A DNA stretch of 54,585 nt from a virus, in the IMG/VR virus record IMGVR_UViG_3300028384_000913, positions 1 through 54,585 of that record, one strand, 5' to 3'. Below the pieces are notes generated by a model. It was not told the DNA's origin. It searched no databases and saw nothing but the letters and a program-made list of their open reading frames with translations. A program made the translations under genes and the position numbers. Shown here one piece after another: positions 1 to 54,585 of this stretch; positions within the stretch are counted from its first letter, which is position 1; each line of letters opens with the position of its first letter.

Positions 1-1
1 G

Positions 2-307
2 AGTATTAAAGCATGGAGTGATGAACAAGAGACAGAACTAATTAAAATGTACACTGAAGATGGTATTAAGGATGTATATGAATTAGCTTCTCATTTCTCA
101 AAAGGTTATAGAAGTGTTATAAGTAAATTAGTACAGTTGAAGATTTACGAAAAACCTGAAATCAATGAGGAAGATAAATCTCAGACTGTAAAGATCATGC
201 TAAGAGAACTTGAAGAAATACTTGATATTGAGATAGACGGAACAAATCTTAATAAAAAGGAAAATCTTAGCGCTTTACTTGATGCTGTCAAAAAGAGGAT
301 AGATTGA
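2..307 (+). CDS. Myb/SANT-like HTH protein, 5' partial
   Basis: The reading frame is open to the left edge of the window, so the gene starts upstream; the first ATG at 47 is internal. The frame before that ATG begins S-I-K-A-W-S-D-E-Q-E, which with the following helices looks like a small Myb/SANT-type or homeodomain-like DNA-binding helix-turn-helix, a layout also seen in the proteins at 7164 and 10773. The C-terminal half is charged (IDGTNLNKKENLSALLDAV) and resembles a small interaction domain, not enzymatic. Seen: frame and helices. Inferred: a DNA-binding or transcription-regulatory role. The stop overlaps the TTG start of the next gene, so the two are likely translated together. Confidence 0.6.
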   Translation, partial: SIKAWSDEQETELIKMYTEDGIKDVYELASHFSKGYRSVISKLVQLKIYEKPEINEEDKSQTVKIMLRELEEILDIEIDGTNLNKKENLSALLDAVKKRID

Positions 308-852
308 AACACGACCCAGAACCATTACGATATTATGATTGGATGTTATGGAAAATGAGACAACTTGATAAGGAAGAAGCTTTGAAAAAACCTAAAATAT
401 ATGAATCGCCAGATGGGGGTAAAACTGTTTATAAACGTGACATTGGAGCCCCTATCAGTTCAAGAATAGAACTTGATCCTGCTAAAAGAAACTGGGAATA
501 CGACGGGGACGGAAGTAAGATCTATAAGCCAGAAGTAGGTTTTGGAACAAAGACCCTTGTTAGAGAAGGAGACCTTTCTCGCATAGATTATAGATTTAAC
601 GAACATAAATACATAGAAGAACTTCAAGAATATATAGATAAAACCTATAGTCAACATTACTCTGCAAATAAATTTCAATCTACTGAAGTAATCATTGATA
701 GAGGTCATGGTACAGGTTTCTGTATGGGTAACGTAGACAAATATTCAAATCGCTATGGTAAAAAAGGCGAAAGAGACGATCATAGAAAAGATCTTATGAA
801 GATTTTACACTATGCACTTTTACAGTTGTACGTTCATGATAACGAATCTTGA
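304..852 (+). CDS. DUF3310-like phage protein
   Basis: The C-terminal third (about residues 120-180) has the pattern of DUF3310 phage proteins: a G-N-V-x-K-Y segment, R-Y-G-K-K-G, then D-x-x-K-D-L-x-K-x-x-H-Y-A-L. In many phages this small domain is annotated as a nucleotide-kinase-like or SaV-like protein, but its biochemical role is not settled. The N-terminal 110 residues are charged and I do not recognise them. The start is TTG overlapping the preceding TGA, with an AGAGGA ribosome site 5 bases upstream; the first in-frame ATG (342) would drop the conserved-looking start and has no better site. Moderate confidence in the domain, low in any function. Confidence 0.65.
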   Translation: MKHDPEPLRYYDWMLWKMRQLDKEEALKKPKIYESPDGGKTVYKRDIGAPISSRIELDPAKRNWEYDGDGSKIYKPEVGFGTKTLVREGDLSRIDYRFNEHKYIEELQEYIDKTYSQHYSANKFQSTEVIIDRGHGTGFCMGNVDKYSNRYGKKGERDDHRKDLMKILHYALLQLYVHDNES

Positions 853-1336
853 AGAACATTTCACAAACGATTATGTCAGCCACGATGAAGATCCTCACGT
901 GGCTGATCTTGTAAGAAAATCAATTTCTACTCTAGATGTAGGTTGTGGAGATAACTTATTTAGTAAGTTTCAAACTAATGGTTGTTTTATAGGAGTAGAC
1001 CCTTTTAATAAAAATGCTGATTGGATTGGGGATATTCTTGATTATGAAAGTCCGTTTAACTATGATCTAATAATATGTTTTGGATCAATAAACTTTTACA
1101 ACATGAAATGGGTTGATGATCGTATGCATAAAGTATTTTCTCTATGGAGTAGAAAAAATAGAATTTGCATGAAAGTAAACCCTAACCAAGCATTTGCTAG
1201 TGGTATAAGGTTAGAATGGTTTGACAAGTGGACTCACGGACTTGCTTATCATTATGCAGAGATGTATGATTGTTATGTAACAGAATTTAGAGAGGCGGAA
1301 GATGGCAGATTTAAATGGGACTACATGGCCAGATAA
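836..1336 (+). CDS. SAM-dependent methyltransferase, class I
   Basis: A Rossmann-type methyltransferase: motif I is S-T-L-D-V-G-C-G-D-N, followed by the motif II region G-V-D-P-F-N and the post-II strand Y-D-L-I-I-C-F-G-S-I-N-F, the usual order in class I enzymes. At about 166 residues it is a minimal catalytic domain with no recognisable target-recognition domain, so the substrate (nucleic acid, protein or small molecule) is unknown. I place the start at ATG 836; the longer in-frame ATG at 812 would overlap the previous gene by 41 bases. The end overlaps the next gene by 35 bases. The partner genes downstream (P-loop protein, transporter) suggest an accessory metabolic block, but that is inference. 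Confidence 0.75.
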   Translation: MITNLEEHFTNDYVSHDEDPHVADLVRKSISTLDVGCGDNLFSKFQTNGCFIGVDPFNKNADWIGDILDYESPFNYDLIICFGSINFYNMKWVDDRMHKVFSLWSRKNRICMKVNPNQAFASGIRLEWFDKWTHGLAYHYAEMYDCYVTEFREAEDGRFKWDYMAR

Positions 1337-1673
1337 AATATTCTTTTGCGGAGTGCCAGGGTCTAGATGGAGTGGTATAGCACAAGAAATAAAGGCTAAA
1401 GAAGGAATGAACATTTCTGATAGAGCTTCTCATAGAGTTTACAAGCACGGAAAGTTCGGAGGTCATATAGACGCATATTTTGGTACAGGTATGGAATTCA
1501 GCTGTAAACTGTCCGAAGAAAATTTAAGGTATGAGAGTGACTACTGGATGCGTGCTAAGATTGAAGAACAAAATAATCTTATACTAGACTTTGCTCAAAG
1601 AAATAATCTTAGCTGGAAACAACACCATAAACACAGAAATGTATTTATAACAACATGCTTGAATTACTCTTAG
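1302..1673 (+). CDS. Short P-loop-like protein, possibly sulfotransferase-related
   Basis: The N-terminus (about residues 13-24, F-F-C-G-V-P-G-S-R-W-S-G) looks like the first strand and phosphate-binding loop of a P-loop fold, in the G-x-P-G-S-x-x-S form seen in sulfotransferase-like proteins. A second segment (Y-F-G-T-G-M-E-F) is distinctive but unassigned. At 123 residues it is about half the length of a typical sulfotransferase, and it ends inside the start of the transporter permease gene. It may therefore be a truncated relic or a reduced family of its own. Function not established; no catalytic residue can be named with confidence. Confidence 0.45.
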   Translation: MADLNGTTWPDKIFFCGVPGSRWSGIAQEIKAKEGMNISDRASHRVYKHGKFGGHIDAYFGTGMEFSCKLSEENLRYESDYWMRAKIEEQNNLILDFAQRNNLSWKQHHKHRNVFITTCLNYS

Positions 1674-2980
1674 GAACCTTATACGGTTTATTGGTTGGAA
1701 TTATACCTTCAGCAGGGGCTACGACAGGCCTTGTGGCTCTTTTTGGTTTTATGCATCTATTCCCTGATGAATACTCAGCTATAATTTTTATCATGGCTAC
1801 AGTAGCCGCTTCAACAACAGCAGACACTTTTGCCTCTGTACTTTTAGGTATACCAGGAGCAAACAGTGCTGCAGCAACTATACAAGACGGTCACCCCCTA
1901 GCTAGAAAAGGTAAGTCTGAATTAGCACTATCTGCAGCGATTACGTCCTCTACATTCAACGGATTATTATGGGGTTTTATTGTATTTGTATTTTTAGAAA
2001 ATCTAGAATTTGTATATACATATATTGGTAGTATTCAGCTATGGTTTATTACGCTGTTTGCTTTCTTTTGTGTTGTTCTTGTATTAGGAAAAAAATGGTA
2101 TCTAGGAGTAATAGGAATTGCTCTTGGTATTTTATTTGCTTTAGTAGGCTCTGATCCCATAACAAATGCTCCAAGATTAACTTTTGGTTGGGGATATTTA
2201 GAAAGTGGTATACAACTTATGCCTTTGATTGCAGGGGTTTTTGCAGTACCCCAAATTATAGATGGATTAGCGGGATGGTCAGCACCGGTAAAGCATGACA
2301 GAAAATCATATAAGTTGCTCGGAATATACGCTGTTTTTAAAAATTTAGGATTAAGTCTACGTGGAGGAATAATCGGCGCAACTATAGGATTCCTACCTGG
2401 ATTAGGCGGGGCAGTGTCTGACTGGATATCTTATGGCCATACGGTAGCGACTACAAAAAATCCTAAAATACCTTTTGGTAGAGGAAATATAAGAGGTGTT
2501 ATCGGTCCTGAAGGATCTAATAATGCTCAAAAAGCTACAAGTATGATAACTACAGTATTGTTTGGAATACCAGGCGCTCCCTTTGCTGCAGTCATCATGG
2601 GTTTGTTGATGTATCTAAACATCGAATTAGGTGATCCCTCTCTTTTTTACGATGAAATGATATTCGACTCTATGTTACTTGGTTTTATAGGCGGAACAGT
2701 CATAGTAGCTGTGATAATGTTTGCTTTACTAAAACCAATATGTTATATTACCAGAATTCCAGTAAAAATATTTTTTCCATTTTTATTTATTTTACTGCTT
2801 TGGAGCTGCGCTCAATACACAGGAGGATGGGAAGATTACTTGGTATTTTTTATCTTCTCTGTATTAGGATATATAATACACAAGCTTAACATATCAAAAC
2901 CAGCTTTATTGTTGTCTTTTATTCTTTTCGAGAGATTTGAACTACTCTCAATTCAATTATTAACAAGGTATATATTATGA
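1655..2980 (+). CDS. tctA: TctA-like tripartite tricarboxylate transporter permease
   Basis: A 441-residue, strongly hydrophobic protein with about 10-12 predicted membrane segments. It shows the two signature repeats of the TctA family: G-I-I-P-S-A-G-A near residue 18, and G-F-L-P-G-L-G-G-A-V-S near residue 250. It also has the family segments L-L-G-I-P-G-A near residue 66, D-G-H-P-L-A-R-K-G-K near 80, and N-N-A-Q-K-A...L-F-G-I-P-G-A near 290-310. In the family TctA is the large inner-membrane subunit that imports carboxylates using an ion gradient, working with a small TctB and periplasmic TctC. It is shorter at the N-terminus than cellular TctA (about 500). No ribosome site is visible; it overlaps the preceding gene, so coupled translation is likely. 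Its stop overlaps the start of the TctC-like gene (ATGA). Confidence 0.88.
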   Translation: MLELLLGTLYGLLVGIIPSAGATTGLVALFGFMHLFPDEYSAIIFIMATVAASTTADTFASVLLGIPGANSAAATIQDGHPLARKGKSELALSAAITSSTFNGLLWGFIVFVFLENLEFVYTYIGSIQLWFITLFAFFCVVLVLGKKWYLGVIGIALGILFALVGSDPITNAPRLTFGWGYLESGIQLMPLIAGVFAVPQIIDGLAGWSAPVKHDRKSYKLLGIYAVFKNLGLSLRGGIIGATIGFLPGLGGAVSDWISYGHTVATTKNPKIPFGRGNIRGVIGPEGSNNAQKATSMITTVLFGIPGAPFAAVIMGLLMYLNIELGDPSLFYDEMIFDSMLLGFIGGTVIVAVIMFALLKPICYITRIPVKIFFPFLFILLLWSCAQYTGGWEDYLVFFIFSVLGYIIHKLNISKPALLLSFILFERFELLSIQLLTRYIL

Positions 2981-3993
2981 AAAAACTACTTTTAACGTTA
3001 GCTACTTGTACTGCTCTTACAACCCCTGCTTTTGCAGAATATAAAATGATCATTCCACAAAAGCCAGGAGGAGGCACTTCGCAATGGGCTACAATTATTG
3101 CAAAATACCTAGAACCACATCTAGGAGAAAAAATTAAATTAGTGCATATTCCAGGTGCTAGAGACATTCCTGGATTTAATAAATTCCATAATGAATTACG
3201 TTTTGATGATAAAACTATTATGGTGTCGCACGGCGGTAACGGTGTATCGTATCTTACTGAGAACGTAGACTATAATTACAAAGACTATCAGCCAATTGGC
3301 GGTATGAATCTTACTATTCATATTGGAGAAAAAGAATTAGGAGATCACATTTACTTTGCAGGAGGTTCAGGCAATATCCCAGATGTTATGGCATTAACTC
3401 TCTATATGTGTGGAAATCTTGGAAGCTTTGAAGAATACGAAAAATGCTACAAAGACAATATCACTTTTGTAAAAGGAATGTCTGGAAGTGAAAGAAGGTT
3501 AGCATTCAATAATGGTGAGCTGAATATTACGAGAGAGAACCCTGCCGCCTACAAAAAACATGCTAAAGCAGCTAATCTGTTATTCACACATGGAGTTTTT
3601 GACTTAGATGAAGGCAAAGTTGTTGATGATAGAAATAAACCTAATATGTCATTTGATAAAGTCTTCACTGCAAAATGGGGGGAAGCACCTCAAGGTGATT
3701 TTTACGATGCATACATGCTTGTTAAAAACTACAGAGACATGCTACAAAAAGCATTATGGATGAATAAAGATAATCCTAACTCGGTACCTGTGACTTTGGC
3801 ACTCCTTGATATGCTAGAAGATAATGAAGCTATGGCAGCTATCGAGAAAAAAGTAGGAGACTATGACTGGTTTATTGCAGACGAACTAATTGAAGCTGTG
3901 AACTATCTTGAGAACAATAAAAATGAAGAGACCCAAGATTATCTCATTAAATGGCAAAGACAAGTCTTAGGGTATAATGCAGTCAAAAAATAG
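2977..3993 (+). CDS. tctC: TctC-like periplasmic solute-binding protein
   Basis: The first 20 residues form a Sec signal peptide: K-K at the N-terminus, a hydrophobic core and an A-F-A cleavage site before E-Y-K. Mature residues then give M-I-I-P-Q-K-P-G-G-G-T-S, the P-G-G-G-T motif of the Bug/TctC family, and later I-P-G-A-R. In that family the protein captures a carboxylate in the periplasm and hands it to TctA/TctB. At 338 residues it is near family length (about 320). The middle and C-terminal parts diverge from what I remember of cellular TctC, with an unusually acidic, alpha-helical tail, so the ligand cannot be predicted. Translationally coupled to the permease through ATGA; its end overlaps the next gene. 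Confidence 0.82.
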   Translation: MKKLLLTLATCTALTTPAFAEYKMIIPQKPGGGTSQWATIIAKYLEPHLGEKIKLVHIPGARDIPGFNKFHNELRFDDKTIMVSHGGNGVSYLTENVDYNYKDYQPIGGMNLTIHIGEKELGDHIYFAGGSGNIPDVMALTLYMCGNLGSFEEYEKCYKDNITFVKGMSGSERRLAFNNGELNITRENPAAYKKHAKAANLLFTHGVFDLDEGKVVDDRNKPNMSFDKVFTAKWGEAPQGDFYDAYMLVKNYRDMLQKALWMNKDNPNSVPVTLALLDMLEDNEAMAAIEKKVGDYDWFIADELIEAVNYLENNKNEETQDYLIKWQRQVLGYNAVKK

Positions 3994-4621
3994 TAAATTC
4001 TATTTTGATAAACTAATTAAGAAATACTCGAAACAAATTACCTTCATATACTATAGACCAGAATATGGAGGTAATTTATTAAATAGAATCATATTATCAG
4101 ACGAAGCATATTTCTGGGGAGAACAGCATAACTCTGCTGAGTCTACTCTAAAGCCTCTTGAATACCCTAAATCAACTGAAGGGTTTAATGTTCAAAATAA
4201 TCATTTTTTATCCTTCAAAGAACAACACCTGTCATGTGTTCATTCAAGTGACATTCCTTATCCTATACCTCTAAGAGAGCATGATTACGAAATACTTTTA
4301 AGGTACAAAAAAGCTCTACAAAATAATTTGAAAATATGTATCAAGTCTCAAAGAATAGATCAAGAAAACAACACTTGCAAAGGAATTAGATTGTATGGTC
4401 AACCATTATACAGATTTAATAGCGGTGACGCTGTTGAAAAAAGTTTTCATAAAAATGTTCTTAACGTTGAAGCTAAAAAACTATTCTCCGAAGATTATGA
4501 AGAATTTTTAGAAGAATACTTAAAGGTGGTTAGGTTTTTAGACTTGGCTCCAAACGTAAACCAAGTAAGGGCTTTCATATTACTATGGATAGAGAAACAA
4601 AAAAGATTCAAGCTGTCATAA
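3977..4621 (+). CDS. Hypothetical protein, paralogue of next gene
   Basis: Unrecognised protein of 214 residues. Its N-terminus (I-T-F-I-Y-Y-R-P-E-Y-G-G-N-L-L-N-R-I-I) has the position and spacing of the beta-strand plus nucleotide-binding loop of sulfotransferases (P-R-S-G-T-x-L-L), but key residues differ. The C-terminal third (L-F-S-E-D-Y-E-E-F...Y-L-K-V-V-R-F-L-D-L-A-P-N-V-N-Q-V-R-A-F-I-L-L) closely matches the same region of the following protein, so the pair arose by tandem duplication. No membrane segment or signal. It starts inside the end of the binding-protein gene. A PAPS-dependent sulfotransferase role is only a possibility. Confidence 0.5.
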   Translation: MQSKNSKFYFDKLIKKYSKQITFIYYRPEYGGNLLNRIILSDEAYFWGEQHNSAESTLKPLEYPKSTEGFNVQNNHFLSFKEQHLSCVHSSDIPYPIPLREHDYEILLRYKKALQNNLKICIKSQRIDQENNTCKGIRLYGQPLYRFNSGDAVEKSFHKNVLNVEAKKLFSEDYEEFLEEYLKVVRFLDLAPNVNQVRAFILLWIEKQKRFKLS

Positions 4622-5253
4622 ATAAGTTTCCTAACAGTTATTGCTTATTAGAAGCGCCAAAAGGCATGTTTGGTAGCCTGGTATATAGAATTATTGCCGC
4701 TTCTTCAGATAAGATAATTTGGAACTCATCCTTTTGCGGAAGCATCGAAGACCTAGCTCCTCTAGAGTGGCCGAGATATCAAGAAGGCTTTCTAATTTAT
4801 AATATAGGTAAAGCTACTTACAAATTCTTTAAAGAAAGTCATTTAGCTGCAGCACACATAAGCCTTCCTTTATTAGAGAATATGTCTTACCAAGAACTAA
4901 AAAATAGCTCTAATTTCAAAAAATCTCTGCTTATAAAAAGCCATATGACTGATCTTCATGAAAATTACGACTGCAAGGTTTACAGACTAACTGGGTCTTT
5001 GAAAAATATTGTACCGTATGATAAAAATACTCAACTAAGATCAGAACAACATTTAAACTTTATGCCTGCTAAAACAAATAAAGTGTATAATATAGATGTT
5101 GAAAAGCTGATGAGCGAAGACTACGATGTTTTTGAAAAAGAGTATTTAAGTTTATGTGATACTTTAGATACGCTTCCTAATATTAATAACGTCAGACAAT
5201 TCATACTTTTGATGAGGGATAAACTAAAAAGATATCATTTAAGTCTTTCTTAA
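4585..5253 (+). CDS. Hypothetical protein, paralogue of preceding gene
   Basis: 222 residues, diverged duplicate of the upstream protein. Shared blocks include P-L-E-W-P-R-Y-Q-E-G-F (P-L-E-Y-P-K-S-T-E-G-F upstream), F-K-E-S-H-L-A-A-A-H (F-K-E-Q-H-L-S-C-V-H), L-M-S-E-D-Y-D-V-F-E-K-E-Y-L and N-I-N-N-V-R-Q-F-I-L-L. The putative loop near the N-terminus reads A-P-K-G-M-F-G-S-L-V-Y-R-I-I, again at the place where a sulfotransferase loop would sit. It overlaps the upstream gene by 37 bases and is the last gene before the ligase. Enzymatic role unknown; the shared H-L and S-E-D-Y residues are the best candidates for functional sites. Confidence 0.5.
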   Translation: MDRETKKIQAVINKFPNSYCLLEAPKGMFGSLVYRIIAASSDKIIWNSSFCGSIEDLAPLEWPRYQEGFLIYNIGKATYKFFKESHLAAAHISLPLLENMSYQELKNSSNFKKSLLIKSHMTDLHENYDCKVYRLTGSLKNIVPYDKNTQLRSEQHLNFMPAKTNKVYNIDVEKLMSEDYDVFEKEYLSLCDTLDTLPNINNVRQFILLMRDKLKRYHLSLS

Positions 5254-5266
5254 TGGTTATTTTTCT

Positions 5267-5272
5267 TATATT
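5267..5272 (+). promoter_or_regulatory. Possible -10 box for a leaderless ligase transcript
   Basis: TATATT lies 8 bases before the ligase ATG, so a transcript from it would start at or next to the start codon. No ribosome-binding sequence is visible in the AT-rich leader and no good -35 box sits at 16-18 bases. Weak; the ligase may simply be read through from upstream. Confidence 0.25.
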
Positions 5273-5280
5273 ATCTTTAT

Positions 5281-7014
5281 ATGAATTACAAAGAACTTAA
5301 AGAACTAATCCAAAAACACAACCAAGCATACTATGATTACTCAGCGTCAGCAATCAGTGACTCTGAGTATGATCAGCTATACGATAAGCTTGAAGCAATT
5401 GAAAAAGCACAAGGTTGGCGTGACCATGATTCTCCTACAACAAAAGTTGGTGGAGCAGCAGGTAAAGTAACTCACCCTTACAAACTATATTCATTACGAA
5501 AAGTCTACGAATTCGAAGAAGTAGATCCTTTTATGACAGTGAAGCTACCAAAAATTGATGGTGCTAATCTTTCTCTTATCTATAAGAGAGGAAAGCTAAA
5601 TTTGGCATTGACTAGGGGTAACGGTGAACAAGGTACAGATGTATCTCATCTAGCAGGTTTTTTGATTAGCGTTCCTCAAAATATCGAGACAGATTTGGAA
5701 GAGATCGTGATAAATGGCGAGTGTGTCACTGAGAACAATGTCGAAAATTATCGCAACTATGTATCAGGTGCTCTCGGACTAGACAGCGCTATTGAGTTTT
5801 CTGAACGTAACATTAAGTTCATTGCTCACGATTGGCTAGGCGTTCAAATGAATTACAAAGCGAGAATGGCCATCATTAAAAACATGGGCTTCTCAACTGT
5901 GATGGATGATGAGTCATGGGAATATCCTCAAGACGGGGTTGTTTACAGAACTGATTCTTGGAAACAAGAACAAAACTTAGGCTGGACTTCTAAGTATCCT
6001 AAATTTGCTGTCGCATTGAAAGAACGTGAAGCAGAAACTGCTATAACTACTTTACTAGGTGTTGAATGGACGATAGGCAGAACAGGAACAGTAAATCCAA
6101 CAGGAATTATCGAACCAGTCACACTTGATGATGCTGTACTACGTAGAGTAACTTTACATAATATTGGAATCATTGAAGAGCATGATCTAGGCTTAGGCGA
6201 CATGATTCAAGTTGAACGTGCAGGCGGGGTAATTCCTAAATTCTTGCGAGTTGTAGAACACTCTATACATAACCAAAAAATTACAAAACTAACTGCAGAA
6301 AGAGCCATTGGTAGCAAAACAAAGCGAGATGGTCCTAGACTAGTGGTTACTGATAAAGGTAATATTAATTCAACTAAAGTTTTGGAACATTTCATCAAGA
6401 CTTTAGAGATCAAAGGATTAGGTCCTGCTTCTGTAAAGAAGCTAGGCCTGACACACCCAGTAGATCTATTCGATCATCCAGACTGGGATAAGCTTGGCGC
6501 TAATGGTGTCAAAGTCGAAGCTGAGATTGATAGGGCTAAAACCAAATCATACGATATAGTTCTAGCATCCCTTGGAATTCCAGGAGTAGGTAAGTCTGCT
6601 GCAAAACTAATTGTAACAAAAATACCTGCCTTCAGAAATCTAAGAGACGTAGAAGTAACTTACATAAAAGGTATTGGTCCGTCAACGATTGAGTCAATCC
6701 TTGCTTGGCTAGACGACAACGAAGACTGGGTACATAATTTACCTCTTCAATTGGAACAGAATGTACAGGTTGAAGAAGTAATCACTGCCCAGCGTAAAGT
6801 ATGTATTACAGGTAAGCTTGATATGACTAGAAATCAGCTTGCTGAAATAATTGAAGAAAACGGCTTCAAGGTTACGTCAACTGTCACAAAAGATTGTTAT
6901 GCACTTATAGCAGGAGATACAACATCTTCAAAGTATAAGAAAGCTATGACTATCGGAGTAAATGTAATTGACTATTGGTCAAGTAAAAAAGATGTGCTCA
7001 GTGGTAATTTTTAA
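5281..7014 (+). CDS. ligA: NAD-dependent DNA ligase, zinc finger lost
   Basis: Joins nicks in DNA using NAD+. Domains in order: Ia NAD-binding helices with Y-Y-D-Y...I-S-D-S-E-Y-D (residues 17-31); adenylation domain with K-I-D-G-A (catalytic Lys91) and T-R-G-N-G-E-Q-G-T-D; OB fold with G-R-T-G-T-V-N-P-T-G (around 264-273); HhH repeats with I-K-G-L-G and G-I-P-G-V-G-K-S; and a C-terminal BRCT domain (about 505-577, K-V-C-I-T-G-K-L). The four cysteines of the usual zinc finger between the OB fold and HhH domains are absent: that stretch (about 340-365) has no Cys. Length 577 against about 670 in bacteria. The start fits the canonical N-terminus. It lies alone between the accessory block and the HTH gene. 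Confidence 0.93.
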   Translation: MNYKELKELIQKHNQAYYDYSASAISDSEYDQLYDKLEAIEKAQGWRDHDSPTTKVGGAAGKVTHPYKLYSLRKVYEFEEVDPFMTVKLPKIDGANLSLIYKRGKLNLALTRGNGEQGTDVSHLAGFLISVPQNIETDLEEIVINGECVTENNVENYRNYVSGALGLDSAIEFSERNIKFIAHDWLGVQMNYKARMAIIKNMGFSTVMDDESWEYPQDGVVYRTDSWKQEQNLGWTSKYPKFAVALKEREAETAITTLLGVEWTIGRTGTVNPTGIIEPVTLDDAVLRRVTLHNIGIIEEHDLGLGDMIQVERAGGVIPKFLRVVEHSIHNQKITKLTAERAIGSKTKRDGPRLVVTDKGNINSTKVLEHFIKTLEIKGLGPASVKKLGLTHPVDLFDHPDWDKLGANGVKVEAEIDRAKTKSYDIVLASLGIPGVGKSAAKLIVTKIPAFRNLRDVEVTYIKGIGPSTIESILAWLDDNEDWVHNLPLQLEQNVQVEEVITAQRKVCITGKLDMTRNQLAEIIEENGFKVTSTVTKDCYALIAGDTTSSKYKKAMTIGVNVIDYWSSKKDVLSGNF

Positions 7015-7059
7015 GAGATTTTTTAATGAACCACGGAAGAAGAAACCGTCAATTTTCAG

Positions 7060-7088
7060 TTGCTTGTTTTAAAGTTTTTCTGTAATAT
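7060..7088 (+). promoter_or_regulatory. Sigma70-type promoter for the multi-HTH gene
   Basis: TTGCTT at 7060-7065, a 17-base spacer and TAATAT at 7083-7088 give a near-consensus promoter about 75 bases before the ATG at 7164. The spacer and -35 type match two other promoters in the window (10721 and 33620). The leader ends in AGAGGGGAT, a strong ribosome site. Confidence 0.75.
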
Positions 7089-7163
7089 CTATATATAAAG
7101 TCAAGAGGGAAACAAAACTCTTGAGAATATTCAAAACCACAAACGATCAGAGGGGATCATACT

Positions 7164-7847
7164 ATGTCAAAATTTGAATACACTGAAGATATGGTTGCAC
7201 GTATGCACGATGTTGCTGGCGCAGGCGTAACTGAAGAATCAATCGAAGGTCTTATGGAAGAATTCGATTTCCCACGTCGGTCAGTAACCGCAAAACTGCG
7301 TAAGCTGGGCTACGACGTACCTAAAAAGCCAGGTGCAGCTCCTGTTTTCTCAGCAGAAGAAACAGACAAGCTGGCTGACTTCCTGAATACTAACTCAGGC
7401 AACATGACTGCTGAAGAAATTGCAGCAGAATTCATGGGTGGTAAGTTTACTGCTCGTCAAATCAACGGTAAAGCTCTTTCACTGGAAATGACATCACATG
7501 TCAAGCCAGCTGAGAAGAAGATCACTCCACGTACCTACACTGAGGAAGAAGAGTCAAAGATCGCATCTATGGTCGATGGCGGTTCATACCTCGAAGAGAT
7601 TGCTGACTCAATGGGTCGTTCTGTAAACTCAATTCGTGGCAAACTGTTGTCAATGGGTCTTAAGGCTCCACAGCGTGATAAGAAAGATACTAAAGCAGAC
7701 CCATATGCAGGTATCGAAGATATGCTGGATCAAACTGTCGAAGAGATCGCTGAATCATTCGACAAGACAGTACGAGGTGTAAAGACTGTTCTTACACGTC
7801 GCGGTCTTAGCTGTGCAGATTACACACCAAAAGCTGCTGGTGAGTAA
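7164..7847 (+). CDS. Tandem HTH (Myb/SANT-like) DNA-binding protein
   Basis: 227 residues built from about four repeated helix-turn-helix units (roughly 1-50, 58-107, 125-170 and 178-217). Each opens with an acidic helix and ends with a recognition-type helix: R-R-S-V-T-A-K-L-R-K-L-G, T-A-R-Q-I-N-G-K-A-L-S-L, S-V-N-S-I-R-G-K-L-L-S-M-G, T-V-R-G-V-K-T-V-L-T-R-R-G. This suggests a sequence-dependent or coating DNA-binding protein, perhaps a regulator or nucleoid-like factor. Codon use is visibly richer in G and C than the neighbours (many CGT, CTG, GGT, TTC codons), as expected of a very highly expressed gene. It stands as a single-gene unit between a strong promoter and a strong terminator. The target DNA is unknown. 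Confidence 0.7.
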   Translation: MSKFEYTEDMVARMHDVAGAGVTEESIEGLMEEFDFPRRSVTAKLRKLGYDVPKKPGAAPVFSAEETDKLADFLNTNSGNMTAEEIAAEFMGGKFTARQINGKALSLEMTSHVKPAEKKITPRTYTEEEESKIASMVDGGSYLEEIADSMGRSVNSIRGKLLSMGLKAPQRDKKDTKADPYAGIEDMLDQTVEEIAESFDKTVRGVKTVLTRRGLSCADYTPKAAGE

Positions 7848-7871
7848 TTGAAATCCTTGGGGGGATATAGG

Positions 7872-7900
7872 GGGTGGTAGGTAACTACCACCCTTTTTTT
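7872..7900 (+). terminator. Intrinsic terminator with GTAA tetraloop
   Basis: Perfect 9-bp stem GGGTGGTAG / CTACCACCC closed by the stable tetraloop GTAA, followed at once by seven T. It ends the single-gene unit of the multi-HTH protein. The T-run finishes only 3 bases before the ATG of the amidinotransferase gene, so that gene can be reached only by read-through or has an unseen signal. Confidence 0.95.
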
Positions 7901-7903
7901 ATT

Positions 7904-8923
7904 ATGTTCAAAGCATTTACAGAATTTCAAAAATTAAAAAAAGTTATGGTAGGCAGAGGTTTCTCAACCTCGATTGTAGAAAGTGGTTATCTTAGAGATA
8001 AACTAACTCCCTCAACTAAAAGTTTGCTAACAAATCTTTTAGAAGAGACTGAAGAAGATTATCAAAACTTAATTAACATATGCGAAGAATTCGGGGCACA
8101 AGTTGTGCGTCCAGAATACTCTTCAAATAATATGGATATTGTACCCTATCTAATGTCTCCTAGAGATAATCTAATAGCGTTACATGATTCGTTATTAGTG
8201 TGTAATGAGGCGATGCAAACTAGTATAGACCTGTGTGGCCCTTTTGTTAGTCAAACAGCTAATATTAAAAGAGGGAAACATACTTTCGGTTTGATGCCTC
8301 CTTCTATAGTAAGATTAGGTAAAGACATAATTTTAGATAAACAATCAGAACAAATATCAAATGCTGATTTAAGTGCAAAGTGGGTAAAAGATTGGTTAGA
8401 ACCTTTAGGGTATAATGTAATATATACTAAAACGCATGATTTCAAATTTAAAGGAAATATAAGTCACGGTGATGGGTGTTTCTCAATCCAAAAACCAGGT
8501 GTTATCTTAACGTGTAGAGAGGCTAAGCACTATACTGAGAATATATTTAAGAATTGGGATGTCTTTCAAGTTCCAAGTGCATGGGAAAAAATGAGTAAAT
8601 GGAACAAATTTAAAGAAGATACACGGTCTTATGCCTTTACTGATGTTAAATATATTGATCCCGTATGGAATAAATTAATAACAGACTGGTTATCTGATTG
8701 GGTTGGATATTCTCAAGAAACTATTTTTGACGTAAATGTATTATCTCTAGATGAAAATCATGTAGTAGTATCACATTACGATAAAGAAGTTTTTGCATAT
8801 TTTAAAAAGCACAAAATAGAACCTATAATAAGTCCTTGGAGACATAGATTTTTTTGGGATGGAGGAATACATTGTATAACACTAGACTTAGAAAGAGAAG
8901 GTGAATGTGAGCAATATCTATAA
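7904..8923 (+). CDS. Glycine-amidinotransferase-like enzyme, copy 1
   Basis: 339 residues, full-length for the amidinotransferase (AGAT) family, which moves an amidino group from arginine to an amine. Motifs seen: P-R-D-N (Asp88), R-L-G-K-D-I (136-141), S-H-G-D-G (His188, Asp190) and G-G-I-H-C-I-T (Cys324, candidate nucleophile), then R-E-G-x-C-E-Q-Y-L at the end. As I recall human AGAT, the Asp that pairs with the catalytic His sits just before the R-x-G-x-D-I block; here that place is Ser (P-P-S-I-V-R), so chemistry may differ. I chose ATG 7904 by alignment to copy 2; the GTG at 7874 would lie inside the terminator. No good ribosome site is visible. Substrate unknown. Confidence 0.82.
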   Translation: MFKAFTEFQKLKKVMVGRGFSTSIVESGYLRDKLTPSTKSLLTNLLEETEEDYQNLINICEEFGAQVVRPEYSSNNMDIVPYLMSPRDNLIALHDSLLVCNEAMQTSIDLCGPFVSQTANIKRGKHTFGLMPPSIVRLGKDIILDKQSEQISNADLSAKWVKDWLEPLGYNVIYTKTHDFKFKGNISHGDGCFSIQKPGVILTCREAKHYTENIFKNWDVFQVPSAWEKMSKWNKFKEDTRSYAFTDVKYIDPVWNKLITDWLSDWVGYSQETIFDVNVLSLDENHVVVSHYDKEVFAYFKKHKIEPIISPWRHRFFWDGGIHCITLDLEREGECEQYL

Positions 8924-9992
8924 TTCATATGCTGAGTTTTTACCTCTTAAAACAGTGATGGTTGGTAGGTGTCATTCTTCTGAAAGTTTAGATCATACTT
9001 CTCTAGAGATGTCAGAAAAAACTAAAAACTTATTCAAGCAACTTTTACAAGAAACAGAGGAAGACTTTCAGCAGTTTATTTCTATCTGCAAGCAATTTGG
9101 AGCAGAAGTCAAAAGACCTAAGTATTCATCTAAATCTTTTAAAACCTCTGACTCTAGAGAAGCCCTAGGCTTAGGGGGTATGCGAGAAAGTCTTTTTCAA
9201 GAATACCCCTATCTACTGATTCCAAGAAATAATTTAATAACCTTAGATGACACGGTAGTATCAATAAATTCTGATGATGTTATACATAATGATTATATTA
9301 GTTCTATCACAAACATTAAAAATATAAGAAATGAATACACCACACATGACAATCTAAAGCCTTCTTCAATTATTAGGTTGGGTAAAGATATAATTGTAGA
9401 CAAACAAGAATTTATGAACAGTAACACTGAAAAAGGGTTTAATTATTTAAAAGAATGGTTAGAGCCTATTGGTTATAATATAATATACACAGCGTATCAT
9501 AACTTTAAATTTGCTGATCATCAAAGTCATGGCGATAGTACTTTGGCAATATGTAAACCAGGAGCATTGATAAGCCATGTTGATGCTAAAAATTATACGA
9601 CAGAGATTTTTAAATCCTGGGACGGTCTGACAATATCAGAAGACTCAAGTAAAAATAAGCTTAATAAATGGTACAGTCTAAAAACAAAATTAGCTAATTT
9701 CAACTTCTTTAGTAAAAAATATAATGATGAAGCTTTTCACCATACTATAGAAAACTGGTTCAAGGAATGGGTAGGATACGCTAATGAAACAGTATTTGAT
9801 ATTAATATTTTCTCTCTTGATGAGAGTACCGTTGTCGTATCTAACTATAACAAAGAAGTATTTGATTTCTTCAAAAAACACAAAATAGAGCCAATTATAT
9901 GTAACTTTAGACATAGGTATTTCTGGGATGCAGGATGGCATTGCTTAACTTCAGATTTAGAAAGAGAAGGAAATTGTGAACAATATCTCTAA
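8907..9992 (+). CDS. Glycine-amidinotransferase-like protein, copy 2
   Basis: Tandem paralogue of the upstream gene (361 residues from GTG 8907). It keeps V-M-V-G-R, R-L-G-K-D-I, S-H-G-D, the terminal G-W-H-C-L-T (candidate nucleophile Cys) and the C-terminal R-E-G-N-C-E-Q-Y-L, but P-R-D has become P-R-N and an insert of about 20 residues sits between residues 75 and 100. It may have a new specificity, or serve as a non-catalytic partner of copy 1. The start is GTG 8907, 6 bases after the ribosome site AGAGAAG, which is itself encoded by the conserved end of copy 1; GTG 8901 is an alternative. Overlaps the next gene in the same way. Confidence 0.78.
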   Translation: MSNIYNSYAEFLPLKTVMVGRCHSSESLDHTSLEMSEKTKNLFKQLLQETEEDFQQFISICKQFGAEVKRPKYSSKSFKTSDSREALGLGGMRESLFQEYPYLLIPRNNLITLDDTVVSINSDDVIHNDYISSITNIKNIRNEYTTHDNLKPSSIIRLGKDIIVDKQEFMNSNTEKGFNYLKEWLEPIGYNIIYTAYHNFKFADHQSHGDSTLAICKPGALISHVDAKNYTTEIFKSWDGLTISEDSSKNKLNKWYSLKTKLANFNFFSKKYNDEAFHHTIENWFKEWVGYANETVFDINIFSLDESTVVVSNYNKEVFDFFKKHKIEPIICNFRHRYFWDAGWHCLTSDLEREGNCEQYL

Positions 9993-10428
9993 AGATATCG
10001 AAGAATGGATTGATAGAATTACTACCCCTATCAGCGGTTATCAAATATGCCCCTACGCTAAAAAAGCTAAGTACCTAATATTCGAGCACGAAGATATGCT
10101 AAGTATGCAAATGAAAGCTGCTTTTTACAATTATTCAGAAGATTTAATAATTTGTATACCTACAGATAAATATATGACTGTAGATAGGGCTAAGTATATT
10201 GAATATAACATCAACAAGACTGCATTAAACACTATAGTACTATTAGACCATCCTGAAGATCCTGGATATATAAACGGAGTGTATACAGGTAATGGTAAAC
10301 ATATAGTATTCCTTATCCAACCAAAGAAAGAACTCTTAGAAGCCCGAAAACATCTAAAAACTACTAGTTACTATGATAAATGGACTGAAGAGTATAAGAA
10401 CAAAATATGGCAAAACAATTACTATTAG
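9976..10428 (+). CDS. Hypothetical protein, possibly DUF1415-like
   Basis: 150 residues. The N-terminus pairs a W-I-D helix with C-P-Y-A-K-K (residues 25-30), which recalls the C-P-F-A segment of DUF1415 proteins; the similarity is weak. The rest (L-I-I-C-I-P-T, V-Y-T-G-N-G-K-H-I-V-F-L-I-Q-P) looks like an alpha/beta protein. It starts with GTG 9976, with AGAGAAGG supplied by the conserved end of the second amidinotransferase gene, so it is the third member of a translationally coupled series and probably acts with those enzymes. Function unknown. Confidence 0.5.
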   Translation: MNNISKDIEEWIDRITTPISGYQICPYAKKAKYLIFEHEDMLSMQMKAAFYNYSEDLIICIPTDKYMTVDRAKYIEYNINKTALNTIVLLDHPEDPGYINGVYTGNGKHIVFLIQPKKELLEARKHLKTTSYYDKWTEEYKNKIWQNNYY

Positions 10429-10712
10429 AAGAGTTCCCCGATGATGCACTAGATCAAGTATTGTCCCTACCTCCAAAGGGAAAGACTCAATACTTTACTA
10501 GACTTGCTAAAGAGTTTTATGACTTTGATGAAGATTCTCATGAGTTTACAGACTTGCTTGAACAGTACATGAGTTCTTTTTATGTTGAAAAAATGTATAG
10601 AACAAACAGGTTCTTTAATGAAAAATTTACGCCTGTATATACTACAACAGGCTTAATCCGTAACATATGGGCTGACATATTTTTTACAGACGATGACCTC
10701 ATAACTCACTAA
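10407..10712 (+). CDS. Hypothetical protein, 101 aa
   Basis: Small acidic, helical protein that I do not recognise. Residues 15-60 are rich in Asp and Glu (E-F-Y-D-F-D-E-D-S-H-E-F), and there is no signal peptide, membrane segment or metal motif. It overlaps the preceding gene by 22 bases and is the last gene before the promoter at 10721. A short inverted repeat near 10631-10652 lies in its 3' part but has no T-run. Confidence 0.5.
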   Translation: MAKQLLLEEFPDDALDQVLSLPPKGKTQYFTRLAKEFYDFDEDSHEFTDLLEQYMSSFYVEKMYRTNRFFNEKFTPVYTTTGLIRNIWADIFFTDDDLITH

Positions 10713-10720
10713 GATTATTA

Positions 10721-10749
10721 TTGCTAAACTCCTTGACTTTTTGTATAAT
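10721..10749 (+). promoter_or_regulatory. Sigma70-type promoter for the replication block
   Basis: TTGCTA at 10721-10726, 17-base spacer, TATAAT (perfect -10) at 10744-10749. It lies 23 bases before the ATG at 10773, with AGGAG at 10762-10766 as ribosome site. A TTGACT inside the spacer is only 5 bases from the -10 and so is not the partner box. This promoter probably drives the helicase-primase-polymerase run. Confidence 0.8.
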
Positions 10750-10772
10750 AGAGAAAATTACAGGAGTGATAT

Positions 10773-11546
10773 ATGGCTAAACCAACAGAGATTTCGGAAA
10801 CCAAAATCCGACAAGCAATCTGGATGATCAAAGCAAAAAAGACAAAAAAGTCTGTCTGTGAACATCTAGGTATCGCATATAATACTAAGCGTCTTGACGC
10901 TATCATTCAAGAATTCCACAATAAACAAGAACGTGAAGCGGAGCTAAAAAAGAAGGCTCGTGCTAAAGTATTCACAAAAACAGAAAAACAAGCTATTGCC
11001 GATTCTTACCTAGGGGGAGAAACACAATCAGGCATAGCTAAACAGTTCTACGTGTCGCCTCAAAGAATTAAAAAGATTCTTCTTGAGATGAATGTTCCTA
11101 TCCGTGCCAGAGGCAAAGGCAAAGCCGCACAAGTCGATCATGTTGTTCAAGACTTAGAGGTAAAATTTGGCATAAATGACAAGGTATTCTTAGCAGAAGA
11201 AAACTGCTTTGCTGAAGTTCGAGAAGTGTATGATGAAGATTACATAGAACATATTGAAAACGGAAAACAAAAGTACGTGGAAATTTACCCTTTCAAACCA
11301 GGACGTAACGGTAAAGCAGGTAAGTACTTCGAACCTGCTCAAGGTATACATTACGAGATATACTGGATGGTAGGGGACGCAGTTCTCCCTACATGGAAAA
11401 TGACTTCTTTCTTGCAACATAGAGATAAAGTTAGTAAAGTAATAGAAGAAACTGGAAGAGAATCTTATCTGGTTTATAAAAAAGACGATTTTGGCGGTTA
11501 CAGATTTGTAACTCGTGATCAACTATTCCCTGTTAAGGCTGGTTAA
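10773..11546 (+). CDS. HTH DNA-binding protein, replication-block leader
   Basis: 257 residues with two helix-turn-helix units near the N-terminus: about residues 7-45 (K-K-S-V-C-E-H-L-G-I-A-Y-N-T) and 65-108 (Q-S-G-I-A-K-Q-F-Y-V-S-P-Q-R-I-K-K-I-L), joined by a basic coil (R-E-A-E-L-K-K-K-A-R-A-K). The C-terminal 140 residues form a beta-rich domain that I do not recognise. It is the first gene after a near-consensus promoter and is joined to the helicase gene by a TAATG overlap. A regulator of early genes, or a helicase loader or origin factor, are both possible; the position favours a replication role. Confidence 0.65.
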   Translation: MAKPTEISETKIRQAIWMIKAKKTKKSVCEHLGIAYNTKRLDAIIQEFHNKQEREAELKKKARAKVFTKTEKQAIADSYLGGETQSGIAKQFYVSPQRIKKILLEMNVPIRARGKGKAAQVDHVVQDLEVKFGINDKVFLAEENCFAEVREVYDEDYIEHIENGKQKYVEIYPFKPGRNGKAGKYFEPAQGIHYEIYWMVGDAVLPTWKMTSFLQHRDKVSKVIEETGRESYLVYKKDDFGGYRFVTRDQLFPVKAG

Positions 11547-12934
11547 TGGCAATTGACTTACAAAAACTTACTCTGCGTAGATTACTAGATACGCAGAGTA
11601 ATGATCTATACTCAAAACTCTTAAATCAATACTTTACAGGTATCAATTCTGTACTGTTCGATAAAGTTAAATCTTTCTACAAAGCTAATACTCGTCTACC
11701 TTCAACAGACGAGATTCTTGCGTTACGTAAAGACACTGGGCTTCAAGAATATTTAGAGAATCAAATATGTTCTGAAGATAACTATAATGAGGCTATACAA
11801 GACGAGTTTTTAGTAGCACAGCTTCAAGACTTTTACATTCGTGATGAAACTATTCATTTCATGGATAAGTTTGTCGATCAACTAGAAGATCTTGAAAAAG
11901 TTGAAATCGTAGATAAATTTCAAAACCATCTTCTTCACTTAAACCAAGCTATACCCCATGACGATGAGTTGTACGATATTGCAGAGCTAGAGTTTTTCCC
12001 TAGCGAAGACGATTTCAAGATATATCCTTCTGGATTATCTAACGAGTTTGACGCTATTAACGGTGGTTTTGCTACACAAGAACTTATCATGTTAGGTGGG
12101 CGTAGAGGATCTGGTAAATCTATTATATCTCTGAATCTTGCTATTAACAGATTTTTGCAAGGTAACACAGTTGCATTTTTTACTATTGAGATGCGATACA
12201 AAGAAGTGTACGACCGTGTACTGTCTATTATATCTGGTGTACCGTTTCTAGATATTTTTAGAAATCAACTTACAGATGCTCAAAAGATTACTATGGCTAA
12301 GGCTAAGTTTGAAAACTTCTACAAACCTTCTGACAAAATTAATCAGATGGTGCAAGAACTTGAATACACAAAAGATTTTAAAAACTTTGAAAAACGTGTA
12401 AAAATCGAAAGACCTGAGCTTAAGGATCATAGACTATTCATGATTGATGATGAGTCTCTAACTCTAAACAGAATTGATCATTATTGTAATATGTTTTCAT
12501 CAAAGTATCCTGCCTTTAACATGGCCGTAGTTGACTATGTTAATATCATCAAGCACGATGATCAAAAAGACTGGAAAACACAAATCACAATCGCTGATAA
12601 TCTCAAATCTCTTTCCCGTAAATATGACTTAACTATGATATCACCCTACCAAATCGATGCTACAGGCGAAGCTAGATTTGCTAAAGGCATCCTTGATTCT
12701 GCTGATCGTAGCTTCAACTTCTTTCCTCCTGCAGAAACAGAAGAAAGAGAGTTAGAAAGTAAGATATCTATACACACGACAAAAATGCGTAACGGTAAAC
12801 ACATGAGTTTTGATGTGATGATGGATTGGAGTTGTGTGAAAATTAATCCAGCTACCTCTGAAGTGATTAATGAACGACCGCATAATGCTGTAAAGTTTGG
12901 TACTGATAAACAAGAAGGATCACAAGACTTATAA
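11546..12934 (+). CDS. Replicative DNA helicase, DnaB/gp41-type
   Basis: Unwinds the replication fork as a RecA-fold hexamer. The N-terminal part (1-170) is helical, fitting a DnaB/gp41 N-domain. The motor domain has Walker A G-G-R-R-G-S-G-K-S (about 188-196), F-F-T-I-E-M after strand 2, Walker B M-A-V-V-D-Y (about 329) and the late arginine/loop region K-M-R-N-G-K near 415. Length 462 is usual. It begins at ATG 11546 (TAATG with the HTH gene) and is coupled to the primase gene through another TAATG, as in helicase-primase pairs of T4 and T5. A perfect 12-bp inverted repeat lies just inside the start. Confidence 0.9.
   Translation: MAIDLQKLTLRRLLDTQSNDLYSKLLNQYFTGINSVLFDKVKSFYKANTRLPSTDEILALRKDTGLQEYLENQICSEDNYNEAIQDEFLVAQLQDFYIRDETIHFMDKFVDQLEDLEKVEIVDKFQNHLLHLNQAIPHDDELYDIAELEFFPSEDDFKIYPSGLSNEFDAINGGFATQELIMLGGRRGSGKSIISLNLAINRFLQGNTVAFFTIEMRYKEVYDRVLSIISGVPFLDIFRNQLTDAQKITMAKAKFENFYKPSDKINQMVQELEYTKDFKNFEKRVKIERPELKDHRLFMIDDESLTLNRIDHYCNMFSSKYPAFNMAVVDYVNIIKHDDQKDWKTQITIADNLKSLSRKYDLTMISPYQIDATGEARFAKGILDSADRSFNFFPPAETEERELESKISIHTTKMRNGKHMSFDVMMDWSCVKINPATSEVINERPHNAVKFGTDKQEGSQDL
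11568..11601. repeat. 12-bp inverted repeat just inside the helicase gene
   Basis: Arms TTACTCTGCGTA (11568-11579) and TACGCAGAGTAA (11590-11601) match perfectly around a 10-base loop GATTACTAGA. In the helicase mRNA it is a strong hairpin starting 22 bases after the AUG, where it could limit ribosome entry. Read leftward, the second arm is followed by GTTTTTG, so it could also stop antisense transcription. Confidence 0.8.
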
Positions 12935-13791
12935 TGGAATTAGTAGAACTTCTCAATAAAAGAGGTATTGAATACCGTAAAACAAATAATCCCGCAGAGA
13001 TTCTTATATCCTGTACTAGCGGAGAACACACAGACAAGTCTCCTAGTTTATCGTATAATCTAGAGCGTAATGTTTTTCATTGTTGGAGTTGTGGGTTCTC
13101 AGGCGGAATCAATAAGTTTATGAAGTCAATAGGTGAGACTGTAATACTCGATGTAGACAGTAAACAGCCTTACAAAATAAAGAAGCTCAAAGATAAACTA
13201 AGAAGCATTATTGAAATTGATGATATTCAATTACCTAGCGAGAGGCATATGTGGTCAGCAGAGTTTAGAAATATAGATGCAAGAACCATGAAAGAGTTTC
13301 AAGCGTTTACAACAGATCAGATGGGTTTGCAAGATTATCTTTGCTTTCCCGTATATCAATTTGGTAAACTTAAATTTATCGAAGGAAGATTAGCTAAAAA
13401 CATCGCAGGAAAAGCAAAGTACAATCGAAAGCCTGCTAAGTCTAAGGTTAATGATATACTCTTCCCATTAGATAAGCTTAAGAGTACAAACTACGTGATT
13501 CTCGTGGAAGGTATATTTGATATGTTAAATATGTGGCAACTAGGCTATACAAATACTTTATGCATATTTGGTGCGACTAATTTTGGTAGAAAAAAACTAG
13601 AAGTGCTTGATCGTATAGGAGTTACGCGAGTTGATATTCTTATGGATCCTGATGCTCCTGGGCAGATGGCGGCATCTAAGATCGCAGCCGAGTTAGATTC
13701 TCGTAATATTGTTTCTAGAAATATCAAGCTACCAGTAGGTATAGATCCAGGAGATCTTAACGTAATTCAAGCTAAGAAGTTTTTAGCATGA
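12934..13791 (+). CDS. DNA primase with zinc and Toprim domains
   Basis: Makes RNA primers at the fork. N-terminal zinc ribbon: C-T-S-G-E-H with F-H-C-W-S-C-G (about residues 27-51) provides the Cys-His-Cys-Cys ligands of CHC2-type primases. The Toprim core follows: V-I-L-V-E-G-I-F-D (about 189-197) for the catalytic Glu, and I-L-M-D-P-D-A-P-G (about 235-243) for the acidic D-x-D pair. At 285 residues it lacks the C-terminal helicase-binding domain of bacterial DnaG, like other compact phage primases. Sits between the helicase (TAATG overlap) and the ABM-domain gene (ATGA overlap). Confidence 0.9.
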   Translation: MELVELLNKRGIEYRKTNNPAEILISCTSGEHTDKSPSLSYNLERNVFHCWSCGFSGGINKFMKSIGETVILDVDSKQPYKIKKLKDKLRSIIEIDDIQLPSERHMWSAEFRNIDARTMKEFQAFTTDQMGLQDYLCFPVYQFGKLKFIEGRLAKNIAGKAKYNRKPAKSKVNDILFPLDKLKSTNYVILVEGIFDMLNMWQLGYTNTLCIFGATNFGRKKLEVLDRIGVTRVDILMDPDAPGQMAASKIAAELDSRNIVSRNIKLPVGIDPGDLNVIQAKKFLA

Positions 13792-14063
13792 TAAAAGTAT
13801 TATTCATAGCAAAGATAAAAGATCTTAACGAAGAATATAAGAGTATGGAAACTAAACTTATGAAAGCCGCTTCTTCTGTAGAAGGGTATGTAGATATTGA
13901 AACAGAAGTCAAAGATGATGTTGAAATAACGATTAGTACATGGGAAGATAAAAATGCAGTAGAGAAGTGGGCAAAAGACCCTACTCATATTGAGGCAAAA
14001 GAACGAGTCAATGAGTGGTATCATTGGGTAAAAGGAATTCACATGGAGGTAATAGATGAGTGA
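13788..14063 (+). CDS. ABM-domain (dimeric alpha/beta barrel) protein
   Basis: 91 residues that fit one antibiotic-biosynthesis-monooxygenase (ABM) domain: a first strand (V-L-F-I-A-K-I), G-Y-V-D-I-E-T-E, I-T-I-S-T-W-E-D-K-N-A-V-E-K-W, then H-I-E-A-K-E-R-V...W-Y-H-W-V. Members are small dimeric proteins that act as cofactor-free monooxygenases, haem-degrading enzymes or ligand-binding modules. No family role in replication is known to me, so its place between primase and polymerase, coupled to both by overlaps, is odd. The catalytic residues vary in this fold and I cannot name one here. Confidence 0.7.
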   Translation: MIKVLFIAKIKDLNEEYKSMETKLMKAASSVEGYVDIETEVKDDVEITISTWEDKNAVEKWAKDPTHIEAKERVNEWYHWVKGIHMEVIDE

Positions 14064-16311
14064 TGTATGTTTTGTGTTCGCAAGCGCAATCGAAAAAGAC
14101 GCGAATAAAGTAATTGATAAATATCTTAAAGGTGTTGATTATGATGTAAAGTTTTTACATTCAGGACGTAAAGAGAAGATTCTCAAAAAAGATATTGATA
14201 TGGAAATGTCTGAACTTGATGATTACAAAATTCTATGTCCAATCGGTGCTGACTCTCTTAAATATGTTGCAGGTATGACAGGTATTCAAAAATACAATGG
14301 TGTATTTATTGAAAAACGTTACTTACCTATTATGCATCCTAATATCACTATAATCAAACCTCAGCTTGAAGACGAAATCAAAAGAGCGTTTTCACAGATT
14401 CCAAAGCTTTTGAGCGGTGAAGGAATAGGCGAGAAAGTAGAAAAAGACTATTGTTTTGTAGAAACAGAAGAGCAGTTTCAAATTTACAGACAAGAGCTTG
14501 ATGATGCTAGCCAACTTGTAGTAGATATTGAAACTACATCAGTATCTCCTCATACAGGACATATCTTAGGTATCGCACTCTCAACGAGACCCCATCAAGG
14601 CATTTATGTTTCTGCTGAGATTGTAGAAAAACATAAAGACTGGTTCCATGGATTATTTAAACATAGAAAGTGTATTTTCCATAATTCTAAGTTTGACACA
14701 AACTACATGGAAACAGAGATGGGATTTGAATTTCCTGATTATGAAGATACAATGCTCCTACACTATTGCTTAGAAGAAGCCGTCGGAACGCATGGCCTAA
14801 AACCTCTTGCGCTGCGTTTTACTGATCTTGGGGACTACGAACGTGAACTGGACGAATATAAAAAGTCTTGGGCAAGAAAGAATAAAGTAAAGCTTGCTGA
14901 TTTTAACTATGGAATGTTACCTAGTGATATTCTTGCACCTTACGCTTGTAAAGATGCAGATGCGACTTATCAGCTATACGGAAAGTTCAAACCTCTCGTA
15001 GAAAAAAGTGAAGAATTTACTAGCCTATATCAGAAGATCTTATTACCAGCTACTCACGCAATGAAGACTCTAGAAAAGAATGGTGGTCCGATTAATGTTG
15101 AGCAAGTAGATTGGTTAGCAGAGCAGTATCAGATTGATGTTGAAGAATGTCTTGAAGAAATAAATACGCATGAAGCAGTACAAAGATTTGAACGAGTATA
15201 TGAAAAAACATTCAATCCTAATTCTACAGCACAGTTACGAGATTTGTTCTTCAACATAATCAAACTAAAACCAACCAAGAAAACTGATACAGGTGCTTGG
15301 TCGGTAGATAAGGAAGTGTTAACCAACCTTGGACATCCTTTGGCAGAAGCTATTCTTGAGCTTCGTGAAAAGTCAAAGATGGCTGGCACATACATTTCCA
15401 ATATTAGAAACGGAGTAGATAATGACGGTAGATTACGGAGCGGTTTTAATATTCACGGGACCACCTCTGGTCGCTTATCTTCTAGTGGAAATCTCAACTA
15501 CCAAAATATTCCACGAGACAATAAAGACATTAAAAAACTTTTCAAAGCAAGACCGGGATACAAAATTATTCAATGTGACCTTGGGACGGCAGAAGTGTAC
15601 TATGCTGCTATGCTATCTGGAGACCAGTTTCTACAGAAAGCTTTTATTGACAAGCTGGACTTTCACTCGTATGTTGCGAAACAAATGTTCAATTTGCCAG
15701 AAGAAGTTAACGAAGTTAAAAAAGTCCACCCAAACGAAAGACAGTATGCAAAAGCTATTACCTTCGGAATCATGTACCAAGCAGGACCAGCAAAAATTGC
15801 TGAAACCGTGAATAAAGACGCAAAAGCTGGAGAAGAGATCACAACTGCCCAATCTAAGCAATTTATTCAAAAGTACTTTAGTGAGGCAAAAGCTTTGAAA
15901 AAGTTTATTGATGGATCTAATAAACAAATTGAAAATCACGCTTTCATATATTCATTCTTTGGTCGTAAACGCAGACTTCCAGAAGCTAAGTCCCCGAATC
16001 GCGGAGTATCACAGCACGCAATTCGATCTGGTGTGAACTTCTTAGTACAGTCTGTAGCTTCAGATATTAATGTTCTTGGAGTAATCGACTTGGTAAAATG
16101 GATTGAAGATAATAATTATAGTGATGCCATCAAACCCTTCACTGTAGTACATGACTCAATTGTGTCAGAAGTAAGAGAAGATTTAGTTGATACATACATT
16201 GAAAATGCAAAACGCTGTATTCAAACAGATAGGGGATTATCTATTCCAGATTGTCCGATTAAGGTAGACTTTGAAGTTGGGCCTAGTTGGGGTGAACTAA
16301 CCGAATTGTAA
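14056..16311 (+). CDS. DNA polymerase, family A, with 3'-5' exonuclease
   Basis: Main replicative polymerase candidate. Residues 1-125 are an N-terminal domain that I cannot assign. The proofreading domain has D-I-E-T-T (Asp157, Glu159), H-N-S-K-F-D (about 211) and C-K-D-A-D (about 300). In the polymerase part motif A reads C-D-L-G-T-A-E (Asp508, Glu513) in place of the usual D-Y-S-Q-I-E; motif B is R-Q-Y-A-K-A-I-T-F-G-I-M-Y-Q (Arg562, Lys566, Phe570) with the usual Tyr-Gly changed to Tyr-Gln; motif C is V-H-D-S (Asp700), where most have H-D-E. Both metal-binding Asp are kept, so activity is likely. Phe at the Escherichia coli 762 position is seen. It overlaps the ABM gene. Confidence 0.92.
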   Translation: MSDVCFVFASAIEKDANKVIDKYLKGVDYDVKFLHSGRKEKILKKDIDMEMSELDDYKILCPIGADSLKYVAGMTGIQKYNGVFIEKRYLPIMHPNITIIKPQLEDEIKRAFSQIPKLLSGEGIGEKVEKDYCFVETEEQFQIYRQELDDASQLVVDIETTSVSPHTGHILGIALSTRPHQGIYVSAEIVEKHKDWFHGLFKHRKCIFHNSKFDTNYMETEMGFEFPDYEDTMLLHYCLEEAVGTHGLKPLALRFTDLGDYERELDEYKKSWARKNKVKLADFNYGMLPSDILAPYACKDADATYQLYGKFKPLVEKSEEFTSLYQKILLPATHAMKTLEKNGGPINVEQVDWLAEQYQIDVEECLEEINTHEAVQRFERVYEKTFNPNSTAQLRDLFFNIIKLKPTKKTDTGAWSVDKEVLTNLGHPLAEAILELREKSKMAGTYISNIRNGVDNDGRLRSGFNIHGTTSGRLSSSGNLNYQNIPRDNKDIKKLFKARPGYKIIQCDLGTAEVYYAAMLSGDQFLQKAFIDKLDFHSYVAKQMFNLPEEVNEVKKVHPNERQYAKAITFGIMYQAGPAKIAETVNKDAKAGEEITTAQSKQFIQKYFSEAKALKKFIDGSNKQIENHAFIYSFFGRKRRLPEAKSPNRGVSQHAIRSGVNFLVQSVASDINVLGVIDLVKWIEDNNYSDAIKPFTVVHDSIVSEVREDLVDTYIENAKRCIQTDRGLSIPDCPIKVDFEVGPSWGELTEL

Positions 16312-16321
16312 GGAGATTAAC

Positions 16322-16465
16322 ATGTTACAAAAAGATAAACGTAAAGGAAGAACCATTGAAAATTCTTTATTCGCAAGGAAAAGAAGAAGAATCAAAAAGG
16401 CAATACGTTTAGCTAGGATGATTAGTACCTTTAGAAAAAATAGGAAAAAGCGAAAAAAGGGATGA
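16322..16465 (+). CDS. 47-aa highly basic peptide
   Basis: A very short gene with AGGAG at 16311-16315, 6 bases before ATG 16322, and an ATGA overlap with the next gene, which supports its being real. 22 of 47 residues are Lys or Arg, in two clusters (A-R-K-R-R-R-I-K-K and F-R-K-N-R-K-K-R-K-K). It could bind DNA or RNA like a small protamine or ribosomal-type peptide; no family is recognised. It follows the polymerase gene directly. Confidence 0.65.
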   Translation: MLQKDKRKGRTIENSLFARKRRRIKKAIRLARMISTFRKNRKKRKKG

Positions 16466-16953
16466 ATAAGTTTGAATTCATAAAATATCCTTTTTTCGGA
16501 ATTAAACAAAAACCTTATCAGATTAAATATGACTTAACAAAAATGTATATCAAAAGAATGTATACAGGACATTTTGAAACAGTTGATGATAAATCTTTAG
16601 CAGGTGACTATTTTGCAAGATTAGCTACTCTTGAGACTAGGTTAAAATTTGATTATACTTGTAAGAACCTTCAAGAACTAATTTACAGTGGTTGTAGATG
16701 GGGAATGGATTGTGAAGCTAATCCACATGATTTATCAAAACCCATGACTGCCAGATCGTTCTGTAATAAGGTTGTAAAAGTAAATGATAATCTAGTTTGG
16801 ATAAAGAATGTGTCGTACCCTTTTACTATTCCAACAAGTGAGAAGCTAGAATTGAATGAAGAGATATTTGGGACTGTAGTGAAAGTCGGAGATGAGTGGT
16901 ATCTCAAAGAATTTTCTTTTGAGCCTAATAACAATACTTATATGAGGATATAA
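16462..16953 (+). CDS. Hypothetical protein, 163 aa
   Basis: I do not recognise this protein. It starts basic (F-E-F-I-K-Y-P-F-F-G-I-K-Q-K-P-Y), has a helical middle with A-R-L-A-T-L-E-T-R-L, three Cys (K-N-L...G-C-R-W-G-M-D-C-E and F-C-N-K) and a beta-strand C-terminus (V-V-K-V-G-D-E-W-Y-L-K). No signal or membrane segment. It is coupled on both sides by start-stop overlaps, between the basic peptide and the SpeD-like gene, so it is probably expressed with the replication genes. Confidence 0.55.
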   Translation: MNKFEFIKYPFFGIKQKPYQIKYDLTKMYIKRMYTGHFETVDDKSLAGDYFARLATLETRLKFDYTCKNLQELIYSGCRWGMDCEANPHDLSKPMTARSFCNKVVKVNDNLVWIKNVSYPFTIPTSEKLELNEEIFGTVVKVGDEWYLKEFSFEPNNNTYMRI

Positions 16954-17327
16954 TGCTAGTACATAAGCATCTGCTTCTTCAAGCTAGGTTTTTAGCAAGA
17001 GGCAGAGTTGAAAGATATTATGAGACTTGGATGAAGGTACTTGTAGAGAAAATTGGTATGGAATTGCTAACAGAACCAAAAGCAGTTAGATCTAATATGC
17101 CAGGAAACAGAGGTATTACCTGTTCTGCTATGATTACTACTAGTCACATAGTCTTACACACATGGGAAGATACACATCCAGGGCTATTACAGTTAGATGT
17201 TTATTCTTGTAAAGACTTTGAAATAAGTGATGTTATAGAAAAATTAAAAGATTTTTGGGTAGATGAACATACTATTCAGTTTAAATTTTTAGACAGAGAA
17301 AATGGGTTTACTGAGCTAAATGGGTAA
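16953..17327 (+). CDS. speD: S-adenosylmethionine decarboxylase-like protein
   Basis: 124 residues, the length of a small bacterial-type AdoMet decarboxylase before self-cleavage. The core T-T-S-H-I-V-L-H-T-W-E-D matches the family block S-H-(I/L)-x-x-H-T-(W/Y)-P-E, in which the Ser becomes the pyruvoyl cofactor; the later L-Q-L-D-V-Y-S-C-K-D-F holds the conserved Cys. The residue before Ser-His is Thr, where cellular enzymes usually have Glu, so self-processing may be altered. In cells the product, decarboxylated AdoMet, feeds spermidine synthesis; polyamines could help package phage DNA. No spermidine synthase is seen in this window. Confidence 0.78.
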   Translation: MLVHKHLLLQARFLARGRVERYYETWMKVLVEKIGMELLTEPKAVRSNMPGNRGITCSAMITTSHIVLHTWEDTHPGLLQLDVYSCKDFEISDVIEKLKDFWVDEHTIQFKFLDRENGFTELNG

Positions 17328-17348
17328 ATGGTATAAGCGAGAAGATAA

Positions 17349-18635
17349 TTGAAAAAAGCACAAGTAAAAAAGATATTCTTGTCGGATAAAATTTATATTA
17401 AGAAGAAAGACGTATTTGATGAAGATCATCTTCTCTCACTATATACCTATGACAATGGAGATGAATTTTTGTCCACCATCTCAGAAGACGAAGACTACTA
17501 TATCGTACCGTCAAATTCCTATCATAAACTTGAATGGGAGGAAATCGAAGACCAACGAAATTTTGAACAAACGGATGCAGATCTCAGCTTCATCGGATCA
17601 TTACGTTGGGAACAAGCTGAAGTAGTAGATAAATTTTTCAAACGCGGAAGAGCAAGATCTGGGCTACTCCAGGCTCCTTGTGGATGGGGTAAAACTTTTA
17701 CAGGCTGTGAAATTATCTCAAGAAACAAAACTAAAACACTGGTTTTAGTTCATACTAAGCTGTTATTTAGGCAATGGATTGAAGAACTAGAAAGACAGAT
17801 ACCAACGGCTAAAATAGGTAGAGTAGGCGACGGTTTGTGTGATATTCAAGATATTACTGTAGGTATATATAAGTCTGTGTATAATCGTAGGGACGAACTC
17901 TCTGAGAAGTTCTCAATGATCTTAGTAGATGAAGCACATTTATGCCCAGCTGAAATGTTTTCTACTGCACTTAATTCACTTAACGCGAAAATAAAGATTG
18001 GTATATCAGCTACACCAAGAAGGAAAGATGGAAAGCATGTTTTCTTAGCAGACTACTTCTCACCTTTCATGGTAGAGGCTCGTGATCCAAGACAGTTACA
18101 AGACCCTGTAGTTCAGATTAAACGTACTGACTTTCGTTTCCCTGTAATAGATCCGAAAAGAGACTGGTCGCGCCAGCTGAACCAGCTTTGCAAAAATCAA
18201 AAGTACTTGGAAGCTATCGCTAATTTTGCCAAAAGTCAGATAGTCACTGGTCGTTGTCCACTCATACTAGGTGAGCGTGTACAAATGTTAAAAGATCTTC
18301 AGGAAATGATTCCTGATAGTGTTTGTCTTATAGGAGAATCAGATGAATCAACTAGAGAAGATGTTCTTCAAAATGTTGGAGGAAAATACAAGTGCGTCCT
18401 TTCAACCAAGCTATTCGATGAAGGAATCAGTTGTCATAGGCTTGATACTTTATATCTCACTTGTCCTTCTAATAATCCTATTAAGTTAGAACAGCGGATT
18501 GGGAGAATCATTAGAGAGCACCCAGATAAACAAGTTCCTATGATAGTTGACTTTTGGTTATCTGGAGGAATAGTCGCAAGACAGCAAACTAAACGATTAC
18601 AGTGGTATCAGCAGCGTGGATATTATATACTTTAA
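17349..18635 (+). CDS. Superfamily 2 DNA/RNA helicase, T5 D10-like
   Basis: 428 residues with all the landmarks of an SF2 helicase: motif I A-P-C-G-W-G-K-T (about residues 109-116), Ia V-L-V-H-T-K-L-L-F, II V-D-E-A-H (about 194), III S-A-T-P-R-R (about 219), V T-K-L-F-D-E-G-I-S (about 354) and VI Q-R-I-G-R-I-I-R (about 382). The N-terminal 85 residues form an acidic domain. T5 D10 and T4 UvsW are similar-sized phage helicases that remodel branched DNA, so a recombination-repair role is likely. Start TTG 17349 after GCGAGAAG; there is no closer in-frame ATG. Confidence 0.9.
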   Translation: MKKAQVKKIFLSDKIYIKKKDVFDEDHLLSLYTYDNGDEFLSTISEDEDYYIVPSNSYHKLEWEEIEDQRNFEQTDADLSFIGSLRWEQAEVVDKFFKRGRARSGLLQAPCGWGKTFTGCEIISRNKTKTLVLVHTKLLFRQWIEELERQIPTAKIGRVGDGLCDIQDITVGIYKSVYNRRDELSEKFSMILVDEAHLCPAEMFSTALNSLNAKIKIGISATPRRKDGKHVFLADYFSPFMVEARDPRQLQDPVVQIKRTDFRFPVIDPKRDWSRQLNQLCKNQKYLEAIANFAKSQIVTGRCPLILGERVQMLKDLQEMIPDSVCLIGESDESTREDVLQNVGGKYKCVLSTKLFDEGISCHRLDTLYLTCPSNNPIKLEQRIGRIIREHPDKQVPMIVDFWLSGGIVARQQTKRLQWYQQRGYYIL

Positions 18636-19065
18636 CTGGTATGAATTAGTATCAAAGGCAAGAAAGGATCAAACCGCCATATTGATCTTGACTTTTGCAC
18701 AAACTTCATTGTATAATCCATATACTACTAAGGGATTGATGAAAGCATTAAAAATTAATCACATCCCTATACATCTATTCACAACTGGCTTACTGGAGCA
18801 GAAAAACAATAGGCTAGTGTGCAACTACAAAACAGAAGAGCCAATGAGTTATTTCAAGAATCCATATTTCTTAACTCAAAATGCTTCTGTTTTATATAAA
18901 ACAGAGTACTTGCAAATGCTCTCTATGCGTAGAATTAGTGAAGCTCAAGATTACATCGCTAAGAACTATATTAGAAAAGATTTGCAAAATCCCTTTGTAA
19001 CAGTCAAAGGAGATAAAATTTATTTTCCACAAGAGTCCTCGATAACGAGGAATACCTACACATAA
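18616..19065 (+). CDS. Hypothetical protein, 149 aa
   Basis: Unrecognised. Begins with a GTG at 18616, inside the last 20 bases of the helicase gene. Residues 21-32 (I-L-I-L-T-F-A-Q-T-S-L-Y) form a strand, followed by a region like a small alpha/beta domain (H-I-P-I-H-L-F). The C-terminal third has M-R-R-I-S-E-A-Q-D-Y-I-A-K-N-Y. No catalytic motif. Together with the SSB gene downstream it may belong to the recombination group, but only context says so. A 6-bp hairpin falls in its last codons. Confidence 0.5.
   Translation: MDIIYFNWYELVSKARKDQTAILILTFAQTSLYNPYTTKGLMKALKINHIPIHLFTTGLLEQKNNRLVCNYKTEEPMSYFKNPYFLTQNASVLYKTEYLQMLSMRRISEAQDYIAKNYIRKDLQNPFVTVKGDKIYFPQESSITRNTYT
19036..19051 (+). promoter_or_regulatory. 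Small hairpin upstream of the SSB gene
   Basis: TCCTCG (19036-19041) and CGAGGA (19046-19051) form a 6-bp stem with loop ATAA. It sits in the last codons of the preceding gene, about 45 bases before the SSB start and its ribosome site AAGGAG. No T-run follows, so it is not a terminator; RNA processing or stabilisation of the SSB message is possible. Confidence 0.4.
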
Positions 19066-19095
19066 GAACCAACGTTCAACAAAAAGGAGAAACAG

Positions 19096-19755
19096 ATGGT
19101 CGCATGGGATAAAGCCAAGGGTAAACAAAATACTGGCTCTAATCAACGCAGAGAAATTGAAAGATTAACACTTGGTATCGGAGATACTAAGATTCGTCTA
19201 ATCGGTGACGTGATGCCACGTTACTGTTACTGGGTAGTAACAACTGAAGGAAAGAAGATGCCTGTAGAGTGTCTTCAATTTAGTCGTGAAACTGAAACAT
19301 TCGATAACTCAGCTCAAGACCCTTTCAAAGAAATCGATGAAGCTATCTATGCAGATAAGCCTCAGTTTTCTTACGTATGTAATGTAATTGATCGCTCTGA
19401 TGGTAAGATTAAGTTGTTCGATCTTCGTTCAACAATCTATTCTCAGATTGTAGATTATGCTACAAACCCTGATTACGGTAATCCAGCCAGCGATGATGCA
19501 GGCTATGACATTACCATTAAAAAAGAAAAGACAGGTCCACTTCCACAAAACGTGAAGTACTCCTGCCTTCCAGCCCGTAACAACTCACCTCTTACAGAAG
19601 AAGAAAAAGCGCTAGAACTCTTTGAACTTTCAAAGATCTATAAGCGTCAAACTTATGAAGAGCAAAAAGAGTGGTTACTGCAAAACACTTCATACTTCGC
19701 GGGTGATGTATCCGACGAATTCAAACCAGCCGAAGATGTGGATGACTTAGCATGA
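19096..19755 (+). CDS. Single-stranded DNA-binding protein, gp32-like
   Basis: 219 residues with the layout of a T4 gp32-like SSB: a basic N-terminus (W-D-K-A-K-G-K), a central OB-fold-like region with R-L-I-G-D-V-M-P-R-Y-C-Y-W-V-V and V-C-N-V-I-D-R-S-D-G-K-I-K-L-F-D-L (strand-turn-strand), and an acidic tail E-D-V-D-D-L-A of the kind SSBs use to bind helicase, polymerase and nucleases. A gp32-type zinc motif is not obvious. The strong ribosome site AAGGAG and richer G/C codons agree with high expression. It lies between the recombination helicase and the glycosyltransferase. Confidence 0.75.
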   Translation: MVAWDKAKGKQNTGSNQRREIERLTLGIGDTKIRLIGDVMPRYCYWVVTTEGKKMPVECLQFSRETETFDNSAQDPFKEIDEAIYADKPQFSYVCNVIDRSDGKIKLFDLRSTIYSQIVDYATNPDYGNPASDDAGYDITIKKEKTGPLPQNVKYSCLPARNNSPLTEEEKALELFELSKIYKRQTYEEQKEWLLQNTSYFAGDVSDEFKPAEDVDDLA

Positions 19756-20567
19756 AAAAGTCTCTAGCAGATATGGCTTCTGCTGAAAAGCCGAAGAAGA
19801 AAACCTTTGGCGCTTTCAAAGAAGTAGATGGGGGTCAAGCACAGATTGACCTTAACATGCTTAGAGAACATAATGTTTTCTTTGCTACTCCTTGTTATGG
19901 TGGACAAGTTACTGATCAATTCTTTTTGTCTATGTTCAGAATGTCTCAGACATTCATGCAACACGGCATCAACTTCAGAATTACTACATTACGTAACGAA
20001 TCTTTAGTAACAAGAGCTAGAAACATTCTTACAGCAATGTTCCTAGAGTCTGATTGTACACACTTGATGTTCATTGATGCTGATATCGAGTTTGACTCAG
20101 AAGCTATTCTTAGAGCTTTAGCGTATGATAAACCAATCATGGCTGCGGCATATCCTAAGAAAGCTTTACCTGTACAGTACGCTATTAACTTCAAGTTTAT
20201 AGATCAAGCTACAAAACAGGTGAGAGTTGAAAACGGTGCTGTAGAAGTTCTAGACGCCTCTACAGGGTTTTTCTTAATTAAACGTGAAGTTATTGAGAAA
20301 ATGACAGCAGCACATCCTGAGCTACACTATCGTAATGATTCAAATATAGATCCAAAGTTTAACAAGTATTGTTATGCTTTGTTTGATACTATTTTAGATC
20401 CCGATGATAATCGCTATCTATCAGAAGACTATACTTTCTGTCGTAGATGGCAAAAGCTCGGAGGAGAGATTTGGTTAGACCCTAACACAAAACTCAATCA
20501 TGTTGGTGCATACACCTTTGAAGGTGATGTATCTAAGATTATTGGCCGTGAAAATCCAGAGTCTTAA
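19752..20567 (+). CDS. Glycosyltransferase, GT-A fold
   Basis: 271 residues. An N-terminal tail (1-32, K-S-L-A-D-M-A-S-A-E-K-P-K-K-K) precedes a GT-A fold: N-V-F-F-A-T-P-C-Y-G-G, then the R-N-E-S-L-V-T-R-A-R-N block, the metal-binding F-I-D-A-D-I-E-F (D-x-D type, about residues 112-116), an acceptor region S-T-G-F-F-L-I-K-R, and L-S-E-D-Y-T-F-C-R-R (E-D, likely general base). It should transfer a sugar from a nucleotide-sugar; the acceptor might be phage DNA, a virion protein or host polysaccharide. Coupled to the SSB gene by ATGA. Confidence 0.8.
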   Translation: MKKSLADMASAEKPKKKTFGAFKEVDGGQAQIDLNMLREHNVFFATPCYGGQVTDQFFLSMFRMSQTFMQHGINFRITTLRNESLVTRARNILTAMFLESDCTHLMFIDADIEFDSEAILRALAYDKPIMAAAYPKKALPVQYAINFKFIDQATKQVRVENGAVEVLDASTGFFLIKREVIEKMTAAHPELHYRNDSNIDPKFNKYCYALFDTILDPDDNRYLSEDYTFCRRWQKLGGEIWLDPNTKLNHVGAYTFEGDVSKIIGRENPES

Positions 20568-21468
20568 ATACGACAACCCTTCTTTTCAAGTTGAGGTTGA
20601 GTGGGATATAACACAAAGATGTAACTATTCTTGTTCATACTGTGCAAGTTATGATAACACTCAACCTTTTAACTTCAAAGAATTAGACGAGTACTTAGAT
20701 AGCTTTGAGTACTTGTCTAACTTCTTTGGTAACAAAACTATAAAGATTAATTTTTTAGGAGGCGAGCCTACACTCTTCAAGCAGTGGGTCAAATTAGTAA
20801 ACTGGTTATCTGAGCATAATTTTGTGATAAAACTAACAACAAATTTATCAGTACCAGTTATACAGTATATCAAAGTATTAAATGTAGGATTAGGGAACTT
20901 CATCAGTGCTAGTTATCACACTGAGTTTGCAGACTTAGATAAGTTTTATGAAAATGCAAATTACTTGCATCATGCAGGATTCTTGCATAGCATAACACTT
21001 CTACCTGACCCTAAGAACTGGGACTACTCGATGAAGTGTTATGAAAAACTTAGTAAGATAACGACAGTTAGTCTTAATAAGATAAAGAATGAATTTACAG
21101 ATTCTGTAGGCATCTCTGGAGATTTCATTGAATACTCGGACGAACAACTTAAAATGTTCAATCAAGTTCCAAGACGAGTTGATGAGAATATGAGTATTAT
21201 AGTTGATGGAGAAACTAAGCACCCGTCACTATATGAAATAAGAGAGAAATATAGTAATTTTAAAGGTATGAAGTGTGCAATAGGCAGAGATAGAATACAC
21301 ATCAAACCTAATGGTGACATCTATCCTAGTGCTTGTTTACTAAACTATCCTAGAGCTAAGATGGGAAATATCTTTAAGAAGAATATAATTAAACCTAAGA
21401 ATGCAGTGATCTGCCCATTCAATGAGTGTTTATGTGGACCTGATATTCGTATAGAAAAGTGGGCGTAG
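20548..21468 (+). CDS. Radical SAM enzyme 1
   Basis: Radical SAM core with C-N-Y-S-C-S-Y-C (Cys25, Cys29, Cys32 from the start chosen) for the [4Fe-4S]-SAM cluster, then the G-G-E-P block (N-F-L-G-G-E-P-T) that binds SAM. The C-terminal part has more Cys (K-C-A-I-G-R, S-A-C-L-L, I-C-P-F-N-E-C-L-C-G), arranged like a SPASM or twitch auxiliary cluster domain, typical of enzymes that modify peptides. Start uncertain: GTG 20548 overlaps the glycosyltransferase end by 20 bases; ATG 20527 with GAAGG nearby is the alternative. No substrate peptide is seen next to it, except the small Cys-containing frame at 21471. Confidence 0.85.
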   Translation: MKIQSLKYDNPSFQVEVEWDITQRCNYSCSYCASYDNTQPFNFKELDEYLDSFEYLSNFFGNKTIKINFLGGEPTLFKQWVKLVNWLSEHNFVIKLTTNLSVPVIQYIKVLNVGLGNFISASYHTEFADLDKFYENANYLHHAGFLHSITLLPDPKNWDYSMKCYEKLSKITTVSLNKIKNEFTDSVGISGDFIEYSDEQLKMFNQVPRRVDENMSIIVDGETKHPSLYEIREKYSNFKGMKCAIGRDRIHIKPNGDIYPSACLLNYPRAKMGNIFKKNIIKPKNAVICPFNECLCGPDIRIEKWA

Positions 21469-21470
21469 GT

Positions 21471-21614
21471 ATGACGTGTATAAGAAACTGCGGAACTACG
21501 TTCCTAGCTGGGGCGCTACGCGCCCACGCAATGCAATATAAGGCAAGCCTTGTTCAACAGCTTTTCACCTGCGGTGTAGCGTTGTTCACTTGCTGTGCAA
21601 CTAAATTAGCATAA
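21471..21614 (+). CDS. Possible 47-aa Cys-rich peptide
   Basis: An open frame that starts 2 bases after the stop of the radical SAM gene. It holds five Cys in C-I-R-N-C, F-T-C-G-V and F-T-C-C-A. The ribosome site is weak. Its DNA is dominated by inverted repeats, so coding may be accidental. If translated, its place next to a SPASM-type radical SAM enzyme makes it a candidate substrate peptide. Confidence 0.3.
   Translation: MTCIRNCGTTFLAGALRAHAMQYKASLVQQLFTCGVALFTCCATKLA
21492..21601. repeat. Dense run of short inverted repeats in intergenic DNA
   Basis: Within about 110 bases, successive inverted repeats occur: GGAAC-TAC-GTTCC (21492-21504), GGGCGC-TAC-GCGCCC (21511-21525), AAGGC-AA-GCCTT (21540-21551), CACC-TGC-GGTG (21566-21576), and GTTG-TT-CAC-TTGCT-GTG-CAAC (21581-21601). 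CGCTAC at 21514 could also pair with GTAGCG at about 21576-21581. The stretch is clearly richer in G+C than its surroundings. It may be a structured RNA, a protein-bound DNA element or part of an origin; there is no tRNA cloverleaf or T-run. Which applies is not known. Confidence 0.65.
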
Positions 21615-21630
21615 ATAAAGAGAGATAGCA

Positions 21631-22587
21631 ATGACAAAAATTTTATGTTCAGCTGACTGGCATATCAATCTTCACAAAAAGAAGGTTCCATACGAATGGC
21701 AAGTGGGTAGATTCCGTGAAATGTTCCGTAAGCTCATCGCACTTGAACAGTCGTGTGATGTGCATGTGATAGCTGGTGACATCTTTGATACTAAACCGCA
21801 ACCAGATGAAATCTCTCTGTTTTTGAGCTATATCAATTCGGTCACAATACCCACACTCATCATCCCAGGCAATCATGAAGCTACTAGAAAAGGAGAATCT
21901 TTCTTTGAACATCTTACTGAGAAGAATGCTATCAAAAATGAGAACGTCACTGTATATTGCAAGAATGGACGCTGTGATGTGGCTGGCGTCGGTTTCCAAA
22001 TGTATCCGTATGGGGAAATGCAGATGGATAACCTACCCACGTATACTGAAGGCGATATTCTGGTTACGCATATTAGAGGAGAGGTTCCACCCCATATTAC
22101 GCCAGAGTATGACTTTGATAAGCTCAAACCGTGGAAACTCATTCTTTTGGGTGACTTGCATTTTAATCATCGTTATGGTGATACAAATGCTTATTATCCT
22201 GGCTCTCCTCTGAACACCACCTTTGACCGTGATGAGACAAGAGAGTATGGAGTTGATATCTATGACTTTATAGACGATCAGAACTATTCCCGCTCATTTT
22301 ATGATCTAAATCTGCCAAAGCTGATACGTCGTAAGATTGCTGTTGGTGAGAAGATGATAGACGACGCAAAGCATCATGTAGTGTATGAAGTAACAGGATC
22401 GCTAGATCAACTTGCAAAGATTGAGAACTCAGAGCTGTTAGATAAAAAGATGGTTGAGAAGCCTGTTGAAGATTCTACGCTAGATCTCAAAGGCAAGTCA
22501 ACCTACGAAGAACTTGAAATCTATCTAAATCATATCAAAGTTGCTGATGTTGAGAAGATACTAGATGAATATAGATCTCTCTCTTAA
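21631..22587 (+). CDS. SbcD/Mre11-type nuclease subunit
   Basis: A metallophosphoesterase with the full nuclease motif set in order: C-S-A-D-W-H-I-N (motif I, Asp and His), A-G-D-I-F-D-T-K (II), P-G-N-H-E (III), V-T-H-I-R-G (IV) and L-G-D-L-H-F (V). Mre11/SbcD and T4 gp47/T5 D12 pair with the Rad50-like subunit to process DNA ends and hairpins. Length 318 is close to phage members. AGAGAG precedes ATG 21631. Unlike most phages, a PP-loop gene lies between it and its partner. Confidence 0.92.
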   Translation: MTKILCSADWHINLHKKKVPYEWQVGRFREMFRKLIALEQSCDVHVIAGDIFDTKPQPDEISLFLSYINSVTIPTLIIPGNHEATRKGESFFEHLTEKNAIKNENVTVYCKNGRCDVAGVGFQMYPYGEMQMDNLPTYTEGDILVTHIRGEVPPHITPEYDFDKLKPWKLILLGDLHFNHRYGDTNAYYPGSPLNTTFDRDETREYGVDIYDFIDDQNYSRSFYDLNLPKLIRRKIAVGEKMIDDAKHHVVYEVTGSLDQLAKIENSELLDKKMVEKPVEDSTLDLKGKSTYEELEIYLNHIKVADVEKILDEYRSLS

Positions 22588-23485
22588 TCGTGTTTACTGG
22601 GAGTATGTACAAAACAACTCTTGGCTTAGACCTGAATACTCATATCTATGTTCTTCTCTCATCCCGTCTATCGGAGTGAGAGCAACAGTACCCATCTATC
22701 GTAGGCGATCTAAAAGCTTCAAAAATGATTTATCACTCTTAGTCAAAGCATTTGTCGCAAAGTATGGCACAGACTATAATTTTGTGTTAGCGCTGTCTGG
22801 CGGTATAGACTCAGAAGTAACAGCTGAAACATTCTATGAACAAGGAGTGCCATTTCGTGCTGTTACACAGAGGCTGTTTAATGGCGAAAATGATCATGAC
22901 ATTATCTATGCCGCAAAGTATTGTAAAGACAGAAACATACCAATTAAAATAGTAAATCTGTCAGAAGAACAAATGCTGAAGAAAACAATACCAGACGCAG
23001 TAAAGCATGGACAGTTTACGCACTCTTATTCACAGATTGCTCTCTGCAATCTATTCAACTATGTAGATTCAAGGTGTGACATACTAATCTTCTCAGGTCA
23101 TAATCCAGATCTACACCCAGAGATAGGCATGGGTTGGTGGGAAGACTCTCCAAACATTGTAAAATATGCTAGAGCAAAAGATCATAAATTCTTTACCTTC
23201 ACTTCGTTAGAACCTATCTTTTGCCACTATGCGGCTAACTTTGACCAGACCCAGCCAGGTGACAAGAATAATGATTTTTTGTACGAAGCATTCCCACAAC
23301 TGACACGAAGAGTTAAAATGACAGGATGGGAAAAAGCTGATAATATAATAGGAAGATTAGAGGATAAAATTAGATCTTCAGCTGCCTATGATTATCAGTC
23401 TTTTATCACTTGGGAAGAATTGACAATGGCATATATGAGAAAGATATTTGTACAGAAAGGATTAGAAGGAAAATACTATGAGTAA
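22565..23485 (+). CDS. PP-loop ATP pyrophosphatase-like protein
   Basis: 306 residues. The P-P-loop S-G-G-I-D-S at 78-83 is the AMP-forming ATP-binding loop shared by asparagine synthetase, NAD synthetase, QueC, TilS and related enzymes. Later S-G-H-N-P-D-L-H-P is a likely second active-site region. The N-terminal 60 residues have no obvious glutaminase domain, so ammonia or another donor would be external. The family cannot be pinned down: asparagine-synthetase-like and QueC-like activities are both possible, but I see no QueC-type Cys cluster. Overlaps the SbcD gene by 23 bases and the SbcC gene by 8, so all three are translated together. Confidence 0.75.
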   Translation: MNIDLSLNRVYWEYVQNNSWLRPEYSYLCSSLIPSIGVRATVPIYRRRSKSFKNDLSLLVKAFVAKYGTDYNFVLALSGGIDSEVTAETFYEQGVPFRAVTQRLFNGENDHDIIYAAKYCKDRNIPIKIVNLSEEQMLKKTIPDAVKHGQFTHSYSQIALCNLFNYVDSRCDILIFSGHNPDLHPEIGMGWWEDSPNIVKYARAKDHKFFTFTSLEPIFCHYAANFDQTQPGDKNNDFLYEAFPQLTRRVKMTGWEKADNIIGRLEDKIRSSAAYDYQSFITWEELTMAYMRKIFVQKGLEGKYYE

Positions 23486-25304
23486 CATCACCCTAAAAAA
23501 GCTGAAGTTTTCTAATATGTTTTCATACGGCAAAACAAATGAAATCAGTTTAGACGGCAATAAGATAACACAGTTGACAGCCCCGAACGGTAGCGGTAAG
23601 TCATCAATTGCTATGATCATTCAAGAGATACTATTTAACAAGAATGTAAAAGGCATCAAAAAGACTGACATTCTTAACCGTTGGTCAAAAGAAAAGAACT
23701 GGTCAGGTAGTCTAACATTTAGCGTATTTCCACATGAGTATGAGGTCTCAGTAACTCGTTCAGGCGCACAAACAAAAGTAAAGCTGTTAGAGAACGGTGT
23801 TGATATATCAGACCACAAAGTGTTAGATACCTACAAAAAGATACAAGAGATAGTAGGCTTAGACTTTGAAGTGTTTTCTCAGCTCACATACCAGTCTTCT
23901 ACAGACCTATTAGAGTTCTTAAAAGCAACAGACTCAAACCGCAAGAAGTTTCTAATCAATCTTTTCAACCTAGAAAAGTATATCGAAATCGGTGATAAAG
24001 TAAAAGCAAAAGCTACACAGGTTGATAGAGAAACTGTTAAGCTGATGGGCGAACTAAAATCAATTGAAGATTTTCTAAAAGCTACAACTATACCAGAACA
24101 TCAAGAAGTTATGATAATGCCTACTGTAGACGAAACTCTACAGCAGCAGATTGGTGTCTTACAACAAGAAGTTGAAAACTACAACGAAACTTGTATGAAG
24201 ATAGACAAAAACAATATGTACCTATCAGAAAGAGATGCGTTAGTGTTCGAGGCAGGGTTGACAGAACCAGCTGAGTTTGAGTATTGGGACGAGTATCAAA
24301 CTTTAAAGCAAGATCTAGTTATGTTGAAGCGTGATATGGAACAACTAGAAAAAGATATAAGAAACGTCAACCTAAACGATACATGTTCAGCTTGTGGACA
24401 GACTATCGATATAACTCATCTTGAGCAGATCAAAACTCAGCAGGAAGAAAAGCTTGAACAAAAGACTTCAGTACATAAAGAAGGATTAGTAAAAGCTACT
24501 AAGTGGTCGAATGAGATAAAAGAAATTGATGCGGAAAAGAAAAAATACTCAGAAAACAAAAGAAACATTGAACGCTTTGAAACTTTATCTCAACTGATTG
24601 ATAATAATATTCCAAAAGAATACCCAGATATCGGTAATCTAAAAGAAAAGATCCAAACTCTACGCAGTAAATATAATGAACAAACGCAACTTACGAATGA
24701 CGCAGTAGAGCATAATCGTGGCGTATCAGCACATAACGCTAAGGTTGATGCACTTTTAGAACAAAAAGAAGAATTTTCTATTAGACAATCTGCTGTGAAA
24801 AGTGATAGTATTTCTAAACATGATCAGTTAAATTCTTTAAATATTCTTAAAAAAGCATTTTCTACGTCAGGAATAGTTGCTTTTAAATTAGAGAATTTGA
24901 CGAAAGAATTAGAGGTTTCAATAAACCATTACTTATCTCTTTTAAGTGATGGGCAGTTTCAAGTAGAGTTCAAATTAGATAAAGAAAAGCTGAATATCTC
25001 AGTTATCAACAACGGTATAGCAACTCCTATTGAGACTGTTTCTGGTGGAGAGTTTTCCAGAATCCAAACGTCTATATTATTAGCAATTCGTAGCCTGCTT
25101 TCTAAATTAGGTGGGAGCAGTGTGAATCTTTTATTCCTTGACGAGATAACAGGTGTACTCGATGACGAAGGAAAAGAAAAATTAATAGAGGTGCTTCAAG
25201 AAGAAGAGAATCTTAATGTGTTTCTGATTTCTCACGACTTCACACATCCTCTGATAAATAAAATTTCTATCGTCAAAGACGATAACATTAGTTCAATTCA
25301 GTAA
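23478..25304 (+). CDS. SbcC/Rad50-type ATPase subunit
   Basis: 608 residues, short for SbcC but usual for phage gp46/D13. Walker A A-P-N-G-S-G-K-S (36-43), long coiled coils with a zinc hook C-S-A-C-G (about 303-307), the ABC signature V-S-G-G-E-F (about 520) and Walker B L-L-F-L-D-E (about 553) followed by the switch H-D-F. With SbcD it forms the ATP-driven clamp that trims DNA ends for recombination and replication. It starts 8 bases inside the PP-loop gene. The codon use and AT content match its neighbours. Confidence 0.93.
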   Translation: MSNITLKKLKFSNMFSYGKTNEISLDGNKITQLTAPNGSGKSSIAMIIQEILFNKNVKGIKKTDILNRWSKEKNWSGSLTFSVFPHEYEVSVTRSGAQTKVKLLENGVDISDHKVLDTYKKIQEIVGLDFEVFSQLTYQSSTDLLEFLKATDSNRKKFLINLFNLEKYIEIGDKVKAKATQVDRETVKLMGELKSIEDFLKATTIPEHQEVMIMPTVDETLQQQIGVLQQEVENYNETCMKIDKNNMYLSERDALVFEAGLTEPAEFEYWDEYQTLKQDLVMLKRDMEQLEKDIRNVNLNDTCSACGQTIDITHLEQIKTQQEEKLEQKTSVHKEGLVKATKWSNEIKEIDAEKKKYSENKRNIERFETLSQLIDNNIPKEYPDIGNLKEKIQTLRSKYNEQTQLTNDAVEHNRGVSAHNAKVDALLEQKEEFSIRQSAVKSDSISKHDQLNSLNILKKAFSTSGIVAFKLENLTKELEVSINHYLSLLSDGQFQVEFKLDKEKLNISVINNGIATPIETVSGGEFSRIQTSILLAIRSLLSKLGGSSVNLLFLDEITGVLDDEGKEKLIEVLQEEENLNVFLISHDFTHPLINKISIVKDDNISSIQ

Positions 25305-25313
25305 GGAAAAATT

Positions 25314-27614
25314 ATGACACAAGTAGTTAAACGCGACGGCACTCGCGAAGAATTAAATATTGAAAAGTTACACAAAGTAGTTTTCTATGCATGTGAAAAT
25401 ATTAACGGTGTTAGTCCAAGTGAAGTAGAGATTAAAAGTCAGATTCAATTCTTTGACGGTATTCAAACTTCAGATGTTCAAGAAACACTCATTAAATCAG
25501 CTGCTGACCTTATTAGTGAAGAAACTCCAAACTATCAGTGGGTAGCAGGTAGGCTTATCAACTATCATTTACGTAAAATGGTTTATGGCCAATTTGAGCC
25601 TATGTCTCTACTTGACCTTATTAAGAAAAATGTTGATCTAGGTTTTTATGACGCACAAATATTAGATACTTATAGCAGAGCAGAATTTAATAAGCTGAAT
25701 AAGTATATTAAGCATGATAGAGATGATACCCTTACCTACGCTGCTATGGAGCAGTTCAGAGGTAAATATTTAGTTCAGAATCGTGTAACTAGAGAAATTT
25801 TTGAAACTCCGCAAATGGCTTATATGCTGATTGCGATGACACTTTTTCAGTCTTATCCAGCAGAAACAAGATTGAAGTGGGTGAAAGATTACTATGACGC
25901 AATCTCTACTTTTGATATCAGTCTGCCTACTCCTGTTATGGCGGGGGTACGAACTCCACAAAGACAGTTTAGCTCATGCGTACTCATTGAAACGGACGAC
26001 TCGCTTGATAGCATTAATGCTACTACTAGCAGTATTGTTAAGTATGTTTCTCAAAAAGCAGGTATTGGGATCGGAGCAGGTAGAATTAGAGCACTTGGTA
26101 GCCCCATCCGAAGTGGTGACGCCTATCATACCGGAGTCATACCTTTCTACAAGATGTTCCAGTCAGCTACTAGAAGCTGTAGTCAAGGCGGCGTGCGAAA
26201 CGGAGCCGCTACACTGTATTATCCTATCTGGCACCTTGAAGTCGAGGACCTGCTCGTGCTTAAAAACAATAAAGGAACCGAGGATAACAGAGTCAGACAC
26301 ATGGATTACGGTGTGCAGTTCAACAAACTAATGTATGAACGTTTATTAACAGGAGGTGATATTACACTGTTTTCACCAAGTGACGTTCCAGGATTGTATG
26401 AAGCCTTTTTTGAGGATCAAGATCAATTCAAATATCTGTATGAAAAAGCAGAAGTACATCCGAACATTCGCAAAAAAACTATTCCAGCAATTGAGCTGTT
26501 CAGTATGTTTATGGAAGAACGTAAAAATACAGGACGCATTTATCTGATGAATGTAGATCACGCTAATACTCACTCTTCTTTTAACGAAAAAGAAGCTCCT
26601 GTAAGACAGTCAAACCTGTGTTGTGAAATCAATCTTCCTACTAAACCGCTAAACGACTTTAACGATGAGGAAGGTGAGATAGCACTTTGTACGCTCAGTG
26701 CTATTAATTGGGGTAAAATTACTAATCCAGAAGATTTTGAAAAGCCATGTGAGCTTGCGGTACGTGGTCTAGATGCCTTGTTAGACTATCAAAATTACCC
26801 AGTTAAAGCAGCTGAAATAGCTACAAGGCATAGACGTCCCTTGGGTATTGGAATTATTAACTTAGCGTACTGGTTAGCAAAGAATGGTACAACATATGAA
26901 AATCCAGATCTAGAATTACTCGATGAATACGCCGAGTCATGGTCTTACTATTTAATCAAAGCAAGCTGTGACCTGGCAAAGGAAAAAGGTGCTCCAAGCG
27001 GTTCTGCCGAGACTAAGTACCAACAAGGCATTGTACCTATTGATACTCGTAAAGAAGACGTAGATGAGCTTGTTACTTATACAGAACGTTTAGACTGGGA
27101 AGGTTTACGTGAAGATCTAAGAAATAACGGTATACGTAATTCTACTGTAATGGCTCTGATGCCTTCTGAAACTTCTGCTCAGATAGCGAACGCAACAAAC
27201 GGAATTGAGCCGCCACGTTCTTTTGTCTCTGTAAAGCAGTCTAAAGACGGAGTTTTGAAGCAAGTAGTTCCTGGTATTCATAAGCTAAGAACTAAATATA
27301 ATCTATTATGGGATCAAAAGTCTCCCGAAGGTTATTTGAAAATTTGTGCTATTTTACAAAAATATATTGATCAAGGTATTAGTGTAAACACTAGTTACAA
27401 CCCACAATACTTTGAAGACGAAAAAATACCGATGAGTACTATGATCCAGCACTTGTTAATGTTCTATAAGTACGGCGGTAAACAGTTGTACTACTTTAAT
27501 ACCTTTGATGGTCAGGGCGAGATTGACTTATCAAAATTAGATGATGAAAAAACAAGAGACGATTTTGACACACAGGAAGAGTATGACGACTACTGTGAAA
27601 GCTGTGTGCTATAA
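25314..27614 (+). CDS. nrdA: Ribonucleotide reductase class Ia, alpha subunit
   Basis: Makes deoxynucleotides from ribonucleoside diphosphates. N-terminal ATP cone (about 1-95) with V-V-K-R-D-G-T-R, then the barrel: S-S-C-V-L-I (catalytic Cys near 222), N-L-C-C-E-I-N-L-P (the Asn-Cys-Glu active site near 440), P-S-E-T-S-A-Q-I-A-N-A-T-N near 620, and a C-terminal C-E-S-C-V-L that takes electrons from glutaredoxin or thioredoxin. The ATP cone means dATP inhibition may be kept. Length 766 matches E. coli NrdA (761). AAGGAAAAATT precedes the ATG. Works with NrdB and the glutaredoxin downstream. Confidence 0.96.
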   Translation: MTQVVKRDGTREELNIEKLHKVVFYACENINGVSPSEVEIKSQIQFFDGIQTSDVQETLIKSAADLISEETPNYQWVAGRLINYHLRKMVYGQFEPMSLLDLIKKNVDLGFYDAQILDTYSRAEFNKLNKYIKHDRDDTLTYAAMEQFRGKYLVQNRVTREIFETPQMAYMLIAMTLFQSYPAETRLKWVKDYYDAISTFDISLPTPVMAGVRTPQRQFSSCVLIETDDSLDSINATTSSIVKYVSQKAGIGIGAGRIRALGSPIRSGDAYHTGVIPFYKMFQSATRSCSQGGVRNGAATLYYPIWHLEVEDLLVLKNNKGTEDNRVRHMDYGVQFNKLMYERLLTGGDITLFSPSDVPGLYEAFFEDQDQFKYLYEKAEVHPNIRKKTIPAIELFSMFMEERKNTGRIYLMNVDHANTHSSFNEKEAPVRQSNLCCEINLPTKPLNDFNDEEGEIALCTLSAINWGKITNPEDFEKPCELAVRGLDALLDYQNYPVKAAEIATRHRRPLGIGIINLAYWLAKNGTTYENPDLELLDEYAESWSYYLIKASCDLAKEKGAPSGSAETKYQQGIVPIDTRKEDVDELVTYTERLDWEGLREDLRNNGIRNSTVMALMPSETSAQIANATNGIEPPRSFVSVKQSKDGVLKQVVPGIHKLRTKYNLLWDQKSPEGYLKICAILQKYIDQGISVNTSYNPQYFEDEKIPMSTMIQHLLMFYKYGGKQLYYFNTFDGQGEIDLSKLDDEKTRDDFDTQEEYDDYCESCVL

Positions 27615-27623
27615 GGAAAGAAA

Positions 27624-28799
27624 ATGACAGTATTAAACAAAACCTCAACAGATCATACCCAAGCTAAAATGTTTTTTGACGAGCCACTTGGTATGCAAAG
27701 ATTCGATACGCTAAAATATAGAGCTTTCGATAAATTAACAGATAAACAACTTGGCTTCTTCTGGAGACCAGAGGAAGTAGATATCTTGCGCGATGCAAGT
27801 GATTTCAAAAATCTAACTGAACATGAACAGCACATCTTTACATCAAACCTAAAAAGACAGATCGTGTTGGACTCTGTACAAGGACGTGCGCCTGCTGAGT
27901 CATTTGGTTCTATTGTCGGGCTTCCAGAATTAGAAAACTGGATTATCACATGGACATTTAGTGAAACAATTCACTCACGTTCGTATACGCATATTATTCG
28001 TAATATCTACCCTAATCCTTCTAAGGTGTTTGATGAAATGATGGATATCAGTGAGATTGTTGATTGTGCTGATTCTATCTCTAAGCACTATGATGAGTTA
28101 ATTGAGAAAACTAAATACTATCAACTACTAGGTGAAGGTAAGCATATGATCTCTACCACAGGAGAAACAACCTATGTAGACGGTAAGCCTGAAATGGTAC
28201 AACACAGTACAGAAACAGTTAATATAGATCTATATGAACTCAAGAAGCTATTATATCTATGTATTGCTAGTGTGAATATTCTTGAAGGTGTTCGTTTCTA
28301 CGTATCATTCGCATGTTCGTGGGCTTTTGCTGAACTAAAAAAGATGGAAGGTAACGCTAAGATTATTAAGTTGATTGCTCGTGACGAGAATGTACATCTT
28401 GGCTCTACGCAGCAAATATTGAAACTGTTACCACAAGATGATCCAGATTTTGTGAAGATTGCAAAAGAGTGTGAACAAGACGTAATTCAAATGTTTGTAG
28501 AAGCAGTAGACCAAGAAAAGGCCTGGGCAGAATACTTATTCAAAGACGGTTCAATGATTGGCTTGAATGCCCAGCTCTTATCTGAATATATTGAGTGGAT
28601 TGCTAATAAACGTATGACAGCTATTGGTGTAGCTTCTCCATACAAAGTACCAAGAGCAAACCCACTTCCTTGGACTCAGCAGTGGATTAGTGGTGCGGAA
28701 GTACAAGTCGCACCTCAAGAAACAGAAATCTCTAGTTATGTAATTGGAGGAACAAAACAAGACGTATCTAAAGATACATTCAAAGGATTTAGTCTATGA
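27624..28799 (+). CDS. nrdB: Ribonucleotide reductase class Ia, beta subunit
   Basis: Supplies the tyrosyl radical for NrdA. The di-iron ligands lie in W-T-F-S-E-T-I-H (Glu, His), G-V-R-F-Y-V-S-F and R-D-E-N-V-H (Glu, His); the radical Tyr is in H-S-R-S-Y-T-H, the E. coli Tyr122 position, so it is a class Ia and not a tyrosine-less type. Length 391 against about 376. The C-terminus ends K-G-F-S-L, the tail that docks on NrdA. AAGGAAAGAAA before the ATG; ATGA overlap with the MazG gene. Confidence 0.96.
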   Translation: MTVLNKTSTDHTQAKMFFDEPLGMQRFDTLKYRAFDKLTDKQLGFFWRPEEVDILRDASDFKNLTEHEQHIFTSNLKRQIVLDSVQGRAPAESFGSIVGLPELENWIITWTFSETIHSRSYTHIIRNIYPNPSKVFDEMMDISEIVDCADSISKHYDELIEKTKYYQLLGEGKHMISTTGETTYVDGKPEMVQHSTETVNIDLYELKKLLYLCIASVNILEGVRFYVSFACSWAFAELKKMEGNAKIIKLIARDENVHLGSTQQILKLLPQDDPDFVKIAKECEQDVIQMFVEAVDQEKAWAEYLFKDGSMIGLNAQLLSEYIEWIANKRMTAIGVASPYKVPRANPLPWTQQWISGAEVQVAPQETEISSYVIGGTKQDVSKDTFKGFSL

Positions 28800-29200
28800 T
28801 TGATCTAAATAAATATATGGATTTTGTAAAACAAGTCACATCTGCAGAATCTAATAATACTAACCACTTAACTAGAACTCTAGTTGATCTTGATAATAAA
28901 ACTGATGTTAATTTAGCCCTATTATTAACTGGAGCTATCGGTATGGCTTCTGAAGGAGGAGAGTTTAGTGAAATTGTTAAAAAATGTATTTTTCAAGGTA
29001 AACCATTGGATGAAGATACAGTATTCCATGCTAAAAGAGAACTCGGTGATATTATGTGGTATTGGATTAATGCTTGTCGTGCTTTGGGCTTGGACCCAAA
29101 CGATGTAGTTGCTGAGAACGTAAACAAACTCAAAGCGAGATATCCTGGAGGTGAGTTTGACGTACACTACTCAGAAAATCGTAAAGAAGGAGATTTATAA
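28796..29200 (+). CDS. mazG: MazG-like nucleotide pyrophosphohydrolase
   Basis: 134 residues, one MazG domain: E-G-G-E-F-S-E-I-V-K-K (metal-binding Glu pair), R-E-L-G-D-I-M-W-Y (second metal motif), and N-K-L-K-A-R-Y-P-G-G-E-F. The family hydrolyses (d)NTPs or ppGpp-like nucleotides; phage copies may sanitise the pool or dampen the host stringent response. Coupled to nrdB through ATGA and to the glutaredoxin gene through TAATG, so it belongs to the nucleotide-pool operon. Confidence 0.88.
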   Translation: MIDLNKYMDFVKQVTSAESNNTNHLTRTLVDLDNKTDVNLALLLTGAIGMASEGGEFSEIVKKCIFQGKPLDEDTVFHAKRELGDIMWYWINACRALGLDPNDVVAENVNKLKARYPGGEFDVHYSENRKEGDL

Positions 29201-29439
29201 TGCAAGCTACCATGTGGAGTAAGACATCTTGTCCTTATTGTAAAATGGCTGAAGAAGAACTTACTAAAAGAGGATTTTCTTTACATATTAAATATATTGG
29301 TGAACATGGAATTACCAAACAAGATTTATTAAATGTAGTACCCGATGCTCGCACAGTTCCACAAATTTTTATTGAGGATGTTCACATAGGAGGTTATACT
29401 GAATTAATGAAGTATTTCACTTCAGAACAAAATCAATAA
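29200..29439 (+). CDS. Glutaredoxin
   Basis: 79 residues with the dithiol active site C-P-Y-C (residues 11-14), the cis-proline T-V-P-Q-I-F and the G-G-Y glutathione-binding turn. It is the likely reductant of NrdA in this operon. Overlaps the mazG stop. Confidence 0.93.
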   Translation: MQATMWSKTSCPYCKMAEEELTKRGFSLHIKYIGEHGITKQDLLNVVPDARTVPQIFIEDVHIGGYTELMKYFTSEQNQ

Positions 29440-29450
29440 AGGAGATTTAC

Positions 29451-30152
29451 TTGCCGAACGGAAACGGTAATGGTAAACACCATCTAAAACGTGTCAGAAT
29501 TGACGACCTACTTACTTTCTCACCTATAACTAAAAACCAAGAAAAAACCTTTTCAGCATATAAAAACGGAGACCACTTACTTCTTCACGGAATTGCAGGT
29601 ACAGGTAAAACTTTTATGAGCCTGTACCTAGCCCTAGAAGAGGTGCTTGATCCTTCTAGTGTTTATGACGATGTTTTCATTGTAAGATCAGCAGTAACAA
29701 CCCGTGATATAGGCTTCCTGCCTGGTGATGAACAAGAAAAAGTATCAATATACGAAGCTCCGTACAGATCAATCTGTAGGGAGCTTTTTGGTATGAAAGA
29801 CTCTTATGATTCTCTCAAACAGCAGAACAACGTCAAGTTTATGAGTACTTCTTTTATCAGGGGGATAACAATAAATAACGCTGTCCTTATCGTGGATGAA
29901 TGTCAGAACTTGAATTTTCATGAGCTTGATAGTATAATCACAAGAGTTGGAAAAAATAGTAAAGTTATATTTTGTGGAGACTATACGCAAACTGACTTGA
30001 CTAGAGAAAATGATAGAAATGGTATACAGAAATTCATGCGAATTCTGAAAGAGATACCAAGTTTCACAACTGTTGAATTTGAGATTGATGATATCGTAAG
30101 AAGTGATTTCTTAAAAGAGTATATTATCAGAAAATATAAGCTAGGTTATTAA
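29451..30152 (+). CDS. phoH: PhoH-like ATPase
   Basis: A single P-loop domain: Walker A G-I-A-G-T-G-K-T (about 46-53), F-I-V-R-S-A-V after strand 2, G-D-E-Q-E-K and Walker B L-I-V-D-E-C-Q-N (about 145). The F-C-G-D-Y-T-Q-T sensor motif and a late R-S-D-F follow. PhoH proteins are common in marine phages; their reaction is not firmly known. The start is TTG, with AGGAG about 7 bases before it. At 233 residues it is compact. Confidence 0.88.
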   Translation: MPNGNGNGKHHLKRVRIDDLLTFSPITKNQEKTFSAYKNGDHLLLHGIAGTGKTFMSLYLALEEVLDPSSVYDDVFIVRSAVTTRDIGFLPGDEQEKVSIYEAPYRSICRELFGMKDSYDSLKQQNNVKFMSTSFIRGITINNAVLIVDECQNLNFHELDSIITRVGKNSKVIFCGDYTQTDLTRENDRNGIQKFMRILKEIPSFTTVEFEIDDIVRSDFLKEYIIRKYKLGY

Positions 30153-31073
30153 ATGCTAAAAACTGGACTACCTAATAATAAAGCAAAACCTTTTGGTGGT
30201 GCGTATAGCGTACACGATAAAGAACAAGTAGAATATTTAAACGAGTTAATTCAAAATTACTCTAATTACTCAACAGATATAAATTATACTAAACATTCAT
30301 TTTTTGATACTTACTTAGAATGGATGGCTAGTACTCATGATTTAGTCGGTTTTGATGAATACACTGAATGTTGCTTTACAAACGGTACTACAGAATCATT
30401 TACTAACTTTTATCTTAGGTATAAGGATACTAAGAGGCTGAGATTGATCAAAGGTGATTATTTTTATCACAAAATGACTCAAAAACTTTACTTCCAAGAA
30501 CCTGATAACTTTGCATGGTTTCATGACGATGATCTGCGTGAAGGTGACATCCTAGTTATGAGTTGTCCTTTTTCAGATTCTGGAGACCTGTACCCAGACC
30601 TTGAAAGTATCCTTATTACCTGCGATAACAAGAATATTCCAGTAATGCTTGATTTAGCTTATATTAATATAGCTAAAAATTTTTCAATTAATTTAGATCA
30701 TAAATGTATAGAATATTTAGTATCCTCTCTATCAAAAGCTTTTCCTCTAGAAACTCATAGAGTAGGAATACGTATCCAAAAAACAAAGTTTGAAGATCCT
30801 TTATATGTAGTAAATGAAGATGGTCATAATTATTTTAATCATATGAGTGTCTATTTAGGTAACTTTATGATGCAAGAATTCCCTGCTAACTATATTGTAA
30901 ACAAATATGAACAAGCACAAGAATATTGGTGTAGTAAACTTGACGTGAAGCCTTCTAAATGTGTAATATTTGGAATTGATACAAAAGGTTTATTTCAAGA
31001 ATATAGCAGAGGATTAGAAAATAATAGACTATGCTTTTCAAGGGTTTGGGATGGAAGGATGACAATTGATTAA
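30153..31073 (+). CDS. PLP-dependent aminotransferase-like protein
   Basis: 306 residues, compact for a fold-type I aminotransferase (about 380). Seen: F-T-N-G-T-T-E-S-F (75-83, phosphate-binding loop region), V-M-L-D-L-A-Y (Asp167 would hold the pyridine nitrogen, Tyr170 the ring oxygen), V-S-S-L-S-K-A-F (Lys195, Schiff-base lysine) and H-R-V-G-I-R (Arg203). All are in the right order and spacing. The final small domain is short, so either the enzyme is minimal or its substrate is unusual (for example attached to a carrier or protein). Next to a 2OG oxygenase-like gene with an 8-base overlap; a shared pathway is inferred. Confidence 0.75.
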   Translation: MLKTGLPNNKAKPFGGAYSVHDKEQVEYLNELIQNYSNYSTDINYTKHSFFDTYLEWMASTHDLVGFDEYTECCFTNGTTESFTNFYLRYKDTKRLRLIKGDYFYHKMTQKLYFQEPDNFAWFHDDDLREGDILVMSCPFSDSGDLYPDLESILITCDNKNIPVMLDLAYINIAKNFSINLDHKCIEYLVSSLSKAFPLETHRVGIRIQKTKFEDPLYVVNEDGHNYFNHMSVYLGNFMMQEFPANYIVNKYEQAQEYWCSKLDVKPSKCVIFGIDTKGLFQEYSRGLENNRLCFSRVWDGRMTID

Positions 31074-31587
31074 ACAACTTAAATTGAATTTAGATTTTAA
31101 TATGTTTTTAACTGCTGATTATAGCAACAGCTATTGTTGTATAGGACACCAAAAAGAAGAAAATAAAGACATATTTAAAAAACACGGGGTTAAAACTTTA
31201 CCTGAATCCTATGTAAATGAAAATACACAAATTAGACAGGTCTGGTGGGACGATAAAGATCTCAAAAGAGAATTAGGCAAACTTGTAAATCTTGATGTAC
31301 AGACAGTAAGCTCAATCAGACAAGACCCAGGAAATATCATACCAATACACAAAGATAAGTTCTTCAAGGTATATAGTAAAAATCCTCAAGAAAAAAGAAA
31401 AATGGCAAGAGCTAACGTATTTTTAGAAGATTGGAAGTTCGGACATTTTTTACAATACGATGATGTGATAGCTCCACCATGGAAAGCAGGAGACTGTTAT
31501 CTGTGGGACGGTTACTTAGATCACTTGAGCTGTAATGCAGGGCTTGTTCCTAAGTATACCTTACAGATTAGTGGATTTATATTATGA
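31066..31587 (+). CDS. 2-oxoglutarate/Fe(II) oxygenase-like protein
   Basis: 173 residues with a jelly-roll pattern. H-K-D (His95, Asp97) in I-P-I-H-K-D-K, and H-L-S-C-N (His153) followed by Lys163 in K-Y-T-L-Q-I-S-G, fit the H-x-D...H iron triad and the basic 2-oxoglutarate contact. I-R-Q-D-P-G-N preceding it is like Asp/Asn beta-hydroxylase or prolyl-hydroxylase type sequences. It probably hydroxylates a protein side chain, a small molecule or a nucleic acid base; none is proven. The start is TTG 31066 after GGAAGGA. Overlaps the aminotransferase-like gene. Confidence 0.72.
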   Translation: MIKQLKLNLDFNMFLTADYSNSYCCIGHQKEENKDIFKKHGVKTLPESYVNENTQIRQVWWDDKDLKRELGKLVNLDVQTVSSIRQDPGNIIPIHKDKFFKVYSKNPQEKRKMARANVFLEDWKFGHFLQYDDVIAPPWKAGDCYLWDGYLDHLSCNAGLVPKYTLQISGFIL

Positions 31588-32027
31588 CAAATAAAAATAA
31601 AGCTAAAGGTTCAGCGTATGAGCAAAAGATAGCTACACGACTAACAAAAGAATTTGATGTTGAGTTCAGAAGGGTTCCTCTTTCAGGATCTATTGATTAT
31701 TTAAAAGGAGACATTTGGACTCCTCATGATACCGCGTGGTGGCCTTATGCTATTGAGTGTAAGCATTATAAAGATATTGAATGGAACAATCTTTTAACTT
31801 CAAAAACTACAGACATGCTGCAATTCTGGAGACAAGCAGTTAGAGAGGCTGAAGTAATGAACAAGAAACCTTTACTTATATTTAGATGGAACAGATCAAA
31901 AGATTTTGTAGGATTTGATGATGATACAGAAGTAGCGTCGTACATTGAAATTAAATCTTTTGGTTGTAATTTTAAAGTTTGTCTATTAGATGATTGGCTA
32001 GAAGTAGTAAAACCAAAATTCAAATGA
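31584..32027 (+). CDS. PD-(D/E)xK nuclease, Holliday-junction-resolvase-like
   Basis: 147 residues. The pattern K-G-S-A-Y-E-Q (Glu of motif I), G-D-I-W (Asp), Y-A-I-E-C-K-H (E-x-K, catalytic) fits the PD-(D/E)xK fold of archaeal-type and phage resolvases. It may cut branched replication intermediates before packaging. An alternative is a restriction-type endonuclease of the same fold. ATGA overlap with the oxygenase gene upstream and again downstream, so it is translated as part of this cassette. Confidence 0.75.
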   Translation: MTNKNKAKGSAYEQKIATRLTKEFDVEFRRVPLSGSIDYLKGDIWTPHDTAWWPYAIECKHYKDIEWNNLLTSKTTDMLQFWRQAVREAEVMNKKPLLIFRWNRSKDFVGFDDDTEVASYIEIKSFGCNFKVCLLDDWLEVVKPKFK

Positions 32028-33028
32028 ATATTATAGGCTACTTTAATGAAGTAAAATGGAGAGAGTTAGAAGAAAAAACTCTTAACACTACTTACATAAA
32101 GTTTTTTCGTCCTGAAGATCATGTAATCGGTTCTAAAAGTATGAAAAAATTAGAAAATATAGAATTAATAGGTGAGACTACATTACACATAATAAACAGT
32201 TCAACTGTAGGTAGAATATTTTACAAATCTTTAGAAGAAAAATTCAATGTAATATATGAAGATTTTTGCACATGGCACGGTTATGAATCTATGATGGGTT
32301 TGAAGAGAGCTAATCAATCATTCAAACCTACCAACCCTCAGAAAAACTTTTGTTCTTTGAACCACAGACCTCGTATTAAAAGATGCGCTTTTGTGGACGC
32401 ATTAGAAAAACATGATCTTATAAACGATAATTACGTAAGTTGGCAAGGTTATGAAACAAAATACCCTTTTAAATATTTTGATAATAGAAAAATTACTTTT
32501 GATAATGTTTATGAATCAGATCAGCATTTAAATAAGGTACCTTTTGATATGCACGTACCGCCAGAAGAAGCTTTTAAAAATAGTCTTTGGAGTGTTGTGT
32601 GTGAATATATGATGGACGAAGGTGAGGATAATACATACACTCTTACAGAAAAGACTATGGTTCCCATCGCACACCAAAAGCCTTTGATAATTTTTGGAAG
32701 TGAGAATATATATAAAAATTATCTAGATCTTGGCTTTGAGTTATATGATGAGGTGATTGATTATTCTTTCTCAGAAATAACTGATTTTGACAAAAGACTA
32801 GAAATGTTTATGGAACAAGTAAAAAGATTAAATATTATGGATCACGAATTATTAAAACCAAAAGCACTTAGAAACTACAATAACCTAGTTAGACTAGTAA
32901 ATGATAAAATAATGTCAAGAAATGATAAAAGGTTAAGCCAAGAGAATCTTGACGAGATAAAAACTCTATTGTCATCAAGAGAATCCAATAAAGATATCGA
33001 CCATCAAAATGTAGCAAAAAAGTTATGA
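32024..33028 (+). CDS. Glycosyltransferase-like protein
   Basis: 334 residues. The C-terminal half resembles the GT10-type or related retaining sugar transferases: K-N-S-L-W-S-V-V-C-E-Y, T-L-T-E-K-T-M-V-P-I-A-H-Q-K-P-L-I-I-F-G, then the L-G-F-E-L-Y-D-E turn, which fit the nucleotide-sugar binding region of such enzymes (S-x-x-x-E...T-E-K...P). N-L...C-S-L-N-H-R-P-R-I-K-R at the middle may bind donor or phosphate. Start ATG 32024 (ATGA). Acceptor and sugar unknown; alternative is a family seen in marine phages without activity assigned. Confidence 0.55.
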   Translation: MNIIGYFNEVKWRELEEKTLNTTYIKFFRPEDHVIGSKSMKKLENIELIGETTLHIINSSTVGRIFYKSLEEKFNVIYEDFCTWHGYESMMGLKRANQSFKPTNPQKNFCSLNHRPRIKRCAFVDALEKHDLINDNYVSWQGYETKYPFKYFDNRKITFDNVYESDQHLNKVPFDMHVPPEEAFKNSLWSVVCEYMMDEGEDNTYTLTEKTMVPIAHQKPLIIFGSENIYKNYLDLGFELYDEVIDYSFSEITDFDKRLEMFMEQVKRLNIMDHELLKPKALRNYNNLVRLVNDKIMSRNDKRLSQENLDEIKTLLSSRESNKDIDHQNVAKKL

Positions 33029-33642
33029 AGATTATTACTCCTTATTGTACTTCGGGTGTAAACTTACCCTATACTATCAATATTGATAAACCAAAATTCA
33101 AAATAGGAATTTTCGGTGATAGTTTTGCTCAATTAGCAGAGTTTGAGTCTATTCATACGTATTTTAACCACGAAGCCTCTTGGATTTATTTTTTGGCAAA
33201 TATGCTTAAAGCCGAATGTTCTACTTATGGTATATCAAATGCAAGTATGTCCGATATTCTAGAGACAGTCTTTACCTGTGAAGAGAAGTATGATTTTTAT
33301 ATAGTATGGGTAACGGCTCCCTTGAGACCCTCACTTTTTTCAGAAATATCTTACAATTCTAAGAATATGATTAAGCTTAAAAAGTTTTTGTCGAACAAAG
33401 AAGCAGTAATTTTATATTGGGATTTAGCACATAAAATCGTTGATTTAAATAAACCTGAACTTGTGTGTACAGAGTACCTAACTAATCAAAATTTTAATGA
33501 GATAAATACTTTTGAAAAAGCTCCAAATCCGCTTGATCAAACTGCTGGATATCACCACATGTCAGCAAGAGGAAATCTATTATTTGCTATAAGACTATGC
33601 GAGTACATCAAACTTTCATTTGCTTACAATATAAAAAATTGA
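33025..33642 (+). CDS. SGNH/GDSL hydrolase-like protein
   Basis: 205 residues. Block I is I-G-I-F-G-D-S-F-A-Q (nucleophile Ser33), and block V is likely the late G-Y-H-H-M-S (Asp/His pair with an upstream D-Q). This layout fits the SGNH hydrolase superfamily, esterases that often deacetylate sugars or polysaccharides. A virion- or capsule-modifying role would match the glycosyltransferase gene upstream. Overlaps it by ATGA. It is the last gene before the promoter at 33620. Confidence 0.7.
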   Translation: MKIITPYCTSGVNLPYTINIDKPKFKIGIFGDSFAQLAEFESIHTYFNHEASWIYFLANMLKAECSTYGISNASMSDILETVFTCEEKYDFYIVWVTAPLRPSLFSEISYNSKNMIKLKKFLSNKEAVILYWDLAHKIVDLNKPELVCTEYLTNQNFNEINTFEKAPNPLDQTAGYHHMSARGNLLFAIRLCEYIKLSFAYNIKN

Positions 33643-33648
33643 TATAGT
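33620..33648 (+). promoter_or_regulatory. Sigma70-type promoter for the flap nuclease gene
   Basis: TTGCTT at 33620-33625, 17-base spacer, TATAGT at 33643-33648, placed so that transcription would begin shortly before AGGAG and ATG 33674. It overlaps the end of the SGNH gene. Same -35 and spacing as the promoters at 7060 and 10721. Confidence 0.65.
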
Positions 33649-33673
33649 TATATATAAATAACAGGAGATATCA

Positions 33674-34516
33674 ATGACTAAATCTTGGAACGATCTTGCA
33701 GACTTGCAAGAGCCTGACTACTCTGCATACAATAATCTACTAATTATTGACGCAAACAACCTTTCTTATCGCTGGTTACAACGACCCAATTATGGCTCAT
33801 TTGGCGCCGACTTTATCCGCACAATCCAATCACTCGCAAAGTCCTATGAAGCAGCAAGGACAATTGTATGTTTTGACTTCGGTAAATCATACTATCGCAT
33901 GGATATGCATGAAGAATACAAAGGTACACGTAAAAAACCACAAGAGGAAGAAGAAGTAAAAAAGTATGAAGAGTTTTTTGCAGTCCTCAACGACTTACCC
34001 GATCAACTTGATGAAGAAGTTTTAAAATTCAGAGGAGTTGAAGCTGATGATATTCTAGCATGGATTACTCAAAATATATCTGATAGATATGATCACACCT
34101 GGGTTGTATCTTCCGATAGAGACTTGTATCAGCTTGTTGACAAGAACGTATCTATTTTTAATATCTTTGGTAGAAAAGAAGTTACAATTGATACTTTGAG
34201 AGACGACTTTGAAGTAACTCCTTCTGAGTATATGTTATCAAGAATTATTGAAGGTGATAAATCTGATAATATTATTGGGATTGAGGGTATCGGACCTAAG
34301 CGTGCTCAAGGACTTGCAAGAGAGTACAAAACACTAGACTCTCTACTTGAAGCTTTACCAATCAAAGGCAGATCAAAATACATTACTAATCTAAACGCTG
34401 GAGCAGATACGTTAATCAGAAATGAGAAACTAATCAATCTCAAGAAGTATTGCGTAGAAGCAATTACTGCTGGTAAAAACGGAGATGAACCTCTTGAGCA
34501 GCTTAAAAACTTGTAA
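33674..34516 (+). CDS. 5'-3' exonuclease/flap endonuclease, T5 D15-like
   Basis: Removes RNA primers and flaps. 280 residues with L-I-I-D-A-N-N (first Asp), E-E-Y-K-G-T-R (Arg/Lys of the helical gateway), G-V-E-A-D-D-I (Glu, Asp, Asp cluster), V-S-S-D-R-D-L-Y-Q-L (Asp pair), and the helix-hairpin-helix G-D-K-S-D-N-I-I-G-I-E-G-I-G-P-K-R-A. T5 D15 has the same size (291) and order. First gene after a promoter, followed by an overlapping dUTPase-like gene. Confidence 0.92.
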   Translation: MTKSWNDLADLQEPDYSAYNNLLIIDANNLSYRWLQRPNYGSFGADFIRTIQSLAKSYEAARTIVCFDFGKSYYRMDMHEEYKGTRKKPQEEEEVKKYEEFFAVLNDLPDQLDEEVLKFRGVEADDILAWITQNISDRYDHTWVVSSDRDLYQLVDKNVSIFNIFGRKEVTIDTLRDDFEVTPSEYMLSRIIEGDKSDNIIGIEGIGPKRAQGLAREYKTLDSLLEALPIKGRSKYITNLNAGADTLIRNEKLINLKKYCVEAITAGKNGDEPLEQLKNL

Positions 34517-35087
34517 AATAAATATAGAAAAAAGTTCTGTAGCGTTAGCGATAGAAAAAGACTACGGCATTGAATGGGGGTTTAATGAATCGCTCCCATT
34601 CGAGCCCTTTTTTCATTTGCGGGCATGTATTATAAAAGACATCACACTAGAACCAGGAGAGATTATACCAGTCCCGACTGGTATCTATGCTCAGTTAATG
34701 GATCCTTCATTCATCATTGAGGTTTGTACTTTTTATGACTACCTATTTGAGGAAGGTATCTCAGTGGTAGATTCTCCAATGCTTTTTGATTATACATTTA
34801 GGAATGAAATATGGGTTTTGATAAAAAATAATTTTAACAAACCTGTAATCATACCTCCGACAAAAAAACTAGCGACTTTCTCTGTTAGACAACTGCCACG
34901 AATGGAGTTAAATTACGTCGATTCGATAGACGAAGTTGCTTGGAATTTCAAAAGTTCGAAAAAATTTATTCAAGATATTAAGAAAAAAGTATATCCTGAT
35001 ATCTATGATATTAAAAAAGAAAGATTCTCTAAATTTTACTCTAGAGAAGATATAGCAACATATGTAAGGAAACACAATGGAAGTTAG
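34485..35087 (+). CDS. dUTPase-fold protein, diverged
   Basis: 200 residues with traces of a trimeric dUTPase: L-E-P-G-E-I-I-P-V-P-T-G-I-Y-A-Q-L is like the strand leading to motif 2, and V-V-D-S-P-M...D-Y-T-F-R-N-E-I-W-V-L-I-K-N matches motif 3 (G-V-I-D-x-x-Y-x-G-x-I-x-V), but with about four extra residues between the Asp and the Tyr. I-P-P-T-K-K-L-A-T-F-S-V is like motif 4 (K-x-x-R-I-A-Q). The glycine-rich C-terminal motif 5 is missing. It could still bind dUTP/dCTP or have another role. The start is ATG 34485, 31 bases inside the upstream gene; TTG 34494 is another. Confidence 0.6.
   Translation: MNLLSSLKTCKINIEKSSVALAIEKDYGIEWGFNESLPFEPFFHLRACIIKDITLEPGEIIPVPTGIYAQLMDPSFIIEVCTFYDYLFEEGISVVDSPMLFDYTFRNEIWVLIKNNFNKPVIIPPTKKLATFSVRQLPRMELNYVDSIDEVAWNFKSSKKFIQDIKKKVYPDIYDIKKERFSKFYSREDIATYVRKHNGS
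34665..34684. repeat. 9-bp inverted repeat inside the dUTPase-like gene
   Basis: ATACCAGTC (34665-34673) and GACTGGTAT (34676-34684) are perfect arms around CC. It lies in the codons of the conserved I-P-V-P-T-G-I segment, so it may be chance from protein sequence; it would form a tight hairpin in the mRNA. Confidence 0.45.
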
Positions 35088-35748
35088 AATTATTAGCTAC
35101 TCACAAACACCTGAAGACTTAGTAGTGGGTAATGATATACAAGAACTCATAGCCTATTGCGCTAGAGTTTCTAATCCTGATAATCAAATGTCCTCTGAAA
35201 CTTCAGAAAAACTATTAAAATATTTAATCAGGGAAAAACACTGGTCACCCTTTGAAATGGTATCAGTCTGTATGGAGATCACCACAACTCGTGATATCGC
35301 TAGACAGATTTTACGGCATCGGTCATTCTCATTCCAAGAGTTTAGCCAACGGTATGCAAATCCGTTAGAAGGGTTGAAAAGAGTAACTCGGGAAGCTAGA
35401 TTACAAGACTATAAGAATAGACAGAATAGCATTGAAACTGACGATAACGCATTACAACAGCAATGGGCTGCTCAACAAGATTTAGTATGGCTTCAAGCTG
35501 TTAAAGCTTATAACTGGGCAATAGAAATGGGTATTGCTAAAGAACAAGCTAGAGCAGTTCTGCCAGAAGGCATGACTGAATCAAGATTATATGTTAATGG
35601 TACTCTTAGATCATGGTTACACTATATTGATTTGCGTGAAAAAAATGGAACACAGAAAGAGCATATCGAGATAGCGAGAGCTTGTGCTGAGGCAGTAACT
35701 GAAATATTCCCTATGGGTAAGTCGTATTTAGCACCTCCAAAAACATGA
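35077..35748 (+). CDS. thyX: Flavin-dependent thymidylate synthase
   Basis: Makes dTMP from dUMP with FAD and methylene-THF. The signature R-H-R-S-F-S-F-Q-E-F-S-Q-R-Y (about residues 87-100) is the ThyX motif R-H-R-x-x-S-x-x-x-x-S-x-R-Y. Other family blocks are present: C-A-R-V-S-N-P at the N-terminus and R-A-V-L-P-E-G-M-T near 167. Length 223, usual. Overlaps the dUTPase-like gene by 11 bases and the next gene by ATGA. With RNR, MazG and glutaredoxin it completes the deoxynucleotide pathway. Confidence 0.95.
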   Translation: MEVRIISYSQTPEDLVVGNDIQELIAYCARVSNPDNQMSSETSEKLLKYLIREKHWSPFEMVSVCMEITTTRDIARQILRHRSFSFQEFSQRYANPLEGLKRVTREARLQDYKNRQNSIETDDNALQQQWAAQQDLVWLQAVKAYNWAIEMGIAKEQARAVLPEGMTESRLYVNGTLRSWLHYIDLREKNGTQKEHIEIARACAEAVTEIFPMGKSYLAPPKT

Positions 35749-36857
35749 TAGCCTTTTTAACTCAGTATTACAGAGGATTAGGACACTCTCAACGAGTAAA
35801 GTTTATAGCTGAAAAAGTAGGAGAAACCCATGACGTTATAATCATGGATCAGCTTTTTCAGCCTCCTCTAGAATACTCTGTTCCTCACGTAGCCTTCCTA
35901 AAAGATTATAAACTAAGTGACGTAAACAATATGTTCCAGTTTATAATGAGGGATGAACTTATTCACTACAGAATAAATCAATTTATTAAAGTTTTAGATA
36001 AATACAAGGTAAAAACTTTAGTATGTGAAGGATTCCCGTTTTGTAGGCATCAATTTGCTCATGAATATATTAGATATTTTGAAGAGTGTAAAAAACGTGG
36101 CATAAAGATAATTATCTCTGTAAGAGATTTTCCGTGGGACGAACCGCATGAAAATGCATTACAAGATTGGGTTCTATATACACAGAATCTCGTAATCAAG
36201 TATTACGCAGAGAAAGTTATAGTTCATGGCGATCCAAAAATATTACCACTATATACTGATAGATTTAGGCATGCTAATAGTAAACAATTAATAGACGATC
36301 TTAAAGATAAGTTAATCTATACTGGTTACGTATGTGATAAATCAGTAGGTAAGCATGAACAAAAAAATAATAACATTTACGTAAGTACTGGGCTTAATAA
36401 AGAAGAGGGAATGTTGCTTTTTAAAAATATTCTTAAAATCGCTCCTGACTTTCCAAAACATACTTTTGTTATGACAGTAGCAAACAGGTATTTAACAACT
36501 GGCGTAAAAAAGAAAGGTAATGTTCTCATGGTTGAGTACATACCTGAATTAAGAAAAAAGTTAGTTGATTGTGCAGCTTATATTACTTATGGAGGCTATA
36601 ACGCGACAGTTGAGATTTTACAAAGCGGTATCCCATCAATAATCATACCAAGACAAGATGGGCAGAAAATGGAACAATTCGTAAGGGCGTATACTTTTGA
36701 GCCTCATGGTTATTTTAAAGTAGCTGCTGGAAATGATATAAAAAATTTAGGTGAAATGCTAAAAGAAGTTATAACAGAAAAGCCTACACCTTTTGAATAC
36801 AATATGAACGGGACAGAGGAGTCTGCAAATGTCATCAAACAGATACACGATGGATGA
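35745..36857 (+). CDS. GT28/MurG-like glycosyltransferase
   Basis: 370 residues in GT-B form. The N-terminal domain begins with Y-Y-R-G-L-G-H-S-Q-R, the glycine-rich loop of MurG-like enzymes (G-x-G-H). The C-terminal domain has N-N-I-Y-V-S-T-G-L near residue 208 and the donor-binding C-A-A-Y-I-T-Y-G-G-Y-N-A-T-V-E-I-L-Q-S-G-I-P-S-I-I-I-P near 290 (G-G-x-x-T-x-x-E-x-x-x-x-G-x-P). It likely transfers a sugar from UDP- or similar nucleotide-sugar. Acceptor unknown; DNA or a virion protein are candidates in a phage. Overlaps ThyX and the methyltransferase. Confidence 0.82.
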   Translation: MIAFLTQYYRGLGHSQRVKFIAEKVGETHDVIIMDQLFQPPLEYSVPHVAFLKDYKLSDVNNMFQFIMRDELIHYRINQFIKVLDKYKVKTLVCEGFPFCRHQFAHEYIRYFEECKKRGIKIIISVRDFPWDEPHENALQDWVLYTQNLVIKYYAEKVIVHGDPKILPLYTDRFRHANSKQLIDDLKDKLIYTGYVCDKSVGKHEQKNNNIYVSTGLNKEEGMLLFKNILKIAPDFPKHTFVMTVANRYLTTGVKKKGNVLMVEYIPELRKKLVDCAAYITYGGYNATVEILQSGIPSIIIPRQDGQKMEQFVRAYTFEPHGYFKVAAGNDIKNLGEMLKEVITEKPTPFEYNMNGTEESANVIKQIHDG

Positions 36858-37383
36858 TGTCAGAAGAGATGAAGCAATCTGGAAAGAGCTAGTTGCACAA
36901 AATGAGATAACTCTGTTAAACCATTATGTACGTACAGGCAAGCTTCACAAGCCTTATGAATTAGCTGAGAAGAATGCTTGGATTATAAGAACATTAAGAG
37001 ATAAAAAGCAGAGATACAAGTTTGATAAGTGTAAAAATGTAGTAATGATAGGTAGCGGTATGTACCCATACTCTATGTTTGATTTACATAAACAATACCC
37101 GCATATTAATCAAATAGGTTTAGAAATAGATAAAAAGCGGGCTATTATAAGTCAAAAATTAGTAGAGGCATGTCCCGCTAAAGATTCAATAAAAATAATA
37201 GCCATAGACGCAATGGACTATGACTATAGTTGGTTGGGTATAGATGATTTAATATTTGTCTCAGTCGATGTAGAACACAAAGATATTGTACAAAAGGCTC
37301 TAAAAACAAGTAAGGCGCAACTTTATATTTGTGCGCCTTACGATAAGTCTTGGTTGTACAACTTAGTTAATCATCTTACTTAA
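36829..37383 (+). CDS. Rossmann methyltransferase, nicotianamine-synthase-like
   Basis: 184 residues. V-V-M-I-G-S-G-M-Y-P-Y-S (about 71-82) is motif I of a SAM-binding Rossmann fold in the form seen in nicotianamine synthase-like proteins; I-G-L-E-I-D-K-K-R is the acidic strand 2 end and A-I-D-A-M-D-Y is motif III-like. A short N-terminal helix pair precedes. It could use SAM as methyl or aminopropyl-type donor, so a simple methyltransferase is not certain. A ribosome site AGAGGAG sits 8 bases before ATG 36829. The last rightward gene; its end contains the antisense terminator at 37302. Confidence 0.65.
   Translation: MSSNRYTMDDVRRDEAIWKELVAQNEITLLNHYVRTGKLHKPYELAEKNAWIIRTLRDKKQRYKFDKCKNVVMIGSGMYPYSMFDLHKQYPHINQIGLEIDKKRAIISQKLVEACPAKDSIKIIAIDAMDYDYSWLGIDDLIFVSVDVEHKDIVQKALKTSKAQLYICAPYDKSWLYNLVNHLT
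37302..37341 (-). terminator. Leftward intrinsic terminator inside the last rightward gene
   Basis: Perfect 10-bp arms GTAAGGCGCA (37310-37319) and TGCGCCTTAC (37332-37341) around a 12-base loop. Read leftward the second arm is followed by TTGTTTTTAG, a usable T-run; read rightward there is none. It would end the tail operon after its last gene (37376), but lies in codons of the convergent gene. Confidence 0.75.
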
Positions 37384-37498
37384 TATTAACACCATAAATT
37401 TCTTTTAGAGATATTTTAACGTGCTTTTTCAAAGCCTTCTTCTTTTTAGGTTTTACTTTACCCATTGATCTCTTAAATGTGTCAGGTGCAATACTCAT
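37376..37498 (-). CDS. 40-aa basic peptide, end of tail operon
   Basis: Short leftward gene whose start codon overlaps the stop of the upstream gene (ATGA, 37495-37498), the same coupling used elsewhere in this operon. Residues 10-30 are rich in Lys (K-V-K-P-K-K-K-K-A-L-K-K-H). The 3' end overlaps the convergent methyltransferase gene by 8 bases. Function unknown. Confidence 0.6.
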   Translation of the reverse strand: MSIAPDTFKRSMGKVKPKKKKALKKHVKISLKEIYGVNIK

Positions 37499-37695
37499 TT
37501 TGCTTTGACTGTTTTGACAGACTGAAGCAAAGGATTTTTTACTTCTTTGACAGTACGAGATGCTTCATCACCTTTACGGTAATATTCTCTCATCTTTTTT
37601 ACCGCTTCTTCATCATATTCACGGTCGCCATAACGGTTATCACCGATAGACTGTACTGTACCTGCTCTGTCATTTGCTCCAGAAATAGATTTCAT
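37495..37695 (-). CDS. Hypothetical protein, 66 aa
   Basis: Small leftward gene with AGGAG about 7 bases before its ATG. Charged and Gly/Asp-rich (S-I-G-D-N-R-Y-G-D-R-E-Y-D-E-E-A-V), ending in a Lys-rich stretch. No family recognised. Follows the gene at 37706 by only 10 bases and is coupled to the 40-aa peptide, so it belongs to the late structural unit. Confidence 0.65.
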   Translation of the reverse strand: MKSISGANDRAGTVQSIGDNRYGDREYDEEAVKKMREYYRKGDEASRTVKEVKNPLLQSVKTVKAK

Positions 37696-37705
37696 TGTCT
37701 ACTCC

Positions 37706-37984
37706 TTAGCGCATATCTTTGATGACTTTACCACCCATGCCTTTTGTTACATCTTCTTTTGCAACAGACACGTTACCAGAAATGCCACCACGAGCACCTG
37801 GCTTGTTGTCACCTGAACGGAATCCGCCCATAGTCTTTGGGGCACCTTCATTCATATAGCCTTGACCTTTTTTCATGCCAGGGGCTGTGTATGCTGAAGC
37901 ATCACCACCAGGCTTATCCATAGGCTTGGCTGCTGAAGCGATACCGGCCATAGGATCTTTTGCTGTTTTTGAAATCATAGCCAT
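37706..37984 (-). CDS. Gly/Met-rich small structural-type protein
   Basis: 92 residues, low-complexity, Gly, Lys, Met and Ala rich (P-G-M-K-K-G-Q-G-Y-M-N-E-G), without secondary structure motif. The strong ribosome site AAAGGAG and codon choice (GGT, CCT, GCA) suggest high expression. A virion-associated role is possible from the context only. Confidence 0.6.
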   Translation of the reverse strand: MAMISKTAKDPMAGIASAAKPMDKPGGDASAYTAPGMKKGQGYMNEGAPKTMGGFRSGDNKPGARGGISGNVSVAKEDVTKGMGGKVIKDMR

Positions 37985-38006
37985 GATTTAGTCTCCTTTT
38001 TAAGAA

Positions 38007-38645
38007 TTAGGAAATCAGTCCGAGAACTGTTTCTGTCATGTTACCTGCGTTTGAACCGCCTGAGGTAGAGGCACGAACTGTAACTGTGTGTGCTGGATCA
38101 CCATTAAGTGTTGAATCACCAACTGCGTAATACGCGTTTGCTGTTGTACCTAACTGTGAGAAACTGATTTCTGCATTACAGTTTGATACGATTGCCTGAT
38201 TTACTTCAGACATATCACAATACTCGACTACAAGACCTGGAGCACCTGTTGCTGCTGTTGAGGTCAAGTTTGCCATTTGATTAATGCCGTGTTCTGCATT
38301 TGAGAACTTACAGTTAATAAAGTGAAGCTTTACTGCTGTGTTACCTTCTTTAGTTACACAAGCTGCACCGCCAGCGGCGTTTGCATCTGAGCCTCTAAAA
38401 TGAATGTTCTTAAAGGTAATTGTCCCTGAAGAACCGTCTGCAATTGTTACATCGCCATCAATGATTACTGAATCACGATCGCCCATTCCAATATACGCAT
38501 AATTTGTTGCAACTAGACCAGTGTTTGCTGAATATTCACCTGGATACATGTGTACTTCGCTACCACCGTCTGTAAGAGCTGCTGTTGGGATGTCATTGAT
38601 TGAAAAACCAAATCCATTAAATCCACGTTGATCTACGACTGCCAT
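38007..38645 (-). CDS. Right-handed beta-helix-like virion protein
   Basis: 212 residues with regularly spaced strand-turn repeats typical of parallel beta-helices: Y-A-Y-I-G-M-G-D-R-D-S-V-I-I-D-G, G-T-I-T-F-K-N-I-H-F-R-G, V-K-L-H-F-I-N-C-K-F-S-N, G-L-V-V-E-Y-C-D-M-S. Each rung carries aliphatic residues and Asn/Cys turns, as in pectate-lyase-like tailspikes and decoration proteins. No catalytic residues are evident, so it is more likely structural or host-binding. It follows TAAGGAG and is preceded by a 63-base gap with a palindromic site; codon use suggests strong expression. Confidence 0.65.
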   Translation of the reverse strand: MAVVDQRGFNGFGFSINDIPTAALTDGGSEVHMYPGEYSANTGLVATNYAYIGMGDRDSVIIDGDVTIADGSSGTITFKNIHFRGSDANAAGGAACVTKEGNTAVKLHFINCKFSNAEHGINQMANLTSTAATGAPGLVVEYCDMSEVNQAIVSNCNAEISFSQLGTTANAYYAVGDSTLNGDPAHTVTVRASTSGGSNAGNMTETVLGLIS

Positions 38646-38666
38646 ATTAGTCTCCTTATTTAAGAT

Positions 38667-38688
38667 TTGTGATCATATTGTCACAAAC
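38667..38688. promoter_or_regulatory. Inverted repeat TTTGTGA-N8-TCACAAA
   Basis: Perfect 7-bp arms with an 8-base spacer in the 63-base gap before the beta-helix gene. A leftward -35-like TTGACT (38700-38705) is close, with only a weak -10 (GACAAT). The palindrome is CRP-like, but CRP sites have a 6-base spacer. An operator for a dimeric regulator, or a hairpin, is possible. Confidence 0.6.
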
Positions 38689-38708
38689 TTTTATGTTTAT
38701 GTCAAAAT

Positions 38709-38903
38709 TTATTTTTTACGTTTCTTACCCGCTGCGCTGAGAGCTATTGCTACTGCTTGACGCCGCTGGGCTTCTTTACGAGAGATACCCTGTTTTTTGG
38801 CTAAAGTACTAATACCTTTAGACCGAGCCTTTGATGGTTTTTTCATTAGCTCTTTAATATTTTTAGATACTGTCTTCTGACTCTTGCCCTTTTTCAGCGG
38901 CAT
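38709..38903 (-). CDS. DUF6496-like small basic protein
   Basis: 64 residues. M-P-L-K-K-G-K-S-Q-K-T-V-S-K-N-I at the start and K-E-A-Q-R-R-Q-A-V-A-I-A-L-S-A-A-G at the end match a short family found in marine phages (pattern M-P-L-K-K-G-x-S...R-Q-A-V-A-I-A-x-x-x-A-G). Very basic. Role unknown. Its start overlaps the preceding gene by 41 bases. Confidence 0.7.
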   Translation of the reverse strand: MPLKKGKSQKTVSKNIKELMKKPSKARSKGISTLAKKQGISRKEAQRRQAVAIALSAAGKKRKK

Positions 38904-39228
38904 CTTGTTCTTCCTTTACCATCTTAAATGAAGGAGGTAACATATCGTCTTCATCTACTGTGATTGTCATTGATTCTGCTTCTGGTTCAGGAGTATATTG
39001 TATAACAATTTCCTCTTTTTCTGGCTCAGGAGAATCTATGCTGTATACTAAATAATCTCTTGCAGTATTCATATAGGCACTACATACTGCTAATTTATTT
39101 GTCCACCATGTCGGTAATTCTGCAGTTGAATCTGCTGGTAATGATTCGAGGATACTGTTACCATCTTCGCATATAGCCATTACCATTCTACGGGCTGATG
39201 CAACATCTACGTGTCCGTCTTTTTTCAT
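38863..39228 (-). CDS. Hypothetical structural-type protein, 121 aa
   Basis: The N-terminal half (M-K-K-D-G-H-V-D-V-A-S-A, P-T-W-W-T-N-K-L-A-V-C-S-A-Y-M-N-T-A-R-D-Y-L) looks like a marine phage family whose members I have only seen as hypothetical or possible structural. Two Trp and the amphipathic helix ending A-R-D-Y-L are the likely core. The C-terminal half is acidic and Pro-rich (P-E-P-E-K-E-E), probably disordered. ATGA coupling to the gene above; overlaps the DUF6496-like gene. Confidence 0.6.
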   Translation of the reverse strand: MKKDGHVDVASARRMVMAICEDGNSILESLPADSTAELPTWWTNKLAVCSAYMNTARDYLVYSIDSPEPEKEEIVIQYTPEPEAESMTITVDEDDMLPPSFKMVKEEQDAAEKGQESEDSI

Positions 39229-39434
39229 TTTCTTTTCCTTTTAAATCCAATAGGCTTGGAATACTTAATAGGAAATCCAAGCGAGCGTTCTTTATTAATA
39301 AATCTTTCAAGAGTAGGATAACTTAATTTTCCTGATGTGGCAAGACTAGATATCTTCTTATTTCTTCTAATACCCTTGTTTGGGAATCTTAAAAATTTAA
39401 ACTTTCCAACTTTGCTAATAGTTTTTGCTGCCAT
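39225..39434 (-). CDS. Small basic protein, 69 aa
   Basis: Strongly basic protein (F-K-F-L-R-F-P-N-K-G-I-R-R-N-K-K and a K-R-K-R-K end) with no family recognised. ATG 39434 overlaps the radical SAM stop as TAATG; an in-frame ATG at 39446 would lengthen it by four residues. It may bind nucleic acid or be a small virion protein. It is the gene directly after radical SAM enzyme 2. Confidence 0.6.
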   Translation of the reverse strand: MAAKTISKVGKFKFLRFPNKGIRRNKKISSLATSGKLSYPTLERFINKERSLGFPIKYSKPIGFKRKRK

Positions 39435-40420
39435 TAATTTCCCCACTGGTTTTTAGAGTCAAATATTGTTTTTTCACCAGTTTTCAAATTTTCCTCTGTT
39501 TTCTCTATAGATGAAACAATCTTACCACACTGTGACTTACATAAGGAAAAAGACCGTTCATATCCTTGAAGAAAATTCTGTAGTTTATTCCAGTAATCAT
39601 AACTTATTATTTTTTGGATGGGAACCTCAAAACCGTTAAACATGCGTTCAAACTTAGGCGGGTAATAAAATCTATCATTTTGCTGATCATAGTAATGACC
39701 CCCTGTCCAACAACACCTAAATACTAATCCTTCAGGAGATATATACCACTTACCCCAATCATCCCAAACACAATGAATTTGTCTTTTAGCTTCTTGATAT
39801 GCTTTTGTTTTCTTAGAGTGAACGAAAGATCCTGATTTAGGAGCAAAAACATCTCTAGAAGTTTTGACGGTAGAAAAAGTTGTGAACCCAGTTTCTTCAG
39901 CTAACTGCCTAGCCTGCTCCACTTGATGCTTGTTGTGTTCAAATACAATATATTTCCAGTGGACTTGGGCTTGAGTTGTATTGATAACTGATTTTGCATT
40001 TTCAAAAACGTTCTCGAACTTAGTATTAATCCGGTATATGTGATGAGTGTCCCATAAACCGTCTAAATCAAAATTTATTATATCATGTCTATCTAGTATA
40101 TTACCAACATCTGTCCAATAGTCGTGACCGTGTATACCGCCATTAGTGTGAATTAGTAAACGTACACCTCGTGATTTAACGTATGAAATGATTTCTCTAA
40201 ACTGCTTATTCATAATAGAATCACCAAAGTTCCCATTAAGAACAAGCCATTGTAAATTATCTAAAAGCTCTGGATTGAAAAGTTGCTTAAATCTGTCGAG
40301 AGAGATTGTATATTTAGAATCGTTTAAATTTACTGATAAAGGTTTTTGTCTATGACAGGCAGGACACTTAGCATTACACCGAAACGTAAGCTCTGTAGTA
40401 AGTTGTCTAATATTTCGCAT
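39434..40420 (-). CDS. Radical SAM enzyme 2 (tail operon)
   Basis: 328 residues. C-N-A-K-C-P-A-C at Cys15, Cys19, Cys22 binds the SAM cluster, in the C-x3-C-x2-C form. The C-terminal half has I-H-C-V-W-D, V-F-R-C-C-W, and S-L-C-K-S-Q-C-G, six Cys placed like a SPASM/twitch auxiliary cluster. The G-G-E-P block is not conserved in the usual form (V-L-N-G-N-F-G-D is at its place), so SAM binding may differ. It starts 3 bases after the tail-fibre gene and overlaps the next gene by TAATG. Probably a peptide- or protein-modifying enzyme; its target may be a neighbouring small or fibre protein. Confidence 0.82.
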   Translation of the reverse strand: MRNIRQLTTELTFRCNAKCPACHRQKPLSVNLNDSKYTISLDRFKQLFNPELLDNLQWLVLNGNFGDSIMNKQFREIISYVKSRGVRLLIHTNGGIHGHDYWTDVGNILDRHDIINFDLDGLWDTHHIYRINTKFENVFENAKSVINTTQAQVHWKYIVFEHNKHQVEQARQLAEETGFTTFSTVKTSRDVFAPKSGSFVHSKKTKAYQEAKRQIHCVWDDWGKWYISPEGLVFRCCWTGGHYYDQQNDRFYYPPKFERMFNGFEVPIQKIISYDYWNKLQNFLQGYERSFSLCKSQCGKIVSSIEKTEENLKTGEKTIFDSKNQWGN

Positions 40421-40423
40421 AAA

Positions 40424-41926
40424 TTAAGGTCTCGGGCATAAGGCGTCAATAATAACAGTTAAACCGTTTGGTAATGAGGGGTCTGTAAAAGTAACAGAAG
40501 CATCTGAAGAATCATAAACAAAGTCATTATTTGACGTTCCTGGATCATCAGGATGTTGATATACACCATCTACATAAACATTAACTTTTTCAATATCTGT
40601 CGGTATTTGAGTAGCAGAAGGAGTATTTACAAAAAACACATTAGATCCAGAAGTTGTTATAACATTAACTTTTTTAACTAGACCTACCCCAGAATCTACA
40701 TTTTGATTAACAACATTAATATTAGCATTAAGTCTAGTAAAGGTAGCGTAGTCGTTTGCTACAAGATCTACACCGTTAACATTAGCTGTTGTTCCGATGT
40801 TGATAGATTGATCAACAAAAACATCGCCTGTATCTCGAACCGAGAAAAGAGCATCGTCTTTTGTAACATTATTAGGATCATCTTCGGCATCATATACGCC
40901 TAAGAAGTTACCTGTTTCAGAATCATTCCAGTCTAAGAAGAAACCAATTGATTGTAATGATCTAACGACAATAGAGTTTTGTCTATCTGCAAAAACATCA
41001 TCATCTAGATCAATTTGATTACCACCGTTTAGATTACCAGAGTGGATAGAGCCGTCTGCTAAGTGTAGATTACCACCACTCGTTAAGTTAGCTTTTTCAG
41101 CACCAGATACAATGAACTTAATGTGTGAATTAGTAGTATCTACAATGATACCTGTTGTCTCGTCATCTACATGGCCAAAGTGTACGCGACTAAAATTCAT
41201 ATCAGATTCAGCATGGAATGCATTAGCATGAACATCCATGTATTCTCTGATAGCAATGGTAGCATTGTTGTGAGGAGAATCAGTGATCGCAAACACTACA
41301 CCTTCATCGCCTATATGATCACCGATAAATACATTACCTTCAGAACCACGACTTATAACAATACCTGAGTCAGTAGCAGGAGTGCCTGTTAAATTAGCAG
41401 ATACCACAACAAAGTTATCGTCAATAGTAGCAGTACCTACTCCTAAGTCTACCTGAGAACCGACAACGATTAGGTTACCCTGAATAGTTACATTTTGTTC
41501 AAAAGTTTTGTTAACAGTAAAATTAGTTGTTGCATCTCCAGTAATATTTGTCACATTTGTAGATACTGTATCTACATTAGCCACAATTTGAACTACATTA
41601 TCTAAGGCTGTATCAACATTTGCTTTATTTTGGATTGTATTAGCAGCAACACCGCCAACATTGCCAGAGACTATATTTACATTTGTAGTTATAGACGCTA
41701 TATTACTAGAAGTAGTATTAAGATTAGCAGTAAATTGAATATTATTTGCAGTTAGATTAGCTTGTACTGTATTAACAGAACCAGTAAAGTTTGCAGAGGA
41801 GGCTAAATGCTTTAACTCAATAGAAGTATTAGCTAAGACTCTAGACGTAAGAGATCCATTTGCAAGTTTCTCTGCTGAAACTGCGTTTGCACTAATAACT
41901 CCTGATGTAATTCTTGTTAATGCCAT
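40424..41926 (-). CDS. Tail fibre-like protein
   Basis: 500 residues, Asn/Val/Thr rich. The N-terminus (A-L-T-R-I-T-S-G-V-I-S-A-N-A-V-S-A-E-K) and repeated N-V-D-T/N-A-N-V units (about 60-140) suggest a trimeric coiled or triple-beta fibre, followed by beta-rich segments (G-N-V-F-I-G-D-H-I-G-D-E-G, S-E-K-like turns) and a final D-G-V-Y-Q-H-P knob-like region. Homotrimeric tail fibres often begin with this G-V-I-S-x-N-x-V pattern. It is likely a receptor-binding or connector fibre. AAGGAG precedes ATG 41926. Confidence 0.72.
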   Translation of the reverse strand: MALTRITSGVISANAVSAEKLANGSLTSRVLANTSIELKHLASSANFTGSVNTVQANLTANNIQFTANLNTTSSNIASITTNVNIVSGNVGGVAANTIQNKANVDTALDNVVQIVANVDTVSTNVTNITGDATTNFTVNKTFEQNVTIQGNLIVVGSQVDLGVGTATIDDNFVVVSANLTGTPATDSGIVISRGSEGNVFIGDHIGDEGVVFAITDSPHNNATIAIREYMDVHANAFHAESDMNFSRVHFGHVDDETTGIIVDTTNSHIKFIVSGAEKANLTSGGNLHLADGSIHSGNLNGGNQIDLDDDVFADRQNSIVVRSLQSIGFFLDWNDSETGNFLGVYDAEDDPNNVTKDDALFSVRDTGDVFVDQSINIGTTANVNGVDLVANDYATFTRLNANINVVNQNVDSGVGLVKKVNVITTSGSNVFFVNTPSATQIPTDIEKVNVYVDGVYQHPDDPGTSNNDFVYDSSDASVTFTDPSLPNGLTVIIDALCPRP

Positions 41927-41943
41927 TTTAACTCCTTAAGAGG

Positions 41944-42399
41944 TTATTTATCTTCTTCATCCTCTAGTTCTGCAAAAAACTCTGCCAAAAAGTCTTTCTG
42001 CTCTAAAGGCTGCTCTTCCTCTTCATCTTCAAAAAATTCTTTTATAAAATCCTCGACCTGTTGATCAACAGACGGAGGCTTTAGTAATTCATCCCATTCT
42101 TCATTAACACAAGCTCGTGTAACAAAGTCCTCAATCCATGCAATATCTGTATCCTCAATAGTTTCTACATGGTCTAAATATTGAGTTTCTTTAGCTGCCA
42201 TTGTTCCTCTTAGTTCGTAATATATACCAATAATTTCACCTGCAACTAGTTCATTGATTTTTGGTACTGCTTCACCGATCTTCTCTAAAGGAAATGCTCT
42301 TGTCATCATTTCACCTTTTTGACCGTTTTCGATTTCTCTATACTCACAGAAAACCATTTGTTGGTTCATTTCATCAATGTTAAATTTAATGTATTTCAT
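41944..42399 (-). CDS. Hypothetical protein with acidic tail
   Basis: 151 residues between two fibre genes. N-terminal part is beta-rich (Y-I-K-F-N-I-D-E-M-N-Q-Q-M-V-F-C-E-Y-R), the last 40 residues are almost all acidic (F-F-E-D-E-E-E-E-Q). It has no membrane segment. By position it could be a fibre assembly chaperone or a phage-specific attachment protein; no motif confirms this. Confidence 0.6.
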   Translation of the reverse strand: MKYIKFNIDEMNQQMVFCEYREIENGQKGEMMTRAFPLEKIGEAVPKINELVAGEIIGIYYELRGTMAAKETQYLDHVETIEDTDIAWIEDFVTRACVNEEWDELLKPPSVDQQVEDFIKEFFEDEEEEQPLEQKDFLAEFFAELEDEEDK

Positions 42400-42408
42400 A
42401 ATTCCCTC

Positions 42409-43614
42409 TTATGTTTTAATAATAAAGTTTACGGTTGTCGAAGGCAGGGTTAAGGTATGCGTATGACCCCCTCCAGCGACTGAGTTGACGACAGTTACAC
42501 CACCCGCATCTTTAGCGCCTGTAGAAACTGTGATAGTTCCTACGCTAGGATTGGCAGAGCCTGAATCTGTTGTAATTTTAGAAGACGCATTAAGTTCTCC
42601 TATAGTAAGATCTCCTAAACTGATGTTAGTCCCTACCATTGACATAGTTCTACCTCTCATGTCAGGAACCTCAAAAGTAGACGAGCCGTCTCCTACTCCA
42701 AAGGTAGTAGAACATATAGCAAATAAAGCTGCATACGTTGTTCTACTGATAGCCTGCCCTTGGCACAAAAGCCATCCATCTGGAGCAGTAGATCCAGACC
42801 AAGCAATAATAGAACCTGCCGGAATCAAAGGAGCAACGCTAGTATCTTGTCCTTGGATAGTAGATTGCGCAATAATATTAGCTGATAGAGGTCCGTATTT
42901 ATCGTCTTGGTCAAAAATATTAACACCAGCTGTATGAGCAGAGCCAGTATGTAATTTTACTAATGATACGTTTGAAGTAGTATTAGATGAGCCTAAAAGA
43001 ATTGAAATGTTAGAAGTTGCGCTTGAAGTGCCTACCTTAAGATGTGCATTTTGTCTGTTACTAGGAGAAGAAGTAACTTCGTCAAATGCGAAGTTAACTC
43101 TATCAGCTGTAACGCCGCTAATAGCTATCATTGTGTTTACAACAGACCCGTTTGTAGGAGGGATACCTACGTCAATAAAATCAGCGTCAGTATTATTATT
43201 TGCAACATTTAAATAAAGTCTAGCATTAGATGCTAAAGAAACATCAGCAGAAACTGTAGCAGTAAGTTCCCCGATTTCATAGTGAGTGACGTTGGACATC
43301 ATAGAAACGATGCCATTTTCCAATCTATTGCCGATACCTACTCTTGTAAAATTACCACCTACAGGGGCGTCTTTTTTATGATCCGAGTCAGAGATATAAA
43401 GAGCTGAAACATTAGCGTTAGCTCTTCTGTAAAGCATACCGTCTTGTTCGCCTACAGCAACACCAGAGGCAGTTATATTAACACCAGTAGGCGAAGCCTC
43501 TGATCTGAAATTAGTCAGAATTGATCTAAGTGAATTGTTTATCTGGCCACGAGCAGCGTTTAATGATGTACCTGCGGTTGGCTCAATAAAGGTATTTGAA
43601 TCTACTAATGACAT
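42409..43614 (-). CDS. Tail fibre protein with phage collar domain
   Basis: 401 residues. A collar domain near 250-325 is clear: P-A-G-S-I-I-A-W-S-G-S-T-A-P-D-G-W-L-L-C-Q-G, then Y-A-A-L-F-A-I-C-S-T-T-F-G-V-G-D-G, and F-E-V-P-D-M-R-G-R. The N-terminal 220 residues are Asn/Ser/Val rich strands as in fibre shafts, and the C-terminus has H-T-H. The family attaches distal fibres and binds receptors. AGGAG in the end of the gpJ gene precedes its ATG, which abuts the gpJ stop codon. Confidence 0.88.
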   Translation of the reverse strand: MSLVDSNTFIEPTAGTSLNAARGQINNSLRSILTNFRSEASPTGVNITASGVAVGEQDGMLYRRANANVSALYISDSDHKKDAPVGGNFTRVGIGNRLENGIVSMMSNVTHYEIGELTATVSADVSLASNARLYLNVANNNTDADFIDVGIPPTNGSVVNTMIAISGVTADRVNFAFDEVTSSPSNRQNAHLKVGTSSATSNISILLGSSNTTSNVSLVKLHTGSAHTAGVNIFDQDDKYGPLSANIIAQSTIQGQDTSVAPLIPAGSIIAWSGSTAPDGWLLCQGQAISRTTYAALFAICSTTFGVGDGSSTFEVPDMRGRTMSMVGTNISLGDLTIGELNASSKITTDSGSANPSVGTITVSTGAKDAGGVTVVNSVAGGGHTHTLTLPSTTVNFIIKT

Positions 43615-46600
43615 TTAAACTCCTACGGCAGTTACCATTACTGTTGCTGTACTATTTGCGTTATACTCACCAGATCCATCAGATGCTACCATTTTAAATG
43701 ACACTGATTGATTACTTGCAGCTGTTGTAACAACGATAGCAGGGTTTGCAACTGCGTCTTCTTGTGTAAGCACTGCATAAGATATTACAGGTCTATTAAT
43801 AAACTTAGAGCTTAACATACTTACAGTCTTTGGTGAGCCGTCGTATGTTACTGTTTGAGTAAAAGTAACTGTATCCTTTTCTATACTATACCTAAACTTA
43901 TCAATTGTAAAGTCAAATTCATTAGGCTTTGAATTGTTTACGATAAATTTTAATTGGAACTGACGGAATGTTTGAGAACCAGCCTGATAAGTTCTAAACC
44001 CGTCATTTGTTGCAGCGCCTATAAATTGTGATGTATCTACATTACCTTCGGCTCTACCACCTGTACCTGTTGCTGCATAGAGCGCAGAGTTATCTGCTGT
44101 TGTAGTTCTGATTAGAGTCTGAGCACTAATAGCTCCAAGTGCTCCTGCATAAGTATCACCAGAACCTGTATCTGAGAACTGAGTCAAGTCAACTAGGTGA
44201 TAGGTATTACCAGCAGTAGTTAGATTAGCAAAACCATTTGATCCTGTTAGTTCACCATTTGCAAAGTACGAAGCACCTAACTCAATAGCTGTAGCATTAA
44301 TAACGCCTGCAATCAGAGCATATGAATTAGCATTAGTGGTATCATTTACAAACTGACCATCATTCCAAATAGCATATACATTACCTACGCCACCTCCAGA
44401 CATAAGAGTTTGATTGTTTGAATCAAATCTAGAATCAACTACAGCAGAGTTGTTGAAACCTAAAACATGCCCTATACCGCCAAAATCAACATCGACTAGC
44501 ACATTATCGTTGGGTGAAGCTTCTGTAACACCTGAGATGATATCTTCATGAGTATCGTTGTATGTAGTTTTTACTTCTTGAGTAGCTTCAATATCTACAA
44601 ATATAGAACCTGTTACAGTAGAGCCAAAATCTCTAATTTTAGTAATATAAACACCATCATCTGCAACAAGTAGATCAGTTGCTGATCCTGAAATCGCAGA
44701 AAATCCTGTTGAAGTACCGTTTGAGTTATCTGTTTGGTTACCTCCTGCAACTGCTAATCCACCTGCAACAGAGTCTGCAAAAGAAGGAAAATTAGACTCG
44801 CCTTGGTTAGTATTTGTTATATCTGTAAAGTCTGTACCAGGAGAATCTTCGTTAAATGCAGACACAACAGTAGATCTATCTGGACGAGTTGTTGTAAGAG
44901 TAATACCTTGCACGCTCTCACTGAAGTTACCGCTAGTATCTCTAGCTCTAGCTAGATAAGTAAATTCACCAAAAGTATCAATTGGAATAGACTTTCTAGC
45001 AGTACCAGCAGAAACTGTAACAAGAGGATCAGATGCAACAAAATTGGTTACTGTATTAGACACAGAGCCAGGTGCTCTACGTATTACTACTTCTTTTAGA
45101 TCCAAATCCTTAAGATCTCCAGAGGTTGAACGAGGGTAGCTCCACAAAAGAGTAATCTGGTCAGTATTTTGACCTCCTGTAAAGTTAAATATATTATCAG
45201 GAGCAGCAGTTTTGCCTATAATATCTTTAGAAACATTAGACGACACTCCTCTAATGCTTTTATTGAGAGGTGTTACTCTAAAAGTAATCGAGTTAGTACC
45301 AGAAGTCGTACCTCTATTAATACCATTTACTGTAAATCTAATTTTACCATCATCCTCAACACCGGTAGCAGGTACTTTTACTGTGTTAAATGAAGTCAAG
45401 TCAGCACCGCCGTCATTAACCCCAATATCCTCAATATTATCAAGTCTATAAGAAATTTCGTAATCTGTAATTTCTTGACCCGTAATATGATCAAATGATA
45501 CGGTAGCACGTACAGCTGCACCACCACTTTGCTCACGGTATAGAGATTCGTGAATGGTAAGAGAAGTAACTTTTTGAATTGGGATGGTATCGACCGTAAC
45601 AGACTTAGTCACGAACGGGCTTCTTCTACCCATGACGTTTTTGTTACGAGCTTTAAGAGTAGTAGTTCCGATAGGTAAATCAGGGATAACTAAGTCATCT
45701 GTAAGGAATAACTTCTCAAACTCACCACCTACTGTTAAGTTGTAGACTCTGTTATTACCTAAGTTAAAGTTACCTGGGAATACTGTGGTATTAAAATCTA
45801 AAACAGCGGTGTTACCAGTAACATTGTGTAGCGTACCTACAGGATCAGAACTAATGTTCACAAAAGTAAAGCCAGCTAAGTTTGCCTTAGGTGTTTCTGC
45901 CAATTCGATTCTGTATATAGAATTAGCTGTTAAAGCTGCATTATAAGCAGCACTTGCGGGATCGTAAGATACATTTACTACTGCAAAAGTGTTGTTAAAA
46001 GCGGCTTGAACATTATCGCCTTCTTCAATAACAGGCACAGTATAGTGATCAACTTCAGCTCTATAAACTGTTTCATTTAATCCAGTTGTATATTGAATGT
46101 TAGCATCTATAGCTAGACCAGTATTTAAGTTTACTGTGTACTGACCAGATGACTTTTCTACACCGTCAACAAATAGTCTTACAAACTCACTTCTGCGAGG
46201 TTTAATTTCTAAAGGTATAGATGTACTTACAGAGTTAAGATTACCTTTAGTCACGTAGGTAAACTCAGAACCGCCTACATAGAAACTATTATTGTTGTAA
46301 AACTTAGCGTCAAGTAGCTGATTGATAGTTACATAGAATGGTGCTGGTGGAATAACATTAACAAGGGTCAGACCATTAGTGTTCTTGTTCTCAAACTTAA
46401 TAGTATTATTAGATTTATCAAAATCTGCTATATTCATGCTTAATTCAGTTATTTGAGTAGCGTGTCCGACAAAATTCAATAATCCTTGAACTGATGCCTT
46501 TTCTGTTACGGGTATTGAAACAAAATCAGTTCCTTTAAGATTATTAAACACACCTGCATCATTCACTTCTAAAACATGTTTAAAGAAGTTTTGGTCAAAT

Positions 46601-49600
46601 GCTACGTTTAGACCCTCTACAGTAAGCTGAACATTACCATCTAAAGTACCACCAGCCGTATCAACTGTAGTAATCGCATTACATAATAATCTGATTTCTC
46701 CGATATTAGTTTGGAAACCGTTCTTACCTTCTAAGGTAGCAGGAGTAGCATTGTCTTCGAGCACAGATGCATTGCTAACTGTAACAAATACAGAACCTGG
46801 CTCAGTGTTAGTAACTAGAGTAGCTCCGTCAGGTCTTGAAATAAAGTACTCAGTTTGTATATCTTGTCCGTAACCTAGAAGCTCAGTTCTCATATCAATA
46901 AGACCATCTACTCTTACAGTACCGTCAACTCTTCGTGTAGGAGTAGCACGAAACTCAAATAAAGGAGAAGGAGGAACAGATAGAGGTGATAAAATATCAG
47001 TATAAGCTGTTGGAGTGTAGTCAATAAAAGTATCAGAGTCTGTATATACATTAGATATGTATTCGACTGCACTAATAGTAACGTCTTCGTTTTCAGAGGA
47101 TCTAGATATGTCAGTTACTTTAAATAATTTACCCGCTTTGTTTGTATAGTAATCTTGTGAGTTTTCAATTTCTCCAAGTGTCCAAAGATCACCCTTTTTA
47201 GGAGCGTCATCAGCATTAAATGAAGTGATAGCGGTAAAGCCTCTTGATTCCTTGTCAAATTTAGCAATCGGATTAAGTGTGCCTAGATCAAAACCTGTTG
47301 AAACGCTGTCTGTTTTAGATAGAGCAAATTTGGTATTACTCAACAAGAATAAATCTATTTTATCATCAACAGTACTAAGAATTCGTAAAGCTAATGCGCC
47401 TGTATTAGCAGTAAAGAAAGAATTACTGAGACTAGGAGAAGTGAAGTGTTCGATAAACACATTAGTATTATTACCCGCTGCAACAGCAGAGTTAGAAGAT
47501 ATTTTACCGCTATATCCGTATGCTATTCCTGACATTTGTTGAGCAACAGAAATAACATCGCCAGGAGCGAGGGATAAAGCATCAGTGCTTGTTGTGAACT
47601 GAACATTTCTTCTTAAATACTTAGATGCAGCTATCTGATACTGCGCAAATCTCAAGGCTTGACTTCTTCTTGTAACACCGTTTAAGTCTAAAGACTGAAT
47701 ATTAGTTATAGTGCTTCTTTCTTCTCCATCGTTTGCTTCTGCACTATCAATTCTTACAGTTTCTCGTTTATAATGATTCGTAGGCTCTACATAACTAACA
47801 TCAACTCCTGAGATGATCTCGCTCTCTTTATTACCTGATATAGATAAAGATCCTTCTCTTATATTAGTCTCATTAAATACCGCCACAGGAAATTCATCTG
47901 GCATGTCTATAGCTAAGGTGAGTTTGCCCATCGAATAAACTAATGCTGCTCTGAAAGTACCTGCTAGACTGTTAATAACATCCATAGCTGCGCCTTCATC
48001 AGCTATAGTAACATTCAATGTGAATCTGCGCTCTTTAATTGCTGTTCCAGACGGTAACCCAATTAGTTGCTGCCTAGTTCCTGTGTAATCCCCCAAAGGT
48101 TTATGCCTAAACGACCCATCAGCTAATCCGTCTACTCCATGAAACTTACCTGTAACAGCATCACACCCGTCACAATACATAGCAACTTGATAGAATTTAT
48201 ACTTGTCAATATAGTCGTCAGGTATGCCTAATCCATAGGTTGTATTAGTTAATAAGTCGTAGATGATCCACACAGGGTTCTGTGTCCAAGAATACACAAA
48301 AGTACCGTCCCAAGTGCCTACATAAATCTGAGGATTAGTAACTGTCTGAACTTGTACAGAAGTTATACCTGCATCAACTAGATAAGCTTTGATAGTCCAA
48401 GTTGCAGTTGTGTAAGATAAATCTGCTGTTAGGGTGCGAGAGTCTCCATTAGCTAATGGAGTCTCAGTTGTGACGCCTGTTGTAGGAGAGACTAAAACCA
48501 CATCTTTAGAATTTGAATTATTGTTTGTAAGAGTTGCTTTTTGAGTAGATCCAGAACCTGTAGCACCGCCGTTAGTATTTGAAGTATAGGCAATAATAGT
48601 GGATGCACTGTTCTTAGACCACGCCCAGTTTTGTGATCTATTGATAGTACCTCCGCCACCAATACCTCCAAAACATCTCCATTCAACTTTATCACCTACA
48701 TTGAGTACGATAGGACCCCAAGAACCGCCAGCGCTTCCTAAATCTACTACTTTTACCCCGTTAACTTTAACATCGACTGATTTGCCATTGCTTGTACCAG
48801 TTAAAGTAGCTCCATCATCAATTACGTATGCTACCCACTCAGCCGTACCTGATCCAGCATTTTCTCTTATAACGTTCCAATTACCACCAGTTTGAGATCC
48901 AGAATAACCAGAATTAGCCTGAGTGATAGTAGTGCTAAATCCTGTATTATAACTAGTACCGGCAGACACTGTAATATCTAACCCGTACCCGAGTACGTCT
49001 GTACTAGCACCTGTTCCAGAAGCCTGCTTAGGTACGTATTGGATTGACTGTAGGTAATACCCTTTAGAAGCACGTTCTGCTTCTGCAATCTCTACATGTC
49101 TCCAATCAATTTCACCAGATGCTAAAGTCGGTTGATTATAATTAGAAGGAACCTTTACTAGCAAGCCTTTAACCATGGAGGTAAAATTAGGAATACCTCC
49201 AGTATGCTCGTTCACAGATTTAAGAGCATAACCAATATGCGCTGTTCTAGGATATGCTTGAGGAGCTTCTTCGATCTCAAACCATCCAAATGCTTGTAAG
49301 TTTTCACTTACAGAAGACTTTTCTGAATCGTCACTAGTTTTTTCAATAGAAAAACGATATCCATCATCGCTTCTGTCTGCAATTGGTATCTCTAGTTTAA
49401 CTGTAAATTTAAAGGGAGTATTAGTCTTACCGCTAAGAGTTCTTTCAAACTCAACGATATTATCAACTAATGGATTGCCTGTAAGAACTCGTTTTTTGAC
49501 TGTGATTTTAAAGCTTAGACTATGACTTCTAACGTCACCATTGCCATTAATTTTCTGAAGCTGGTTAATTACAAAAAAGAATTTTAGAGCATCCCAGCTT

Positions 49601-50031
49601 TGAGCTGAAGTTTCTTGATCAACAATACCAGAAGCAGGTAGACCCGTTAAGTTACCTTTCTTGAGAGTAACAGGAGATGCAAACTGTTGAGGAGTGATAA
49701 TATTATCGCCAAATACATTTAGTGGGGCTTGAGTAGTTGTGCCTGTACGAGATAAGGTTTTGAATACGTCAGTATTTTCATCACCTGTACTAAAATCTAT
49801 TAGATCGTCAATAGAACTATCTTGAATCTCAATATCTTGTGGACCATTAGGATTAATACGGTACACAGGACCTTCGCCTAAAGCTGTAGTAAGAAATAAG
49901 ATATCAGTTGAAAATAAAGAATTAGGATCTTCAGTAGGTGTACCGCCAGCACCTCCTCCGCCCTTGCCGCCCTTAGCTCCGCCGATTACAGGAACTAGTG
50001 TATTTTGATGTTTAATATAATTTTTACCCAT
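43615..50031 (-). CDS. Lambda gpJ-like tail tip (host specificity) protein
   Basis: 2138 residues, nearly double lambda gpJ (1132). Starts with a Gly-rich segment (V-I-G-G-A-K-G-G-K-G-G-G-G-A-G-G) then S-L-F-S-T-D and L-G-E-G-P-V-Y-R-I-N-P-N-G, the gpJ start pattern. The middle has Y-D-L-L-T-N-T-T-Y-G-L-G-I-P and N-S-L-A-G-T-F-R-A, as in tip proteins, then fibronectin-like repeats (V-T-S-L-T-I-H) and, at the end, beta-rich segments likely to contact the receptor. The C-terminal 600 residues are probably the adaptable receptor-binding part. It follows gpI by a 1-base overlap. Two thirds of its length has no clear homology to me. Confidence 0.9.
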   Translation of the reverse strand: MGKNYIKHQNTLVPVIGGAKGGKGGGGAGGTPTEDPNSLFSTDILFLTTALGEGPVYRINPNGPQDIEIQDSSIDDLIDFSTGDENTDVFKTLSRTGTTTQAPLNVFGDNIITPQQFASPVTLKKGNLTGLPASGIVDQETSAQSWDALKFFFVINQLQKINGNGDVRSHSLSFKITVKKRVLTGNPLVDNIVEFERTLSGKTNTPFKFTVKLEIPIADRSDDGYRFSIEKTSDDSEKSSVSENLQAFGWFEIEEAPQAYPRTAHIGYALKSVNEHTGGIPNFTSMVKGLLVKVPSNYNQPTLASGEIDWRHVEIAEAERASKGYYLQSIQYVPKQASGTGASTDVLGYGLDITVSAGTSYNTGFSTTITQANSGYSGSQTGGNWNVIRENAGSGTAEWVAYVIDDGATLTGTSNGKSVDVKVNGVKVVDLGSAGGSWGPIVLNVGDKVEWRCFGGIGGGGTINRSQNWAWSKNSASTIIAYTSNTNGGATGSGSTQKATLTNNNSNSKDVVLVSPTTGVTTETPLANGDSRTLTADLSYTTATWTIKAYLVDAGITSVQVQTVTNPQIYVGTWDGTFVYSWTQNPVWIIYDLLTNTTYGLGIPDDYIDKYKFYQVAMYCDGCDAVTGKFHGVDGLADGSFRHKPLGDYTGTRQQLIGLPSGTAIKERRFTLNVTIADEGAAMDVINSLAGTFRAALVYSMGKLTLAIDMPDEFPVAVFNETNIREGSLSISGNKESEIISGVDVSYVEPTNHYKRETVRIDSAEANDGEERSTITNIQSLDLNGVTRRSQALRFAQYQIAASKYLRRNVQFTTSTDALSLAPGDVISVAQQMSGIAYGYSGKISSNSAVAAGNNTNVFIEHFTSPSLSNSFFTANTGALALRILSTVDDKIDLFLLSNTKFALSKTDSVSTGFDLGTLNPIAKFDKESRGFTAITSFNADDAPKKGDLWTLGEIENSQDYYTNKAGKLFKVTDISRSSENEDVTISAVEYISNVYTDSDTFIDYTPTAYTDILSPLSVPPSPLFEFRATPTRRVDGTVRVDGLIDMRTELLGYGQDIQTEYFISRPDGATLVTNTEPGSVFVTVSNASVLEDNATPATLEGKNGFQTNIGEIRLLCNAITTVDTAGGTLDGNVQLTVEGLNVAFDQNFFKHVLEVNDAGVFNNLKGTDFVSIPVTEKASVQGLLNFVGHATQITELSMNIADFDKSNNTIKFENKNTNGLTLVNVIPPAPFYVTINQLLDAKFYNNNSFYVGGSEFTYVTKGNLNSVSTSIPLEIKPRRSEFVRLFVDGVEKSSGQYTVNLNTGLAIDANIQYTTGLNETVYRAEVDHYTVPVIEEGDNVQAAFNNTFAVVNVSYDPASAAYNAALTANSIYRIELAETPKANLAGFTFVNISSDPVGTLHNVTGNTAVLDFNTTVFPGNFNLGNNRVYNLTVGGEFEKLFLTDDLVIPDLPIGTTTLKARNKNVMGRRSPFVTKSVTVDTIPIQKVTSLTIHESLYREQSGGAAVRATVSFDHITGQEITDYEISYRLDNIEDIGVNDGGADLTSFNTVKVPATGVEDDGKIRFTVNGINRGTTSGTNSITFRVTPLNKSIRGVSSNVSKDIIGKTAAPDNIFNFTGGQNTDQITLLWSYPRSTSGDLKDLDLKEVVIRRAPGSVSNTVTNFVASDPLVTVSAGTARKSIPIDTFGEFTYLARARDTSGNFSESVQGITLTTTRPDRSTVVSAFNEDSPGTDFTDITNTNQGESNFPSFADSVAGGLAVAGGNQTDNSNGTSTGFSAISGSATDLLVADDGVYITKIRDFGSTVTGSIFVDIEATQEVKTTYNDTHEDIISGVTEASPNDNVLVDVDFGGIGHVLGFNNSAVVDSRFDSNNQTLMSGGGVGNVYAIWNDGQFVNDTTNANSYALIAGVINATAIELGASYFANGELTGSNGFANLTTAGNTYHLVDLTQFSDTGSGDTYAGALGAISAQTLIRTTTADNSALYAATGTGGRAEGNVDTSQFIGAATNDGFRTYQAGSQTFRQFQLKFIVNNSKPNEFDFTIDKFRYSIEKDTVTFTQTVTYDGSPKTVSMLSSKFINRPVISYAVLTQEDAVANPAIVVTTAASNQSVSFKMVASDGSGEYNANSTATVMVTAVGV
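48440..48465. repeat. 18-base palindrome in the gpJ gene
   Basis: CTCCATTAG at 48444-48452 is followed directly by CTAATGGAG (48453-48461), a perfect palindrome. Outside it, GAG and CTC pair after a T-T mismatch, giving 12 pairs in total. It lies in the coding region of the N-terminal third of gpJ, so may be chance or a protein-binding or structured site. Confidence 0.55.
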
Positions 50032-50783
50032 TAAAACTTATCCCCAACTTTTACGACATCATTTTTAGCATGTTCTTCAGATTCAATATACCCACTAATA
50101 AACTGCCCAGCTACTCTAACGAGTCCATAATGAAGTGCGATAGGAGTACCTGATTGTGTTGAGTTTGTCAATCCCCCGAACATGCCGTTCTCTCTCGTAG
50201 ATTGATCAGTCTCTTGCTGTGCTTTAGGTTTTTTGTTAAATAAAGATGAGATAAAACTCATAGCAATATTACCAAGCATGGACTTAGCAAATCCTGGCAT
50301 AGCAGAAAAGGCACTAAAGAGACCTCCACCACCAGCACTGTACCCAGCTGCCGCTGCAGAGGCTCCAGCGGCTCCACCGCCTGCTGCTGCAGCATAACCC
50401 CCAGCAGCACCAGCACCACTACCTGCTGCAGCTAGTCCTAGACCACCAGTTGCTACTGCTAGTCCTGCCACAGCCATAATTGCAAATAATCCGCCTCGTT
50501 TGCCGCCCCCACCCGCAATCATTGGAACGATATGGATAGTAGTATCCTCTTTTACTTGCCTAATGAAAAGATCTTCATTTGCTACGATATTATAATCACT
50601 ATCTAAGATACCAAAAGTTTCTTCAGCCTGCCCACAATCTACCAAATTTACATAATGGTTAAACTTTGGATGCATAGACTTTAAATAGTGCATAATATCT
50701 GAATAGGTAATCAGGTCAGCTTTATACTCTGATTCAGAAAATAAGTGTGAATAAGCTGAATGAATTTTAATTGTCGCTAACAA
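50031..50783 (-). CDS. Lambda gpI-like tail assembly protein
   Basis: Lambda-type I protein. The N-terminus (A-T-I-K-I-H-S-A-Y) is the strand of the ubiquitin-like domain (about 1-85); it ends I-H-I-V-P, followed by the Gly/Ala-rich, hydrophobic region (A-G-L-A-V-A-T-G-G-L-G-L-A-A-A-G and more, about 95-175), and a Q-S-G-T-P-I-A-L-H-Y-G-L-V-R-V-A-G C-terminal domain. Start TTG 50783, with GAGGA 8 bases before; TTG 50807 is alternative. It overlaps the JAMM gene by 17 bases and gpJ by one. The usual role is maturation of the tail tip. Confidence 0.82.
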   Translation of the reverse strand: MLATIKIHSAYSHLFSESEYKADLITYSDIMHYLKSMHPKFNHYVNLVDCGQAEETFGILDSDYNIVANEDLFIRQVKEDTTIHIVPMIAGGGGKRGGLFAIMAVAGLAVATGGLGLAAAGSGAGAAGGYAAAAGGGAAGASAAAAGYSAGGGGLFSAFSAMPGFAKSMLGNIAMSFISSLFNKKPKAQQETDQSTRENGMFGGLTNSTQSGTPIALHYGLVRVAGQFISGYIESEEHAKNDVVKVGDKF

Positions 50784-51144
50784 GATGTCTATCCTCAAAC
50801 TTATCAAAGATAAGTGCGTCTCTATTTTGGTCTAACCAGTATATGAAAAATTTATTATTAAATCCTACCAAAAATTTATATTCTTGGAAAGCGGCACTTA
50901 CTTTATCTTCCTTACTTGGTATGGGGTTTTCGTCTCCTGGATGAGAATGAAAAATGCCCCATATATTTCCATCATTTTTTACTAAATCTGCTGGGTCTAG
51001 TAAAAAAGATAACTTAGGAGTAGTAGATATATTCTTACAAGGAATATATTTAAAATCTTTAGTGATTATGCCTACAGCTTCGCGAGGATAGTCTTGCATA
51101 GCATGACTATTCATATCTGCTTTTAATTCATCATATCTTTCCAT
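50767..51144 (-). CDS. JAMM/MPN metallopeptidase, K N-domain-like
   Basis: 125 residues from ATG 51144 (AGGGG 10 bases before; the frame is open to 51198 but begins inside the previous gene). The JAMM zinc site is complete: Glu22 in R-E-A-V-G, then H-S-H-P-G-D-E-N-P-I-P-S-K-E-D (His66, His68, Ser77, Asp80). In lambda gpK this domain and an NlpC/P60 domain are one protein; here they are separate genes. Likely tail-assembly or cell-wall processing. Confidence 0.85.
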   Translation of the reverse strand: MERYDELKADMNSHAMQDYPREAVGIITKDFKYIPCKNISTTPKLSFLLDPADLVKNDGNIWGIFHSHPGDENPIPSKEDKVSAAFQEYKFLVGFNNKFFIYWLDQNRDALIFDKFEDRHLVSDN

Positions 51145-51554
51145 CTGTATACCCCTAAAGTATATTGCTTGTAGTACCTTCCATAAGGCGCAATCCAACT
51201 AGTATGTTCAATCATGGTTTGTAGTATTTTGTTATTACCGACGTACAAAGCACAGTGATTGGCTACGTTAGTTGCTCCAAGACTCATAACAATAATATCA
51301 TACATTTTCGGCTGAGTAACTTTAACCCATCCATTACTCTTATCATTGAACCCATCTATGAAAAATTGGGAATTTGTTTTAGAGTACCAGTCTTCATCTA
51401 CTATATTACAGAAATCTGATGTATTATAAGGTAAATGAATATCTAATTCTTTTTTATACACAAAACAGCATAAATTAAAACAGTCAATGCCTGTTTCTGG
51501 ATTGTTACCTAAATGTAAATATGGAAAACCAGTATAAGAATTATACCATGTCAT
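51123..51554 (-). CDS. NlpC/P60-like peptidase, copy 2
   Basis: 143 residues. G-I-D-C-F-N-L-C (Cys25 candidate) and N-H-C-A-L-Y-V-G-N-N-K-I-L-Q (His near 101) fit the Cys-His pair of NlpC/P60 papain-like peptidases, and the last part (I-E-H-T-S-W) carries a possible third polar residue. Phages use such proteins to cut peptidoglycan peptides during DNA entry, or for tail assembly (lambda gpK). It overlaps the other NlpC gene by 14 bases and the JAMM gene. The two copies share fold and order but little identity. Confidence 0.75.
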   Translation of the reverse strand: MTWYNSYTGFPYLHLGNNPETGIDCFNLCCFVYKKELDIHLPYNTSDFCNIVDEDWYSKTNSQFFIDGFNDKSNGWVKVTQPKMYDIIVMSLGATNVANHCALYVGNNKILQTMIEHTSWIAPYGRYYKQYTLGVYRWKDMMN

Positions 51555-51930
51555 TGTGTCTATAGATGGTGTATAGTTTATCTAACCAATAGTTTGATAA
51601 AGTTACTATACACGACGATCCCCCTTCTTCAACGTGTAGCATTTTTGTAGGTTGTAAAAACATACCGAAATGTGTTATTAAATCTGACTTCTCTGACTTA
51701 AATACCATTACATCATAATTTATTGCAGATGTCAATTCTACTTTTATAGCACACGAAGATGCCCAATCATCAACGTTAGTTGTAGAAAATTGTTTCATCC
51801 ATGCTCTAGATTTAGGATAAGGGGGTATAGTAAAATCAATATTAAGCTCTTCAGAATAAAACTTTCTGATTAATTCAATACAATCAACCTCACCATAATT
51901 ATGTTTGAGACCTAAATATTTATGTACCAC
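51541..51930 (-). CDS. NlpC/P60-like peptidase, copy 1
   Basis: 129 residues. L-K-H-N-Y-G-E-V-D-C-I-E-L-I (Cys17) is the catalytic-Cys helix typical of phage NlpC/P60 proteins; L-I-T-H-F-G-M-F-L has the His. The third active-site position is not clear. It may be an active endopeptidase, a structural tail-tip relative, or half of a heterodimer with the next gene. Starts within the end of radical SAM enzyme 3 (19-base overlap), so translation is tied to it. Confidence 0.75.
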   Translation of the reverse strand: MVHKYLGLKHNYGEVDCIELIRKFYSEELNIDFTIPPYPKSRAWMKQFSTTNVDDWASSCAIKVELTSAINYDVMVFKSEKSDLITHFGMFLQPTKMLHVEEGGSSCIVTLSNYWLDKLYTIYRHNDMV

Positions 51931-53108
51931 GATGCATACTCGGGGAAAACTGATTCAAAAGATTCATTTCTAGTTAAATCGTACTTAGTATTAAAAGATT
52001 TAAACTCAGGTAACAGATTAGAGTCATCTTTTGAATTCATATATGTAATCCAACTCTTAATCATATTTATCTCGTCGTTAGTAAACTTATTGTAGTGCTC
52101 AAGTAAAAATTCTTTGTATTGATGATTAATCTTTCTTTTTGCCTCTTTAGGTAGGCAAGTAATTGACATATGATTAGGCATTATTAAAGTAGTTCCGTGA
52201 AGTTGTACACCTCGTTCTTTTGACCAAAGTAATAAATCAGGCATAGAAGAGATACTATAAATACTAATTACTGAACTTATTGTTTGAATATACTCTTTAA
52301 AATGGTTAACATTATTTTGAAAAGTATTCCATGAAAGTCCTTTTCTAGAATATTCAGCTTTGTCACCAAAACCTTCACAACTTGGCCACACTTTGACATG
52401 TTTAAAATTTTGCCATAGTTGTTTAATGTCGTGTTTTTTAAACTTAGTATAACTCAGATTAGAGTTATAGCTTAGGCTAATGCGAGAAGATATACCTTTC
52501 TCAATCAAATAGTTTAACAATTTATAATGACCGTCTTGAACAAAAGGCTCTCCACCAGCAAAGTATATATCTCGTAAATGAGTCGATATATAATCAATAT
52601 TGTTCCAAAAAACTTCATTATCAGTATACTTATCTATAGCACCTTTCAAAGAAGTTGGCATTTCTCTATACCAACTAGTCGAAGATTCAGGGCCACACAT
52701 TCTACATCGGAAATTACAAGTATTTCCGAAACGTACATCTAAATATACAGGGAATGAATTTAGAGAACCATCTTCTTCAGTCATAGATTGAAGAACTGCA
52801 AGATCCTTGTAGTTTTCATTCATGATTTGACGATGACTTTTACTTCCGAGCTTTTCTTTATTGAAACACGCCCATTCACACTCTGGAACACTTTTTCCTT
52901 CTAAAAAAGATTTTCTGATTTTTCTATAGGCTTCACCATTCCATACATCTGAAAAAGTGTCTTTATGTGTACCGAGCACACTTACTTCAGGCGCATATTC
53001 AGCAAAACAGCAGACCTTATACTCTCCTGAAATTGTACCGAATAAGTGCATCCAAGGAAGTATGCAACCTTTTATATTATTGTTTTGGAATTGTTCTACC
53101 TGTTGCAG
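51912..53108 (-). CDS. Radical SAM enzyme 3 with N-terminal twitch-like domain
   Basis: 398 residues from the CTG at 53108. The SAM-cluster motif is C-N-F-R-C-R-M-C (Cys131, Cys135, Cys138), followed by Y-F-A-G-G-E-P-F, the SAM-binding G-G-E-P. Extra Cys come before it (G-C-I-L-P-W, V-C-C-F, E-C-E-W-A-C, residues 15-81), an auxiliary cluster domain on the N-terminal side, as in the twitch-type radical SAM proteins reported from marine phages. The start is unusual: a CTG 5 bases after GGAGG in the gpL gene is the best placed; a frame from 53183 lacks support. It lies between gpL and NlpC in the tail operon, which suggests a tail-protein substrate. Confidence 0.83.
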   Translation of the reverse strand: MQQVEQFQNNNIKGCILPWMHLFGTISGEYKVCCFAEYAPEVSVLGTHKDTFSDVWNGEAYRKIRKSFLEGKSVPECEWACFNKEKLGSKSHRQIMNENYKDLAVLQSMTEEDGSLNSFPVYLDVRFGNTCNFRCRMCGPESSTSWYREMPTSLKGAIDKYTDNEVFWNNIDYISTHLRDIYFAGGEPFVQDGHYKLLNYLIEKGISSRISLSYNSNLSYTKFKKHDIKQLWQNFKHVKVWPSCEGFGDKAEYSRKGLSWNTFQNNVNHFKEYIQTISSVISIYSISSMPDLLLWSKERGVQLHGTTLIMPNHMSITCLPKEAKRKINHQYKEFLLEHYNKFTNDEINMIKSWITYMNSKDDSNLLPEFKSFNTKYDLTRNESFESVFPEYASWYINI

Positions 53109-54585
53109 GAAAGCCTCCAAAATGAATTGAGTTATTTCTAATCTGACAAGCTTGTAAAGACTTACTACAGATATCACCTGCATTTGTAGCTGCTACTTGA
53201 TTATTGGCGGCAATAGGATTTGCATTGGAAGTAAGCGTAGTTCCAGGAATTGCAAGACCGCCAGGGCCAGGGTACTGACACTCAGGACCTTTATATCTCC
53301 ACTGACAGGTGTTTTTATAAAACTTTCTTGAAGGAACTTGGTTTCTAAAATACTGTAGCCAAGAAATTAGCCCGAATTGTGCTACCTCATTATTTAAAGA
53401 CTCTAGGTGGTCAATTTTGAACGTATCTTCAACATAAGATTCTGGGTCTGCTTGTTGGTTTACAATAAATATAGGATCACCAACAGCTGTATTAGCGTCT
53501 AGAGCATTTGATAAGAATAAAAATCTATTCTCCTCAATAGATTCGATTGTGCCTTCAGTTGATCCAGTAGATTTAACATTGTCACCAACACGATAAGGCA
53601 TTGCATTATATACCTCAACTACATTAGCAGTAACAAAACGTGCAGAGCTATATTCAGGCCATACATCAAGAAAATTAGCAAAAGTTGTTTTTATATTGAC
53701 AACTCCGCCTAATAAATCTCTAGTGTCGGCTTTTTCTTCAACCCATTCTCCGCCTACGCTTAAAGTTTCAGATCTAGAAAAAGATGCGTTTGCTTTACCA
53801 TATGCACTCACCATATCTGAATCATACGACAAACCATTTGCTCTGGCTCTTGTTAGTACATCAAAACCTTCATCCCCTGCTGAACCAAAGTCACTAGGAG
53901 TTGCATCAATGGTTCTTGGATCGATTCCATGCACTAATTCACCGTTTACAATTGCTTGGCAAGCGTTAGAAGAATTATTACCAACTAAGAAAGGATCTTC
54001 AATTAATCTTGATACGATATTATCTAAATTAAACATTGTAAGTGTGAGTTCATTGATTCTGCCATCAGAGCTTTGATCAATAGAAGAAATATTTAAAGGG
54101 AATGGGATATAAGAGTCGCCTTGGTGAGTAACATTGTAATTTAAATCAGAAATTAAATCCCCTCTTACATCAGCAAATCTAATAGGAAACTCGTTAGGCC
54201 AAGCTCTACCTTCGCCTAAATTAGTGGGATTACCTGCTTCATTAACAGGAAACCACTCGCCCGGGTAGTAAACTTCATACAATCTTACAACAGGGTTTTG
54301 AGTAAAAGCGTTCTTTTCAGCTATAAAACCACTTGGACCAATTGATTGAATAGTAGCAATAGCTGTAACAGTATTGCCTCCAAAAGCGTTTGCCTGAAAA
54401 GGGATGGCACTGGAATTATTTAGCGCACCATTAGCAGTATTGTTTGTAAAAATAGAGTTAGAATGAATTACCTCAAGATTAGAAAACTCAGATAGAGAGT
54501 TAGCTAATTTTACTTTAAGAACGTTAGAGGATAGATCAACATTAGCAATCACGCCTGTTGCCGCAGAGGTGTTGCCTACTATGAC
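53077..54585 (-). CDS. Lambda gpL-like tail tip protein (Fe-S), 5' partial
   Basis: Frame open at the window edge, so the gene starts beyond it; GTG 54552 is only the first in-frame start. The last part has the four-Cys pattern of lambda gpL, which carries a [4Fe-4S] cluster: C-Q-W-R-Y-K-G-P-E-C-Q-Y-P, then D-I-C-S-K-S-L-Q-A-C-Q-I-R and F-G-G-F-P-A. Before that, L-T-M-F-N-L-D-N-I and D-I-L-like segments are gpL-type beta strands, with a long inserted region (about 260-380 of the visible part). Lambda gpL is 232 residues; here over 500, so it is extended. Its end overlaps radical SAM enzyme 3. Confidence 0.85.
   Translation of the reverse strand, partial: VIVGNTSAATGVIANVDLSSNVLKVKLANSLSEFSNLEVIHSNSIFTNNTANGALNNSSAIPFQANAFGGNTVTAIATIQSIGPSGFIAEKNAFTQNPVVRLYEVYYPGEWFPVNEAGNPTNLGEGRAWPNEFPIRFADVRGDLISDLNYNVTHQGDSYIPFPLNISSIDQSSDGRINELTLTMFNLDNIVSRLIEDPFLVGNNSSNACQAIVNGELVHGIDPRTIDATPSDFGSAGDEGFDVLTRARANGLSYDSDMVSAYGKANASFSRSETLSVGGEWVEEKADTRDLLGGVVNIKTTFANFLDVWPEYSSARFVTANVVEVYNAMPYRVGDNVKSTGSTEGTIESIEENRFLFLSNALDANTAVGDPIFIVNQQADPESYVEDTFKIDHLESLNNEVAQFGLISWLQYFRNQVPSRKFYKNTCQWRYKGPECQYPGPGGLAIPGTTLTSNANPIAANNQVAATNAGDICSKSLQACQIRNNSIHFGGFPATGRTIPKQ

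Follow-up and report, generated by a model that had tools for sequence, protein, structure and literature searches.

Can a TctA permease and a TctC binding protein carried by a phage form a working transporter without TctB? Whether TctA functions without TctB is an open question in the field (PMC5812351, PMC5898192). According to a 2018 review the function of TctB is unknown and TctAB fusions are rare (PMC5812351), and stand-alone TctA proteins of archaea have been suggested to work alone (PMC5898192). The locus considered here lies in a virus record from IMG/VR that is 54,585 bases long and is hereafter called the window. The two genes and their upstream neighbours are:

812–1336, + strand: methyltransferase-like neighbour in the same cassette (weak PF13489 match)
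1302–1673, + strand: neighbour of the 'GVPGSRWSG' family, overlapping the tctA start (by comparison with locus L001)
1655–2980, + strand: tctA, permease of 441 amino acids (PF01970, E 7.5e-85; motif residues; AlphaFold2 model)
2977–2980, + strand: ATGA, in which the tctA stop overlaps the tctC start (from the sequence)
2977–3036, + strand: predicted TctC signal peptide with cleavage after AFA (by eye; AxA family-wide)
2977–3993, + strand: tctC, solute-binding protein of 338 amino acids with predicted TctC/Bug fold, divergent subfamily (model, structure matches, profile)

The window encodes an NAD-dependent DNA ligase, a D5-like regulator, a DnaB-like helicase, a primase and a T5-type DNA polymerase that is about 40% identical to polymerases of T5-like phages, together with ribonucleotide reductase, tail fibre and minor tail proteins. 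These genes bear out the phage setting described in the first-pass annotation, which had also allowed for a mis-assembled host contig or an unrelated membrane family; the contig is viral, and PF01970 is the best family for the permease. Terminase_6N found no match in the window, and the contig is therefore probably partial. No tRNA was found in the window, where promoter-like sites are no more frequent than in shuffled sequences.

The cassette genes around the pair recur at other loci. The methyltransferase family occurs in 58 loci with the pair, with a clear Methyltransf_11 match in L014, and the 'GVPGSRWSG' family in 41. The window member of the latter is about 65 amino acids shorter than its orthologues (188 amino acids in L001, 179 in L004) through an in-frame loss from the middle, and it may be decaying. 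Directly after tctC lie related tandem proteins of 214 and 222 amino acids (3977–4621 and 4585–5253), the first of which begins inside the tctC end; neither has an above-cut-off Pfam match, and a relative also follows tctC in L004. Further downstream, a second set of tandem related proteins (7874–8923 and 8901–9992; 349 and 363 amino acids) belongs to phrog_25854, of unknown function, and appears amidinotransferase-like by eye. An S-adenosylmethionine decarboxylase (16953–17327, PF02675) and a radical SAM protein (20500–21468, PF04055) are possible further auxiliary metabolic genes.

The permease lies exactly where the first-pass annotation had placed it. The match to PF01970 scores 285.5 bits, against a curated cut-off of 28.9, and spans model positions 4–423 of 423. 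Some 10 membrane segments are predicted, without the last C-terminal helix found in most relatives, and the AlphaFold2 model has a pLDDT of 85.5. The TctA family motif is a duplicated G-x3-G-x3-G-x2-P-G-x-G (PMC5812351). Its second copy is intact in all 40 phage-type sequences compared, while in the first copy the glycine after the proline is substituted in 30 of the 40, including the window, with the remaining residues retained. A sequence profile search returned no solved TctA relatives from the PDB, and a fold search gave no match of confidence (best E 0.014, TM-score 0.14), which has no bearing on whether the fold is new.

The ATGA junction reported from the first reading is present, and the gene that it opens is harder to place by sequence. 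The window TctC has no match in Pfam, NCBIfam or PHROG; PF03401 did not match it at E ≤ 1 and matched one of 46 relatives at E 0.022. The family search proposed earlier for both proteins has thus succeeded for TctA with PF01970 and found nothing for TctC with PF03401. Among PDB entries, a profile of 46 TctC sequences matched BugD (E 6e-4), with weaker matches to MatC and Bug27. AlphaFold2 models the protein with confidence (pLDDT 92, pTM 0.88), and the 11 best structural matches to this model are all of the TctC/Bug type, with Z-scores of 18.0–22.5 compared with 13.2 for the next family. Given the confident model, these best matches and the BugD profile match, the protein is a divergent TctC, in keeping with the TctC-like binding protein with a signal peptide that was originally proposed. 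Its N-terminus resembles a Sec-type signal with an AxA site at A18-F19-A20, judged by eye and from the alignment, and A20 is retained in all 46 relatives. R173, R174 and R186 are invariant in the phage TctC proteins. Routine annotation probably overlooks the binding protein, since this TctC type lacks a Pfam or NCBIfam match and the members tested lack one in PHROG.

No TctB had been seen at the locus at first reading, and none came to light here. PF07331 has no match in the window record (E ≤ 0.001), where every ORF apart from TctA has at most two predicted membrane segments. A PF07331 search of 74 other, distinct viral records (50 plus 25, one common to both) was equally negative at E ≤ 1. 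Because PF07331 scores the fused TctB parts of bacterial proteins weakly (E 0.002–0.004), a TctB profile was purpose-built on seven fused TctBs together with two that are separate proteins. This profile found no match in 7711 viral ORFs at E ≤ 10; its source sequences all score, which checks that the search ran and not its reach, and a very divergent TctB could escape it. All of the viral records are classed as linear; they may be incomplete, in which case a TctB gene could be located beyond their ends. The phage TctA proteins measure 440–500 amino acids, compared with 651–686 for the bacterial fusion permeases, which carry a C-terminal TctB part. The search for a hidden TctB also covered small ORFs with several predicted helices next to the pair and the ORFs lying between the two genes of split pairs, and gave nothing consistent; in the few split pairs the gap is occupied by a methyltransferase, by an oxygenase-like protein of HxD type or by unrelated small ORFs.

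The pair extends well beyond the window. Profile-based patterns, confirmed by tblastn, identified 266 IMG/VR stretches for this type of TctC and 483 for the TctA, which are counts of stretches and not of phages. The viral classification is that of IMG/VR itself, and some DNA on the short contigs may not be viral. From at most 80 loci per search, with duplicates removed, at least 99 distinct pairs were collected, forming 54 clusters at 90% identity. The spacing between tctA and tctC is at most 60 nt in 90 of the 99 collected, and the genes overlap in 76. Three loci (L001, L004 and L006) encode TctA proteins 82–86% identical to that of the window, with a similar upstream gene order. The presence of such pairs in other viral contigs, with an NG86 dN/dS of about 0.05, excludes chance or a frozen assembly error as the source of the pair.

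One carrier contig, of 213 kb, encodes a T4-type gp23 and terminase, and another reaches 328 kb. As T4-type capsid and terminase genes occur on some carriers and T5-type replication genes in the window, the pair crosses phage backbones. In PHROGs v4 neither the window pair nor two further pairs tested had a match, and the cultured phage records searched contained no close relative. TctA matches in a phage collection, at no more than about 30% identity, came from unannotated short records or a bacterial record and were judged to be ordinary bacterial-type TctA. A protein family that shows an HxD...H...R pattern and is 2OG-oxygenase-like by eye lies close to the pair at 23 loci, among them L018 (5142–5885), and at a few of these it separates tctA from tctC. 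Pfam gave the family no oxygenase match, and it is not found near the window pair; a substrate guess based on it was set aside as a lead.

Estimates of dN/dS by NG86 range from 0.02 to 0.15 in 26 pairs and are rough, several dS values being near saturation; both tctA and tctC are under strong purifying selection. The divergence of TctA tracks that of TctC with r 0.90 (40 gene pairs; Mantel 0/2000), compared with 0.33 for the methyltransferase neighbour and TctA (32 loci), which supports the view that tctA-tctC travels as a unit. To this extent the earlier proposal that the genes were inserted as a unit holds; the idea of a single inserted pair gives way to a widespread viral clade. In a TctA tree built by a quick method, 40 phage-type sequences, including two from MAGs, fall on one side of a branch with support 100. 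Seven TctAB fusions from bacteria group with them (support 100), apart from ordinary TctAs; the stem is long, at 2.0 changes per site, and the program warned of long branches meeting. The tree is rooted for drawing only and gives no order for loss of TctB by phages versus a split before the fusion. The binding proteins of the fusion systems are the best cellular matches to phage TctC, two carriers aside. The lineage would appear to be viral, forming one clade whose nearest bacterial counterparts are TctC plus TctAB-fusion systems.

At least two cellular contigs encode the pair, and other cellular carriers may exist. The first (L090) is a contig of 7.9 kb in which the neighbours of the pair are phage cassette genes. 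In the second (L089/L111) the pair is located between bacterial-looking genes of a 4.4 Mb marine MAG ('Marine bacterium B5-7'), for which phage-to-cell transfer, a source lineage (transfer either way) or a binning error are possible explanations. The segment at 4332–11057 of L111 comprises the phage-type tctA-tctC, a cassette-type 'GAPGSKWSG' gene and a 2OG-Fe(II) oxygenase, and the bacterial-looking neighbours include an iron-sulfur/CCG-domain protein. Searches of two orders (147 and 109 genomes) and two classes (385 and 369, 754 in total), alpha- and gammaproteobacterial and selected as those with a known cellular match, returned no strong match beyond the two known contigs; the order and class samples may overlap.

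The phage pair resembles the tripartite TctABC transporter in its TctA permease family, its binding protein of TctC fold, predicted to be exported, and its adjacent genes, and differs from it in the lack of TctB, the order tctA-tctC, a TctC beyond the range of PF03401 and its viral setting. Closer to it are bacterial systems composed of TctC and a TctAB fusion (L107–L110, L112–L114), which provide the nearest TctA group and the nearest cellular TctC and have an RGE-type motif in domain 2 in common with the phage pair. Their gene order is tctC-tctAB, and some adjoin PrpF and aconitase, unlike the phage pair. Such fusions were found here in seven bacterial genomes, compared with at least one case in the 2018 review (PMC5812351); they seem to be commoner than reported. 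The archaeal stand-alone TctA proteins (PMC5898192) likewise have no TctB, but they mostly lack TctC as well and are non-viral.

Among viruses, tctA was recorded on SUP05 viral contigs in 2014 as a 'protein domain hit only' with role unknown (PMC4164917); the TctA domain on viral contigs is shared with the present locus, whereas neither TctC nor TctB is described there. Cyanophage PstS (PMC2984593) is also a phage periplasmic binding protein, thought to boost host nutrient uptake, but it is of the ABC type, binds phosphate, and is encoded alone and used with the host permease. BFVD lists phage proteins named 'PBP2_Bug_TTT' or 'Bordetella uptake protein', among them proteins of uncultured Caudovirales (e.g. 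A0A6J5T247), which share the TctC/Bug fold with the window TctC at 12–15% identity; virus-borne TctC as such is therefore not new. We know of no linked TctA for these Caudovirales proteins. The literature searched, with subscription papers and preprints outside it, contained no further description of a TctB-free phage tctA-tctC pair, and the linked, TctB-free and widespread viral clade appears to be new.

From these comparisons we infer that the pair serves carboxylate import. We consider it probable that it is a phage-encoded two-component, binding-protein-dependent secondary carboxylate importer, most likely working without TctB. The overlap of the two genes is observed, and it could couple the translation of TctA and TctC. 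TctC, with its conserved AxA signal, would be exported by the host Sec system and, judging from its fold and family, would capture a di- or tricarboxylate in the periplasm for delivery to TctA, which would reside in the inner membrane of the host. There TctA would drive inward transport with an ion gradient, by analogy to the TTT family, in which this is itself poorly tested. The imported carboxylate would feed carbon and energy to the infected cell, and the pair would function throughout without TctB. The broader proposition, that this virus-specific TTT branch is a true two-component, TctB-free transporter and a common polycarboxylate uptake tool of uncultured phages, seems to us evenly poised.

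We are confident that the substrate would be some carboxylate; its narrowing to a tricarboxylate is tentative. Solved relatives of TctC are recorded, by their structure titles, with malate, oxoadipate or terephthalate. In the Pelagibacterales locus L107 the fusion-type operon adjoins PrpF and aconitase (by Pfam; L108 is alike by sequence), which points to aconitate-like acids as the putative substrates of those bacterial systems. The specificity of the phage pair may differ from theirs because the similarity of the proteins is low.

The use of a host TctB, an option left standing by the first-pass annotation, would make the phage pair two thirds of a tripartite transporter, with phage-chosen specificity and docking onto host-made TctB. 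Each of the two pair-bearing MAGs has TctB genes elsewhere, some carrier hosts could supply it, and the analogous small subunit is essential in TRAP transporters (PMC5812351). However, any TctA is present in just 29 of 97 sampled Pelagibacterales genomes, so that host TctB would be available only in places, should such cells be the hosts. Moreover, TctB sequences differ widely from one system to another (PMC5812351), which makes a general fit less plausible, and the absence of TctB is uniform across many phage lineages. Docking looks less likely than TctB-free function and is, in our judgement, unlikely. A replacement small membrane subunit encoded by the phage, near the pair or elsewhere and either unrelated to TctB or too divergent to be recognised, is more doubtful still: a small membrane protein does occur near the pair in a few loci (a DUF6552 family in 12, another family in 13), but both families are missing from most loci, the window has no such gene, and the profile drawn from divergent fused TctBs found no match.

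Phages use membrane and periplasmic proteins for purposes of this kind, and the pair could be envelope proteins with a non-import role such as superinfection block or acid export. We hold this to be very improbable in view of the conserved transporter motifs and ligand-binding fold and the strong purifying selection in both genes. That the pair represents a mis-assembled host contig or decaying passenger genes is barely credible. Many of the IMG/VR carriers are indeed short, and one MAG (L089/L111) has the pair among bacterial genes, but the local gene order is shared by several independent contigs, some carriers have capsid and terminase genes, the pair is nearly absent from sampled cellular genomes, and strong purifying selection speaks against decay.

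The TctB-free two-component importer thus remains the reading that we favour. A large viral clade in which selection maintains TctA and TctC although TctB is lacking makes the question of whether TctA can function in this way directly testable with a small natural pair. Such a pair would also add organic-acid uptake, through a transporter that is almost complete, to the ways in which phages may affect the carbon metabolism of their hosts.

Follow-up and report, generated by a model that had tools for sequence, protein, structure and literature searches.

A tandem pair of viral pentein genes related to amidinotransferases, with altered catalytic positions

The window, by which we mean the whole stretch of DNA analysed here, is a virus record of 54,585 bases. 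It encodes a DNA polymerase, a primase, a DnaB-type helicase and a ribonucleotide reductase and has T5-like regulator matches. Nothing close to its bases 1-24000 turned up in the phage records that were searched. Near its left end, two genes for related pentein proteins, copy 1 and copy 2, lie head to tail on the plus strand, followed by a smaller gene that we call the partner. These genes and the other features that are relevant below are as follows.

812..1336, + strand: methyltransferase-like gene (a weak assignment); in 14 of 84 loci, a relative stands no more than 8 kb from the pentein family
1302..1673, + strand: unassigned gene whose relatives show a G-A-P-G-S-type loop; in 12 of 84 loci, a relative stands no more than 8 kb from the pentein family
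1655..2980, + strand: TctA-type transporter permease (Pfam TctA, 285.5 bits); in 11 of 84 loci, a relative stands no more than 8 kb from the pentein family
2977..3993, + strand: gene 3' of TctA; in 10 of 84 loci, a relative is close to the pentein family
7164-7847: D5-like regulator gene, 5' of the hairpin
7869..7896, + strand: terminator-like hairpin of 12 pairs, then a T run, directly 5' of the copy 1 start
7904..8923, + strand: copy 1, predicted AGAT/StrB-fold pentein of 339 aa, complete ORF with ATG at 7904
8901..9992, + strand: copy 2, diverged tandem paralogue of 363 aa, complete ORF with GTG at 8901
9976..10428, + strand: downstream partner gene for a 150-aa protein with the motif CP[FY]A ... 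DH ... YY, phrog_10325 (function unrecorded)

The two pentein ORFs share 23 nt, and the last 17 nt of copy 2 also belong to the partner gene. Near the 3' end of each copy, right before the next GTG start, is an AGAAGG-like stretch, which suggests coupled translation. The hairpin ends only a few bases 5' of the copy 1 ATG, and an alternative in-frame GTG for copy 1, at 7874, falls within it. Similar elements occur 5' of the pentein gene in two other loci (L005 and L024), with a spacer of about 200 nt before the gene in L005. To look for a guanidine riboswitch or another RNA element 5' of copy 1, sequences from six sources were searched against Rfam at gathering thresholds, with no matches. As the hairpin is terminator-like and lies downstream of the preceding gene, a riboswitch reading was dropped.

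Copies 1 and 2 are paralogues with 46-47% identity, and both match the profile of PHROG 25854 (E-values of 2.4e-22 and 5.5e-14, respectively), which has no recorded function. Single-sequence scans of both copies against Pfam and NCBIfam were empty or at chance level. The Pfam ADI profile (PF02274) matched neither copy; one of 44 family members reached an E-value of 0.0017, and none of 11 records exceeded the curated cut-off. When a profile of 16 family members was searched against the PDB, it matched HsvA, AGAT, SxtG and StrB (E-values of 1.7e-28 to 6.4e-23), and amidinotransferases were the sole penteins found. Copy 2 alone matched HsvA in a phmmer search of the PDB (E-value of 3.6e-9). The AlphaFold model of copy 1 (mean pLDDT 84.8, pTM 0.88), compared over residues 1-339, was closest to StrB (Z 27.0), HsvA (26.8), SxtG (26.7) and AGAT (26.6), with arginine deiminases at Z ~24 and DDAH and PAD at Z ~20. 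Foldseek ranked the amidinotransferases (E-values of ~1e-15) above deiminases and DDAH (1e-9 to 1e-6) as well. The model thus points to a pentein propeller fold of the AGAT/StrB kind for copy 1, and copy 2 would share this fold by its homology to the copy 1 family.

We next compared the catalytic positions with those of human AGAT, whose triad consists of Asp254, His303 and Cys407 (PMC2844391, PMC3684758). The residues in question are located as follows.

Copy 1, + strand: PRD at 8159-8167 (D88), M131 at 8294-8296, S134 at 8303-8305, H188 at 8465-8467, E272 at 8717-8719, C324 at 8873-8875
Copy 2, + strand: PRN with N110 at 9228-9230, K153 at 9357-9359, S156 at 9366-9368, H210 at 9528-9530, E296 at 9786-9788, A344 at 9930-9932 (Gly in nearly all relatives), C348 at 9942-9944

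A preliminary description of this DNA had proposed two paralogues with the Cys and His of AGAT-type enzymes, and the alignment bears this out. The nucleophilic Cys (AGAT Cys407) corresponds to C324 in copy 1 and C348 in copy 2, each directly preceded by a His, and the catalytic His (AGAT His303) to H188 and H210, with an Asp two residues further on in both copies (D190 and D212). The third member of the triad is missing: in the Asp254 column, copy 1 has M131 and copy 2 has K153. The same description had placed a Ser where AGAT has its Asp. The catalytic Asp is indeed absent, but the Ser shared by the two copies (S134 and S156) belongs to the AGAT Asp257 column, three residues past that of Asp254. 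As cellular references we used five amidinotransferase genes from plasmid records, four of which carry this annotation and one of which carries none. Their products are 20-25% identical to the pair; all five have Asp in the Asp254 column, and three have Gln in the Asp257 column. The loss of Asp254 is thus real, whereas the Ser, in a column that varies among cellular enzymes, tells little. We also looked for a shifted alignment that would restore the catalytic Asp and could rule this out, since the loop has no Asp or Glu close enough. The AGAT Asp170 column, finally, holds D88 in copy 1 and N110 in copy 2, so the P-R-N of copy 2 in place of P-R-D had been read correctly. As Asp254, a defining residue, is absent, we withhold membership in the amidinotransferase family proper, and consider that copy 1 works like such an enzyme as the best reading only. 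The two copies and their relatives are a large, mainly viral lineage related to amidinotransferases, with many members in marine phages such as the one studied here, and mostly without the triad Asp.

To determine how unusual the pair is, we turned to its relatives. In each large scan for related loci, the best 80 loci were kept. At least 377 relatives were confirmed among the 600 candidate stretches listed in one scan, and 458 among 599 in another. Positions were compared in sets of 92 and 134 distinct rows, derived from 109 and 203 ORFs by removing duplicates that were identical over the last 200 and 120 residues, respectively. In the 92 rows, the Asp254 column contained Ser (n = 25), Asp (n = 18), Asn (n = 16), Cys (n = 7) and others. 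Asp was found there in 31 of the 134 rows, and the other 103, which show no Asp, include many loci with a single copy. The loss of Asp254 is therefore no mark of the window pair and, being common in the family, is by itself no argument for an enzyme with a dead partner. The remaining positions are strongly conserved among rows with a letter there: Cys324 in 130/130, His188 and Asp190 each in 133/133, Asp88 in 128/132 and Glu272 in 122/123.

On a tree of 91 rows, from which one 123-aa fragment was excluded, the presence or absence of Asp at this position requires four changes. Two deep branches (L013 and L101) keep Asp254 along with Glu272 and Asp276. These data fit an ancestral Asp254 that later became dispensable in some lineages, although gain and loss are not separable on this tree because it is unrooted. 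Glu272 sets the family apart from cellular enzymes, none of the five having it; among three other phage homologues it is found in one, that of phage CPt10. Asp276 is nearly invariant in the family. It was ruled out as a replacement acid, as it is also present in three of the five cellular enzymes, which keep Asp254. A one-for-one exchange of Asp254 for either residue was not seen, since family members that keep Asp254 (such as L029, L066 and L012) have both Glu272 and Asp276. The loop bearing Glu272 is the least certain part of the copy 1 model (pLDDT below 50 for residues 267-272).

Adjacent pairs of pentein genes were found in eight loci, namely the window, L022, L023, L026, L046, L081, L091 and L180, and are scattered over several clades of the tree, which does not include L180. 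The members of the pairs in L081 and L022 are each other's nearest kin, and those in L091 come from distant clades. In L022 and L023, the first member is cut by the contig end. Both members keep the main catalytic residues in the complete pairs of L026, L046, L081 and L091, so a degraded second copy is no general rule. Several pentein copies each are also carried by larger IMG/VR records such as G013 and G014. Three sequences of the marine virus AG-345-D19, a single-cell virus (MH319720, MH319724 and MH319727; L106, L015 and L016), have one relative each.

Copy 2 is unusual even within the family. Of 33 positions that are conserved in at least 90% of the other rows, 32 are retained in copy 1, the exception being an Asp at position 293, and 31 are retained in copy 2. 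The only departures of copy 2 are Asn for Asp88 and Ala for Gly320, the latter four residues before the Cys. No other of the 134 rows has Ala at this Gly position. The Asp170 column contains Asn in three of 132 rows (copy 2, L012 and L168) and Gly in L058, and the Asn-bearing members of L012 and L168 keep their Cys. Locus L168 has two pentein ORFs, one at 3974-5032 with the Asn in the Asp170 column and one at 7096-8106 with Cys-Cys for the His-Cys of the family.

The end branch of copy 2 is longer than that of copy 1 (1.07 versus 0.38). A clade of copies 1 and 2 that excludes L001 was rejected (p-AU 0.012), which suggests that the duplication predates the split from L001, although a long branch is involved. 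Codon comparison of the two copies yielded dN 0.48 and dS 2.47; the resulting dN/dS of ~0.2 is consistent with constraint, on a dS that is near saturation. A search for copy 2 orthologues in IMG/VR scans found closest relatives of 45% identity among the matches listed. The preliminary description had suggested one enzyme and one modified or inactive partner. In agreement with this, both paralogues have an altered catalytic apparatus, that of copy 2 more so. The inactivity part holds less well: the loss of Asp254 is family-wide, and copy 2 retains the Cys, the His and the equivalents of D190 and E272. Considering this and the recurrence of the Asn in L012 and L168, inactivity of copy 2 is possible only, as judged from its sequence.

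Genomic neighbourhoods were analysed for further clues. Because loci often lie on contigs that end early, all neighbour counts are lower bounds. In 26 of 84 loci, a member of the partner family stands no more than 8 kb from the pentein family, at a median distance of 4 bp. In a wider set of 114 loci, by contrast, it is found within 300 bp in only 15, and in 36 at any distance. Of 24 whole records, 13 contain it. Its members have invariant C-P, A, H, L and Y positions. The model of the partner protein (pLDDT 90.9) had no fold match, with a best Foldseek E-value of 0.11, and comparing its sequence with the PDB gave nothing usable. Weak matches to DUF6875 were obtained for 10 of 26 family members (best E-value of 1.5e-5). 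In the comparison with DUF6875 and DUF1415, they align with the first 40-70 positions of DUF6875, the site of their C-P motif. DUF6875 proteins have been described as heme-binding tryptophan oxidisers (PMC13307353). Heme binding by the partner is a lead only, since none of 15 partner records exceeds the curated DUF6875 cut-off and the window's own protein (9976-10428) has no match. Homologues of the partner were further found in 25 records of cyanophages. In three such regions that we viewed (L103, L104 and L105), the partner homologue is located a few hundred bases 5' of a gp25-type baseplate wedge gene, and of these only Synechococcus phage S-SCSM2R was found to have a pentein family member.

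Other gene sets recur as well. In some phages, L012, L081 and L091 among them, the partner gene, an arginyltransferase-like GNAT gene and a DUF6614 gene adjoin the pentein gene; with a cut-off of 25 bits, the GNAT assignment scored 31.6 bits in L012 and fell below the cut-off in the two others scanned. At the left end of the window is a second recurring set, consisting of the TctA permease, the gene following it, the methyltransferase-like gene and one more gene (10-14 of 84 loci each). The permease carried by this phage (1655-2980) is a full-length TctA-family protein. The gene at 2977..3993 has no Pfam or NCBIfam match and is, from its position alone, possibly a TctA solute-binding protein. 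A creatine-type pathway of AGAT and guanidinoacetate methyltransferase (GAMT) was considered and rejected, as the methyltransferase-like neighbour in L071 matched no such enzyme in the PDB by sequence. Enrichment of viral GAMT has been reported (PMC11360552); we found no connection between it and this pentein family. Sulfotransferase and 2OG-oxygenase labels for two neighbour clusters were discarded because neither had Pfam support, nor the sulfotransferase PDB support.

Three further genes of the window may be mentioned here. An S-adenosylmethionine decarboxylase gene (polyamine pathway) is located at 16953-17327 (+), and in L002 and L004 the first bases of the pentein ORF overlap with a relative of it. 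A radical SAM protein at 20500-21468 (+) has the prokaryotic viperin model as its best NCBIfam match (E-value of 6.6e-14), far below the cut-off. A twitch-domain radical SAM protein at 51912-53183 (-) matches NF033640 above the cut-off (360.6 bits) and shares its strand with the tail-fibre gene.

Compared with AGAT, StrB, HsvA and SxtG, copy 1 has in common the fold, the Cys, the His, the Asp after the His and the Asp170 equivalent. The pair differs from these enzymes by Met or Lys for Asp254 and by Glu272 for a small residue, and copy 2 lacks the Asp170 equivalent. Phage-borne homologues are known from Campylobacter phages CP220 and CPt10, where a "possible glycine amidinotransferase" has been noted (PMC2853527). 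These are distant (22-27% identity), lie in clusters with radical SAM genes and, unlike the window pair, keep Asp254. Phage S-SCSM2R has two genes of the same superfamily, annotated as glycine and inosamine amidinotransferases, both in glycan-type clusters. The first (213353-214246) is without Asp254, as is the window pair, to which it is 33% identical, and has 2OG-oxygenase and Kds-type genes as neighbours. In contrast to the pair, the second (234570-235529) has Asp254; it is found among glycosyltransferases. Our literature search on phage and viral amidinotransferases, in which subscription journals were thinly covered, found no paper on this pentein family; amidinotransferase does appear as an entry in the KEGG table of a viral survey (PMC8226683).

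These settings in the Campylobacter phages and S-SCSM2R make a sugar or a small molecule a more likely acceptor than a DNA base. For base guanidination, one of the options in the preliminary description, we found no support: no base-modification gene set was recognised in the scanned parts of the window. No glycan cluster was recognised either in the parts scanned for gene families, which take in only some of its right half. A small molecule, a sugar or a protein could still be the target of guanidination.

Asp170-type residues bind guanidinium in the pentein superfamily, so ordinary guanidinium binding is unlikely for copy 2, which lacks the first Asp. We propose that copy 1 is an active guanidino-group enzyme. 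Its Cys324 would form an amidino-thioester from a guanidino donor, arginine or a relative of it, with His188 as acid/base and with Asp88 and Asp190 gripping the guanidinium. A small molecule or glycan bearing an amine would then accept the amidino group. The canonical Asp254 would be dispensable in this lineage, which may have an acid of its own in Glu272, just before the last repeat. Copy 2, from an older tandem duplication, would be a diverged subunit or an enzyme of altered specificity. Taken together, we regard this account of an active copy 1 and a diverged copy 2 as having about equal chances of being right or wrong.

Alternatively, both copies may be active amidinotransferases that act on different acceptors or donors, in sequence or in parallel, with the Asn and Ala of copy 2 tuning its specificity. 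The catalytic residues retained by copy 2, the Cys-bearing relatives with the same Asn and the four complete pairs with two intact members are consistent with this, and the distant origins of the L091 members look like two tasks. However, the Asn at a guanidinium-binding position is rare and the Ala is found nowhere else in the 134 rows, and we consider activity of both copies rather unlikely. It is improbable that the family consists of hydrolases of the deiminase or dihydrolase type, which would remove ammonia or guanidine with no amidino transfer. Such enzymes belong to the same fold superfamily, share the chemistry up to the thioester and, as arginine deiminases, also match the copy 1 model, but both structure comparisons placed amidinotransferases above deiminases and the profile search retrieved no other penteins. 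That copy 2 is a decaying duplicate without function, as its long branch, its two altered positions near the active site and the missing close relative among the IMG/VR matches listed might suggest, is very improbable given a frame open over 363 codons, the low dN/dS (dS nearly saturated), 31 of 33 conserved positions, an intact overlap with the next gene and an apparent origin before the split from L001.

Extending our proposal of an active copy 1 with a diverged copy 2, the family could be a separate guanidino-enzyme lineage of marine phages that dropped the His-Asp254 relay and uses Glu272 in catalysis or for binding a new substrate. It would act together with the CP[FY]A partner, which may be a heme protein, in a small biosynthetic cassette carried by the phage, and elsewhere also with the arginyltransferase-like GNAT and the DUF6614 protein, to make an oxidised or acylated guanidino compound. 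The window enzyme would be a hetero-oligomer in which the active site of the second subunit is remodelled. As a whole, this extended scheme is speculative, and we think it improbable in all its parts together.

The family is present in hundreds of viral contigs, yet its profile has no function. If its enzymes work, the acid of the textbook amidinotransferase triad can be lost while the family thrives, and guanidino chemistry would be widespread in phages, where it has received little study. The tandem pairs, as they recur, lend themselves to testing whether a paralogue that has diverged can serve as a partner subunit.

Follow-up and report, generated by a model that had tools for sequence, protein, structure and literature searches.

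A predicted PLP enzyme and Fe(II)/2-oxoglutarate oxygenase are gained and lost together in a cargo slot of marine phages

Phage cargo is usually read gene by gene, as auxiliary metabolic genes (AMGs). The locus described here raises the question of which neighbouring cargo genes form a unit, and of what such a unit might make. It lies in a 54,585-nt stretch of viral DNA (IMG/VR record IMGVR_UViG_3300028384_000913, hereafter the window), in which a sequence-only reading had picked out five coupled genes as a single small biosynthetic or modification cluster, perhaps one that decorates virions or DNA. The five ORFs were confirmed at their coordinates on one strand, with overlaps of 4–8 nt or more (Table 1). 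The start of the glycosyltransferase (GT) is most likely the ATG that forms an ATGA overlap with the nuclease stop codon, rather than TTG 31994. With PADLOC, none of eight proteins matched an anti-phage defence model.

Table 1. Genes of the cargo slot, its borders, and two distant genes of the window
Feature	Position	Strand	Remarks
PhoH-like ATPase	29451..30152	+	PF02562, E 4.5e-44; left border of cargo slot, core gene outside cassette
PLP-dependent fold-type-I enzyme (aminotransferase class I/II-like)	30153..31073	+	306 aa; module core
Fe(II)/2-oxoglutarate (2OG) oxygenase	31066..31587	+	173 aa, TTG start; module core
PDDEXK Holliday-junction-resolvase-like (HJR) nuclease	31584..32027	+	right border of slot; core replication gene
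Probable GT-B-type glycosyltransferase, divergent phage family	32024..33028	+	334 aa from ATG 32024; module accessory
GDSF-motif protein, possibly SGNH-hydrolase-like	33025..33642	+	independent accessory, nuclease/flap endonuclease interval
Flap endonuclease (FEN; T5 D14-like)	33674..34516	+	PF02739, E 1.7e-22; core gene right of region
AT1, divergent amidinotransferase-family (pentein-like) protein	7874..8923	+	about 21 kb upstream of slot
AT2, tandem paralogue of AT1	8901..9992	+	PRD motif replaced by PRN

The nuclease belongs to the PDDEXK_15, or phage Holliday-junction-resolvase-like, family (PF24608, E 1.2e-29; 103.8 bits vs a cut-off of 27, with most of the protein covered) and also matches PHROG 244 (E 1.2e-24). 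It is present in relatives with an empty slot as well as in those with a full one and, being a core gene that adjoins the flap endonuclease, it falls outside the cassette. The flap endonuclease has its best phage matches among T5-like phages (37–41% identity).

With phoH as the anchor for 80 relatives, slot statistics were drawn from 40 distinct phoH-to-HJR/FEN intervals of related marine phages, 25 with the PLP gene and 15 without. The PLP and 2OG genes had been described as unlike their flanking genes, rightly so: in 13 of the 40 slots phoH lies no more than 69 bp from the nuclease gene, with nothing between. The 2OG oxygenase occurs in 24 of the 25 slots with PLP and in none of the 15 without (Fisher P 4e-10, uncorrected for ancestry), and the strength of all slot P-values is overstated because shared ancestry is ignored. 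A StrB1-like amidinotransferase (c8) is distributed in the same way (24/25 vs 0/15), the window being the exception, and a divergent GT family is found in 18 of the 25 PLP slots vs 0 of the 15 others. The SGNH gene is uncorrelated with PLP (P = 1.0). The PLP and 2OG genes are thus jointly gained and lost, and the proposed cluster survives for these two, while as a five-gene cassette it is not borne out: the nuclease and SGNH genes are found apart from the others in relatives, and PLP and 2OG (with the GT in part) are not.

The PLP enzyme call holds on profile and residues. PF00155 is matched at E 4.3e-6 (26.6 bits vs a gathering cut-off of 19.7, over residues 132–208 only), and an hhalign alignment to E. 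coli HisC (E 0.0026) places K195, D167, Y170 and R203 on HisC K214, D184, Y187 and R222, which we take to be the PLP-binding Lys, Asp and Tyr and the phosphate-binding Arg. All four are invariant in an alignment of 17 homologues, and K195 is proposed as the Schiff-base lysine. A PDB profile search gave a marginal match only. Although it shares these catalytic positions with HisC-like fold-type I enzymes, the phage protein is short (about 300 aa) and has no equivalent of HisC N157, the Asn contacting PLP (HisC SPNNPTG is CPFSDSG here). Its relatives, moreover, are almost confined to viral contigs, with 223 found there vs 1 among one-per-species genomes in the same kind of scan. The sole genome match is on a short contig of a Verrucomicrobia MAG, with similar enzyme genes, and this contig may itself be viral. 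When viral contigs were scanned with the single sequence of the window's PLP enzyme or GT, no matches were returned; relatives were reached only from an alignment or through the phoH anchor. The phage GenBank collection contained almost no relatives. Among isolate records, a PLP homologue (25%) was detectable in pelagiphage Mosig EXVC030M alone, in the neighbourhood of Asp_Arg_Hydrox and dioxygenase genes. That cluster, however, is much larger, lies near tail-fibre genes, and occupies another site in another phage family.

No Pfam or PHROG family matches the 2OG oxygenase itself, and here the call is upheld structurally: the AF2 model (pLDDT 91.6, pTM 0.86) shows a confident 2OG-oxygenase fold, and 2OG oxygenases make up most of its Foldseek/VIA matches (best Z 11.8). 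The putative metal ligands H95xD97 and H153, set in the modelled double-stranded beta helix, are invariant in an alignment of 16, and a Lys/Arg kept before an LQ-x-SG motif may, judging by its position, bind the C5 carboxylate of 2OG. 2OG-Fe(II) oxygenases have been noted in cyanophages (PMC3037559). The window protein has the same fold, HxD...H site and size as these phage enzymes, but is linked to a PLP enzyme. One relative, in Synechococcus phage S-SCSM2R, is annotated as a 2OG-Fe(II) oxygenase and adjoins an annotated inosamine amidinotransferase; in many unrelated phages the family adjoins GTs.

The GT matches nothing in Pfam, PHROG or NCBIfam, and its 23 aligned homologues are 16–24% identical to it, with a conserved C-terminal motif. 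GT-B enzymes have two Rossmann-like domains; in the model of the window protein the C-terminal half alone is confident, and the structural matches are dominated by GT-B enzymes at Z 8–9 (best Z 9.0), so that this half resembles GT-B and the protein is probably a GT-B-type glycosyltransferase. In the GDSF-motif protein, block I of SGNH hydrolases is recognisable (GDSFA, invariant in three sequences), whereas GxND of block III is absent among the invariant columns. With no convincing family match in Pfam, PHROG or NCBIfam, its SGNH-hydrolase identity is unproven. Its few viral relatives, where mapped, occupy the same site, between nuclease and flap endonuclease.

What the pair may do is best judged from its company in relatives. 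The gene order c9-2OG-PLP-amidinotransferase is kept in many of them, also in other genomic contexts. The best solved match of c8 is StrB1 (1bwd, E 5e-78), the inosamine-phosphate amidinotransferase of streptomycin biosynthesis, with which c8 aligns end to end, keeping the catalytic Cys and His. It differs from StrB1 in having FEAAN instead of FDAAN, and its neighbours form no aminoglycoside cluster. c9, which often lies beside the pair, is a fused protein matching two NCBIfam 'sporadic carbohydrate cluster' families (TIGR04324, E 1.4e-21; TIGR04323, E 1.3e-10). Neither match reaches its curated cut-off, and the context is that of a phage. Since the window slot has neither the amidinotransferase nor the c9 oxygenase, a guanidino step is conjectural for the window phage. 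The pair recurs in other phages. At loci L173 and L174, PLP precedes 2OG with an 8-nt overlap, as in the window; at L182 the pair is accompanied by GT, c10-like and amidinotransferase genes. Neither a GT nor an amidinotransferase lies near the lone pair at L224 and L235, and attachment to a glycan may therefore not be essential. The window 2OG protein forms a long branch with no firm place in the tree, as does the window PLP enzyme, and for this reason no replacement of partners is claimed.

Could the missing amidinotransferase be supplied from elsewhere in the window? AT1 matches HsvA (E 3.1e-8) and AGAT (E 1e-6) by phmmer, as well as PHROG 25854 (E 1.9e-22), and keeps the PRD, SHGD and HC motifs, the FE/DAA acid being absent. 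A tblastn search with the amidinotransferase of the cassette picked up AT2 (E 5.5e-7), at 9291–9968. AT1 could possibly stand in for the enzyme missing from the slot. As a co-inherited substitute it is unsupported: PLP was found in 0 of 5 AT1 contigs, in a scan without a positive control, and the AT1 matches in PLP contigs are apparently the cassette amidinotransferase itself.

The reading we favour, plausible though somewhat short of probable, is that the window carries a reduced version of a mobile phage biosynthesis module, whose product is a hydroxylated unit with an amine or guanidine group, which a variable GT attaches to a glycan or the virion. It starts from the observed enzyme families, active sites and association with amidinotransferase and GT genes; substrate, order of steps, product and target would, as we infer them, be as follows. 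The PLP and small Fe(II)/2OG genes would have entered the genome of a T5-like phage as a pair, with phoH on one side and the gene for the HJR-like nuclease on the other. The 2OG enzyme would hydroxylate a small amino-acid- or amino-sugar-like precursor, and the PLP enzyme would transaminate such a precursor or otherwise remodel it at C-alpha. In most relatives, the StrB1-like enzyme would then take the amidino group of arginine and place it on the amine, which would yield a guanidino product; in the window phage AT1 and AT2 might take its place. Finally, the GT-B glycosyltransferase would couple this unit, or a sugar that bears it, to glycans of the virion or host surface. Several points count against this reading: the position of the slot, among replication genes and not tail genes; the lack of the amidinotransferase and c9 in the window slot, with AT1 not co-occurring with PLP elsewhere; the lone pairs of L224 and L235; and the shortness of the PLP enzyme and its missing N157 equivalent.

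An explanation that dispenses with glycans is that the two enzymes supply the infected cell with a free amino-acid or guanidino compound (an osmolyte, a polyamine-like compound or an energy buffer). The lone pairs of L224 and L235 would fit, as would a SpeD-like ORF, read from sequence, that adjoins AT1 at locus L162, and the creatine pathway offers a precedent among ocean-virus AMGs, with GAMT reported and GATM discussed (PMC11360552). We nevertheless consider such auxiliary metabolism unlikely, in view of the GT in most PLP slots and in many 2OG neighbourhoods and of c8, whose closest solved relative is StrB1 and not GATM. The setting of the module, among replication and nucleotide genes, would rather suit DNA hypermodification, in which PLP, 2OG and GT enzymes put a hydroxylated, aminated and/or glycosylated group on phage bases as a protection against restriction. 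Known phage pathways for base modification include PLP enzymes and 2OG oxygenases, and T4 beta-glucosyltransferase is the top structural match of the GT C-terminal half, albeit within 1 Z of dozens of other GT-B enzymes. However, Pfam scans of about 46 of the proteins encoded on the window, itself a fragment, listed no ThyA-like hydroxymethylase, no TET/JBP-like family and no thymidine/cytosine hypermodification set (hydroxymethylase, kinase, base-specific enzymes). The GTs are multi-copy and strongly diverging, and c9 falls in carbohydrate-cluster families. We consider this explanation distinctly unlikely. A ThyX-like ORF was read from its motif in the window. Because of the company that the module keeps, a glycan or virion target is favoured and DNA is less likely.

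The modified substrate might also be a protein, from phage or host, in which the 2OG enzyme hydroxylates a residue and the GT glycosylates the hydroxyl, with the PLP enzyme supplying the donor. Prolyl 4-hydroxylases, some acting on EF-Tu, and AspH are indeed among the close structural matches of the 2OG model, but small-molecule oxygenases score equally (SnoN, Z 11.6; AsqJ), so the fold does not discriminate between types of substrate, and we regard this as very unlikely. That the genes are unrelated passengers drifting through a recombination hot spot would agree with the SGNH gene, which ignores PLP, and with the SHMT-like and SNase-like ORFs in the slots of L003 and L028. It is hard to reconcile with the all-or-none tie of PLP to 2OG and amidinotransferase, even with P-values overstated by shared ancestry, or with the recurrence of the pair in unrelated contexts. 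The cassette enzymes are, moreover, under purifying selection in relatives (median dN/dS 0.12–0.20 for PLP, 2OG, c8 and c9), and passive carriage appears highly improbable.

No report of a PLP-2OG cassette was found in a literature search of partial coverage. It is possible, if doubtful, that marine phages share a widespread, largely virus-restricted PLP and 2OG core which, with StrB1-like amidinotransferases and fast-diverging GTs, makes guanidino glycans or metabolites new to the literature searched, for use in the arms race between phage and host. Comparing relatives with and without cargo at one site reveals which genes travel together, and here it separated a core nuclease from cargo. The chemistry to which this comparison points, of a guanidino type, is open to direct assays on a small number of purified enzymes. 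A product that decorates virions, the host surface or DNA would add one more chemical group to the known disguises of phages.

The window, a viral record of 54,585 bases, encodes a flap endonuclease (FEN) and a DNA polymerase with 37-41% identity to their T5-like phage counterparts. With PhoH, the left neighbour of the region, as anchor, 80 related viral loci were retrieved, in which the interval between phoH and an HJR-like nuclease or FEN gene forms a cargo slot. This slot is empty, with phoH abutting the nuclease gene, in L014, L018, L022 and others, as well as in L002, whose PhoH is 97% identical to that of the window. Since the nuclease gene stands beside empty slots too, it belongs to the backbone.

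The PLP-dependent enzyme (PLP) occurs in 25 of 40 distinct slots. The Fe(II)/2-oxoglutarate oxygenase (2OG) is present in 24 of these 25 versus 0 of the 15 PLP-free slots (Fisher P 4e-10), and so is c8, a 340-aa protein of relatives' slots (24/25 versus 0/15, P 4e-10). The same holds for c9 (370 aa; 21/25 versus 0/15, P 1e-7), the glycosyltransferase (GT) family (18/25 versus 0/15, P 6e-6) and c10 (9/25 versus 0/15, P 0.015). By contrast, the window's GDSF/SGNH-like gene shows no association with PLP (2/25 versus 1/15, P 1.0). These P-values overstate the effect, because shared ancestry is uncorrected and PLP itself served to find some of the slots that carry it; the all-or-none pattern is independent of them. 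The window's slot, with PLP then 2OG and lacking c8 and c9, is the shortest PLP-bearing one (1,432 bp). The sequence-only reading of five coupled genes forming a biosynthetic or modification cluster thus stands in part: the ORFs are present on a single strand and overlap (the GT most likely starting at ATG 32024), and PLP and 2OG are gained and lost jointly, but the nuclease and the SGNH-like gene fall outside. As alternative cargo, L003 and L028 carry, by the look of their sequences, an SHMT-like 381-aa ORF and an SNase-like ORF, L003 also an SGNH-like ORF.

The cassette of PLP, 2OG and c8 recurs in other genomic contexts. Among 22 distinct PLP loci taken with 3 kb flanks on each side, 2OG lies at most 4 kb from PLP in 20, and c8 is present in 19. 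The 2OG family is widespread (at least 580 confirmed loci) and often adjoins GTs. L173/L174 keep the window's PLP-2OG order and 8-nt overlap; L182 reads GT-2OG-c10-PLP-c8; L194, L198 and L225 add a second oxygenase-like ORF, followed in L194 by an amidinotransferase; and L224/L235 carry the pair alone, 2OG on the plus and PLP on the minus strand. As these loci were retrieved through 2OG, they show recurrence and not frequency. A one-per-species genome scan by short peptide patterns, which distant relatives may escape, yielded a single relative of PLP, on a short contig of a MAG.

PLP matches Pfam PF00155 above the gathering score. Aligned to the E. coli aminotransferase HisC (hhalign, E 0.0026), its K195, D167, Y170 and R203 fall on the PLP-binding residues, and they are invariant across 17 aligned sequences. 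The 2OG protein had no match in the family search; its predicted model is confident (pLDDT 91.6), and its structural matches (Foldseek, VIA) are mainly 2OG oxygenases. At Z 11.8, the putative oxygenase 3dkq (rmsd 2.8 over 144) is tied with prolyl 4-hydroxylase (Z 11.7, rmsd 3.5 over 152) and SnoN (Z 11.6, rmsd 2.8 over 144). The GT model is confident in its C-terminal half only (about residues 110-150 and 190-300); GT-B enzymes predominate in VIA, T4 BGT (Z 9.0, rmsd 3.8 over 155) being one of many tied, and Foldseek alone gave nothing below E 0.001. GT homologues share 16-24% identity with the window's GT. Median dN/dS in relatives (PLP 0.13, 2OG 0.16, c8 0.12, c9 0.20) indicates purifying selection.

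Full-length, c8 matches the inosamine-phosphate amidinotransferase StrB1 (1bwd, E 5e-78). For c9 there are two NCBIfam matches, each below its curated cut-off: TIGR04324, a sporadic-carbohydrate-cluster oxygenase (E 1.4e-21), and TIGR04323 (E 1.3e-10). For c10, the family search gave no significant match; its N-terminus reads GESF/GDSF, as in SGNH proteins. About 21 kb upstream of its slot, the window encodes two divergent amidinotransferase-family proteins, AT1 and AT2; co-occurrence of AT1 with PLP was not found in the other contigs tested.

Selected features of the window
Feature	Position	Remark
ORF	1302-1673	grouped with TctA and TctC-like ORFs
TctA, tripartite tricarboxylate transporter	1655-2980	PF01970, E 7.5e-85
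TctC-type binding-protein-like ORF	2977-3993	after TctA; signal peptide, look of sequence
AT1, amidinotransferase-like	7874-8923	divergent; tandem with AT2
AT2, amidinotransferase-like	8901-9992	divergent; tandem with AT1
Small PHROG 10325 protein	9976-10428	with AT1 and AT2
PP-loop ATPase-like ORF	22565-23485	Asn_synthase/MnmA-like, weak match
GT28-like glycosyltransferase	35745-36857	conserved in slot-empty and slot-full relatives
Small methyltransferase-like ORF	36829-37383	conserved in slot-empty and slot-full relatives

The GT28-like and methyltransferase-like genes are core genes. In L161-L163, the set of AT1, AT2 and PHROG 10325 precedes the HJR/FEN genes by a few genes. In L162, a SpeD-like ORF (7658-8023) immediately precedes the amidinotransferase-like gene, a PurC-like ORF (11921-12652) sits between a dUTPase-like gene and thyX, both as read from sequence, and an ORF resembling the PP-loop one adjoins the Rad50-like gene. 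TctA/TctC-like homologues are found near amidinotransferase-like genes in L160, L164 and L165. In Campylobacter phages CP220 and F379, a related amidinotransferase lies amid radical SAM and sugar-transferase genes, and pelagiphage Mosig has a big enzyme cluster near its tail-fibre genes, with aminotransferases, oxygenases, carbamoyltransferase and MoaA-like genes.

A biosynthetic module finds support in the shared gain and loss of PLP and 2OG, in purifying selection and in the company of amidinotransferase and GT genes. Its substrate, order of steps, product and the target of that product we infer. The target is more likely a glycan or the virion than DNA, because relatives carry the carbohydrate-cluster oxygenase and GTs that are multi-copy and strongly diverging; the pair standing alone in L224/L235 means that the product may instead be a soluble metabolite. 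The PLP/2OG module would fall within an already known class, the cargo biosynthesis genes of phages.

Follow-up and report, generated by a model that had tools for sequence, protein, structure and literature searches.

A radical SAM gene at a fixed site among the tail-tip genes of lambda-like phages, uncultured and mostly marine

Background

What would a radical SAM enzyme do in the tail-tip operon of a lambda-like phage? The question arises in IMG/VR virus record IMGVR_UViG_3300028384_000913, positions 1 to 54,585 of which were analysed (the window), where such a gene, here called rSAM1, stands between the gene for the tail hub protein gpL and that for an NlpC/P60 protein. A sequence-only reading had proposed that its product modifies a tail protein, or else relates to the Fe-S cluster of gpL. 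We compared the locus across viral contigs and weighed these readings against others; rSAM1 probably tailors a component of the tail or of the host surface.

Results

Identity and setting of rSAM1

The genes run in the order L-rSAM-NlpC-NlpC-JAB-I-J (Table 1), in which the lambda-type tail-tip order of L, K (JAB/NlpC), I and J is present. The initial description of a twitch-type radical SAM gene between gpL and NlpC is borne out by the match of rSAM1 to the N_Twi_rSAM model NF033640 (E = 1.1e-107; 360.6 bits against a curated cut-off of 170 bits; positions 5-398 of 398) and by recurrence at the same site; the span quoted for it, 51912-54585, holds as far as rSAM1 itself, the remainder being gpL. 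A Pfam scan of the open reading frame (ORF) places SPASM at residues 40-106, with Radical_SAM after it, and found no RRE domain; no precursor-like ORF was found between gpL, rSAM1 and NlpC1.

Table 1. Positions in the window of rSAM1, its motifs, the neighbouring tail genes and the second tail-linked radical SAM gene
Feature	Positions	Strand	Basis
gpL, tail hub protein, 5' end past window	53077..54585	-	PF05100 1.1e-27, TIGR01600 over cut-off
Inferred rSAM1 start: GGAGG (53118-53114), 5 nt spacer, CTG (53108-53106)	53106..53118	-	inside gpL FGGFP codons
rSAM1, N-terminal-twitch radical SAM enzyme, 398 aa	51912..53108	-	NF033640, PF13186+PF04055, inferred CTG start
N-terminal twitch-like domain of rSAM1	52866..53066	-	Pfam SPASM 1.2e-6; cysteines invariant in set A2
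CX3CX2C radical SAM cluster motif (CNFRCRMC)	52695..52718	-	sequence; invariant in set A2 and in 156/156 copies
GGEP motif	52545..52556	-	invariant in set A2, 156/156 copies
NlpC1 (NlpC/P60 protein 1), catalytic Cys and His retained	51541..51930	-	PF00877, alignment
NlpC2 (NlpC/P60 protein 2)	51123..51554	-	PF00877 2e-11, alignment
Free-standing JAB peptidase, counterpart of lambda gpK JAB half	50767..51144	-	PF14464 2.1e-9, phrog_30
gpI-like tail assembly protein, Gly-rich linker	50031..50807	-	phrog_32 3.2e-19
gpJ, central fibre / host specificity protein	43615..50031	-	phrog_31 3.9e-90
rSAM3, second tail-linked radical SAM, right behind 500-aa fibre-like gene	39434..40420	-	phrog_21308 1.5e-30

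N-terminal to the CX3CX2C motif, cysteines C4, C22, C23, C66 and C70 are invariant in set A2 (the codons of the twitch cysteines lie at 53066, 53012 and 53009 (CC), 52880 and 52868), and the first of the twitch cysteines (C..PW..CC) accompany both catalytic motifs in every one of the 156 full-length copies. The median dN/dS of rSAM1 is about 0.12, compared with 0.09 for gpL and 0.24 for NlpC1, and the gene looks like that of a working enzyme rather than a relic.

Relatives with more upstream sequence have gpM between the tape measure gene and gpL; gpM (L088:4810-6411) carries a Laminin_G_3 lectin insert that is present in most of the lineage and missing in several sublineages. NlpC1 is absent along with rSAM1 in L139, L141 and L147.

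A fixed site, with losses

In an entire lineage of lambda-like phages, uncultured and for the most part marine, rSAM1 sits at the same exact site. Among 214 viral-contig loci obtained from gpL searches, the position between gpL and the next gene holds rSAM1 in 184 and is empty in 30; no other gene occupies it in any of the 214, which rejects a generic hotspot for cargo. The search for the same gene order in related phages that the sequence-only reading had suggested thus gives a location that is fixed, and the random placement which that reading had named as refuting it is not what is seen. Counted by gpL cluster (clusters defined at 92%), rSAM1 is present in 59 of 71, and when the genes near gpL are clustered, it is the only common tail gene that cleanly separates phages with rSAM1 from those without.

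On a gpL tree, a quick build in which deep branches are weak, rSAM1 switches between present and absent four times or more, and nested losses are seen in the lineages of L133/L056/L067 and of L147. In L067, which lacks the gene, an ATGA is where the frame of gpL meets that of NlpC1. Several lineages have lost rSAM1, and their L, NlpC, JAB, I and J show no clear change to match.

Exchange of rSAM1 alleles

Where two loci share a gpL identity of 88% or more (478 pairs), rSAM1 falls below 70% in 110 of the pairs, with the medians for NlpC1, NlpC2 and JAB no lower than 0.92. The window and L008, for example, share 90% identity in gpL and 57% in rSAM1; between L130 and L131, identity is 100% as far as the gpL stop, drops to about 65% within rSAM1 and is back at 100% beyond it. 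Sharp two-sided replacement was seen for rSAM1 in 77 pairs, falling in four gpL clusters (pairs that are not independent, 70 of the 77 coming from one gpL cluster, and among which assembly chimeras are possible), as against a single pair for gpI. More than one allele group is held within 7 of 27 gpL clusters for rSAM1, 0 of 26 for NlpC1 and 5 of 24 for gpI; despite this last figure, the single sharp replacement of gpI set against 77 of rSAM1 rejects the idea that the two genes are swapped equally. In these comparisons, rSAM1 alleles are exchanged gene-precisely while their neighbours stay constant. As for gpJ, it stays alike when rSAM1 swaps in the few comparable pairs, and these 20 pairs are too few for a conclusion on co-variation of the two genes.

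A probable CTG start within gpL

From the gpL stop to the conserved CxLPW, relatives of the window mostly have no ATG, GTG or TTG. In each of the 58 unique loci that lack a canonical start (scored within 48 nt), the frame is open and contains a CTG, with a GGAGG within the gpL FGGFP codons, a count that reflects shared kinship rather than 58 independent events; among the 46 unique loci that do have a canonical start, 27 have no such in-frame CTG. Other rSAM1 clades begin at ordinary ATG codons in ATGA or TAATG overlaps. These patterns suggest that rSAM1 starts at a CTG dual-coded with gpL, a rare type of start.

The overlap with both neighbours that had been read from the sequence thus stands, at 32 nt with gpL when counted from the CTG, the best-supported start, and at 19 nt with NlpC1 (whose GTG lies at 51930). 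The 107-nt gpL overlap that follows from an ATG at 53183 does not: this start finds no support among relatives and is probably an artefact of the ORF caller. The embedding of the start signal in gpL, together with the NlpC1 overlap, implies co-expression.

Search for a partner in the tail

Residues that track the presence of rSAM1 were sought in gpL, NlpC1, NlpC2, JAB, gpI and positions 1-1600 of gpJ, yielding a few scattered weak columns and none that convinces. The long form of gpM, with the LamG lectin insert, occurs in 46 of 50 clusters with rSAM1 versus 1 of 10 without; as a partner the insert is rejected, being kept by L139/L141/L147 and L069, which have no rSAM1, and missing in L077/L079/L084/L171, which do. 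The tape measure is variable and uncorrelated with rSAM1 alleles (r = 0.13), and a rule by which phages have either rSAM1 or a second gpI fails, the long gpI of L067 and L133 being unrelated extensions and L174 having both.

Other radical SAM and accessory genes of the window

The gene immediately upstream of rSAM3 is fibre-like in 75 of the 81 loci examined, with a median identity of 77% for rSAM3 versus 44% for the fibre. rSAM3 is kept in the phage of L069, which has no rSAM1, and the contigs of L067 and L309 lack it. A third radical SAM gene, with a SPASM-like end (20500-21468, +), adjoins a conserved phage gene (19752-20567, phrog_1574). Elsewhere the window carries a TctA gene of the tripartite tricarboxylate transporter type (7.5e-85; 1655-2980, +), followed by a gene with no Pfam match that may encode a TctC-like partner (2977-3993, +); two tandem genes of phrog_25854 (7874-9992, +), the first with no Pfam match, which we take, as an impression, to encode amidinotransferase-type proteins; and genes for AdoMet decarboxylase (16953-17327, +) and ThyX (35077-35748, +).

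Copies outside the tail, and the fold

Within its clade rSAM1 has a median identity of 45%; its identity to the other relatives found does not exceed about 34%. Two copies that lie outside tail operons nest inside the tail clade of the rSAM tree. One of them (L220) sits on a Neomarinimicrobiota contig, flanked by ordinary chromosomal genes, and is the sole close copy in 245 Neomarinimicrobiota genomes; its genome gave no gpL match, in a search that lacked its own positive control, and on that footing an origin as a prophage remnant was set aside. The other (L181) is viral and adjoins genes for a nucleotide-sugar epimerase, a 2OG-Fe(II) oxygenase and a glycosyltransferase. In bacteria and other phages, the genes beside members of the family gave no consistent clue to a substrate; UDP-glucose dehydrogenase, NodU-like carbamoyltransferase or glycosyltransferases are sometimes found next to relatives. 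Radical SAM genes also form tandem arrays, up to about eight genes long, on viral contigs and in Bacteriovoracaceae-type bacteria (L187-L219, L239, L240, L266).

An AlphaFold2 model of rSAM1 (pLDDT 84.5, pTM 0.84) was compared with solved structures by Foldseek, the best matches being BlsE, SkfB, CteB and SuiB, with EpeE just outside E = 0.001 (TM 0.30-0.37). The single best match is BlsE, which acts on a nucleoside sugar. The modelled fold points to the SPASM/twitch group and indicates no substrate.

Discussion

Our leading hypothesis, held tentatively, is that rSAM1 modifies a tail-tip protein. A tail substrate is favoured by the fixed site, the coupled translation and the second tail-linked radical SAM gene; the preserved catalytic motifs, the low dN/dS and the predominance of SPASM peptide maturases among the significant fold matches, at low TM-scores, speak for it too, as does the family's want of a fixed neighbour outside this lineage. 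On the other side, the scan for an RRE and the search for a precursor-like ORF came back empty, the tape measure is uncoupled from rSAM1, gpJ remains alike across swaps in the few comparable pairs, and the best single fold match is an enzyme of sugar chemistry. The proposal of tail-protein modification made from the sequence therefore keeps the support of the fixed position and is weakened by the want of tracking residues, by the losses, by divergent alleles beside near-identical tail genes and by the two members outside the tail.

Under the tail-modification hypothesis, rSAM1 would be co-expressed with gpL and NlpC1 and act late, while tails are assembled. A 5'-deoxyadenosyl radical generated by the enzyme would lead to a covalent change of a conserved residue in a neighbouring tail-tip protein, with gpL as the first candidate and then gpM, gpI or NlpC1. 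The modification might be a cross-link, an epimer or an oxidation that aids virion stability or DNA delivery and is non-essential; the weak CTG start may hold the enzyme at a low level compared with its structural substrate, and the divergent alleles would perform the same reaction at the same conserved site. We are a shade more hesitant about the fuller claim, that rSAM1 puts a covalent modification made by radical SAM chemistry on a tail-tip protein, the first such in a virion tail, in a widespread lineage with a second radical SAM gene behind its tail fibre. The literature searched held no case of a virion protein modified by a radical SAM enzyme.

Not far behind tail modification, though on the whole somewhat unlikely, is the reading that rSAM1 acts instead on the host. 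Late in infection it would alter a surface sugar, a lipid or another component of the envelope and thereby limit superinfection or re-adsorption. A host target is favoured by the losses, the lack of co-varying residues, the allele swapping and the non-tail copies: gene-precise exchange suggests selection for variety, L220 sits on a Neomarinimicrobiota chromosome in a genome with no gpL match, and L181, like some relatives elsewhere, lies beside sugar genes. Pelagimyophages have been noted to carry radical SAM cassettes in a hypervariable cluster for host recognition (PMC7029224), and the T5 Llp gene adjoins that of the receptor-binding protein (PMC9586334); both observations count in its favour. 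Held against it are the locking of rSAM1 in overlapping frames between gpL and NlpC1, at a site with no other cargo, the failure of gpJ to swap with rSAM1 in the few comparable pairs, and expression with the tail genes, which would presumably be late for superinfection exclusion. On this reading rSAM1 would be inherited with the tail tip since both concern host recognition. Should rSAM1 act on the host, it would represent an enzyme of a new kind, carried alongside a tail tip.

A role for rSAM1 in evading or antagonising a host defence, or in making a small molecule, seems improbable; on that view the enzyme would be dispensable and would have diversified since defences recognise it. Exchange of alleles between constant neighbours, the losses and a weak similarity to viperin would fit such a role; the viperin model NF038283 gives rSAM1 21.2 bits, far under its cut-off of 180, and the gene is fixed in the tail operon rather than in an early accessory region. 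We give very little weight to a gpL-rSAM frameshift fusion as the product in place of a separate protein: the 58 loci without ATG, GTG or TTG near the conserved start region have a frame open into gpL, but other clades start at an ordinary ATG, no shared slippery site is visible and every start-less copy has its CTG and GGAGG. Weakest of all is the link to the gpL Fe-S cluster (that rSAM1, an iron-sulfur enzyme encoded beside gpL, installs, repairs or senses it), an idea left unsupported because the four Fe-S type cysteines of gpL are invariant in phages without rSAM1 too, and disfavoured further by two lambda-like isolates checked, in which the K-position gene follows gpL directly; to our knowledge, the loading of Fe-S clusters is not an activity of any radical SAM enzyme.

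Since rSAM1 is fixed in the tail-tip operon, the search space for its substrate comes down to about eight proteins, and natural relatives without the gene, together with the allele-swapped pairs, make the substrate question testable.

Comparison with known systems

The operon shares with the L-K-I-J operon of lambda (PMC10721106, PMC1779556) the order of gpL, JAB and NlpC peptidases, gpI and gpJ. Lambda has no radical SAM gene, and its gpK joins JAB and NlpC in one protein (PMC1779556), whereas three separate genes, two NlpC and one JAB, are found here. rSAM1 matches NF033640, a family described as twitch domain-containing radical SAM proteins with no function named, over its full length, having the N-terminal twitch and the radical SAM core; members elsewhere stand in tandem arrays or among changing neighbours, whereas rSAM1 is single and fixed. 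With the SPASM/twitch peptide maturases SkfB, CteB, SuiB and EpeE it shares a radical SAM core and an auxiliary cluster domain, but it departs from such RiPP maturases in that the SPASM match is N-terminal, TM-scores are low and neither an adjacent precursor peptide nor an RRE was found. T5 Llp, which like Cor of T1 and phi80 acts in superinfection exclusion (PMC9586334), is likewise an accessory protein encoded next to a receptor-binding tail gene; Llp and Cor are small lipoproteins, not enzymes, whereas rSAM1 is a 398-residue radical SAM protein. The pelagimyophage cassettes (PMC7029224) are another case, in marine phages, of radical SAM genes within a variable region associated with the tail; those phages are myophages with a hypervariable island that gains and loses cassettes, whereas here a single gene stays at one place in a tail-tip operon of siphophage type.
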